The notes under the pieces are model-generated. The model was given only the letters and a program-made list of their open reading frames with translations. It did not search any database and had not been told where the DNA came from. A program made the position numbers and the translations under genes. A DNA stretch of 38,140 nucleotides, from contig CAISPG010000088.1 of NCBI GenBank assembly GCA_903887325.1, positions 1-38,140 on the forward strand, read 5' to 3'. Positions 1 through 38,140 of this stretch are shown here, piece by piece. The DNA is from an uncultured Burkholderiales bacterium (GTDB taxonomy: Bacteria; Pseudomonadota; Gammaproteobacteria; Burkholderiales; Burkholderiaceae_C). Each line of letters starts with the position of its first letter. Position 1 is the first letter of the stretch.

Positions 1-62
1 CATGGGACTCTCTCTTCAAAAGTTTTAGATTGAATGTTCAACAACCCAATCTTGGCACCTAG

Positions 63-217
63 ATGCCGTTACTGGAAGTGGGGAGTCCCTTCGTATTTAA
101 AACTGTCGATTTAAGTATTGCTGCGGTCAATGATGCACCTGTGATTTTAAATCCAATGTCGAAACAATATATTGATGAAGACAATGTGCTCTCCATATCT
201 GAAACCTCATTGTTAGC
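63..217 (+). pseudogene. Fragment of a cadherin/VCBS-like repeat adhesin
   Basis: The frame starting at 63 reads a short piece with the hallmark VNDAPV motif followed about ten residues later by DED, the signature of cadherin-like/VCBS tandem repeats in giant secreted adhesins and RTX proteins. Only about 50 residues match. A TAG stop at 60-62 interrupts the frame just upstream, and past about 217 the reading frame stops making sense as a repeat. Such proteins normally have hundreds to thousands of residues and are exported by type I secretion, and remnants of that machinery follow immediately. I read this as a relic rather than a functional 65-residue protein. The identification rests on one repeat motif, so the class is fairly secure but the original gene is not identifiable. 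Confidence 0.55.
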
Positions 218-340
218 GACGATGGCCAAGTTGTTGAACAAGGTCAACCTAGACAATTAATTTCCGCAAATGGCCGCTTCAGTTATTTGTATTCCTTGCA
301 AATGGGCATACACAAAAATGAATTGGAGCCGGTTTTATGA
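203..340 (+). pseudogene. 3' end of an HlyB-type type I secretion ATPase gene
   Basis: In the frame ending with TGA at 338-340, the translation from about 206 reads LIVSDDGQVVEQG, then a segment ending RFSYLYSLQMG. This matches the conserved extreme C-terminus of HlyB-family exporters (a D-x-G-x-(I/V)-V-E-x-G strand, then a helix ending in YLY-x-(L/M)-Q). Only about 45 of roughly 700 residues remain, with a stop at 200-202 immediately upstream. The TGA overlaps the ATG of the following hlyD-type gene as ATGA, the arrangement expected for a translationally coupled hlyB-hlyD pair. This supports a true remnant of the partner gene. The rest of the ATPase has been lost and replaced by the adhesin fragment. 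Confidence 0.6.
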
Positions 341-1722
341 TGTCGATCAAGAAAAAAATACTTTTCTTTTACCAAGCCCTTACGCGCTCTTTAATGAATT
401 CCTTTGAAGGCGGTGATCAACATGTTTTTTCACCTAGCATGTTGCAAGTTCAGCAATCATCACCTTCGCCATTAGCTCGCGCTATTACCTGGGTAGTTTG
501 CATTGGATTGTTTTTTGTTGTTGTTTGGAGTTTGTGGGCTGAGTTTGATGTCAGCGTCTCTGCCAGTGGCACTGCTATGGCTTCAACCAGAACCAAAGTG
601 ATTCAAGCCCTGGAAGTCTCCAGAGTGGCTTCTATTTCAGTGAATGATGGCGATCGTGTTTTTCAAGGCCAAGTACTCATTTCTCTTGATCCGACTGTGG
701 CTGAAGCTGATCATGAAAAAACCCGTCAGGATGCGCTTGATGCATCTCTTGATATGCAGCGCTTGCAGGCTCAGCTTGATGGTCGTCTTCAATTAACAGC
801 GGATATGACCACTCCACATTCCTCTGCGTTTGAGACACAAAACCATTTGCTGCGCAGCCGTACGTTAGAGCAACAACAAAAACTGGCCTTACTTGCCCAA
901 GAAGTCGCCAGAAAACGCGCTGAACTCAACACCACAAAAGCTACTCTGCTCAAAGTGCAAGCTGCATTGCCAATGCTGCAACAACGCCTTGCCATGCGCG
1001 AGCGCTTGCTGCTTGATGGCTATGTCGCTGAAATGGCGGTCATCGACAACCGGCTCGAAGTCTCCAGCCAGCAGCACGAAGCAGCGGTGTTGCAAGAAAA
1101 GCTCATCGAAACTGAAGCCGCTTTACGTTCCGCAGAACTGGCTCAGTCGCAAGCCCGTGCCGAATACGTGGCGCGCACCTCGCTGGAAATGACCGAAGCC
1201 CGCCGCCGCTGGCAAACCGGCACCCAGGAATTCATCAAAGCCGCTTACCGGCGCTCCTACCAGGTGCTGACCTCGCCCATAGACGGCGTAGTGCAGCAGC
1301 TCGCCATCAACACGGTTGGTGGTGTCGTCAACGCTGCCCAAGGCCTGATGGTCGTGGTGCCCCACGAAGGCGGCATCGAAGTGCTGGCCCAAGTGCCCAG
1401 CCGCGACATAGGCTTTCTGCGCCCCGGCCTGCCGGTGGCGGTCAAGCTCGATGCCTTCGACTTCACCAAATACGGCACGCTCGACGGCGAAGTGCAATGG
1501 ACCGGCGCTGACGCCATCAAAGACGACAAAGCCGGTCAGGTGTTTCCAGTACGCATCATCCTGCGCCACACCCGACTGCCGGTCGCGGTCAACGGCGAAC
1601 ACCCGGCGCTGCGCATAGGCATGTCAGTCACCGCCGACATCGCCATCGGCAAGCGCAAGGCCTACGAATACTTCCTCGGCCCCTTGCTGAAATACAAAAA
1701 CGAAAGCCTGCGCGAGCCTTGA
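337..1722 (+). CDS. HlyD family type I secretion membrane fusion protein
   Basis: This 461-residue protein is the periplasmic adaptor that links an inner-membrane ABC exporter to TolC. A short cytoplasmic N-terminus is followed by one membrane segment at about 46-68, then a lipoyl half (around 95-115), a long Glu/Gln/Ala-rich coiled-coil hairpin at about 125-310, and the second lipoyl/beta-barrel half, including SPIDGVV and a C-terminal RIGMSVTADI segment typical of HlyD. GGAG at 325-328 precedes the ATG. Length and architecture are complete. Its ATPase partner survives only as a 3' stub and no TolC gene follows, so the protein is probably orphaned unless partners lie elsewhere. Composition is AT-rich up to about position 1000 and clearly GC-rich after that, suggesting a mosaic gene. 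Confidence 0.9.
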   Translation: MMSIKKKILFFYQALTRSLMNSFEGGDQHVFSPSMLQVQQSSPSPLARAITWVVCIGLFFVVVWSLWAEFDVSVSASGTAMASTRTKVIQALEVSRVASISVNDGDRVFQGQVLISLDPTVAEADHEKTRQDALDASLDMQRLQAQLDGRLQLTADMTTPHSSAFETQNHLLRSRTLEQQQKLALLAQEVARKRAELNTTKATLLKVQAALPMLQQRLAMRERLLLDGYVAEMAVIDNRLEVSSQQHEAAVLQEKLIETEAALRSAELAQSQARAEYVARTSLEMTEARRRWQTGTQEFIKAAYRRSYQVLTSPIDGVVQQLAINTVGGVVNAAQGLMVVVPHEGGIEVLAQVPSRDIGFLRPGLPVAVKLDAFDFTKYGTLDGEVQWTGADAIKDDKAGQVFPVRIILRHTRLPVAVNGEHPALRIGMSVTADIAIGKRKAYEYFLGPLLKYKNESLREP

Positions 1723-1789
1723 AGCTTTTGGCAGGCCTGAGATATTCAATATAGAAAATAAAAACCCTCTGCAATTGAATTTGCAACAC

Positions 1790-1824
1790 ATAAAAAAATA
1801 CCCGACGCTTCAAAACGCCGGGCT
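1790..1824 (-). terminator. Rho-independent terminator behind the FKBP gene
   Basis: Read on the minus strand, arms CCCGGCG (1822-1816) and CGTCGGG (1807-1801) form a 7-bp stem with one G-U pair and an 8-nt loop, followed by TATTTTTTTA. It lies about 45 bases past the stop of the FKBP gene. Confidence 0.7.
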
Positions 1825-1869
1825 TTGTGGCATTGAAGCCGCAGTTCACCGTCTGATACGGGTAGCAAA

Positions 1870-2223
1870 TCAGTCTTCCACGCCCAGTAACTCGACCTCA
1901 AACACCAGGGTGGCATTGCCCGGTATCACCCCGCCCGCGCCGTAAGCGCCGTAACCCAGCTCCGGCGGTATCAGCAAAGTTCGCTTGCCGCCGACTTTCA
2001 TGCCTTGCACGCCTTCGTCCCAGCCTTTGATGACCATGCCTTGGCCCAAGCCGAACTCGAACGGGTCGTTGCGGTCCAGGCTGGAGTCGAATTTTTCGCC
2101 TTTTTCGCCGTCGCTCCACAACCAGCCGGTGTAGTGCACCGACACGTACTGACCGGCCACGGCCAGGTCGCCGTCGCCGGTGTGGGTGTCGTCATATTGC
2201 AAGCCGCTGTCGGTAGTAAGCAT
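1870..2223 (-). CDS. FKBP-type peptidyl-prolyl cis-trans isomerase
   Basis: This 117-residue single-domain FKBP catalyses prolyl cis-trans isomerisation in protein folding. Family landmarks are VSVHYTGWL near residue 30, FDSSLDR, the [20 protein letters not shown] core and the closing IPPELGYGA / [16 protein letters not shown] segment. These are the usual active-site aromatic and hydrophobic residues (Tyr, Phe, Trp, Ile, Tyr). No signal peptide or membrane anchor is present, so it should be cytoplasmic. The start is set by CAGGA about 8 bases before the ATG. It lies 54 bases after the Bug-type gene on the same strand and may share its transcript; a good terminator follows it. Confidence 0.95.
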
Positions 2224-2277
2224 GTTTGTTCCTGTGTATGTATGAAACGCAGCAGTGTAATTGCGCGCGCTGCGGCC

Positions 2278-3306
2278 TCAGGAATCGGCGGTAAAGCCCA
2301 CACGTTTGACGATAGGGCCCCAGTACTCGTAAAGGCGTCGCATTTCCTTGGCCATGTCGTCGCTGCTGCCGCCAACCGGTGTCAGGCCTTGCATGCCCAG
2401 GCCTTCGATGACCGACTTGTCTTTCAAGGCGGCATTGATGGCGGCGTTGGCAGCGGCCACCACATTTACCGGCGTTTTGGCGGGTGCGTAAAAGCCAAAC
2501 CATTCTTCAATGGTCAGCTCGGGAAAGCCTTGCTCGGCGAACGTAGGTATTTCCGGCGTAAACACCGAACGCGCTTTGCCCGAGACCGCCAGGATGCGCA
2601 ATTTACCGCCACGGTAATTGGCCAGAAAGTCGCCGTGCGGCGTGAACATGGAAGCGATTTGTCCGCCTATGACGTCTGCAATACCGGGCACCGAGCCACG
2701 GTAGGGCACGTGTTGCATGGCGACGCCGGTGTTCAGGCTGAGTTGCGCGCCCAGAAAATGCGGCGAAGAACCGGCGGCAGGTGAGGCGTAGTTAGCCCGC
2801 TCGGGATTGGCCTTGCACCAGGCGACAAAGTCTTTCACGGTTTTGACCATGGCCGGCACCATGGGCCCAACCGCCAGCCCGAAGGACAACACCGAGGCCA
2901 TGGCCACCGGCGCAAAGTCTTTGAACGGGTCGTAGCTGAGCGTGCGGTAGGTGTGCGGGTAAATCACCATCATGGAATACGGCGTCAGCAGCAGGCTGCT
3001 GCCGTCGGGGGCGGCGGCTTTCACGGTATCCACCGCGATGCGCCCGCCTGCGCCGGTTTTGTTGTCAACCATGGCGCCGTTGCGCGAATAGTTGCTGCCC
3101 GTGATTTTGTCGCCTATGCGCCGGCAGTTGATGTCAGCCGTGCCGCCGGCCGGAAACCCGCAAATGAATTTCACTTGTTCCAGCGGCAGCGCGCCGGTTT
3201 GTGCCAGCGCCGACCAGGGCGACAACGCAGCCGTGGCCGCTGGCAGCGCCAATGTTTGCAAAGCCTGACGGCGTGAGGGTGAGTTTGCCAAAGGGGCTGT
3301 CTTCAT
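2278..3306 (-). CDS. Bug/TctC family solute-binding protein
   Basis: A periplasmic binding protein of the tripartite tricarboxylate transporter (Bug) family, 342 residues from the ATG. The family is greatly expanded in Burkholderiales and binds carboxylates, aromatic acids or amino acids. The N-terminus carries a twin-arginine-like SRRQAL stretch at 11-16 and a hydrophobic segment ending ALAQ near 35, suggesting export. Family landmarks include FPAGGTADI, the NKTGAGGRIA loop, PDGSSLLL, and HVPYRGSVPGIADVIGGQI. No tctA or tctB membrane genes are nearby, so it is an orphan receptor, as is common for Bug proteins. An in-frame TTG at 3321 would add five residues; ATG at 3306 was preferred, but neither start has a good ribosome-binding site. 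Confidence 0.9.
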   Translation of the reverse strand: MKTAPLANSPSRRQALQTLALPAATAALSPWSALAQTGALPLEQVKFICGFPAGGTADINCRRIGDKITGSNYSRNGAMVDNKTGAGGRIAVDTVKAAAPDGSSLLLTPYSMMVIYPHTYRTLSYDPFKDFAPVAMASVLSFGLAVGPMVPAMVKTVKDFVAWCKANPERANYASPAAGSSPHFLGAQLSLNTGVAMQHVPYRGSVPGIADVIGGQIASMFTPHGDFLANYRGGKLRILAVSGKARSVFTPEIPTFAEQGFPELTIEEWFGFYAPAKTPVNVVAAANAAINAALKDKSVIEGLGMQGLTPVGGSSDDMAKEMRRLYEYWGPIVKRVGFTADS

Positions 3307-3387
3307 GGTGTGTTTTGCCAAAGATAGTTCATACGGAGATTATGTAAGCAGGCTTCAGCGAAGCAGTTGATCACTTACCCTGCGCTC

Positions 3388-3744
3388 TCAGGACAAGGCC
3401 AGCGCGTCCATGATGCTGCGCTCTATCAGGCTGAGGTCTGCGCTGGACAAGCTGCCTATGCGTTTGAGCACCCGCGTGGCTTTGTTGATGGTGGTGATCT
3501 GGTCGCAAACGGCCACAGACTGCGGCCCGGCAGAGGGTACGGGAACCGCAAACACTGGCACGGGTTGTGGCGAGGTGGACAAGGGCACAACCATGACTGT
3601 GCGACGCACTTTGTTGATGGCGTCGCGTGACAGCACAACGGCCGGTCTGCGTTTCATGATTTCAGAACCGGCTTTGAGTTCAGCGCCTTTGGGCGGATCG
3701 AAGTCGATCAGGTAAATGTCGCCCCGGCGTATGTCCATGTCCAT
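3388..3744 (-). CDS. PemK/MazF-type toxin (mRNA endoribonuclease)
   Basis: This 118-residue protein begins with the family motif IRRGDIYLIDFDP, followed by KRRPAVVLS and VVPLSTS. These are the beta-barrel strands and catalytic Arg and Ser/Thr region of MazF/PemK endoribonucleases that cleave mRNA when the antitoxin is lost. The gene follows the antitoxin directly: the antitoxin stop and this ATG share one base (TGATG), the typical coupling of a toxin-antitoxin pair. A second ATG two codons in could also be used. The length suits the family and no lesion is visible. Cleavage specificity cannot be predicted from sequence. Confidence 0.88.
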   Translation of the reverse strand: MDMDIRRGDIYLIDFDPPKGAELKAGSEIMKRRPAVVLSRDAINKVRRTVMVVPLSTSPQPVPVFAVPVPSAGPQSVAVCDQITTINKATRVLKRIGSLSSADLSLIERSIMDALALS

Positions 3745-4115
3745 CAGACCGCCTCAGAGGCCAGGCCGTCGGCGGCATCGGACACCGCACGCACATCTTC
3801 AAACCCAGGCTCGGTTTCAACCATGTGCGCCCATTGTTCAAGCAACCGGTCTTTCTCGCTCTCTGTCGCCAAGCGGTCGTAAATCTGACCTGACTGAGCC
3901 GCGCCCTGGGGCCAGAACAGGCGAAACGGGTCTTCACGTGCAGTTAGCACTTGCGGTGCGGTCAGGCCGGTTTGCGAATGGGTCAGATACACACGGAAGG
4001 CTTCGCGAAACAACTCGGAGCGGTTACGGCCTTCGTCCCTGCAGACTTGTTCAATCTGCGAGACCATGCTGTCTGGCACGGTGATGGTGAAGCGTTGGTA
4101 ACTGGTTTGACTCAT
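3744..4115 (-). CDS. Ribbon-helix-helix antitoxin of a PemK/MazF module
   Basis: This 123-residue protein has an N-terminal RHH/CopG-type DNA-binding domain, with strand YQRFTITVP followed by helices containing QIEQVCRDEGRNRSELFREA at about 16-36. A polar C-terminal half, acidic toward its end, follows, as expected for a region that wraps around the toxin. RHH antitoxins bind their own promoter and neutralise the toxin. The promoter here is strong and carries repeated AAGTATGATTT elements, fitting autoregulation. It is the first gene of the pair and overlaps the toxin start by one base. Confidence 0.85.
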   Translation of the reverse strand: MSQTSYQRFTITVPDSMVSQIEQVCRDEGRNRSELFREAFRVYLTHSQTGLTAPQVLTAREDPFRLFWPQGAAQSGQIYDRLATESEKDRLLEQWAHMVETEPGFEDVRAVSDAADGLASEAV

Positions 4116-4126
4116 GATTTTATCTC

Positions 4127-4189
4127 AAAGTATGATTTTATGATAGCTAAAGCATTTTAAAAGTCAATAAGTCATATTAAGTATGATTT
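4127..4189 (-). promoter_or_regulatory. Promoter and candidate operators of the toxin-antitoxin operon
   Basis: On the minus strand, TTGACT (4167-4162) and TATCAT (4145-4140) are separated by 16 bases, a good sigma-70 promoter 25 bases before the antitoxin ATG. The 11-base repeat AAGTATGATTT (plus-strand reading) occurs at 4128-4138 and 4179-4189, bracketing the promoter, and a related ATGATTTTA lies at 4114-4122. The arrangement suggests binding sites for the RHH antitoxin; binding itself is inferred. Confidence 0.6.
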
Positions 4190-4229
4190 CATGCTGAATT
4201 TTTAACATAAGCTTTTAAGTGCGGTTAAA

Positions 4230-6083
4230 TCAATGCGGCGTCAATATGCCCGTCGCGCTGCCATCGTGCAAAGCCTGCACCAGCGCGTCCCGGTGTTTCA
4301 GCACAGCGCGTTGGTTGATAGAGCCTTTGTCGGTGACTTCGCCTTTGTCTATGGACGGCGGTTCACTCAGCAACAACATGCGTGCCACCCGGTTGGCGCT
4401 GCCAGTGGCTTGTGCGGCCAAGGTGTTGAGCAGTTGCTGGAAATACGCTGTCACTTTGGGGTGTTGCAGCACTTCACTGAGAGTGGCGCTTAAAGGCAAA
4501 TCGCAGAGTTCGCGCACGCGCGGCGTGGTGATCATCATCGCGCCGACTTCCTTCATGTTCAAACCGGTGATGACCGCGTCTTGCACATAGGGCGCGCCGC
4601 TGGCGATGATGCGCCCGCGCAAGGGGCCAACGCTGACAAAGGTGCCAGTGGCGAGTTTGAAGTCTTCGGCTATGCGGCCGTTGAAACGCAAACCCAGGTT
4701 GGGTTGTGCCGGATCACGCCACACCACCGCGTCGCCGCTTTTCAAAAAACCCTCTTCGTCAAAACTTTCTGCGTTGGCTTCTGGGGCGCGCCAGTAGCCC
4801 GGCGTGACGTTCGGGCCTTTGTATCGCACCTCGACCTTGTCGCCGACTGGCACCAGTTTCAACTGCAAACCTGCGCCGGGCAAACCCAGGTCGCCGGACT
4901 CGACTTCGGGGCGCGGTACAAAAATGCCAAACGGCCCGGTCTCGGTCATGCCTAGGCCCGTGCCCATGACGATGCGCTCGCCGACCTCGCGCTCTTGTGA
5001 TGCATGCAAGCTGTCCCAAATCGGTTGCGCCAAGGCCGCGCCCGAGTAAAAAAACATGCGCACTTTGCTCAGCAAATTGCGGCGCAACACATCGTCGGTG
5101 TGCATGGCATTGGCAATGGCTTCCAGTCCGGTGGGCACATTGAAATACACCGTGGGCGCTATCTCGCGCAGGTTGCGCAAAGTTTCATGCATCATCGCGG
5201 GCACGGGTTTACCGTCGTCGATATAAATGGAACCGCCGTGATAAAGCGTGAGCCCGACATTGTGGTTGCCGCCGAAAGTGTGGTTCCACGGCAGCCAGTC
5301 CACCAGCACCGGCGGCGACTCGGCCAGCACCGGCATGGACTGCAACATTTGTTGCTGGTTGGCGCACCACATGCCGTGCGTGTTGACCACGCCTTTGGGC
5401 ATATTGGTCGAGCCCGAGGTGAACAAAAATTTCACCACCGTGTCAGGTCCGGTGGCTTGCATGGCGACGTCTACCGCTGGGGTGTCGGGCGTTTTCAGCA
5501 GGTCGGCAAAACGCGTGTGTGTTCTACCTTCAATGTGGCCGTTGCCCAGCACGATTTCAACATCATCCAGCACACAGGCTTTCATGGCTGCGCCGTAGCG
5601 GTCTGCGTCAACGGCCATCACCATGCCGGGCGTGAGAGTGCGCATGATGTGTTTGAGTTTGTCGTAGTCTTTGCTGATGGTGGAATACGCGGGCGACACC
5701 GGGCAATGCGCGACGCCCACCATCATGCAGGCCAGCGCCATCATGGCGTGTTCCAAACTGTTTTCACTAAGGATGAGCACCGGCTTGTCTACGCTCAAAC
5801 CTCTGTCCAGCAAGGCCTGTCCGATGCGTCGTGCCGCCGTCAGCGCTTGCGCATAGGTGAGGTGTTCCCAGTCGCCGGTGCTGCCGTCACTCAAACGCTT
5901 GCGCCTGGCCACATAAGTGCGCTCTGGCGTGACACGCGCCCAGTGCAGCAGTTTGTCGGTCATGCGGTGGGGGTAATCACCCAGCGGCACATCGGCCAGC
6001 ACGTATTGCACACCGTCGTCGCGTGATTGCACCTGAACGCTGGTGATGCCATAACGCATGCTGCGGTATTTGGGCGCGTTCAT
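4230..6083 (-). CDS. fcs: Feruloyl-CoA synthase-like acyl-CoA ligase
   Basis: An adenylate-forming ligase of 617 residues that should activate a carboxylic acid to its CoA thioester via an acyl-AMP. The AMP/ATP loop FTSGSTNMPKG is at 221-231, with a GMTETGPFG motif in the middle and C-terminal DKGSINQRAVLKHR holding the catalytic-lysine region. Overall length and the variant GSTNMPKG loop resemble the feruloyl-CoA synthase group of proteobacteria rather than fatty acyl ligases. It follows the crotonase gene with an ATGA overlap. A CouO-like hydrolase is divergent, which together points to hydroxycinnamate (ferulate/coumarate) breakdown. Substrate is inferred from similarity and context; another aryl-propenoic acid is possible. 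Confidence 0.8.
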   Translation of the reverse strand: MNAPKYRSMRYGITSVQVQSRDDGVQYVLADVPLGDYPHRMTDKLLHWARVTPERTYVARRKRLSDGSTGDWEHLTYAQALTAARRIGQALLDRGLSVDKPVLILSENSLEHAMMALACMMVGVAHCPVSPAYSTISKDYDKLKHIMRTLTPGMVMAVDADRYGAAMKACVLDDVEIVLGNGHIEGRTHTRFADLLKTPDTPAVDVAMQATGPDTVVKFLFTSGSTNMPKGVVNTHGMWCANQQQMLQSMPVLAESPPVLVDWLPWNHTFGGNHNVGLTLYHGGSIYIDDGKPVPAMMHETLRNLREIAPTVYFNVPTGLEAIANAMHTDDVLRRNLLSKVRMFFYSGAALAQPIWDSLHASQEREVGERIVMGTGLGMTETGPFGIFVPRPEVESGDLGLPGAGLQLKLVPVGDKVEVRYKGPNVTPGYWRAPEANAESFDEEGFLKSGDAVVWRDPAQPNLGLRFNGRIAEDFKLATGTFVSVGPLRGRIIASGAPYVQDAVITGLNMKEVGAMMITTPRVRELCDLPLSATLSEVLQHPKVTAYFQQLLNTLAAQATGSANRVARMLLLSEPPSIDKGEVTDKGSINQRAVLKHRDALVQALHDGSATGILTPH

Positions 6084-6856
6084 GTTTTTTTCTCAACCTT
6101 GGCAGCGCGGCCTTGCAAAAACGCATCGACACGTGCTTTGGCCTCGGGGGCGGCCTGGGTGATGGAGGACATCAGCGACTCGGTGACAAAGCCGTGGTCT
6201 GCGGCTTGTTCTGCGATGCGCGGCAAAGCGTGCATCAGCGCGTAGTTGGTCAGCGGCGCATTGCCTGCGATGTGTTTGGCCAGCTCCATGGCTTTGGCTA
6301 AGGCATCACCGGCGCTCACCAGGTATTGCGCAAACCCGGCGCGTTCGCCGTCGAACGCGTTGTACACGCGTCCGGTCATCATCATGTCGGTCATGCGGGC
6401 CACGCCAATCAATTTAGGAATACGCACTGCGCCGCCGCCGCCAACAAATATGCCGCGTGAGCCTTCGGGCAAGGCGTAGAACGTGGAATCGTCTGCCACA
6501 CGTATGTGGCAAGACGCGGCCAATTCCAAACCGCCGCCGACGACCGCGCCGTGCAAGGCGGCCACCACCGGCACAGACCCAAATTGAATCTGATGAAACG
6601 CCTGGTGCCACATGCGCGAATGCAGCATGCCTTCGCCAGCGTCGCGCGATTGCAATTCGCTCAAATCCAGACCGGCACAAAAATGCTCTCCTTCGCCGTG
6701 CAACACCGCCGCACGCGCTTGGGCGGGCAGGGTGGCGAACACATCGCGCAAGGCCAGCACCAGCGCGTCGTTCAAAGCATTGCGTTTGGCCGGGCGCGAC
6801 AAGCGCACCACGGCGACGTCGTCGTGCATTTCAAAATGAAGATCGGGGTTTGTCAT
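6080..6856 (-). CDS. Crotonase family hydratase/lyase (hydroxycinnamoyl-CoA module)
   Basis: A 258-residue enoyl-CoA hydratase/isomerase superfamily member. The first oxyanion-hole strand is HFCAGLDL (58-65) and the second is HGAVVGGGLELAASCH (102-117). Both acidic residues used for hydration are present: Glu111 in GGGLELA and Glu131 in LPEGSRG, followed by a GGGGA turn. It is first in a two-gene unit, and its TGA overlaps the ligase ATG (ATGA). With the ligase upstream in the pathway, it would hydrate the propenoyl-CoA side chain. It could either stop at the 3-hydroxyacyl-CoA, as in CouO-type pathways, or also cleave it to an aldehyde as in Ech/HCHL. The neighbouring CouO-like gene favours the former. 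Confidence 0.85.
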   Translation of the reverse strand: MTNPDLHFEMHDDVAVVRLSRPAKRNALNDALVLALRDVFATLPAQARAAVLHGEGEHFCAGLDLSELQSRDAGEGMLHSRMWHQAFHQIQFGSVPVVAALHGAVVGGGLELAASCHIRVADDSTFYALPEGSRGIFVGGGGAVRIPKLIGVARMTDMMMTGRVYNAFDGERAGFAQYLVSAGDALAKAMELAKHIAGNAPLTNYALMHALPRIAEQAADHGFVTESLMSSITQAAPEAKARVDAFLQGRAAKVEKKT

Positions 6857-6928
6857 GGAGTGGGTAGATGGTAATTACTGAGAAGGTTAGGCTTGACGCA
6901 CTGGCGGCAGGCGCTGTCTGAGCTGGTT

Positions 6929-6945
6929 ATAGTCATTAAAACTAT
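6929..6945. promoter_or_regulatory. Candidate operator in the divergent ech/couO-like gap
   Basis: The 100-base gap between the divergent crotonase and amidohydrolase genes holds an imperfect palindrome, ATAGT-7nt-ACTAT, centred 20 bases before the plus-strand ATG. Hydroxycinnamate genes are often controlled by MarR-type repressors that bind palindromes of about this size. No regulator gene is in the window, and the match is short. Confidence 0.3.
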
Positions 6946-6956
6946 CTTAAACGACC

Positions 6957-7820
6957 ATGAAACACCAAGACTTGATCGCGATTGACATTCACACCCATGC
7001 AGAGGTCAGCTGCTGGAACCCGTTTGACAACTACGGCGAAGAGTACGACCGCGCCGCCGACAAATACTTCGGCTCGGACCGCCGCCCCACGATTGAAGAA
7101 ACTGTCGCTTATTACCGCGAACGCAAACTCGGGCTGGTGATGTTCACGGTGGACACCGAATCGCACATGGGCCGCAGGCGCATACCGAATGAGGAAATCG
7201 CCAAAGCCGCGCGCGACAACAGCGACATGATGATTGCCTTTGCCAGCATTGATCCGCACAAAGGCAAGTTCGGCGCGCGCGAAGCCGAGCGCTTGATCAA
7301 AGAAGAGGGCGTCAAAGGCTTTAAATTTCACCCGACCGCGCAAGGCTGCCACCCTTACGACAAAATGGCTTGGCCGATTTACGACGTGATCAACGAATAC
7401 AAATTACCCGCCATTTTTCACACCGGTCACAGCGGCATAGGCAGTGGCATGCGTTGCGGCGGCGGTTTGCGATTGGCCTACAGCAACCCCATGCATTTAG
7501 ACGATGTGGCTATCGATTGGCCGGACATGCAAATTGTCATGGCGCATCCCAGTTTTCCGTGGCAAGACGAAGCGCTGTCTGTTGCCATGCACAAACCGAA
7601 TGTGTGGATAGACATCTCCGGTTGGAGTCCTAAATACTTTCCAAAAAGTTTGATTCAGTACGCCAACACCTTGCTGAAAGACCGCGTGCTGTTCGGCAGC
7701 GACTATCCATTGATCACGCCAGAGCGCTGGATGAAAGACTTTGAAGTGGCAGGCTTCAAGCCCGAGGTGATGCCCGGGATATTGAAGGGAAATGCGGTGA
7801 GATTGCTCGGATTAGATTGA
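6957..7820 (+). CDS. CouO-like metal-dependent amidohydrolase (beta-ketoacyl-CoA hydrolase)
   Basis: A 287-residue TIM-barrel hydrolase of the amidohydrolase-2 family. Metal and catalytic positions are visible: His12 and His14 (IDIHTHA), His125 (FKFHP), His155 (IFHTGHSG), His197 (MAHPS) and Asp249 (LFGSDYP). The sequence closely resembles proteins annotated as 4-hydroxyphenyl-beta-ketoacyl-CoA hydrolase (CouO). These carry out hydrolytic carbon-carbon cleavage (retro-Claisen) of an aryl-beta-ketopropionyl-CoA in phenylpropanoid catabolism. It is divergent from a feruloyl-CoA-synthase-like ligase and a crotonase, exactly the preceding steps. The intervening dehydrogenase is not in the window. 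The family role is from memory of the family; the substrate is inferred. The ribosome-binding site is weak. Confidence 0.8.
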   Translation: MKHQDLIAIDIHTHAEVSCWNPFDNYGEEYDRAADKYFGSDRRPTIEETVAYYRERKLGLVMFTVDTESHMGRRRIPNEEIAKAARDNSDMMIAFASIDPHKGKFGAREAERLIKEEGVKGFKFHPTAQGCHPYDKMAWPIYDVINEYKLPAIFHTGHSGIGSGMRCGGGLRLAYSNPMHLDDVAIDWPDMQIVMAHPSFPWQDEALSVAMHKPNVWIDISGWSPKYFPKSLIQYANTLLKDRVLFGSDYPLITPERWMKDFEVAGFKPEVMPGILKGNAVRLLGLD

Positions 7821-7864
7821 GTTTTTTTAGGTGAATGCTTTTTCATAATCCCTCTTTTGGGGGA

Positions 7865-7894
7865 TTGCGAGGGAAATTACTCGGGTGCTATTAT
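7865..7894 (+). promoter_or_regulatory. Possible promoter of the flotillin gene
   Basis: TTGCGA (7865-7870) and TATTAT (7889-7894) are 18 bases apart in the 128-base gap before the flotillin start. Fit to the sigma-70 consensus is moderate (four of six in each box). The rest of the gap holds a short AATCCC/GGGATT inverted repeat near 7847-7865 without a T-run. Confidence 0.35.
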
Positions 7895-7948
7895 GAATTT
7901 GTCCCTACACTGGGATGTTGGTTCTGATGATGTACTGGAGTAACTCGC

Positions 7949-9559
7949 ATGATTGTGCTGGCCTGGTTGTTTGGTGTGGTTGTCCTGGTGGTCGTGATCG
8001 CGGCACTGGTGACTTTTCTAAATCACTTCTATCGCAAGTCCAGTCGGGACGTTGCCATCATCCGCACCGGTTTCGGTGGGCAAAAAACGCTTATCTCCGG
8101 CGGTTGCCTCTCCTTACCGTTCCTACACAAAATAGACGAAATTAACCTTCGCACCATCAGGGTGGAAGTGCGTCGGGTGGCTGAAAAATCTTTGATCACC
8201 GAAGACCGCATGCGTGTGGATGCCGAGCTGGAGTTTTATGTGCGAGTGCAGCCCACCATTGAAGGTGTTGCCACCGCTGCTCAGTCCCTCGGTTCCAAGG
8301 CATTCAATCCTGAAGGCATGCGCAATTTGCTGGAAGGCCGTTTCATAGATGCGGTGCAAGCGGTTGCAGCCAGTCGCACCATGGACCAAATCCACGAAAA
8401 GCGTTCCCAGTTTGTGTCTGACATTTCTGCCTTGCTCAAGGGCAATTTGGCGGAAAACGGTGTGGTGCTGGACTCAGTGTCCCTAACCCGTTTGGACCAG
8501 ACCTCGTTCTCTGCGCTGGATGAAAACAACGCGTTCAATTCTGTCGGTATGCGTCGCCTGGCAGAAATCATTGCAGTCAACCGCAAAAAGCGTGTGCAAA
8601 TTGAATCTGAAGCGGATATCTCTGTGCGCCAAACCCAGTTGGAAGCCACCAAGCAACGCTTGTTGTTGAACCAGCAGGAAGAAGAAGCGCAAATCAGCCA
8701 GCGTTTGGAGTTGGAAAAAATCAAAGCCCAAAGTGATGCAGAAACTGCGCGTTCGCGCGAAGAATCCCAAGCCGCCACTGAAGCCGCGCGTATCACTCGC
8801 GAGCAAGAAACACGCATGCGCGAGATTGAAAAGCAGCGTGAACTGCGCAAATCAGAAATCGAAGCGCAACTCAACTCTGAGGTGCGTAAGTTGGAAAGCT
8901 CCATCACCTTGTCTTCTAAGCAAGCCGAAGAAGCGCATGCGCAAGCCGCCGCAGAACTCGCTCGCACCGAGGTGATATTGGCGCAAGAAAAAGTTCAAAC
9001 TGACCGTGAACGCGCCGTGGCTGACCGTTCATTGGAAATGGCTGTCAAACGCGTGAAAGAAGCCGGCGAAGTGGCCGAAGCCAACGCCGCCACTGAAGTG
9101 ACCGTGTTGCTCAAACGCGCCAAGGCCGAAGCCGAGGCCACGCATACACGCGCAGCCGCTGAAAAAGCCCGCATGCTGGCTGAGTCTGAAGGTTCGCGTG
9201 CATTGATTGATGCTGAAAACGCTCTCAGCACCCCGGTGCTGCACATGAAGCTGGAGCAATACCGCTTAGACCGTTTGCCCGAAATCATGTCGCACATGAT
9301 GAAGCCTATCGAAAAAATCGACAGCATTCGCATCAACCATGTCAGCGGCTTTGGTGCCACCAACGGTGCTGGTGGTGCAGGTGCCGCCGGTGCCAACGAC
9401 GGTGGTGCAGGCAAACCTCCAGTCACGCAAGTCATGGACAGCATTTTGGGCATGGCGTTGCAACTGCCTGCGCTCAAAAGCATTGGTGACCAGATAGGCG
9501 TTGATTTGTCTGGCTCTATTGATGCCGCATCCGGCAAACCTAGCGACAAGAAAGCTTGA
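7949..9559 (+). CDS. Flotillin-like SPFH/band 7 membrane protein
   Basis: This 536-residue protein has an N-terminal membrane segment at about 3-24 and an SPFH/band 7 domain at about 30-200 (IRTGFGGQKTLISGG, ITEDRMRVDAELEFYVRV). A long Glu/Ala/Arg-rich coiled coil follows at about 220-440, then a Gly/Ala-rich linker and a short C-terminal tail. This is the plan of the YqiK/flotillin group that oligomerises into membrane microdomain scaffolds. GGAG lies about 9 bases before the ATG. The usual NfeD-type partner is absent. The gene ends 70 bases before the amide importer operon on the same strand, so it may be co-transcribed, though a weak hairpin lies between. A role in organising the transporter is only a suggestion. 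Confidence 0.88.
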   Translation: MIVLAWLFGVVVLVVVIAALVTFLNHFYRKSSRDVAIIRTGFGGQKTLISGGCLSLPFLHKIDEINLRTIRVEVRRVAEKSLITEDRMRVDAELEFYVRVQPTIEGVATAAQSLGSKAFNPEGMRNLLEGRFIDAVQAVAASRTMDQIHEKRSQFVSDISALLKGNLAENGVVLDSVSLTRLDQTSFSALDENNAFNSVGMRRLAEIIAVNRKKRVQIESEADISVRQTQLEATKQRLLLNQQEEEAQISQRLELEKIKAQSDAETARSREESQAATEAARITREQETRMREIEKQRELRKSEIEAQLNSEVRKLESSITLSSKQAEEAHAQAAAELARTEVILAQEKVQTDRERAVADRSLEMAVKRVKEAGEVAEANAATEVTVLLKRAKAEAEATHTRAAAEKARMLAESEGSRALIDAENALSTPVLHMKLEQYRLDRLPEIMSHMMKPIEKIDSIRINHVSGFGATNGAGGAGAAGANDGGAGKPPVTQVMDSILGMALQLPALKSIGDQIGVDLSGSIDAASGKPSDKKA

Positions 9560-9575
9560 TGTCGCAGCGTTTTTG
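9543..9575 (+). terminator. Weak hairpin with T-run after the flotillin gene
   Basis: GCGAC (9543-9547) pairs with GTCGC (9561-9565), followed by AGCGTTTTTG. The stem is only 5 bp with a 13-nt loop and overlaps the flotillin stop codon, so termination would be partial at best. Confidence 0.3.
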
Positions 9576-9629
9576 TCTTTTCGTTTCCCCAACCCACGAG
9601 CGATTCGCTCAATTTTCAGGAGTAACACC

Positions 9630-10865
9630 ATGAGCTTTTCACGCCGCCAATTTTTGGCAGGAACTGGTTCAGCCGGTCTGACCGCACTGGGCGCCACTAT
9701 CCCTTTTGAGATGGTCTTGGCACAGGGCGCACCCATCAAACTGGGTTCGATTCTGGACAATTCAGGCAACCTGGACGCTTACGGCAAGCCCATGGTGATG
9801 GCCACCACCTTGGCAGCAGAAGAAATCAACGCCGCTGGTGGTTTGCTTGGTCGCAAAATCCAAGTCGTGCAATATGACTCGCAATCTGACATTGCCCTCT
9901 ACACCAAATACGCACAGCAACTGACACGTGACGACAAAGTCGATGTCACCCACGGCGGCATCACATCCGCTTCACGTGAAGCGATTCGCCAAACCTTCAA
10001 TCGCGCCAATTCACTCTACTTCTACAACGTGTTGTACGAAGGCGGCGTGTGTGACCGCAACACAGTCTGCACTGGCACGACACCGGCGCAAGCGGTCGAG
10101 CCGATTGTGGAAGTGGCATTGAAGCAATGGGGCAACACGGCGTATGTGCTGGCAGCCGACTACAACTACGGCCAAATCACTTCCAAGTGGCTGACCCACT
10201 ACATCACCAAAGGTGGCGGCAAAGTGCTGCAAACCAATTTCTTCCCGCTCGACGTCTCCGACTTCGGCTCCACCATCGCCAAGATTCAGCAAGAAAAACC
10301 CAAGTTTGTCGTCGCAGCTTTGGTGGGCGGTGCGCACATGTCCTTCTTCCGTCAATGGGCGGCATCCGGCATGAACAAAAAAATCCCTCTGTGTTCCACC
10401 ACTTTCGGTGTGGGCAACGAGCACTTAGCCCTGTCAGCCGCAGAAGGCGATGGCATTTTGATCGCTGGAAACTACAGCCAGGAAAACGCCAACCCGTCTA
10501 ACAAAGACTTTTTGGCCAAGTGGGCCAAGCGTTTCGGCGACACCAAACTGGTTCACGAAATTGCTGTCTCTCAATACCAAGGCATCATGTTGTGGGCGGC
10601 TTGCGTCAAGAAAGCCGGTTCACTGGATCGCGAAAAAATGCTGGCTGCTATCGAGTCCGGTGTCAGCATCCAAGGCCCGGGCGGCACAGTCACCCTGGAC
10701 CCGAAAACCCACCACGCCATTTTGGACATCAACGTGATGGAAGTGAAAAACCAGAAGCTCACCATCAAGCAACAGTTCAAAGCACGTCAGCCTTCAGACA
10801 CGCTGCAATTCTGTGACTTGCAAAAAAATCCGAAAGACAACAAGCAATACGAAGTCAAAATTTAA
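9630..10865 (+). CDS. Urea/amide-type ABC transporter substrate-binding protein (Tat-exported)
   Basis: The 411-residue protein is a type I periplasmic binding protein of the Leu/Ile/Val-urea-amide (Peripla_BP_5-like) group. SRRQFLAG at 4-11 is a clear twin-arginine signal. Ligand-domain features include GSILDNSGNLDAYGKP, the AEEINAAGGLLGRKI helix, and FYNVLYEGGVCDRNTVCTG, a segment typical of UrtA/FmdD-like receptors rather than LivJ. CAGGAG at 9618-9623 sets the start; the frame stays open upstream to 9501 but without a better signal. It heads the operon, and amidases downstream suggest an amide or urea-like ligand. A strong hairpin directly after the stop should keep this gene expressed above the permeases. 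The exact ligand is unknown. Confidence 0.9.
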   Translation: MSFSRRQFLAGTGSAGLTALGATIPFEMVLAQGAPIKLGSILDNSGNLDAYGKPMVMATTLAAEEINAAGGLLGRKIQVVQYDSQSDIALYTKYAQQLTRDDKVDVTHGGITSASREAIRQTFNRANSLYFYNVLYEGGVCDRNTVCTGTTPAQAVEPIVEVALKQWGNTAYVLAADYNYGQITSKWLTHYITKGGGKVLQTNFFPLDVSDFGSTIAKIQQEKPKFVVAALVGGAHMSFFRQWAASGMNKKIPLCSTTFGVGNEHLALSAAEGDGILIAGNYSQENANPSNKDFLAKWAKRFGDTKLVHEIAVSQYQGIMLWAACVKKAGSLDREKMLAAIESGVSIQGPGGTVTLDPKTHHAILDINVMEVKNQKLTIKQQFKARQPSDTLQFCDLQKNPKDNKQYEVKI

Positions 10866-10871
10866 AGTCGG

Positions 10872-10910
10872 ATCGCGTCCCGGTTCAAGCGAGCCGGGAC
10901 GCTTTTGTTT
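10872..10910 (+). terminator. Strong hairpin (attenuator) between binding-protein and permease genes
   Basis: GCGTCCCGG (10875-10883) and CCGGGACGC (10894-10902) are perfectly complementary. Inner pairing of TTC with GAG extends the stem to 12 bp with one wobble and an AAGC loop. TTTTGTTT follows. It looks like a full intrinsic terminator inside the operon, so it probably acts as a partial terminator or 3' stabiliser for the receptor message. Confidence 0.8.
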
Positions 10911-10922
10911 CAGAGAGTACAC

Positions 10923-11789
10923 ATGGATTACGCGGCGGTTGTTCTTCTTGAAATCATTTACATGATTGCTTTTTTGGTGCTGACCAGCGCCGGGTTGGCA
11001 GTGGTATTTGGCATGATGCGGGTGATCAATCTGGCGCATGGTGAGTTCGTCATGATTGGCGGTTACACCACGATTGCATGCGCCAAGGCCGATATCAATA
11101 TTTATTTCGCCATGCTGGTGATTGCACCGCTGGTGGTTGGCATTTTGGGTTTGTTGGTAGAACGCTTGGTGGTGCGACAGTTGTATGGCCGCATGATTGA
11201 CACCATGCTTGCTACCTGGGGCTTGTCGCTGCTGATGGTCGGCATCGTCACCTTTATTTTTGGCAACACGGCGGTCAGTGTGCCAGCTCCCATTCCCGGC
11301 TATGAGTTGGGTGACTTTCAAATGGGTGGTTACAACCTGTTCATCATTGGCATTGCCACCTTGCTGATTATTTGCATGTGGCTGGTGATGCGCTTTACCC
11401 GTTTGGGTTTGATCGCACGCGGTGCGATGCAAAGTGCAGATGTGGCCTCGGCGCTCGGATACGACCCCAAGCGCGTGTACATGTGGACATTCACCGTGGG
11501 GGCTGCTTTGTCCGGTTTAGCTGGCGGTGTACTCGCACCTTTGACCGGTTTGCTGCCTTCTTCCGGCGGTGCTTATATTGCCAAGGCGTTCATCACGGTT
11601 ATCACTGGCGGGGCCGCTGTCATCACAGGCACCTTGTCCAGTTCAATTTTGTTTGGCACCATTAACCAAGTGGTGTCATTCGGTTCGACACCCGTGATTG
11701 GCGAAATCGCCATGCTGGCACTTGCCGTGGTCTTACTTCGCCTCATGCCCCAAGGCATCACGGGCCGCTTTTTCCGTAACGCGCCATGA
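10923..11789 (+). CDS. LivH/UrtB-type ABC permease
   Basis: A polytopic inner-membrane permease of 288 residues with the INLAHGEFVMIGGY motif near residue 37, the hallmark of LivH/UrtB channels. The SALGYDPKRVY segment in the later cytoplasmic loop is the coupling region that contacts the ATPase. About eight hydrophobic segments are visible. The ATG at 10923 was chosen over an upstream in-frame TTG at 10905 because AGAGAG precedes it and the upstream extension overlaps the hairpin. Its stop overlaps the next ATG by four bases. Together with the next gene it forms the transmembrane channel of the operon's importer. Confidence 0.92.
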   Translation: MDYAAVVLLEIIYMIAFLVLTSAGLAVVFGMMRVINLAHGEFVMIGGYTTIACAKADINIYFAMLVIAPLVVGILGLLVERLVVRQLYGRMIDTMLATWGLSLLMVGIVTFIFGNTAVSVPAPIPGYELGDFQMGGYNLFIIGIATLLIICMWLVMRFTRLGLIARGAMQSADVASALGYDPKRVYMWTFTVGAALSGLAGGVLAPLTGLLPSSGGAYIAKAFITVITGGAAVITGTLSSSILFGTINQVVSFGSTPVIGEIAMLALAVVLLRLMPQGITGRFFRNAP

Positions 11790-12880
11790 TCGGAGAAGCT
11801 GCCAAATTCGCCAGCGCAGGGCGCACCCACTGGGGCTGGATCATCGCCATCACCTTGCTGCTGGTGTTGCTGCCAGCGGTGTATGACACCAACACGCCTA
11901 CGCTCTTAGGCATCTGGGCATTGTTCGCTTTGTCGCTGGGCTTGATGTGGGGCTATGCAGGTATTTTGAGTTTTGGCCATGCTGCGTATTTCGGACTGGG
12001 CGCCTACACCTATGCCATCACCTCGATGAACTTAGGTGAAAGTACAGCGGCTTGGATGCTGGCGATTTTGTTGCCCGCGTTTGTCGCTGCTTTGATCGGT
12101 GCCATGATGTTTTACGGGCGCATCAGCGATGTCTACATGGGTGTGATCACCTTGGTGTTCTCGCTCATCATGGCCAAGTTCATGGGGGCCACCGCAGGTG
12201 ACGCATACAGCATAGGCAACGCAAGACTGGGCGGGTTTAACGGCATTCCGGCCTTCCCCATATTGAATGTGCCGGGAGACCCCTCCACACCGATATTCGG
12301 CACTGCTTTGTATTACGTGGTGTTAGCGTGTTTGGTGGTCTGCTATTTGGTCTCGCGCTGGGTCTTGTCCAGCGCCTTTGGCCGGGTCTTGTTGGGCATT
12401 CGTGAAAACGAAGCGCGTATTGAACTGCTGGGCTACAACGCACCGGCCTATAAAACCGCCATCTTTGCTTTGTCAGCGGCCATGGCGGGTATGGCGGGTT
12501 GTTTATTCGCCAGTTGGGCAGAGATCGTCACACCGGCTTTGTTCGGTTTGGGCCAATCGGTGGAAGTCATTATTTGGGTGATCGTCGGTGGTCTGGGCAC
12601 ATTGATGGGTCCTGTCATTGGCGCGGTGTTGCTGGGCACCATGAAGTTATTGCTCGGCGGCCAAACCTTCATCGACAACTCTTTGGTCATCGGTGCCATT
12701 TTGGTGTTGGTGGTGTTGCTGTTGCCGCGCGGTTTGTTGCCCACACTCATGGGCTGGCGCAAACAGCAAGGACAGCGCAGCGTCAGCCGTGCCCGCAGTA
12801 ACAGCATGCGCAGACGCGGCGGCGAACGTCGTCAACAACGCACAGCGCAGGCCACAGACAAGCCGGGGCAGGGATCATGA
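11786..12880 (+). CDS. LivM/UrtC-type ABC permease with basic C-terminal tail
   Basis: The 364-residue second permease subunit has the LivM/UrtC pattern: WGYAGILSFGHAAYFGLGAY near residue 55, an intracellular coupling helix (IRENEARIELLGY, around 205) and GGLGTLMGPVIGA near the end. After the last membrane segment, a polar, strongly basic tail of about 40 residues continues (rich in Arg, Gln and Ser). It is longer than usual for the family. Both ends overlap neighbours by ATGA, so translation is coupled with the first permease and with the ATPase. The tail may contact the cytoplasmic ATPases or the fused amidase, but this is speculation. Confidence 0.92.
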   Translation: MIGEAAKFASAGRTHWGWIIAITLLLVLLPAVYDTNTPTLLGIWALFALSLGLMWGYAGILSFGHAAYFGLGAYTYAITSMNLGESTAAWMLAILLPAFVAALIGAMMFYGRISDVYMGVITLVFSLIMAKFMGATAGDAYSIGNARLGGFNGIPAFPILNVPGDPSTPIFGTALYYVVLACLVVCYLVSRWVLSSAFGRVLLGIRENEARIELLGYNAPAYKTAIFALSAAMAGMAGCLFASWAEIVTPALFGLGQSVEVIIWVIVGGLGTLMGPVIGAVLLGTMKLLLGGQTFIDNSLVIGAILVLVVLLLPRGLLPTLMGWRKQQGQRSVSRARSNSMRRRGGERRQQRTAQATDKPGQGS

Positions 12881-13602
12881 GTGAAATGATTGTTGAAACC
12901 CGTGACTTGTCGATGCGCTTTGGCGGCGTGCTGGCCGTCAACAACGTCAATTTCAATTTGCGTGAACGTGAGTTGCGTTGTTTGATCGGTCCCAACGGGG
13001 CAGGCAAAAGCACCTTGTTCAAATGTATGACCGGGCTGCATCAAATCAACCACAGCAATGGTCGCGTGTTTATTCGCGGTCACGATGTCACCGGTTGGCG
13101 ACCGCATGAAATTGTGCAACTCGGCGTTGGTATCAAAACACAAGTACCGTCTGTCATGAACGGTTTGACCGTTTGGGAAAACCTGTGGTTATCAGCCCGT
13201 CGCATACATGGCAAAAGCGGTGCTTCACCCGAGGTTGACCGTGTCATCGAAGAGTTGGGTTTGCAAACCCATATGCGTCGCAGCGTTGGCGAACTGGCGC
13301 ATGGTCAACGACAAATTGTCGAAATCGGTTTGGTCTTGTGTCAGCGTCCCAAACTGGTGTTGCTGGACGAGCCGGCGGCGGGCATCACCGGCGCTGAAGC
13401 CGACCGCTTGGTGGAGTTGATTCACGGCATCAACCAGCAAGCCGCAGTGGTGGTGGTTGACCACGATATGAATTTTGTCCGCATGTTGGGCGGCTCCGTC
13501 ACCGTGTTGCACCAAGGTGCGGTGCTGATGGAGGGTGACACCGATGCGGTGATGAACAACGCCAAAGTGCGTGAGGTCTACATTGGTAACCGGGCGAAAT
13601 GA
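12877..13602 (+). CDS. LivG/UrtD-type ABC transporter ATPase
   Basis: The first nucleotide-binding subunit, 241 residues. Walker [10 protein letters not shown] is at 38-46, the signature motif reads LAHGQRQ (140-146), Walker [11 protein letters not shown] has Asp164 and Glu165, and the switch His is in VVDHDMNF (His196). The LAHGQRQ form and the VVVDHD ending are typical of LivG/UrtD rather than LivF. It lies between the second permease and the second ATPase with ATGA overlaps on both sides. It powers import as a heterodimer with the next gene product. Confidence 0.93.
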
Positions 13603-16094
13603 GCATGGCTGAGTCACACAACACTAATGCTGACCATTTTGAGCGGGCCGATGTGGTGCTGCAAGTCGCCGACTTACGTGCAGGCTATGGCCGCGTACCT
13701 GTTCTGCACGGCGTCAATTTGCAAATCCACGAAGGCGAGGCCGTCGGTATCGTCGGCCACAACGGCATGGGCAAAACCACTTTGCTCAAAGTCATCATGG
13801 GGCTCATGCCTTCCACGGGCGGGCGCATTGAACTTGATGGCACAGAGGCCACCGGTTCTGCTGCGCACCAGCGCTCGCAAATGGGCATAGGCTATGTGCC
13901 GCAAGGTCGCGGCATTCTGCCGGGTCTGACGGCCCTTGAAAATTTACGCATGGCCTGGCGTGAAGACATAGGCGAAACCGAAGAACAAGCGGTGGAGCGG
14001 GTGGTCGATCAATTTCCGCGCTTGCGCGTGTTGCTGGACCGCAAAGGGGGTTCACTCTCTGGCGGTGAGCAACAAATTTTGGCCTTGGCACGGGCTTTGG
14101 TGCCCAAGCCTTGGTTGTTGTTGTTGGACGAGCCCAGTGAAGGCATACAACCGTCCATCGTGCAAGAGATAGGCAGCACCTTGGCCCGCTTGCGTGATGA
14201 ATTCGGATTGGCGTTGATCATCGTTGAACAAAACCTGGACTTGGTGCTGGATGTGGCGCACCGCATTGTGGTGTTTGAGCGCGGCACCATCTTGAAAGAA
14301 ATGCATGCCAGCGAATTGCGCGGCGGCGGCCTGAGCGAATTGCTGGGCATGGGTTCAGCACGCATGACGCACAGTCCGCATTCAGCGCAGGCCAAAACCG
14401 CAGCAACAAACTCGCGCCAAGCCAGCCATCCGCATACAGCCGCTGCCTCGCCTTCAGCGCAGACCAGCCCAGACCATGCAGCCACCCACCAGCGTCGGCC
14501 TGCAAACACCACATCAACCAACAAGCGGTCGCAGTCAACCGCCATCGAAGCAAAGGCCACCGGCCCCGGGGGAATCATGTCTACTGTCAAACGTCCTACT
14601 GTCGATCAGATGCACGCCATCGTCGAATCACTGCACATGAACATGTCTTCACGTGAAGTGGCCGAGTACCTTGAAATCATGGAAGGCACGTTTCAGTCTT
14701 ACGACCGTTTGACCCAGTTGCCCGACAACTTGCCGCCTGTGCGTTACCCGCGCACGCCCGGTACCAAGCCCAGTGCGGCTGACAACCCTTTGAATGCCTG
14801 GGCGGTCAAGAGTGAAGTGCGCGGTGCAGCACACGGCCCCTTGTCCGGCAAACGCGTGGTGCTCAAAGACAATGTGTGTCTGGCGGGTGTGCCCATGATG
14901 AACGGCGCATCTTCACTGGAAGGTTATGTGCCGGATGTGGATGCCACTCTGGTCACACGCATTCTGGATGCCGGTGGCACCATCGCTGGCAAAGCGCACT
15001 GCGAGTATTTTTGTTTGTCCGGCGGCAGCCACACCAACGCCGCTGGCCCGGTTCACAACCCCTACCGCTATGGCTATTCAGCAGGCGGCTCTTCATCAGG
15101 CTCTGCCGCCTTGGTGGGCGCAGGTGAACTCGATTTGGCCATCGGTGGTGACCAAGGCGGTTCCATCCGCATGCCAGCTTCCTGGTGCGGCATTTACGGC
15201 ATGAAGCCCACGCACGGCTTGGTGCCTTACACCGGTGTGATGCCCATCGAAGCCACGATTGACCATGCGGGCCCCATGACAGCCACTGTGGCTGACAACG
15301 CTTTGTTGCTCGAGGTGATCGCGGGTGCCGATGGTTTGGATCCGCGCCAGTACAGCCCGCGTGTGGACCGTTACACCGCAGCCTTGGGACGCGGTGTGTC
15401 CGGTTTGCGCATTGGTGTGTTGTTGGAAGGTTTCAACCGTGCTGACAGCGAGCCCGATGTAGACCAGAAAGTGCGTCAAGCAGCTGACCGTTTGCGCAAC
15501 ATGGGTGCGATTGTGGAAGACGTGTCAGTGCCTATGCACATGGACGGCCCGGCCATTTGGACCGCGATTGCTGTGGAAGGTTTGCAAGCGCAAATGATGC
15601 ACGGCAACGGCATGGGCTTTAACTGGAAAGGCATGTACACCACCAGTTTGCTCGACGCGCATTCCGCTTGGCGCTCGCGTGCCGATGAGTTGTCCCCCTC
15701 GCTCAAAGTGTCGATGATGGCCGGTGAATATTTCATGAAAAACTACCGGGGCCATTTTTACGCCAAAGCGCAAAACTTAAGCCGTGTGTTGGCCAAGGCC
15801 TACGACGACGCCTTATCCCGTTACGACTTGTTGCTGTTGCCAACCTTGCCCATGAAAGCCACGCCATTGCCTCCGGCCAATGCATCGCTCAAACTCTATA
15901 TTCAACGTGCCTTGGAAATGTTGGGCAACACCTGCCCCATGGATGTCACCGGTCACCCCGCCATGAGCGTGCCTTGCGGCATGTCCAATGGTTTGCCCAT
16001 CGGCATGCAATTGATGGCCAAGCACTGGGAAGAATCCACCATTTACCGCGCTGCCCATGCATTTGAGCAAGCCGGTGACTGGCGCAATTTCTAA
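13599..16094 (+). CDS. Fused LivF/UrtE-type ABC ATPase and signature-family amidase
   Basis: One uninterrupted 831-codon frame. Residues 18-250 are a complete LivF/UrtE ATPase: Walker [10 protein letters not shown] 53-61, signature LSGGEQQ 153-159, Walker B LLLLDEP ending at 179, and IVEQN at 208-212. Residues 252-326 are a Ser/Thr/Ala/His/Gln-rich linker without hydrophobic clusters. Residues 327-831 are a complete amidase-signature enzyme with the Lys423-Ser498-Ser522 triad ([24 protein letters not shown]). Counted from Met327 these become 97/172/196, one off the 96/171/195 remembered for the Rhodococcus nitrile-pathway amidase, its apparent closest type. ATPase and amidase normally exist as separate proteins. 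Met327 is preceded by GGGGGAA, so a free 505-residue amidase may also be made. The tether would place hydrolysis at the inner mouth of the importer. Confidence 0.88.
14568..14579 (+). promoter_or_regulatory. Internal ribosome-binding site and start for a free amidase
   Basis: Inside the fused gene, GGGGGAA (14568-14574) stands just before an in-frame ATG (14577-14579) at exactly the point where homology to stand-alone amidases begins. Spacing is short but usable. This either marks the former separate start or produces an additional unfused amidase. Confidence 0.45.
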
Positions 16095-16133
16095 TTCATC
16101 AGCTCAAACACAGACAGCAGGAAACAGACCAAG

Positions 16134-17921
16134 GTGTCCCACAATCCATTTCTGTCAGATTGGGTCAAAGGCGGAACAGATCAACGCTTGAGCCCGCCCG
16201 GTTCGCTGTCCTATGTGGCCGGGCCGACCGATGCATCTTTGCATTTCATGACCATCCCGCAGTTGTTAGACCGCGCGGTGGCCAGGCACGGTTCTCGGGA
16301 CGCAGCGGTGTTTGTGGCGCAAAACCAGCGTTTAAGTTGGTATGACTTGCAACAACAGGCTGACAACATGGCGGCTGCTTTGTTGTCCATGGGCATACGC
16401 CGTGGCAACCGAGTCGGCATTTGGGCACCGAACCGTTTGGAATGGTTGCTGACCCAGTTCGCCACTGCCCGCATCGGTGCGGTGTTGGTCAACATCAACC
16501 CGGCATACAAAAGCAGTGAACTTGAATATGCATTGAACAAAGTGCGTTGCCGCATGTTGGTGATGGCGCGTGGCTACAAAACCAATAACTACTTGGACAG
16601 CTTGCGTCAGCTTGCCCCGGAAATTGACCGACCCGGGCAAGCAGGCGATTTGACTTCGTTAAAGCTTGAGCATTTGAAGCATGTCATTGTGTTGGATGAT
16701 TTGTCTTTGCCTGCGCATGAGGCAGCCAAGCAGGCTGTGCCGCCGCGTGCCATGCGCTTCAAAGAATTGTTGCAACAAGCCGGACCCGCACAACACGCGC
16801 GTTTGAAAGATTTGTCAGCGGCGCTGGACCCGGATGATGCGATCAACATCCAATTCACCAGCGGCACCACCGGCCACCCCAAGGGGGCCACCTTGTCGCA
16901 TTTCAATATCGTCAACAACGCGCGTTTTGCGGCCAAGTCCATGGCATTGACCCAGGACGACCGCCTGTGTATTCCGGTGCCGCTCTACCACTGTTTCGGC
17001 ATGGTGCTGGGTGTGTTGACTTGCACGGCAGCGGGCGCGGCCATGGTGTTTCCGGGTGAAGGTTTTGATGCAGCTGCCACGCTCAAAGCCGTGGTCAAGC
17101 AAAAATGCACGGCCTTGCATGGCGTGCCCACCATGTTTGTGTCCATGCTGGCCGAGCCGGGTGTGGCGAACATGGATTTCAGCCTCTTGCGTACCGGCAT
17201 CATGGCCGGTGCCCCGTGCCCGATTGAGACTATGCAAGCGGTGATTCGCACTTTGAATATGAAGCAAATCACCATCGGCTATGGCATGACAGAAACTTCG
17301 CCACTGTCGTTCCAGTCGCATGTGTCAGACCCGGTTGAACGGCGTGTGTCTACGGTGGGTCGCATACAACCGCATGTACAAGCCAAGGTGGTGGATGAGC
17401 ATGGCCGCATGGTCCCGGTGGGCACACCAGGCGAGTTGTGCGTGCGTGGCTATTTGGTGATGCGTTCCTATTGGGAAGACCCGCAGCAAACGGCAGATGG
17501 GATTGACCAGGCCGGATGGATGCACACCGGCGACCTGGCCACCATTGATGCGCAAGGCTATTGCAATATCGTCGGTCGTGTCAAAGACATGTTGATTCGC
17601 GGTGGCGAAAACGTGTTTCCGCGTGAGATTGAACAGTTTCTGATGCAGCACCCCAAGGTGCTGGACGTTCAAGTGTTCGGTGTGCCAGATGCCAAATACG
17701 GCGAAGAGATTGCAGCCTGGTTGGTGTTAAAGCCCGGCCAGTCAGCCGAAGCACAAGAGTTCATCGACTTTTGCCGCTCCAGTTTGGCGCATTACAAAAC
17801 ACCACGCCATGTGCGTTTGGTCGGTGAATTTCCGCTGACTGCCACTGGCAAACCGCAAAAATTTGTCATGCGCCAACGCATGGTTGAAGAGCTCGGTTTG
17901 CGCTCACCGCAAACCGCCTGA
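16134..17921 (+). CDS. AMP-forming acyl-CoA ligase (fatty-acyl-CoA synthetase-like)
   Basis: This 595-residue adenylate-forming ligase has FTSGTTGHPKG at 241-251, YGMTETSP at 383-390, HTGDLA around 464-469 and the catalytic Lys573 in TGKPQK. The overall pattern, including IWAPNRLEWL and LYHCFGMVLG, is that of medium-chain or general fatty-acyl-CoA synthetases. It should activate the acid released by the amidases to a CoA thioester. Start codon is GTG at 16134, with AGGAAACAG about 10 bases upstream. It lies 39 bases after the fused gene and 23 before the next amidase, clearly within the operon. Acid chain type cannot be told from sequence. Confidence 0.9.
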   Translation: MSHNPFLSDWVKGGTDQRLSPPGSLSYVAGPTDASLHFMTIPQLLDRAVARHGSRDAAVFVAQNQRLSWYDLQQQADNMAAALLSMGIRRGNRVGIWAPNRLEWLLTQFATARIGAVLVNINPAYKSSELEYALNKVRCRMLVMARGYKTNNYLDSLRQLAPEIDRPGQAGDLTSLKLEHLKHVIVLDDLSLPAHEAAKQAVPPRAMRFKELLQQAGPAQHARLKDLSAALDPDDAINIQFTSGTTGHPKGATLSHFNIVNNARFAAKSMALTQDDRLCIPVPLYHCFGMVLGVLTCTAAGAAMVFPGEGFDAAATLKAVVKQKCTALHGVPTMFVSMLAEPGVANMDFSLLRTGIMAGAPCPIETMQAVIRTLNMKQITIGYGMTETSPLSFQSHVSDPVERRVSTVGRIQPHVQAKVVDEHGRMVPVGTPGELCVRGYLVMRSYWEDPQQTADGIDQAGWMHTGDLATIDAQGYCNIVGRVKDMLIRGGENVFPREIEQFLMQHPKVLDVQVFGVPDAKYGEEIAAWLVLKPGQSAEAQEFIDFCRSSLAHYKTPRHVRLVGEFPLTATGKPQKFVMRQRMVEELGLRSPQTA

Positions 17922-17944
17922 ACCGCATCGACACAGAGCACACA

Positions 17945-19345
17945 GTGACTGAAGACCAACTTGCCTTTTTAGATGCCTATTCATTGGCGGGGTTGTTGCA
18001 CAGTAAAAAACTGTCCTGCGTTGAACTCACGCAAATGATGCTGAGCCGCATAGAGCGCATCGACAAGCGTTTGTTGTCCTATGCCACCATCACACATGAC
18101 ACGGCTTTGAAGCAGGCGAGAGACGCACAAGCCATGATCATGCGTCGCCAGATTTTGAGTCCCTTGCACGGCGTGCCCATCGCGTTCAAAGACCTGTGCT
18201 ACACCAAAGACATCCCCACCGCCGCTGGCATGCCGATGATGCGCGACTTCAAACCCAGCTATGACGGCACCGTGGTCAAGCGCCTGCGCGAAGCAGGCAC
18301 GGTGATGCTGGGCAAACTCACCATGACTGAAGCGGCGTTTGCCGACCACCACCCGGATGTGCCGCCACCCATCAACCCGTGGCATGACGACCATTGGTCA
18401 GGTGCCTCTTCAAGTGGCTCTGGCGTGGCCGTCGCAGCCGGTTTGTGTTTTGCAGCCATTGGCACAGACACGGGTGGCTCCATCCGTTTTCCATCGGCTG
18501 CCAACGGTGTCACTGGTCTGAAACCTACGTGGGCACGTGTGCCTGTGCACGGCGCGTTTGAGTTGGCCGCTTCGTTAGACCACATCGGTCCGATGGCACG
18601 TACCGCCATGGACTGCGGTCACATGCTGGGCCTGATGGCAGGCGCAGACGCAGACGATAGCGTGGCCTTGCATGCCCCCGTGCCCGACTATGTGTGTGGC
18701 GACAACACACAGTTAAGCGGTTTGCGCATAGGCTTTGACCCGGACTATTGCAGCGGCTTGGATGCGGTCATGCAGCAAGCCGTGCAATCTGCTTTTGAGG
18801 TGTTGCAATCATTGGGCGCAGACATGCGCCATGTGCGTTTTCCCGATGTGTCAGATGCCGTCGCTGATTGGGGCACAGCATGTGCCGCCGAAACCGCAGT
18901 GGCCCACGAGCCTTGGCATCCTAAGAACAAACATTTGTACGGCCCGGGCTTGGGCGGCTTGATTGAATTCGGTCGTTCCATTTCTGCGGTGGAGATGCAA
19001 AAAATCTGGTTGCGCCGACGCGCCTTCACCGGTGCGGTGCGCGGGTTTTTCCAGAACTGCGATATGTTGTTGATCCCGGCGCAACCCATGGCTTCACCCA
19101 CCAGCCAAGAGATGTCGGTCATCGGCACGGTGCCGTCTGAGCTCGCGCGGTTGATCAAATACACCGCGCCGTTTGACATGAGCGGCAACCCAACCATTAC
19201 CTTGCCAGCCGGGTTCACGGCCAAGCAGACACCGGTCGCCATACAACTGGTGTCGGCGCATTTGAACGAAGCCACGCTGATTCGTGCCGGCAGTGCGTTC
19301 CAGCGGGTGACCGATTGGCACTCGCGTTCACCCTCGCGGCTTTGA
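17945..19345 (+). CDS. Amidase signature family hydrolase
   Basis: The second amidase of the operon, 466 residues. Triad positions are Lys82 (IAFKD), Ser155 (GASSSGSG) and Ser179 (GTDTGGSIRFPSA). The segment LHGVPIAFKDLCYTKDIPTA is typical of the GatA/aryl-amidase branch, but the protein stands alone without GatB or GatC, so a catabolic amidase is more likely than tRNA amidation. The GTG start at 17945 has a poor ribosome-binding site, though homology begins close to it. It is only distantly similar to the fused amidase, so the operon carries two non-redundant enzymes, possibly for two amide bonds or two substrate classes. Confidence 0.9.
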   Translation: MTEDQLAFLDAYSLAGLLHSKKLSCVELTQMMLSRIERIDKRLLSYATITHDTALKQARDAQAMIMRRQILSPLHGVPIAFKDLCYTKDIPTAAGMPMMRDFKPSYDGTVVKRLREAGTVMLGKLTMTEAAFADHHPDVPPPINPWHDDHWSGASSSGSGVAVAAGLCFAAIGTDTGGSIRFPSAANGVTGLKPTWARVPVHGAFELAASLDHIGPMARTAMDCGHMLGLMAGADADDSVALHAPVPDYVCGDNTQLSGLRIGFDPDYCSGLDAVMQQAVQSAFEVLQSLGADMRHVRFPDVSDAVADWGTACAAETAVAHEPWHPKNKHLYGPGLGGLIEFGRSISAVEMQKIWLRRRAFTGAVRGFFQNCDMLLIPAQPMASPTSQEMSVIGTVPSELARLIKYTAPFDMSGNPTITLPAGFTAKQTPVAIQLVSAHLNEATLIRAGSAFQRVTDWHSRSPSRL

Positions 19346-19391
19346 ACCTCGTGCCCGCGTTCTATGCCACGCGACCTGCTGTGAACAAGCT

Positions 19392-20918
19392 ATGAGTATC
19401 GTTCAGGCATTTTTGAACCGAGCACGCAGTCACCCGGCTTTGGCTGCGGTCAGTGCCGACGGACACAGCTTGTCTTATGGTGAATTGGCCTTACGCAGCC
19501 AGGCCCTGGCTGCAGGCATGCGGCATTCATTGGGTTTGCAAGTTGCACAGCGTGTCATCATTTGCATGGAAAACCGTGCAGCATTTTTTGAGACCTTGTT
19601 TGCCTGCTGGATCGCCGGTGTCTGCCCGGTGCCGGTGAATGCCAAGTTGCATCCCAAGGAAGTGCGGCATATCGCCATTGACTGCCAGGCCAGCGCTTTG
19701 TTTTGCAGTTCCACTTTGCAGCCCGGCTTGATAGAAGCCTTATCAGACATGTCGCCCGCCCCCCGCTTGGTGTCAGTGGATGACGGCGTGTACATGGATT
19801 TGATGAAGCTCTATCCCATGGATGCCGCCAGCATGCAAGCCCACGACATGGCCTGGATTTTTTACACCAGTGGCACCACCGGTGTGCCCAAAGGTGCCAT
19901 GTTGTCGCACCTCAATTTGTTGAACATGTGCTTGCAATATGGCGCAGACATTGACTGCGTGCAAGCGGGCGACACCCATTTGCATGTGGCACCTTTGACC
20001 CATGGTTCAGGGCTGTACAGCTTGCCGCATCTGTTCAATGGCGGCCATCAAGTGATTGAAGCTGCGTTCAACCCAGAGGTGGTGTTTGATGCATTGCAAC
20101 GCTATCCGCGCGTGTCTTTTTTTGCTGCCCCGACCATGCTCACCCGCATGCTGCGCGCCAGCACGGGCTTGACCAATGCAGCGGGCAATTTGCACACCAT
20201 CACTTATGGCGGCGGGCCCATGTATGTGGCCGACTTATTGCAATCGCTGGAATTGTTCGGGCCGCGCATGGTGCAAATATTTGGTCAAGGTGAAAGCCCG
20301 ATGACCATCACGGCTTTATCTAGGCAGGACCACCAAGGTCACCAAGATGCCGCACACCTGGCGCGACTGGCTTCGTGTGGCACAGCACGCACGGGTGTGG
20401 AGGTGCGTGTGGTGGATGAGTCGGGTGTCGAATTGCCGCCGGGTCAGCCTGGCGAAGTGATCACACGCAGCGCCACCCGTATGCTGGGTTATTGGAACAA
20501 CCCGGCTGCCACTGCATTGGCGATTCGCGACGGCTGGTTGTGGACGGGGGACATAGGCTCTGTCGATGAGCTGGGTTATTTGACGCTGCGTGACCGCTCC
20601 AAAGATTTGATCATCCGTGGCGGCAGCAATATTTACCCGCGCGAAATTGAAGAGTTGTTGTTGCACCACCCAGCCGTGGCAGAGGTGTCGGTCATTGGGA
20701 CACCCAGCGCTGATCTGGGCGAAGAACCGGTTGCGTTTGTGGTGCTGAAAAACGGTATGGCGGCGACGGCTCAAGAACTTGATGCGCTGTGTCTGGACAA
20801 CCTCGCTCGGTTTAAGCGGCCACGCGAGTATTTCTTCCCCGCTGATTTGCCGAAAAACAATTACGGCAAGATTTTGAAAACAGTGCTCAGACAACAACTC
20901 AAAGAAGGCGGCCGATGA
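19392..20918 (+). CDS. AMP-forming acyl-CoA ligase, second copy
   Basis: A 508-residue adenylate-forming ligase with YTSGTTGVPKG at 158-168, a divergent A5 motif GQGESPMTIT (298-307) in place of YGMTE, WTGDIG further on, and NNYGKILK near the C-terminus supplying the catalytic Lys. It is shorter than the first ligase and clearly a different subfamily, resembling ligases for branched, alicyclic or aromatic acids. The stop overlaps the thiolase ATG (ATGA), directly coupling activation with the cleavage enzyme. Two ligases of different type in one operon suggest two acid products from the amide substrate. Confidence 0.9.
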   Translation: MSIVQAFLNRARSHPALAAVSADGHSLSYGELALRSQALAAGMRHSLGLQVAQRVIICMENRAAFFETLFACWIAGVCPVPVNAKLHPKEVRHIAIDCQASALFCSSTLQPGLIEALSDMSPAPRLVSVDDGVYMDLMKLYPMDAASMQAHDMAWIFYTSGTTGVPKGAMLSHLNLLNMCLQYGADIDCVQAGDTHLHVAPLTHGSGLYSLPHLFNGGHQVIEAAFNPEVVFDALQRYPRVSFFAAPTMLTRMLRASTGLTNAAGNLHTITYGGGPMYVADLLQSLELFGPRMVQIFGQGESPMTITALSRQDHQGHQDAAHLARLASCGTARTGVEVRVVDESGVELPPGQPGEVITRSATRMLGYWNNPAATALAIRDGWLWTGDIGSVDELGYLTLRDRSKDLIIRGGSNIYPREIEELLLHHPAVAEVSVIGTPSADLGEEPVAFVVLKNGMAATAQELDALCLDNLARFKRPREYFFPADLPKNNYGKILKTVLRQQLKEGGR

Positions 20919-22078
20919 TGCGCAGCGTGTACGTGGCCGGCACCGGTTCAACCACCTTTGGCAAACACAGCGGCACGACGATAGAGGCATTGGCGGTTGA
21001 TGCATCTGCGCAAGCGATTGTGGATTCAGGCATTGAGCGCTCCCGCATCGGTGCGGTCTACCTGGGCAACTTCGTCAGCGGCCCGTTAAACGGCAAAGAA
21101 GTGTTGGCTGGCTTGGTGGCCGAACAACTCGGCTTGCAGGGCATTCCTTGCACCAAAGTGGAGGGCGCCTGCGCCTCGGGCGGCATCGCTTTGCGACATG
21201 CGTGCTTGATGGTGGCCAGCGGCGTGTGTGATGCGGTGTTGGTGGTAGGTGTGGAAAAAATGACCCATGCCAGCACCGCCGAAGTCACCACGGCGCTCAA
21301 TTGCGCCATGGACAACGAATCGGATGGCATGGTGGGACTGACATTCCCCGGACTGTTCGGCTTGGCCTGGCAGGCCCATGCTCAAAAATACGGCACGACA
21401 CGTGAAGACATAGCCGCCGTGGTGATCAAAAACAAGGCCCATGGATTGAAAAATCCCTTGGCTCAAATGGGTGCCGATTTGACGCTGGAGCAGATCTGCG
21501 GCTCCGCCATGATTGCCGATCCCTTGCAACTCTTTGACTGCTGTCCGGCCAGTGACGGCGCGGCCGCTGTGGTCGTGTGCACGAAAGAATTGCTTACACA
21601 ACCCACCAAGCCACGCATTCGCGTGATGGCCAGCGTGCAAACCAGCGGCTCGGCGCGCATTGCCCACCATCCCGATTTGACTTCGTTCGATGCGACAGTG
21701 TTGGCTGCACAACAGGCCTACCAACAATCCGGTTTGCAGCCTGCGGATATCGATCTGGTTGAGCTGCATGATTGCTTTTCCATCGCCGAAATCATTGACA
21801 GCGAAGACTTGGGACTGGTGCCCAGAGGCGAGGGCGGACGTTGGGCCGCACAAGGGCAAACCGGTATGCAAGGCGATATCGTCATCAACCCCAGCGGCGG
21901 TTTGCTCGCCAAAGGCCACCCGGTCGGTGCCACGGGTGTCGGGCAAGTCGTCGAAGTGGTGCTTCAATTGCGTGGCATGCATACCAATCAAGTGGCCAAC
22001 GCAGCTGTTGGCATGACGCATAACTTAGGCGGAACCGGGGTGGCTTGCACGGTGCATATCTTGGGAAGAGACGCATGA
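20915..22078 (+). CDS. SCP2-type thiolase / lipid-transfer-protein-like acyltransferase
   Basis: The 387-residue thiolase-superfamily protein has Cys86 in EGACASGG at the nucleophile position, the HDCFSIAE motif and GGLLAKGHPVGATG. The C-terminal Cys of classical thiolases is replaced by a HNLGGTG segment, as in SCP2-type thiolases. Relatives either cleave 3-ketoacyl-CoA or, when paired with a DUF35 subunit, perform retro-aldol cleavage (Ltp2/DUF35). A DUF35 gene overlaps its stop by ATGA, so a heteromeric complex is likely. It is probably the chain-cleaving step of the operon's pathway. Which of the two chemistries applies cannot be decided from motifs alone. Confidence 0.88.
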   Translation: MMRSVYVAGTGSTTFGKHSGTTIEALAVDASAQAIVDSGIERSRIGAVYLGNFVSGPLNGKEVLAGLVAEQLGLQGIPCTKVEGACASGGIALRHACLMVASGVCDAVLVVGVEKMTHASTAEVTTALNCAMDNESDGMVGLTFPGLFGLAWQAHAQKYGTTREDIAAVVIKNKAHGLKNPLAQMGADLTLEQICGSAMIADPLQLFDCCPASDGAAAVVVCTKELLTQPTKPRIRVMASVQTSGSARIAHHPDLTSFDATVLAAQQAYQQSGLQPADIDLVELHDCFSIAEIIDSEDLGLVPRGEGGRWAAQGQTGMQGDIVINPSGGLLAKGHPVGATGVGQVVEVVLQLRGMHTNQVANAAVGMTHNLGGTGVACTVHILGRDA

Positions 22079-22425
22079 GTGCGGCTGGCGAGATAGCCCG
22101 TTTTCAAGTGTTTCAATGCGTGTCATGCCGCACGCAGATGCAAGGCTTGCACATAGTCTGTCCACAATGTTTGGGGCGGGAGTTTCACACCGAACAGATC
22201 GTGGCCACCGGAACCTTGGCCAGTTGGACCCAAGTGCGAAAACCACCTTTGCAATTCAAAGCCGACGGCATGTACTGTGTGGGCGTTTTTGATTTGGACA
22301 ATGGCATGCGGGTCACCGGCAGATTTCTTCCGCAAGCCGGTGACAGCATCGGCGAGCGGGTTGTTCTGGTGGAAACCAACGCATCAACAACCCTTCCTAC
22401 TTTCAAGGTGGTACGCAATGGCTGA
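22075..22425 (+). CDS. DUF35 zinc-ribbon/OB-fold partner of the thiolase
   Basis: This 116-residue protein starts with a zinc ribbon (CVSC about 20 residues in, CPQC some 14 residues later) and continues as an OB-fold (TGTLASWTQVRKPP, VFDLDNGMRVTGRF). That is the DUF35/ChsH2-C-like family, which binds acyl-CoA and assembles with thiolase-type enzymes to shuttle or cleave thioesters. Start ATG at 22075 overlaps the thiolase stop; its own stop overlaps the next gene by 8 bases. Both cysteine pairs are intact, so zinc binding is expected. An upstream in-frame extension lies within the thiolase gene and was rejected. Confidence 0.88.
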   Translation: MSAAGEIARFQVFQCVSCRTQMQGLHIVCPQCLGREFHTEQIVATGTLASWTQVRKPPLQFKADGMYCVGVFDLDNGMRVTGRFLPQAGDSIGERVVLVETNASTTLPTFKVVRNG

Positions 22426-23212
22426 TATTTCTTATGACAAACACGGCGATGTGAGACTGATCACCATCAACCGGGCGGACAAAATGAATTCGCTGGACTT
22501 TGCGGCCAACGATGAATTGGTGGCCATCTGGCATGAGTTTGACCAGGATGACCATGCCCGAGTTGCCGTCATCACCGGGGCCGGTGAGCAGTCTTTTTGT
22601 GCCGGTGCTGATTTGAAAACCTACACCTTGAATTTCGCACAAGCACCCGCGCCTGAATTCCGCAACCGCTTCACCAACGGCCCTGGCTTTGGCGGCATCA
22701 CCCGCAACCTTGACATCGACAAACCCATACTTGCTGCGGTGAATGGTTTTGCCATCTCCGGCGGCTTTGAATTGGCCTTGGCTTGTGATTTGCGGTTTTG
22801 CTCAGTCAACGCAGAGTTTGCGCTGCAAGATGCCAAATGGGGCTTTCATGCCTGCGACGGCGGCTTGATCCGTTTGCCGCAAATTGTGGGCATGGGCCAC
22901 GCCATGGAAATCATCTTGTCAGGCGAGCGTGTCAATGCAGAGCATGCATACCGCATAGGTCTGGTCAACCGTGTCTATGAGCAAAACGAGTTGTTGGCCA
23001 AAACCATGGACTACGCGCAGATGCTGTCTAGCCGTGCGCCACTGTCGCAGCGGTTTGCCAAAGAAGTGGTGCGCCGCTCTGTGGGCATGCACATGTCAGA
23101 GGCGCTTCAATGGGAATCACGTTCATTCAGAGACGTGGCATTCACTGAAGATTTGAAAGAAGGTTTGGCTTCGTTCAAAGAACGCAGATCAGCGCAATTC
23201 AAGGGACGTTGA
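22418..23212 (+). CDS. Enoyl-CoA hydratase/isomerase family protein (crotonase)
   Basis: This 264-residue crotonase is the last gene of the operon. Oxyanion-hole strands SFCAGADLK (59-67) and NGFAISGGFELALACD (109-124) are intact and Glu118 is present. At the second catalytic position, where hydratases have Glu, the sequence reads FALQDAKWG with Asp138. This may mean altered acid-base chemistry (isomerase, lyase, hydrolase) or a functional substitution. The ATG at 22418 follows AAGGTGG and overlaps the DUF35 gene by 8 bases; the frame is open further upstream but only within that gene. It presumably prepares the acyl-CoA for the thiolase/DUF35 complex. Confidence 0.9.
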   Translation: MADISYDKHGDVRLITINRADKMNSLDFAANDELVAIWHEFDQDDHARVAVITGAGEQSFCAGADLKTYTLNFAQAPAPEFRNRFTNGPGFGGITRNLDIDKPILAAVNGFAISGGFELALACDLRFCSVNAEFALQDAKWGFHACDGGLIRLPQIVGMGHAMEIILSGERVNAEHAYRIGLVNRVYEQNELLAKTMDYAQMLSSRAPLSQRFAKEVVRRSVGMHMSEALQWESRSFRDVAFTEDLKEGLASFKERRSAQFKGR

Positions 23213-23229
23213 TTCGTCCCTTGAATTGC
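23194..23229. terminator. Perfect 15-bp hairpin between convergent operons
   Basis: GCAATTCAAGGGACG (23194-23208) and its exact complement (23215-23229) flank a 6-nt loop that contains the crotonase stop codon (23210-23212). The MFS gene on the other strand stops one base past the right arm. No T-run follows on either side, so it may act as a bidirectional terminator with Rho or as a 3'-end stabiliser for both transcripts. Confidence 0.65.
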
Positions 23230-23230
23230 A

Positions 23231-24499
23231 TCATGCCTTGGTCAGATAACTTTGCCGCATTGGTTTGAGAACCAGAATAGCCAACAAAGCTGTCAGAAAA
23301 TTTGCCGCGATCGCAGTGACAAAAACCGGAGTCCAACTGCCGCTGCTTTGGAACATCAAGGCTGCCAATGGGCCGCCCAAAATTGCACCAATACCTGCGC
23401 CCGCATACAAAAAGCCATAGTTTGTAGATGCAAATTTCGAACCAAAAGTGTCGGTCAATGTGGAGGGGAACAGCGAAAATATTTCACCCCAACCGAAGAA
23501 AACTATACCGGACAAGAGGACAAACAACACCGGGTTGCTGCTGGTTAAAAACCAAACTGTCATTGCTACACCTTCTAGTGCGAAGGCAATCAGCATGGTG
23601 TTCTCACGGCCAATCTTGTCGGAAATCCATCCGAAAAACGGTCGGGTTAAACCGTTCATCACTCGATCTATGGTCATGGCCAGTGGCAAGGCCGCCATAC
23701 CGAAGACAGTGGCATCGGTGATACCAAAGTCCTTGGCGAACGCACCCATTTGAGACACCACCATCAGCCCGGAAGTTGACATCATGGTCATCATCAGAAA
23801 CATGATCCAGAAGATAGGTTGACGCAACAACTGCGACGGACCAATATCAGGAATATGCGACACAGGTAAATCTGAGTGAACTGAAGCTTGGTAATCCGGC
23901 GGCGGCGTTTTCAATACCCAGGCGCACGCAATGCCTACGATGGCAAAAATAATTCCGAATGTGGCAAGTGTGGTTTCCAAACCTACCGATGCCAAACTGT
24001 TGGCCACAGGAAAGGTAGTTAAGGATGCGCCCATGCCATAGCCAGAGGCTGCAATGCCTGCAGCCAATCCCCTTCGGTCAGGAAACCACTTGACCATCAA
24101 GCCGACAATGCCGATATACACAATGCCTGTTCCTACACCGGCAAACAAACCATAAGTCAGGTACAGACTGAGCAATGAAGTGGAATACGCGCCAATGACC
24201 CAGCTTGCACCCACTAGCACAGCTCCCAAAGACACCAGTTTTTTGATGCCAAAGCGTTCAATCAAGTATCCGCCTACAGGAGACAGAAAACATTGCAAAC
24301 CCACGACGATGGAGAACACCACTTGCACCTGTGCCAAGCTCGCGTCCAACTTAAGCATAAAAGGTTTGGTCAACAGAGCCCATACGTATTGGGGGCTGGC
24401 AATCGAGACCATGCAAATCACGCCAATAGCCAGCTGTGCCCAACGGTTGGGCAATGCGCTGCCAAGGCTGTCTGAGACAGCAGTTCGAGGAGTTGTCAT
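23231..24499 (-). CDS. MFS transporter, oxalate/formate antiporter (OxlT)-like
   Basis: The 422-residue protein has about twelve hydrophobic segments and MFS loop motifs: GGYLIERFGIKKL between helices 2 and 3 and WFPDRRGLAAGIAASGYGMG after helix 4, which is typical of the OxlT/monocarboxylate group. In the second half, GWISDKIGRENTM is the matching inter-helix loop. It probably moves a small carboxylate across the inner membrane. It lies 30 bases after the amidase gene on the same strand, so it could import or export the acid linked to that amidase or to the IorAB reaction. Substrate unknown. Confidence 0.88.
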   Translation of the reverse strand: MTTPRTAVSDSLGSALPNRWAQLAIGVICMVSIASPQYVWALLTKPFMLKLDASLAQVQVVFSIVVGLQCFLSPVGGYLIERFGIKKLVSLGAVLVGASWVIGAYSTSLLSLYLTYGLFAGVGTGIVYIGIVGLMVKWFPDRRGLAAGIAASGYGMGASLTTFPVANSLASVGLETTLATFGIIFAIVGIACAWVLKTPPPDYQASVHSDLPVSHIPDIGPSQLLRQPIFWIMFLMMTMMSTSGLMVVSQMGAFAKDFGITDATVFGMAALPLAMTIDRVMNGLTRPFFGWISDKIGRENTMLIAFALEGVAMTVWFLTSSNPVLFVLLSGIVFFGWGEIFSLFPSTLTDTFGSKFASTNYGFLYAGAGIGAILGGPLAALMFQSSGSWTPVFVTAIAANFLTALLAILVLKPMRQSYLTKA

Positions 24500-24529
24500 T
24501 CGGAGATCCTAGTCAGAAATTCAAAAGTA

Positions 24530-25936
24530 TCAGTTGCTCGGTTGGAATTCAGGCATCACAAACGGTTGCACCGACTCATAGGCACGCGCGGCGCGCAACA
24601 CCTTGGCGTCTGCATATTTGCCGCCAACCAATTGCATGGCCACCGGCAAGCCATCCACAAAACCGCAGGGCACGGTGGCGGTTGGTTGTTGCGTCAGATT
24701 GAACGGGTAAGTGAACGGAGACCATTCCCACCAGCGTTTGCGCGGACCGCCCGGCGGTACTTCGTGACCGACTTCAAACGCGGTGATCGGCATTTGCGGT
24801 GTGATCAGCAAGTCGTAGGTCTGGTGCAACTGGTTCATGCGCCGTCCCAGAATTTCACGATCGCGTTCTATGCGGCGGTATTGCAAAGCTGAGAGGCCAA
24901 AGCCCGGCTCGGCCAAGGCCAGCATGGCGGGCTCAACCAAAGCACGTTGCGCGTCTGACATGGGTTCAATCGCTAAGGCGAGTGCCACGGCCCACAGCGG
25001 TTGCATGATGCTGATCGGGTCTTGCAAGCCCAACTCAATGGTGTCTACTTGCGCGCCCAGCGAAAGAAACACATCCAGCTGTTTTTCAATGGCACTTGCC
25101 ACTGCGCTGTCCACATTGGCAAAGCCCATGTCCGGGCTGTAGGCGATGCGCCAACCGCGCACGCCGTCGTTCAAGCCAGTCTGCACATCCATGCCCGGCA
25201 TGGGTGTGTGGTACCAATCACGCGCATCGGGCGCGGCGATCACGGTTTGCATCAAAGCGGCATCGGCCACGTTGCGGGTGATGGGGCCTTGGTGCCACAA
25301 ACTCAGTGCGGGCGAATGGGGATGCACCGGCACCAGCCCCCAAGTGGATTTGAATCCGAACACGCCGCAAAACGCCGACGGTATACGGATAGAGCCGCCG
25401 CCGTCGGTAGCGATATGCATGGGGCCGACGTTCAAGGCTGCCGCCGCCGCCGCGCCGCCGCTGCTGCCGCCGGTGGTCATGGCCGGGTTCCAGGGGTTGC
25501 GGGTAATGCCGCTCAAGGCGCTGTCGGTCACGCCTTTCCAACCAAATTCAGGCGTGGTGGTTTTGCCGATGATGATGGCACCGTGCTCTCGCATGCGAGC
25601 CACAGGCGGGCCGTCTTCTGTCCATGCTTGGTTCGGGTCTATGGTCAATGAGCCGCGCAAGGTCGGCCAGTCTTTGGCCAGAATCAAATCTTTGACCGTG
25701 GTGGGAATGCCGTCCACCAAACCTGCGGGTTGGCCTGTGAGCCAACGTTGTTCGCTGGCACGTGCCGCTTCCATGGCGCGTTCTTCGTCGTGGACACAAA
25801 ACAGATTGAACACTGGATCGACTTCAGCGATGCGCTGAAACACCTGCTGCGTGACTTCCACCGGAGAAGCCTCGCGCGTGCGGTAAAGCTCAAGCAAACG
25901 CGTTGCCGACAGGGAGAGCAAATCGTTCTTCACCAT
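24530..25936 (-). CDS. Amidase signature family hydrolase (third copy)
   Basis: A 468-residue amidase with triad Lys82 (TTVKDL), Ser158 (GGSSGGAAAA) and Ser182 (TDGGGSIRIPSAFCG). The SPVEVTQQVFQRI N-terminus and PFTYPFNLTQQPTATVPCG C-terminal region are typical of the broad AmdA/GatA-like group. ATG at 25936 follows a weak GGAA; an upstream TTG (25969) would start inside a 14-base palindrome and is less likely. It lies between the IorB gene, with a hairpin-rich gap, and the OxlT-like transporter. Since molybdenum hydroxylases turn N-heterocycles into lactams, an amide-opening role after IorAB is conceivable, but unproven. Confidence 0.9.
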   Translation of the reverse strand: MVKNDLLSLSATRLLELYRTREASPVEVTQQVFQRIAEVDPVFNLFCVHDEERAMEAARASEQRWLTGQPAGLVDGIPTTVKDLILAKDWPTLRGSLTIDPNQAWTEDGPPVARMREHGAIIIGKTTTPEFGWKGVTDSALSGITRNPWNPAMTTGGSSGGAAAAAALNVGPMHIATDGGGSIRIPSAFCGVFGFKSTWGLVPVHPHSPALSLWHQGPITRNVADAALMQTVIAAPDARDWYHTPMPGMDVQTGLNDGVRGWRIAYSPDMGFANVDSAVASAIEKQLDVFLSLGAQVDTIELGLQDPISIMQPLWAVALALAIEPMSDAQRALVEPAMLALAEPGFGLSALQYRRIERDREILGRRMNQLHQTYDLLITPQMPITAFEVGHEVPPGGPRKRWWEWSPFTYPFNLTQQPTATVPCGFVDGLPVAMQLVGGKYADAKVLRAARAYESVQPFVMPEFQPSN

Positions 25937-25960
25937 AATTTTTCCAAGGCAATGCGACTC

Positions 25961-25974
25961 CGGTTGCAACCGGT
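25961..25974. promoter_or_regulatory. Perfect 14-bp palindrome upstream of the amidase gene
   Basis: CCGGTTGCAACCGG is fully self-complementary and lies 25-38 bases before the amidase ATG, followed on the minus-strand upstream side by an AT-rich AATAAATAAATAAAAA stretch. The position fits an operator; no cognate regulator is identified. Confidence 0.4.
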
Positions 25975-26004
25975 TTTTATTTATTTATTCAATCAAATCG
26001 GAGA

Positions 26005-26060
26005 ACACCTCTGCGCTGTTGCCAGGCAGAGGTGTGTGTCACAAGCGCTTAAAGCGCTTG
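26005..26060. terminator. Two tandem hairpins behind iorB
   Basis: ACACCTCTGC (26005-26014) pairs perfectly with GCAGAGGTGT (26026-26035), and CAAGCGCTT (26042-26050) with AAGCGCTTG (26052-26060). Both lie in the 130-base gap between iorB and the amidase gene. On the minus strand an AT-rich stretch, but no clean T-run, follows. They probably limit read-through from iorB or protect its 3' end. Confidence 0.5.
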
Positions 26061-26066
26061 AAAGCC

Positions 26067-28505
26067 TCAGGCCTTTTTGTTGCGAATGCCTTCCAGCAAA
26101 GTCGCAGCATGCAATGGCATGTGACGCACGCGCACCCCAGTGGCTTTGAAGATGGCGTTGGCAACCGCAGGCGCCACCGTGGTCGATGCAGGTTCGCCGA
26201 CACCGGAAGGATGGTGTTCGGACGGCACCAGGTGCACATCGATTTGGGGTATGTCGGCCAGGCGGATGGGGCGGTAAGTGTCGAAGTTGGTTTCGGCAAA
26301 CGCACCGTCTTTCAAAGTGATCTGCTCTTGCATGATCTGGCTGGCACCCCAGAGCGCAGACGCTCTGATTTGTGCGTCCACGTTGACCGGGTTGACAATA
26401 GTGCCGCAGTCCATGGCAATCGTCAGGCGGTTGATTTTGAAGATGCCTGTGGTTGGATCCACGGTGACCTCGGCCACAGTCGCCACCCAGGTCGGGCTTT
26501 GGCGTTCTTCAGCCGCAGTGACCGCCACGCCCATGGCCGTGTTCGGTGGCAACACCTTGGTGCCGTAACCGGCTTTACCGGCGGCGACGCGCAGGCAGTT
26601 GGCCAGACGCAAAGCGCCGCCGACCGTGGCTGACTCGTAAGGAATCCAAGAGTCTTCCTTGGCCCAAGGCAGAGAAATCCACAAGCGGTCCAGGTAGTAG
26701 TCGGACGGTGTGCCGGGCGCGTATCCGGTGTTGGGAATGCCACGGTTACCGCCTTTGCCGTTCAACATGGCCAGACGCATGTCCAGCGGGTCGCGACCAG
26801 CGGCGTGTGCAATCTCATCCAACATCGATTCAACGACAAAGATGTTGTACGAGTTGGACACGGTGCGCAGTGCACTGGCTTGTACCGCCCAAGTGGTTTT
26901 CTCGTGGTTCCAGGCACGCACGCGGTGGTTGGGCATGTCGTACCAGTGGTCGCTGCCGCCGATAGACCATTGGTCTATGTCTTGTTTCTTCTCGTCCCAA
27001 GAATCGAGCTGCAACCAATCAGAGCCATGCTTTTTGCCGACCGCAAATCGGTCGCCCATCCAGCCGGAAACGATGTCGTGGTTGACCGCGGTGAGTTGGC
27101 CGTTTTTCAGGCCGGCGCGCATGCGGTGGTAGGTGGGTGTGCGGGCAAAGCTGGTGGCGAAGGTGGTTTCGCGTGTTTGAATCAGCTTGACCGGACGGCC
27201 GACATCGTGGGCGCAATACGCAGCAGCCAAAATTTCGTCAAAGTCCTGCTTGCCGCCAAAGCCACCGCCCACCAGATGCTGATGGATATAGACCTTGGCT
27301 TCGATCTTCATGATCTTGGACAAGTAGGCCGACAAGGTCATGCGGGCAAACGACTGGCTTTGGTTACCGGTGTAGATGTGGCATTCATCACCCACAAATT
27401 GCGCGGTCGCATTCAAAGGTTCCATGGTGGCGTGAACCACCATTTCTGTCGTGTATTCCACGTCCAGCACTTTGTCCGCAGCCTTAAAGCCTTTGACCAC
27501 ATCGCCTTCGAGCACCCAGTTGGCACCCTTGCTTTCGTCCTTGGCCAAGGCTTTGTACTCAGCGCGCAGACCGGCTGAATCCAGGTTGGCGTAAGGGCCG
27601 CTGTCCCATTCCACTTTCAGCGCTTTGGCGGCTTTCATGGCGGTGGGGAAACGGTCGGCAATTGCTACCACCCAGCCTGTGCATTTACCGAAACCGTCGT
27701 TGACGATGACGGCCTTCACAAAGCCGGGGATTTTCTTGGCTTCGCTGTCGTCCACACTCAGCGCTTTGGACGCATAGCGTGTGCGCGGCATCACCAATGC
27801 GCCGTACACCATATTGGGCAAGAACACGTCCATGGCGTATTTGGCCGAGCCGTTGGTCTTGGCCGGGATGTCCAAAGCGGGAATGGATTTGCCAATGATT
27901 TTGTACGTACCGCGTGCTTTGAGCGGTATGTTTTTGAAATCGTTCGGGTAGGCGAACTGGCGGTTGATCTTGGCGCGTTGCAGGATTTCACCGTAGCTCA
28001 AAGACTTGCCCGACACAGAATCTGTCACGCGGCTGTTGGACGCGGTGCAGTTGCTGACAGACGCGCCGAGCAAACCGGCGGCGGCATCGATCAAGGCCAT
28101 GCGACCGGCGGCACCGGCGCGTGAAATGCGGTCGAACTCTGTCGTCATGCTGCCGCTGTTGACGGTGTAGGCCAAGCCGTAAATAGCGAAGTTCTCCACG
28201 CTTTCCAAGGGAGAGTCCAAGCGCACGTCTTCCCATTTCACTTCGAGTTCTTCGGCGATGACTTGCGCCAAACCGGTACCGATGTGCTGGCCCATTTCGG
28301 TTTTGACGATGTGCATGGTCACCTTGCTGTCGGGCGTGATGGTGAACCAAATGGACGGTGTGTAAGCCGAGGTGGCGATAGCCGCGTTGGCTTCGCCCAT
28401 CAAACCGGCGCCCAGGCCAATGCTGAAATACGCACCGCCTGCGGTGGCGACAGAGCGCACCAGGAAATTGCGGCGTGATTCGTTGTCGAGTGTGACTTTA
28501 GACAT
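26067..28505 (-). CDS. iorB: Molybdenum hydroxylase large subunit, IorB-like
   Basis: This 812-residue molybdopterin-binding subunit belongs to the aldehyde oxidase/xanthine dehydrogenase superfamily, IorB (isoquinoline 1-oxidoreductase beta) branch. SRRNFL at 10-15 with a following hydrophobic Ala/Gly stretch is a Tat signal, so the holoenzyme should be exported folded with its cofactor. The GGGFGGK loop that holds the molybdenum cofactor and the C-terminal GVGEPASTT with presumed active-site Glu771 are intact. A GGAGGT site 5 bases before the ATG lies inside iorA, and the genes overlap by 8 bases. Relatives hydroxylate N-heterocycles or oxidise aldehydes and pass electrons to cytochromes. 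No FAD subunit is present, as expected for this branch. Confidence 0.9.
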
Positions 28506-28974
28506 TTTTAGCACCTCCGCGTGCGATTTCGGCAGCGCGCATGACGGCGCCGACAATGCGTGAATAAGTGGCGCAACGACAAATGTTGCCGTTCATTGCG
28601 TCAACGATTTCTTTTTCGGTCGGGTTCGGGTTGAGCGCCAGGAAAGCAGCGGCTTGCATGATCTGGCCCGATTGGCAGTACCCGCACTGCGGCACCTGGT
28701 GTTCGATCCAGGCTTGTTGCACTGCGTGCGTGTGGGTGGTGCTCAGGCCTTCGATGGTGGTGATTTGCGCATCAGCCGCCACGTCTTTGATTTGCACTTG
28801 GCATGAACGCACAGATTGACCGTTGATGTGTACGGTACAAGAACCGCACAAACCTTTGCCGCAGCCGAAGCGCGTGCCAGTCAGTCGTAAATCTTCCCTC
28901 AGCACCCAAAGCAAAGGGGTGTCGGGCGGGGCATCGGCAAAGTAACTTTGCCCGTTGATCGAATGTTGCGCCAT
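28498..28974 (-). CDS. iorA: Molybdenum hydroxylase [2Fe-2S] subunit, IorA-like
   Basis: The 158-residue small subunit carries two iron-sulfur clusters. The N-terminal plant-type ferredoxin domain has the ligands in CGKGLCGSC plus a later Cys, and the C-terminal domain has CGYCQSG and ICRC. It relays electrons from the molybdenum site of the IorB partner. The start at 28974 follows GAGGAA; a longer in-frame reading to 29055 adds residues not seen in the family. It has no signal of its own and would be co-exported with the Tat-tagged large subunit. Confidence 0.92.
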
Positions 28975-29096
28975 GGTGTTCCTCTGTGAAGTAAAGACTT
29001 GCAAGAAATCGGGGTCCGCCGGTTTGGTAGCCGGTGTCGTCCATTGTGGGAACACATGCCGTGCGGCGCATCAGGCAGAGAGATGAAATTAGGGCT

Positions 29097-29112
29097 GCCT
29101 CAAGGGTGAGGC
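29097..29112. other. Small hairpin in the gap between regulator and iorA genes
   Basis: GCCTCA (29097-29102) and TGAGGC (29107-29112) form a 6-bp stem in the 170-base gap between the response-regulator stop and the iorA start. No T-run follows. No convincing promoter for iorA could be found in this gap. Confidence 0.25.
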
Positions 29113-29144
29113 GGGGATCCCTCTAATGGGGGAGGGGGTAGACC

Positions 29145-29774
29145 CTAGAAATGCACCAAGCCACGCCTGGCCGCCAGCGCGGTCGCCTCTGCGCGGCTGG
29201 TCACATCGAGTTTGGCGAACAGGCTTTTGAGGTGGCTCTTGACCGTGGATTCGCTGATGTGCAGGCTCAGGCCTATGGCTTTGTTGCTCTTGCCCTCGGC
29301 CAGCAGTTGCAGGATTTGAATTTCCCGCTCGGTCGGCGTGCCTTCGCCGACGCGTTGCACCAGCTTGGCAGCGATCTTGGGTTGCAAATAACCTTCACCG
29401 GCTTTGACCGCGCGTATGCAGCGAAACAGTTCTTCGGGCTGCACGTCTTTGAGTAAATACGATTTCGCCCCGGCGCGCAAACACGAGTACACGTCTTCGT
29501 CATGGTCAAACGTGGTCAACACAATCACGGCGACCTTGGGGTCTTCGACGTGCATTTTGCGCAGCGCGTCCAAGCCGCCGAGCTCGGGCATGCGCAAGTC
29601 CATCAGCACCACATCGGGTTTGAGCTTGCGCCAAAGCTCTATGGCTTCGAGACCGTTACCGGCTTCGCCGACCACTTGGATACCGTCTTCCATATTGAGA
29701 ATAGCGACAAGTCCGCGCCGCACCAAAGACTGGTCGTCGGCGATCAGTACACGTATCGATTTAGATGAAGGCAT
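29145..29774 (-). CDS. NarL/LuxR-type response regulator
   Basis: The 209-residue protein has a receiver domain with the acidic pair Asp13/Asp14, phospho-acceptor Asp59 (VVLMDLRMP) and the SYLLKD lysine. A C-terminal LuxR helix-turn-helix follows (PTEREIQILQLLAEGKSNK, then ISESTVKSHLKSLFAKLDV). It should activate or repress transcription when phosphorylated by the kinase encoded just upstream (26-base gap). Its place at the end of the urt-fmd-amiE block suggests control of amide use, although iorAB, starting 170 bases downstream, is another possible target. All functional residues are present. Confidence 0.95.
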   Translation of the reverse strand: MPSSKSIRVLIADDQSLVRRGLVAILNMEDGIQVVGEAGNGLEAIELWRKLKPDVVLMDLRMPELGGLDALRKMHVEDPKVAVIVLTTFDHDEDVYSCLRAGAKSYLLKDVQPEELFRCIRAVKAGEGYLQPKIAAKLVQRVGEGTPTEREIQILQLLAEGKSNKAIGLSLHISESTVKSHLKSLFAKLDVTSRAEATALAARRGLVHF

Positions 29775-29800
29775 GGGTACGACTCTAACAGCGGGCGTTG

Positions 29801-31054
29801 TCAGTCCAGCGGCACCGACAACAGAATGCGTGTGCCCTGGCCCGGTCGACCTTGTATTTGCAAGCGTGCGCCTATGCGTTTGGCGCGTTCTTGCATGCCG
29901 ATCAAACCGAAGCCGTCATGTGCATCCGGTTTGAGCTCAAAGCCTAAGCCGTCGTCGCTGACCGACAAACTTAGGCTGTCTTTTTCATAAGCGAGTGTGA
30001 TTTGCACTTGTTCTGCTTGCGCGTGTTTCAGCACATTGGTGGTGGACTCTTGCGCGATGCGAATCATCTCGGTCCAGATTTCAGGCGAAATGGTGCGGGC
30101 TTCGCCTGTGCATTCGAACGTCGCTTGTACCGCACCGGTTTCTTGCAACAGTGCGGCCAGCGCCCGCAACTCGGTTTGTATGGAAGCATCGTCCGGCGGG
30201 TGCGGGCGCAGCGCTTGCACCGATTGGCGTGCTTCGGCCAGACCGTGTTGTGCCAGTTCGCGCGCGTGTTCTATGTGAACGGCGGCCAGTGCTTGATCGT
30301 CTTTTTTCAAAGCACGTGAGGAGGCTTCCAAGTTGACCACCACTCCTGTAAAGCCCTGGGCCAGCGTGTCGTGTATGTCGCGTGCAATGCGGTTGCGTTC
30401 TTCCAGTACAGCGCTTTGGCGAGCGGTTTCAGACAGCCGAGCCATTTGCATGGCGAGCGTGGCTTGTCCTGCCAGCGCCTCGGCCACCCGGATCTGGCTT
30501 TTCATGGTGTTGTGGTCGACGCGGGTGCTGCGTATGCAAATCCAACCCACGGTTTCTTGGCCCAGCACCATGGGCACGGTCAACAAAGATTTCACGCCCA
30601 GCGACATGATGTAGGCGCGGTTTTCGTCCGGCATACCGGCCACTTCGTAGCAGAGCAAATAAGTTTCAGCGCGCCGGTCGGGGAAGGTGGACAGCGGCAC
30701 ACCGCCTATGGGCGGCGGAAACAAGACCGCCGGGTGGCTGGAGTTGCGTGCGTTCACCATGTGGCCTTGCACGTATTCCAAATGCAAACGTGCGGTGCCG
30801 CTGGCTTGGTCGGGGAACCACAGCGTGCCGCCCACGGCTTCGAGTTGGTCGACCGTGGTTTTGAGCACGTGGCCGAGAAACGTATCCAAGGGAGAGTCGC
30901 TGGTCAGGATGTCCAGCGACTTGATCAACATGGCCGACTGGTCGCGCGCGAGTTCAGCGGCCAGTCGCCATTGGTCTATCTCGGCAAAGAGCGACTTGTT
31001 TTCCTGTTGCAGCCGCCAGAGTTGTTCCTGGCGACTGATGTCTGGTTGCAACAT
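29801..31054 (-). CDS. Cytosolic GAF-domain sensor histidine kinase (NarX/DesK type)
   Basis: A 417-residue kinase without membrane segments. An N-terminal coiled coil (about 5-40) leads into a GAF-like sensory domain (about 50-205), then a HisKA_3 dimerisation domain with phospho-accepting His228 (RDIHDTLAQG) and an ATPase domain with Asn340 (TTNVLKHA), DDGLGF at 367-372 and GFGLIGM at 381-387. AAGGA six bases before the ATG fixes the start; the frame is open about 90 codons further upstream without family similarity. Being soluble, it must sense an internal ligand or redox signal. It pairs with the adjacent NarL-type regulator. Confidence 0.93.
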   Translation of the reverse strand: MLQPDISRQEQLWRLQQENKSLFAEIDQWRLAAELARDQSAMLIKSLDILTSDSPLDTFLGHVLKTTVDQLEAVGGTLWFPDQASGTARLHLEYVQGHMVNARNSSHPAVLFPPPIGGVPLSTFPDRRAETYLLCYEVAGMPDENRAYIMSLGVKSLLTVPMVLGQETVGWICIRSTRVDHNTMKSQIRVAEALAGQATLAMQMARLSETARQSAVLEERNRIARDIHDTLAQGFTGVVVNLEASSRALKKDDQALAAVHIEHARELAQHGLAEARQSVQALRPHPPDDASIQTELRALAALLQETGAVQATFECTGEARTISPEIWTEMIRIAQESTTNVLKHAQAEQVQITLAYEKDSLSLSVSDDGLGFELKPDAHDGFGLIGMQERAKRIGARLQIQGRPGQGTRILLSVPLD

Positions 31055-31139
31055 GGATGATCCTTGGTGTGTGCTGCGGATCAGTTTAAAGCGCTTCAGG
31101 CAGCGCACGTCAAGTAACACAGGAGCCTTTAAATCCAAA

Positions 31140-31183
31140 GGGTCTGCCCGATGCCTGCCTTGCGCGCCACAGCAGACAGACCC
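31140..31183 (-). terminator. Possible terminator behind amiE
   Basis: GGGTCTG (read on the minus strand from 31183) and CAGACCC (31146-31140) pair over 7 bases with a 30-nt GC-rich loop that can fold further; TTTGGATTT follows. It lies 25 bases past the amiE stop in the 154-base gap before the kinase gene. The T-run is poor. Confidence 0.35.
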
Positions 31184-31208
31184 CTCTTCTTCTCCCCTTG
31201 TAAAGAGA

Positions 31209-32234
31209 CTATGAGCCGTTCGGAATGCCGTCAATCGGGCATTCGGCCGTGCCGGCGGTCGAACGGGTGATCTTCTCGGCCGCGACGCGCGCAGCGTTCG
31301 GATCGGTGACCCACTGGCGGTAAAAATCAAACGGGCATTCAGCCACGCCTTGATCGCCTTCGCCTGAATTGATCAAGCCGGTGTAGCCGCGGTGCAGCAG
31401 TTTGTACAAGTGGTTTTGTGCCTGGCCGTTTTTGCGGAAGTCGCGGATCAGGCTCTTGGAAAGAGCAGCGTACTGCACACCGTTTTCCTCTTCGCCGCAT
31501 TCGCCCAGTGTTCGTCCGTCAAAACCGATGATGGCGCTGTGACCGAAGTAGCTGTAAACGCCGTCAAAACCGGCTGCGTTAGCGACGGCCACATAGGTGT
31601 TGTTGGCCCAGGCCATGGCTTTGGAGATGATGACTTGCTGTTCCTTGGCCGGATACATATAGCCCTGGCAGCGGATGATGAGTTCGGCGCCCTTCATGGC
31701 GCAGTCGCGCCAGATTTCGGGGTAGTTACCGTCGTCGCAAATGATGAGACTGATCTTCAAACCCTTGGGGCCTTCAGACACATACGTGGTGTCGCCCGGG
31801 TACCAGCCTTCTATCGGTGTCCACGGCATGATCTTGCGGTACTTTTGCACGATCTCGCCCTGATCGTTCATCAGAATGAGGGTGTTGTATGGCACTTTGT
31901 GCGGGTGTTCCTCATGCCGTTCACCGGTCAAAGAAAACACGCCCCAGACCTTGGCCTTGCGGCAGGCAGCTGCAAAAATTTCTGTTTCCGCGCCTGGAAT
32001 GGTGGCGGCAGTGTCCATCATTTCTTTGGCGTCATACATGATGCCGTGGGTGCTGTACTCGGGAAAGATCACCAGATCCATGCCGGGTAGGCCGGTCTTC
32101 ATGCCGACCAGCATGTCGGCGATTTTGCGTGCGTTGTCCAGCACATCTGCTTGAGTGTGCAAACGCGGCATTTTGTAATTGACCACAGCCACGCCGACGG
32201 CGTCGTTGCTACTTGAAATATCTCCGTGGTACAT
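31209..32234 (-). CDS. amiE: Aliphatic amidase AmiE
   Basis: The 341-residue nitrilase-superfamily amidase hydrolyses short aliphatic amides such as acetamide to acid and ammonia. The sequence follows Pseudomonas aeruginosa AmiE almost word for word ([20 protein letters not shown] start, [26 protein letters not shown]). The catalytic set Glu (FPEYS), Lys (QKYRKIMPW) and Cys ([11 protein letters not shown]) is intact. GGAG lies about 10 bases before ATG 32234; the frame's upstream extension overlaps fmdB and was rejected. No amiC, amiR or amiS gene accompanies it. Here it is part of a urt-fmd operon, followed by a two-component pair. Confidence 0.96.
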
Positions 32235-32251
32235 ATCGATTTCTCCGGGGG

Positions 32252-32605
32252 CTAGTGACTGATCATCCAAGGCCGTTTGCTGGGAAACGCCTTGGCTCCA
32301 TTGGGCGCGGTGACGGTGGCGCCGCGTTTGCTGCCGGTGCTGCAACATCCGCAGCCTGAGGGGTGACGCAAGCGCGCATAGCCGTCGCTGTTGCGTGAGG
32401 TTTGCGGTGCGTGCTGCGAACGCTCGTTGGTGGCATAGGCATTTCGTTGTTCAGACGACATGCAGGCCAGGCTTGGCGCGCTGACAAACACCCGGGGTGA
32501 AACTGTGTCGCATTGCGGGCAAGGGCAGGGTTGATCGCGTTCGGACATGCTGCGAAGGGCGTCAAACCCTCCGCAGTCCGGACACGCATAGTCATAGGTT
32601 GGCAT
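32252..32605 (-). CDS. fmdB: FmdB-type zinc-ribbon regulatory protein
   Basis: This 117-residue protein begins [12 protein letters not shown], the hallmark of the FmdB family, with a zinc ribbon formed by Cys8, Cys11, Cys29 and Cys32. The rest is polar and low in secondary structure, with a second Cys cluster (GCGCCS) late in the chain. FmdB was named for its position beside formamidase and is thought to regulate its expression. Here it sits 17 bases after fmdA and 17 bases before amiE, giving the classical association. An upstream extension of the frame lies within fmdA and was excluded. Confidence 0.9.
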
Positions 32606-32622
32606 GTGCGTGGCCTTGTGGT

Positions 32623-33855
32623 TTATTTCACGTCTGGCGAGATCGGCATCTGAATGCTGCCGTCCAGCATCTTGACCGGCCCGGCTGCTGTCGGGTTGAT
32701 GTCGAAGTCGAAGATTTCGGTCGGCAACCACAAGGTGGCGCAGGCGTTGGGCACGTCGACCACGCCGCTGATATGGCCTTGCACCGGTGCTGTTCCCAGA
32801 ATGGAGTAAGCCTGAGCGCCGCTGTAGCCGAATTTCTTCAGGTACTCAATGGCGTTCAAACAGGCCTGGCGGTAAGCCACATTCACATCCAGGTAATGCT
32901 GTTTGCCTTGTTCGTCAACAGAGATGCCTTCAAAGATCAGGTAGTCCTTGTAGTTAGGCGTCATCGGGCTGGGTTTGAACACCGGGTTTTTGATGCCGTA
33001 CTTGGCCATGCCACCTTTGATCAGGTTGACGCGCATGTGCACCCAACCGGCCATCTCAATAGCACCGCAGAAAGTGATTTCGCCGTCGCCCTGGCTGAAG
33101 TGCAGGTCACCGACCGACAAACCGGCGCCATCCACGTACACCGGGAAAAATACTTTGGAGCCGCGTGACAAATCTTTGATGTCACAGTTGCCGCCGTGTT
33201 CGCGCGGCGGCACTGTGCGTGCACCTTCAGCTGCTGCTTTGGCTTTGGCATCACCGCTGAGTTTGCCCATGTGGGCGGTGGCGGCAAACGGCGGGTTGGC
33301 AAGCCCGGGCACGCGTGTCGGGTCGGTGTCCAGCAACTCTTGTTCGCGCGTGTTCCAGGCGTCCAACATTTTTTTGTCGGGCAGACAACCGATCAAGCCG
33401 GGGTGGATCAAACCGGCGTATTCCACACCTGGCACGTGACGGCTTTTGGTGAACATGCCGTTGAAATCCCAAATCGATTTTTGCGCCAGCGGGAAGTGGT
33501 CGGTCAAAAAGCCGCCGCCGTTTTTCTTGCTGAAAAAGCCGTTAAAGCCCCACTGGCTTTCGTCTTTGGTGCCGATGTCCAGCAGATCGACGACCAGCAA
33601 GTCGCCGGGTTCGGCGCCGTGCACACCAACCGGGCCGGATAAAAAGTGGACGATGGACAAATCGATGTCGCGCACATCGTCGGCGCTGTCGTTGTTTTTG
33701 ATGAAGCCGCCGGTCCAGTCGTAGGTCTCCAGAATGAAATCATCGCCCGGCTTGACCCAGCAGGCCATGGGCACATCCGGGTGCCAGCGGTTGTGCACTT
33801 GTTCGTTTTGGTAGGCCGACTGTTTGAGGTCGACTTTGATCAGAGTTTCAGCCAT
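32623..33855 (-). CDS. fmdA: Formamidase (acetamidase/formamidase family) FmdA
   Basis: The 410-residue protein belongs to the FmdA/AmdA acetamidase-formamidase family, which hydrolyses formamide and other short amides to acid plus ammonia. Landmarks are the N-terminal HNRWHPDVP, the internal PREHGGNCDIKDLSRGSKVFFPVYVDGA region with its metal-binding-type acidic and His residues, and GDLHFSQGDGEITFCGAIEM. Length fits the family. CAGGAG is placed well before the ATG. It follows the urtE-type gene by 38 bases and precedes fmdB, reproducing the arrangement known from methylotroph formamide clusters. It is unrelated in fold to AmiE or to the signature amidases. Confidence 0.95.
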   Translation of the reverse strand: MAETLIKVDLKQSAYQNEQVHNRWHPDVPMACWVKPGDDFILETYDWTGGFIKNNDSADDVRDIDLSIVHFLSGPVGVHGAEPGDLLVVDLLDIGTKDESQWGFNGFFSKKNGGGFLTDHFPLAQKSIWDFNGMFTKSRHVPGVEYAGLIHPGLIGCLPDKKMLDAWNTREQELLDTDPTRVPGLANPPFAATAHMGKLSGDAKAKAAAEGARTVPPREHGGNCDIKDLSRGSKVFFPVYVDGAGLSVGDLHFSQGDGEITFCGAIEMAGWVHMRVNLIKGGMAKYGIKNPVFKPSPMTPNYKDYLIFEGISVDEQGKQHYLDVNVAYRQACLNAIEYLKKFGYSGAQAYSILGTAPVQGHISGVVDVPNACATLWLPTEIFDFDINPTAAGPVKMLDGSIQMPISPDVK

Positions 33856-33893
33856 GGTTTGCTCCTGGTTTGGTTGAGGTGGTGAGGGGAAAT

Positions 33894-34583
33894 TCAGACG
33901 GACAAATAAGCTTTGATGCGCTGCTGGTCAGTGTCGGCACGCGCTGTTTCGTGTACCAACCGACCGCCTTCGATCACAAATAAACGGTCTGCCACGTCCA
34001 TGGCAAACGACAGCACTTGCTCGGACACGATGATGGTGATCTCGCGCATCTTGCGTATCTCATTGAGCGCTTTGGCAATGTCTTTGATGATGGAAGGCTG
34101 TATGCCTTCGGTGGGTTCATCCAGCAGCAATACCTTGGGGTCGGTGACCAGCGCTCTGGCTATGGCGAGCTGTTGTTGCTGACCTCCTGATAGGTTGCCG
34201 CCTTTGCGGTGACGCATGTCCCACAACACCGGAAACAGGGCATAGATTTCTTCAGGTATGCGTTTGTGTTTGGCGTTTTCCAAACCGGTTTGTATGTTTT
34301 CCTCCACCGACAAGGTGGGAAAAATCATGCGGCCCTGAGGTACATAGGCAATGCCTTTGGCGACGCGGCGAAAGCTTTCGTCTGTAGACACGTCTTGTCC
34401 GGCCACCGACACTTGGCCGCTTTTGAGAGGCAATATGCCCATAAGGCTTTTGAACACGGTGGTCTTGCCCATGCCGTTGCGTCCCATGATGGCAACGGTC
34501 TCGTTGGCGTGGCCTTGGAAACTGATGCCGTGCAATGCCTGGCTTTGACCGTAGGCGACAAACACATTCTTGACTTCCAACAT
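33894..34583 (-). CDS. urtE: Urea/amide ABC transporter ATPase UrtE
   Basis: The 229-residue ATPase has Walker A GRNGMGKTT near residue 34, NLSGGQQQQLAIARAL and VLLLDEPTEGIQPSI, with IVSEQVLSFA in place of the usual switch His. The EGIQPSI tail of Walker B and the GRNGMGKT loop are characteristic of UrtE/LivF. It is the unfused counterpart of the ATPase-amidase in the left operon and ends within 229 residues, showing the normal length. CAGGAG precedes the ATG in the 24-base gap after urtD. Confidence 0.92.
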   Translation of the reverse strand: MLEVKNVFVAYGQSQALHGISFQGHANETVAIMGRNGMGKTTVFKSLMGILPLKSGQVSVAGQDVSTDESFRRVAKGIAYVPQGRMIFPTLSVEENIQTGLENAKHKRIPEEIYALFPVLWDMRHRKGGNLSGGQQQQLAIARALVTDPKVLLLDEPTEGIQPSIIKDIAKALNEIRKMREITIIVSEQVLSFAMDVADRLFVIEGGRLVHETARADTDQQRIKAYLSV

Positions 34584-34607
34584 GGTGGACTCCTGTAAAA
34601 AAACGGC

Positions 34608-35351
34608 TCAGTGACCGAGGTAAACATCAATCACTTTGGGATCGGCTTGGACCTTGTCCATGGGGCCTTCGGCCAGGATCTTTCCCTGGTGCATGACCGT
34701 CACTTTTTGCGCAATGCGTTTGACGAATTCCATGTCATGCTCGATCACAATCACCGCGCGGTTTTTGCAAATGCGCTGCAACAACTCTGCGGTCAGTTCG
34801 CGCTCACGCGCACTCATGCCTGCAATGGGCTCGTCAAGCATCAGCAACTCGGGTTCCTGCATCAGCAACATGCCTATCTCCAGCCATTGCTTTTGGCCGT
34901 GCGACAACAAACCGGCTTCCATGTCCAATTTGTCGGACAGCAATATCTCTGCGGCAACGGTTTGTATGCGCCCTTTGACTTCAGCGTCGCATTGAAAGGC
35001 GAGGGCGCCGAAAACAGAGCGTCCTTTGGGATAGGACACTTCCAAGTTCTGGAACACCGACAGGTTTTCGTAAATAGACGGTGTTTGAAATTTGCGGCCA
35101 ATGCCGCGCCGCACGCGTTGATGCTCGGCCAGCGGCGTCATTTCTTCGTTCTTGAACTTGATGCTGCCGCCGGTGGCGCGGGTCTTGCCGCAGATGAGGT
35201 CTAGCAAAGTAGTCTTGCCTGCGCCGTTGGGCCCGATGATGACGCGCAGTTCATTGCGGTCTATGTAAAGCGTCAAAGCGTCAATCGCCTTGAAGCCATC
35301 GAAAGACACGGTCAGGTCTTCTACCGCCAAAGCAAAGTCTGTGTTGCTCAT
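34608..35351 (-). CDS. urtD: Urea/amide ABC transporter ATPase UrtD
   Basis: The 247-residue ATPase has Walker A GPNGAGKTT near residue 39, signature LSHGQKQWLEIG, and Walker B LLMLDEPIAGMS followed by VIVIEHDMEFV with the switch His. LSHGQKQ-WLEI is diagnostic of UrtD among LivG-like ATPases. The ATG overlaps the urtC stop by four bases. It forms the ATPase heterodimer with UrtE. Confidence 0.93.
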   Translation of the reverse strand: MSNTDFALAVEDLTVSFDGFKAIDALTLYIDRNELRVIIGPNGAGKTTLLDLICGKTRATGGSIKFKNEEMTPLAEHQRVRRGIGRKFQTPSIYENLSVFQNLEVSYPKGRSVFGALAFQCDAEVKGRIQTVAAEILLSDKLDMEAGLLSHGQKQWLEIGMLLMQEPELLMLDEPIAGMSARERELTAELLQRICKNRAVIVIEHDMEFVKRIAQKVTVMHQGKILAEGPMDKVQADPKVIDVYLGH

Positions 35352-36478
35352 GCTTTTTCTCCTTTGGCAAACACGGCCGTTGAATCAGCGCGACCAGTTG
35401 GTTTGCGCGCGTTCCACCAGGGCTTGATGCGTTCTTCCCAGACACCTGCCAGACCGAGCGGAAACGCCATGGTCACGCCAATGAACAGGGCGGCCATCAG
35501 AAACAGCCACATGTCGGGAAAACTTTCGGAGAAATAGGTCTTGCCTGCGTTGACCAGCAAGGTGCCGTACACCGCGCCAACCAGGCTCATGCGACCGCCC
35601 ACAGCAGCAAAGATCACCATTTCGATGGATGGCACGATGCCGACAAAGCTGGGCGACATGAAACCAACTTGCAGCGAAAACAACGCACCGCCTATGCCCG
35701 ACAGCGCAGCAGCCAGGCAAAAAGTGAATATCTTGAAATCGGCCACGTCGTAGCCGGAAAACCGCACCCGGTCTTCTTTGTCGCGCATGGCCAGCAACAA
35801 GGTGCCGAGCTTGGAGGTTTGCACCCAGCGGCACAACAACATGGAGGCCATCAACAGGCCCACACACAGGTAGTAAAGAATGTATTTGGCGCTGTCGGTG
35901 CGGGTGTCCCAACCGAGCATGGTTTTCAAATCGGTCATGCCATTGACACCGCCGGTATAGCCTTGCTGACCAATGATCAACACTGTCAATATCAGCGCCA
36001 CGGCTTGCGTGATGATGGCAAAGTAAACCCCGCCCACGCGCCGTTTGAACATGGCAAAGGAAACGATGAACGCCAGCAAGGTCGGCACCGCAACAACTGC
36101 AGCCAGCGCAAACGGCAGGCTTTTGAACGGCACCCAAAACGTGGGCAGCGCGGTCAACTGGTTCCAGTCCATGAAGTCGGGAATGCCGGGGGTTGATTGA
36201 ATCGCGGTGCTCACTGCGTCGGAGGCTTCGAGTTTGAGAAACATGGCCATGGCGTAGCCGCCCAGGCCGAAAAATACGCCTTGGCCCAGACTCAGCACCC
36301 CGCCATAGCCCCACACCATCACCAGGCCGATGGCGACAAAGGCATAGGTCAGGTATTTACCGACCAGGTTGAGCCGGAAAATATCCAGCGTGAGCGGCAA
36401 CACGACCGCTAGCAATACCAACAGCAGCAACATGCTGGCGAGTTGGTAGCGATGTATCCAGACTTTGAGGGTGTTCAT
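35348..36478 (-). CDS. urtC: Urea/amide ABC transporter permease UrtC
   Basis: This 376-residue polytopic permease has VWGYGGVLSLGQGVFFGLGGY near residue 55, the UrtC version of the LivM motif, and GQQGYTGGVNGMTDL in the central loop, characteristic of urea-type permeases. The coupling helix reads AMRDKEDRVRFSGY. It ends with a hydrophilic tail of about 30 residues. It is separated from urtB by 30 bases and coupled to urtD by an ATGA overlap. Confidence 0.93.
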   Translation of the reverse strand: MNTLKVWIHRYQLASMLLLLVLLAVVLPLTLDIFRLNLVGKYLTYAFVAIGLVMVWGYGGVLSLGQGVFFGLGGYAMAMFLKLEASDAVSTAIQSTPGIPDFMDWNQLTALPTFWVPFKSLPFALAAVVAVPTLLAFIVSFAMFKRRVGGVYFAIITQAVALILTVLIIGQQGYTGGVNGMTDLKTMLGWDTRTDSAKYILYYLCVGLLMASMLLCRWVQTSKLGTLLLAMRDKEDRVRFSGYDVADFKIFTFCLAAALSGIGGALFSLQVGFMSPSFVGIVPSIEMVIFAAVGGRMSLVGAVYGTLLVNAGKTYFSESFPDMWLFLMAALFIGVTMAFPLGLAGVWEERIKPWWNARKPTGRADSTAVFAKGEKA

Positions 36479-36508
36479 GGTGGTTTTCTCGGTTGAAAGT
36501 CAGGGAAA

Positions 36509-37423
36509 TCAGCGACGGATCTTGCTGGCGAACAAGCCTTGCGGGCGCATCATCAGAATGAGCACAATCAGTGACAAGGTGATCACTTTGGCCATGGAGC
36601 CGGCCAGGAAAAATTCGGTGATGGATTGGGTTTGTGCGATACCAAAGGCCGATACCACGGTGCCCAGCAAACTGGCAGCGCCGCCAAAGGTCACTACTAA
36701 AAAGGCGTCGACGATGTACAGCGAACCCGAGGTAGGACCGGTGGAACCGATGGTGGTGAAGGCGGCGCCTGCCACGCCTGCAATGCCGCAACCGATAGCG
36801 AATGTCAGCCGGTCTGTTTTTTTGGTGTCAATGCCGATGGCGTTGGCCATCATGCGGTTGCTGACCGTGGCGCGCACACGCAAACCCCAGCGGCTTTTGT
36901 GCAAGGCGATCAATACGCCGCCGGTGACTACCAAGGTCAGGGCCAGCACAAACATGCCGTTGATTGGAATGTCCAGGCCTTCAACAGGCGCCCAGGAGCC
37001 GAGTAACCAGTCTGGCAACGTCGGACTGACTTCTTTGGGGCCGATGAAGGTACGGAACATTTGCTGCAAAGCCAGGCTGATGCCCCAGGTCGCCAACAAG
37101 GTGTCTAGCGGGCGCTTGTAGAGGTGACGTATCAAAGCCCACTCGGTCAACCAGCCAACTAGAAAAGAAAACATGAACGCAGCCAATATGGCAACAGGAA
37201 AATAGTAAGGCGTCAACCCGGGAGCGAATTTGGTAGAAAGCGTCGAACCTAAGTAAATTGTGTAAGCGCCTATGGTCATGAATTCGCCGTGCGCCATGTT
37301 GATCACGCCCATTTGGCCGAAGATGATGGCCAGCCCCAGCCCCATCAGCAGCAACACAGCAAACAGACTCAGACCGGCAAAGCCTTGCATGAGTCCAATA
37401 TTGAGCAATTCAGAAAATGACAT
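36509..37423 (-). CDS. urtB: Urea/amide ABC transporter permease UrtB
   Basis: The 304-residue permease has GLGLAIIFGQMGVINMAHGEF near residue 30, the UrtB version of the LivH motif, and LYKRPLDTLLATWGISLALQQ. About eight hydrophobic segments are visible. The ATG at 37423 was chosen over the in-frame TTG at 37435, which adds four residues without a better ribosome-binding site. An 82-base gap with a strong hairpin separates it from the binding-protein gene; a 30-base gap leads to urtC. Confidence 0.93.
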   Translation of the reverse strand: MSFSELLNIGLMQGFAGLSLFAVLLLMGLGLAIIFGQMGVINMAHGEFMTIGAYTIYLGSTLSTKFAPGLTPYYFPVAILAAFMFSFLVGWLTEWALIRHLYKRPLDTLLATWGISLALQQMFRTFIGPKEVSPTLPDWLLGSWAPVEGLDIPINGMFVLALTLVVTGGVLIALHKSRWGLRVRATVSNRMMANAIGIDTKKTDRLTFAIGCGIAGVAGAAFTTIGSTGPTSGSLYIVDAFLVVTFGGAASLLGTVVSAFGIAQTQSITEFFLAGSMAKVITLSLIVLILMMRPQGLFASKIRR

Positions 37424-37459
37424 GGCGTATCCCAAAGCAATAAAAAGGCGGTTGAAACC

Positions 37460-37485
37460 AGCCCGGCGCAGTGCTGCGCCAGGCT
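37460..37485 (-). terminator. Strong hairpin (attenuator) between urtA and urtB
   Basis: On the minus strand AGCCTGGCGC pairs with GCGCCGGGCT (one wobble) around a 6-nt loop, followed after 13 bases by CTTTTTATT. It sits between the binding-protein and permease genes, the same place as the hairpin in the left importer operon, and should keep urtA message in excess. Confidence 0.65.
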
Positions 37486-37486
37486 G

Positions 37487-37501
37487 TGACTGACTCAGTC
37501 A
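37487..37501. repeat. 15-base palindrome just after urtA
   Basis: TGACTGACTCAGTCA is a perfect odd-centred palindrome (7-base arms) located five bases past the urtA stop. With the adjacent hairpin it may form a second stem; a regulator site is possible but unsupported. Confidence 0.35.
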
Positions 37502-37505
37502 GGGA

Positions 37506-38140
37506 TTACTGGTAGCCCTTGGGGAAGGGATCAGGCTTGATCAACTCAGGCGATTCGGACACCACTTTGAAAGTGGAATCAGGCATGCCCATGGCGATGC
37601 GCGATTTGCTCCACAGGTGGTGGTTGGCGTCTAACTTGACGTAGCCCTCGGGCGCTGTTTTCAACTCAATACCGGTTTCAGACGCGGCGACCACTTTGTC
37701 AACGTCAAAGCTTTTCGCTTTTTCAACCGCTGCTTTCCACAACCAGGGACCGAGGTACCCGGCCTGTGTGACGTCGCCGATGACCGCGTCTTTGCCGTAC
37801 TTGGCTTTGAAGGCGGCGACAAACTTTTTGTTGTTGTCGTTGCTCAGTGACTGAAAGTACTTCATGGACGAGTAAAAGCCCTGGAAGTTTTCGCCGCCTA
37901 CGCCAGTCATTTCGTCTTCGGTCACCGACAAGGTCACCAGCAACTGTTTATCACCGGTGATACCGGCGGCTTTCAGTGCTTTGTAGAAAGCCACGTTGGA
38001 GCCGCCGACCACAGCGACAAACAGACAGTCGGGTTTTTGCAGTTTGATTTTGTTCATCAGCGAACCGAAGTTCGTGCTGCCCAGAGGGTAGTACTCTTCG
38101 CCGACAACCGTGCCTTTTTGGAAGTTCTCGATGTGCTTGC
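37506..38140 (-). CDS. urtA: Urea/amide ABC transporter substrate-binding protein UrtA (partial, C-terminal)
   Basis: The frame stays open to the window edge, so the N-terminal half and signal peptide are missing. The visible 210 residues contain GEEYYPLGSTNFGSLMNKIK, VVGGSNVAFYKALKAAGI, and a C-terminus with KTAPEGYVKLDANHHLWSKS and IKPDPFPKGYQ. All are typical of UrtA-type receptors for urea and short amides. The internal ATG at 38057 is not the start. It is upstream of urtBCDE on the minus strand, and formamidase and amidase at the end of the block point to amides as ligand, since no urease gene is in view. Confidence 0.93.
   Translation of the reverse strand, partial: KHIENFQKGTVVGEEYYPLGSTNFGSLMNKIKLQKPDCLFVAVVGGSNVAFYKALKAAGITGDKQLLVTLSVTEDEMTGVGGENFQGFYSSMKYFQSLSNDNNKKFVAAFKAKYGKDAVIGDVTQAGYLGPWLWKAAVEKAKSFDVDKVVAASETGIELKTAPEGYVKLDANHHLWSKSRIAMGMPDSTFKVVSESPELIKPDPFPKGYQ

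Follow-up and report, generated by a model that had tools for sequence, protein, structure and literature searches.

The locus described here raises the question of whether an ABC importer can carry the hydrolase for its cargo on its own ATPase and, if so, what such a gene would produce. The gene lies in a stretch of 38,140 nucleotides from an uncultured Burkholderiales bacterium, hereafter the window, and an earlier note had singled it out as an importer ATPase fused to an amidase. The features considered are collected in Table 1.

Table 1. Features of the importer operon and of the fused gene, in window coordinates.
Feature	Coordinates	Strand	Basis or remark
Promoter-like site just before the flotillin gene	7865..7894	+	consensus scan, weak
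Flotillin, SPFH and Flot domain, N-terminal hydrophobic segment	7949..9559	+	Pfam
Substrate-binding protein, urea/amide-binding type, twin-arginine-like N-terminus	9630..10865	+	Peripla_BP_6
UrtB-like permease	10905..11789	+	BPD_transp_2; TIGR03622 227.2 bits, below cut-off
UrtC-like permease	11786..12880	+	BPD_transp_2; TIGR03727 261.6 bits, below cut-off
UrtD-like ATPase, expected partner of the fused ATPase	12877..13602	+	TIGR03411 243.1 bits, below cut-off 304.1
Fused gene: UrtE/LivF-like ATPase, linker and amidase	13599..16094	+	single frame, 831 aa
ATPase part, residues 1-250	13599..14348	+	Walker A, LSGGE signature and DEP Walker B intact
Linker, residues 251-326 (about 75 residues), low-complexity	14349..14576	+	predicted disordered
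Shine-Dalgarno-like GGGGGA ahead of internal ATG 14577	14568..14573	+	SD duplex -8.6 kcal/mol
Amidase part, residues 327-831, and proposed free amidase product	14577..16094	+	NF005565 match
Acyl-CoA ligase (AMP-binding), directly downstream of the fused gene	16134..17921	+	Pfam AMP-binding 325.7 bits

The frame of the fused gene is uninterrupted over its 831 codons as read in the window (13599-16094). The protein scored above the Pfam cut-offs for both ABC_tran (residues 36-180; 113.9 bits against 25) and Amidase (PF01425; residues 405-815; 319.9 bits against 27), which bears out the claim that the two enzymes are joined in one open frame. The PF01425 match and the Lys-Ser-Ser residues place the second part in the amidase signature family, and the NCBIfam model NF005565/PRK07235 (residues 329-830; 811.2 bits against a cut-off of 545) assigns its subfamily. 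The nearest solved amidase is 3a1k (476.5 bits over residues 349-824). The ATPase had been described as of LivF/UrtE type. It is best called UrtE-like, since its score against the UrtE model TIGR03410 (252.4 bits) falls below the NCBIfam cut-off of 285.8 and it is not UrtE itself. Among the solved ATPases listed the closest was 1ji0, an ABC transporter. A structure model gave a pLDDT mostly of about 90 over the ATPase part; it was modest as a whole (mean pLDDT 71.7, pTM 0.52) and served for the assessment of linker disorder alone.

The ATPase sits within a co-directional run that comprises genes for the flotillin, the binding protein, two permeases, the UrtD-like ATPase, the fused protein and the ligase, and that continues past the ligase with a second amidase, a second ligase and a thiolase. 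The UrtD-like gene (12877-13602) overlaps the fused gene by ATGA, and the UrtB-like frame (10905..11789) is a mechanical call whose true start may be later. With a type-I binding protein, two BPD_transp_2 permeases and two ABC_tran ATPases, all adjacent and co-directional, the system is an importer of the HAAT/LivFGHM type in the broad sense. It does not score as UrtABCDE: the best urt-type scores of the binding protein (324.7 bits against 494.8 for TIGR03669), the permeases and the UrtD-like ATPase all lie below their cut-offs. Urea-binding proteins and AmiC are among the PDB relatives of the binding protein. Urea, formamide and AmiC-type proteins are relatives too distant to name the substrate. 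An unfused UrtABCDE-type cluster with a nearby amide hydrolase is found in the same window (31209-38057), and the unfused ATPase (33894-34583, 229 aa) is indeed of normal length, as had been stated.

The search for the same architecture elsewhere, which the earlier note had proposed, was productive. Amongst 127 classified loci, 44 carry the fusion in the same single frame, 28 have a separate ATPase gene just upstream of the amidase, 51 lack an ATPase and four are interrupted by a contig or locus end; one of these four (L106) ends the locus with a divergent second amidase upstream and holds no cut fusion. Fifteen of 142 loci were left out of the counts (L002-L008, L024 and, being copies of named records, L009-L015), and from the scan of genome contigs the best 80 of 136 loci were retained. 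Fused loci occur in beta-, gamma- and alphaproteobacteria, and some come from isolates. Records bearing the fusion include those of Limnohabitans sp. DM1, Hydrogenophaga intermedia MER 62 and Variovorax boronicumulans Xaverov 112. The fusion is also carried by one complete plasmid, from Sulfitobacter, whose annotation gives a single CDS for it (WP_152467583.1, 'amidase'). An Aureimonas plasmid has two genes rather than a fusion, and query coverage reaches 80% or more in three of the 89 matching plasmid records.

The fusion is rare but recurrent. Strong matches at the set E-value were found in 16 of the 84 genomes of the window's genus; seven of the 84, the window's own included, have a full-length fusion, and in an eighth it is split in two at the ends of contigs. 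Full-length fusions were present in two of 250 genomes sampled from the family (any match in eight) and in one of 397 sampled from the phylum, namely the window's own (any match in 25). A second full-length match in the phylum sample (G415) has a stop inside, and its ATPase and amidase are separate. Literature searches on the fusion or its parts, covering titles and abstract openings, returned no published description of it.

An amidase tree with 113 rows placed the 38 fused ones, without exception, in a single supported clade of 49 rows. The rest of this clade consists of five rows without an ATPase, four that are cut and two scored as separate; L071, which lies inside it, has no adjacent ATPase. 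One of the two scored as separate (L073) has its D and E ATPase genes themselves broken across frames. Relatives outside the clade encode ATPase and amidase as separate neighbours. The tree, with no root inferred, requires four changes of state; most simply, the fusion arose once or twice and was lost a few times.

Whether the two domains are translated as one chain depends on the linker. None of the 44 fused loci has an in-frame stop in the linker, whereas the two alternative frames contain 70 and 65 stops, spread over 28 and 34 of these loci respectively. Across six groups of closely related sequences the dN/dS of the linker is 0.38-0.79, compared with 0.02-0.20 for the flanking domains, while the linker's synonymous divergence is broadly like theirs; within these ranges lie the linker of the window's clade (0.44) and the ATPase part of the alphaproteobacterial group (0.06). 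A chance open frame in GC-rich DNA is ruled out by the stop counts and the dN/dS values, and because dN/dS is below 1 and in-frame stops are absent the linker is read as translated, though weakly constrained. It varies from 29 to 133 codons, 66% of which encode Ala, Pro, Ser, Thr, Gly or Gln, and has diverged among the fused loci in sequence as in length. It is probably disordered, with a predicted pLDDT below 50 at residues 259-284 and 286-327. Taken together, the sequence comparisons confirm the ATPase-amidase fusion as real, translated and conserved, with both active sites intact as judged by motif.

The same linker permits another account of the gene, namely that the full-length chain is cut there or matters little, and that the fusion serves to deliver an ordinary ATPase together with free amidase at a fixed ratio. 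A disordered segment nearly free of constraint at the protein level would suit such coupling of expression, as would the existence of separate-gene relatives and the second row of the fused clade scored as separate (L081), which seemingly has ATPase and amidase in different frames and keeps a strong Shine-Dalgarno sequence. We regard this account as unlikely. The frame has been retained in 44 of 44 loci under purifying selection (dN/dS below 1), and an ATGA-type overlap, as used elsewhere in the operon, would have sufficed for coupling.

A further feature is found at the junction of linker and amidase. The amidase's own ATG has been retained in all 44 fused genes, and in 41 of them the pairing energy with the anti-Shine-Dalgarno sequence ahead of it is -4.4 kcal/mol or lower (mean -6.7). 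This level is reached by 19% of 1308 other in-frame ATGs of the same genes (mean -2.3) and by 14% of 2521 linker codons. In the window itself, where the spacing is short (4 nt between the G run and the ATG), none of the 35 other in-frame ATGs of the fused gene has a Shine-Dalgarno sequence as strong. The three loci with a weak or absent signal are L050, L070 and L141, the last a complete plasmid. The signal survived clustering at five thresholds with one representative per cluster, which also covers L041 and L134, two loci that look like one genome; at 75% identity it was strong in six of seven representatives, and one of 20000 control draws was as low. By the sequence criterion of a conserved ATG with a Shine-Dalgarno sequence inside a frame, this is a candidate for a functional in-frame internal start.

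Selection at the nucleotide level points in the same direction. Among seven sequences of the window's clade, synonymous differences over the eight codons ahead of the internal ATG stand at 0.075 compared with a mean of 0.42 for amidase windows; no amidase window out of 481 is as low, about 0.4% of ATPase windows are, and the constraint extends somewhat upstream (0.143) and downstream (0.19) of those codons. RNA around the start is folded less than 196 of 200 shuffles, so a hairpin was rejected as the cause of the constraint, folding being weaker than in shuffles and not stronger. An internal promoter in place of an internal start was also considered. The scan from 7800 to 16300 was weak (three sites against 4.2 expected in shuffles); its sole site on the + strand was that at 7865..7894, and no promoter-like site was found on that strand near 14577. 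Given the ATG kept in 44 of 44 loci, the strong Shine-Dalgarno sequence in 41 of 44 and the synonymous constraint in the window's clade, one gene probably makes both the fusion and a free amidase. The earlier note had set a band near 90 kDa against separate proteins only, and this now appears to be a false choice, as the conserved internal start would probably yield free amidase as well.

It could be argued that the internal ATG and its Shine-Dalgarno sequence are relics of a once separate amidase gene and that all of the amidase is tethered. Inheritance is possible because the separate relatives have the pair at the same place (ATG in 28 of 28, 96% of them strong), and three fused loci have lost the strong signal. 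We consider a relic rather improbable, however, since the linker has diverged in length and sequence yet a Shine-Dalgarno sequence persists in different wording across subclades (GGGGGA, GAGGTGA, AAGGAG and GAGAGGA, with different encoded residues), and synonymous sites are constrained at just this point in the window's clade.

The amidase domain might instead act mainly as a regulator that senses intracellular amide or acid and gates the ATPase. Its C-terminal position on an import ATPase would fit, as regulatory C-terminal domains are known on the import ATPases MalK, MetN and ModC. This is very unlikely. The catalytic residues, which the earlier note had reported as intact (Lys423, Ser498 and Ser522), are invariant in an alignment of 34 fused proteins, S522 aligning with the residue that distinguishes the PDB chains 3a1k and 3a1i, and a long flexible linker of variable length is ill-suited to rigid gating. 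Many of the genomes are metagenome assemblies, but an assembly artefact or a stop codon lost in one genome has a negligible probability: the fusion is also found in isolates and in a complete plasmid, whose annotation gives a single CDS, and it spans three classes with identities of 55-97%.

Two further genes accompany the fusion. The flotillin, a membrane-scaffold protein, matches both PF15975 (Flot, 118.8 bits against a cut-off of 27) and PF01145 (Band_7, 57.6 bits against 23.6). Among loci with at least 5.4 kb of upstream sequence (46 of 127), an iterated profile search detected an upstream flotillin gene for 31 of the 32 fused loci and for none of the 14 separate ones. The profile was used in place of tblastn, which with the window's flotillin had recovered only four of 35 fused loci with flanking sequence, its misses being revealed by a Pfam search of 40 genomes or records. 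In that search, which covered 27 fused loci, 12 separate ones and one without an ATPase, a Flot match lay inside the locus range in 25 of the 27 and none of the 12, on the assumption that contigs correspond; the exceptions were L036, with no Flot match, and L041, whose match is at the end of another contig. A ligase is encoded downstream in 35 of 37 fused loci, one of 17 separate loci (L081, of the fused clade) and none of 19 without an ATPase, counting only loci with more than 1.5 kb downstream. L036 lacks both partners and L059 the ligase. Within the window's genus a flotillin occurs in all eight genomes with the fusion and in seven of 76 without it. Since all fused loci belong to one clade, the co-occurrence represents linkage over a long divergence rather than independent events, and may reflect shared descent. 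It was also observed that the earlier note had overlooked both the flotillin and the conserved internal start.

The best reading of the locus is a membrane-tethered module for import, hydrolysis and CoA-activation of an organic amide, in which one frame gives two products, a tethered and a free amidase, on an amide-type importer and the acid is then CoA-activated; we hold this to be probable, with some reserve. Translation from 13599 would give an 831-residue ATPase-linker-amidase that assembles as the UrtE-like motor of the importer and holds an active amidase on a flexible tether at its cytoplasmic face. The second ribosome-binding site (14568-14577) would give a free amidase of 505 residues from the same message. 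One or two tethered copies per transporter had been envisaged, and one is the more likely, because the UrtD-like ATPase is the expected partner and keeps the His of its H-loop (DHD), whereas this position reads EQN or EQS in the ATPase part of all 44 fused loci, each of which also shows the Walker A, LSGGE and Walker B patterns. LivF-type ATPases normally show such a non-His H-loop. The nearest solved amidase, 3a1k, is presumably a homodimer, so the tethered domain could dimerize with a free copy, which would avoid cross-linking two transporters. Imported amide would be hydrolysed near its point of entry and the acid passed to the ligase encoded next, which would form its CoA ester. The proposal of import followed by hydrolysis and trapping is thus supported in spirit, the neighbourhood of importer, amidase and acyl-CoA ligase being consistent with it. 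The chemistry itself would not need a tether, since relatives without the fusion manage with two separate proteins.

The flotillin may cluster or enclose the importers. A more specific and decidedly doubtful possibility is that it forms a dome over a patch of membrane, enclosing importers and pairs of tethered and free amidase, with the ligase in or at the dome. Basic residues after the single N-terminal hydrophobic segment are the one feature that suggests a dome on the cytoplasmic side. If this were so, the amide would be cleaved and the acid captured as its CoA ester before amide, acid or ammonia leaks away.

Physical coupling of a nutrient importer to the enzyme that degrades what it takes up has often been proposed and seldom found fixed in one polypeptide. 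The existence of a fused clade with unfused sister groups makes the coupling of transport to metabolism testable, and the fixed operon offers a specific candidate client for a bacterial flotillin. Gene content and conservation point to a genuine conserved variant of the urea/branched-chain-type importer, with the hydrolase on the ATPase and a linked flotillin and CoA ligase.

Several known systems resemble parts of this arrangement. In peptidase-containing ABC exporters a hydrolase acting on the cargo is likewise part of the transporter polypeptide, but it is a cysteine protease on the membrane-spanning half, whereas here an amidase is carried by an importer ATPase. The fused protein is not such an exporter, as Pfam gave ABC_tran, Amidase and a sub-threshold AAA_21 match only, with no C39 peptidase domain. 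The 3a1k/3a1i-type amidase, which we take to be that of Rhodococcus, is of the same subfamily (NF005565) and the best solved relative, but is a free enzyme with no ATPase attached. Importers of the UrtABCDE and FmdDEF/FmdA type have the same five components and an amide hydrolase encoded nearby, and an excerpt of one report describes amiE, fmdA, fmdB and urtABCDE within one cluster (PMC13209695). Their hydrolase is a separate gene of another family (FmdA formamidase, AmiE), in contrast to the signature amidase joined here to the ATPase and accompanied by a flotillin and a CoA ligase. For the in-frame internal start a parallel exists in the SctQ gene, for which a partial text describes a full-length product and a C-terminal one from an internal start, the latter needed for assembly (PMC4295842). 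The long and short products act together there, as proposed here; SctQ and SctQC are neither enzyme nor transporter, and according to that text the short product is proven, whereas here it is predicted. Human flotillins are described, in an excerpt of the source, as a closed cone at the cytoplasmic face that is likely to be a diffusion barrier (PMC11260169). The flotillin of this operon shares their Flot and SPFH domains; the cage described in that excerpt was seen in human, whereas here the protein is known from its gene. A frequent partner of bacterial SPFH genes is NfeD, and in Pseudomonas aeruginosa most such genes are without a conserved genomic context, as far as the consulted portion of one study reports (PMC13086221). 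Compared with the pairs described there, the flotillin gene considered here has no NfeD among the Pfam-annotated genes of the window, and its partner is the importer operon.

The loci L081 and L071 belong to the amidase clade that holds all of the fused rows and depart from the fused arrangement. In the locus L081, ATPase and amidase are encoded in overlapping but different frames, an arrangement that is either naturally split or the product of misassembly; a strong Shine-Dalgarno-ATG is still present at the amidase despite its frame split from the ATPase. The Cupriavidus amidase of locus L071 also groups with the fused amidases in the tree, and upstream of it lies a binding-protein-like gene, without an ATPase.

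Within the importer operon of the window, a GC-rich hairpin of 12 pairs followed by a T-rich stretch separates the binding-protein and permease genes; this type of element would lower expression downstream.

Features of the window and of homologous loci
Feature	Locus	Positions	Strand
Hairpin and T-rich stretch	window	10875-10902	
Unfused signature-family amidase	window	17945-19345	+
Unfused signature-family amidase	window	24530-25969	-
Response regulator, histidine kinase	window	29145-31330	-
Second importer cluster	window	31209-38057	-
ATPase	L081	823-1944	
Amidase	L081	1712-3220	
Amidase	L071	3553-5061	
Substrate-binding-domain protein	L141	2157-3320	
Substrate-binding-domain protein	L142	2225-3268	

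Genes for an FmdA-family acetamidase/formamidase and for a CN_hydrolase accompany those of the second importer, which is of the urea-type ABC kind and unfused, and therefore two amide-use clusters adjoin in the window. The histidine kinase and response regulator genes sited between them could regulate either cluster. A substrate-binding-domain protein, possibly a ligand-sensing regulator, is annotated upstream of the fused operon on the Sulfitobacter plasmid (L141) and likewise of the unfused Aureimonas operon (L142).
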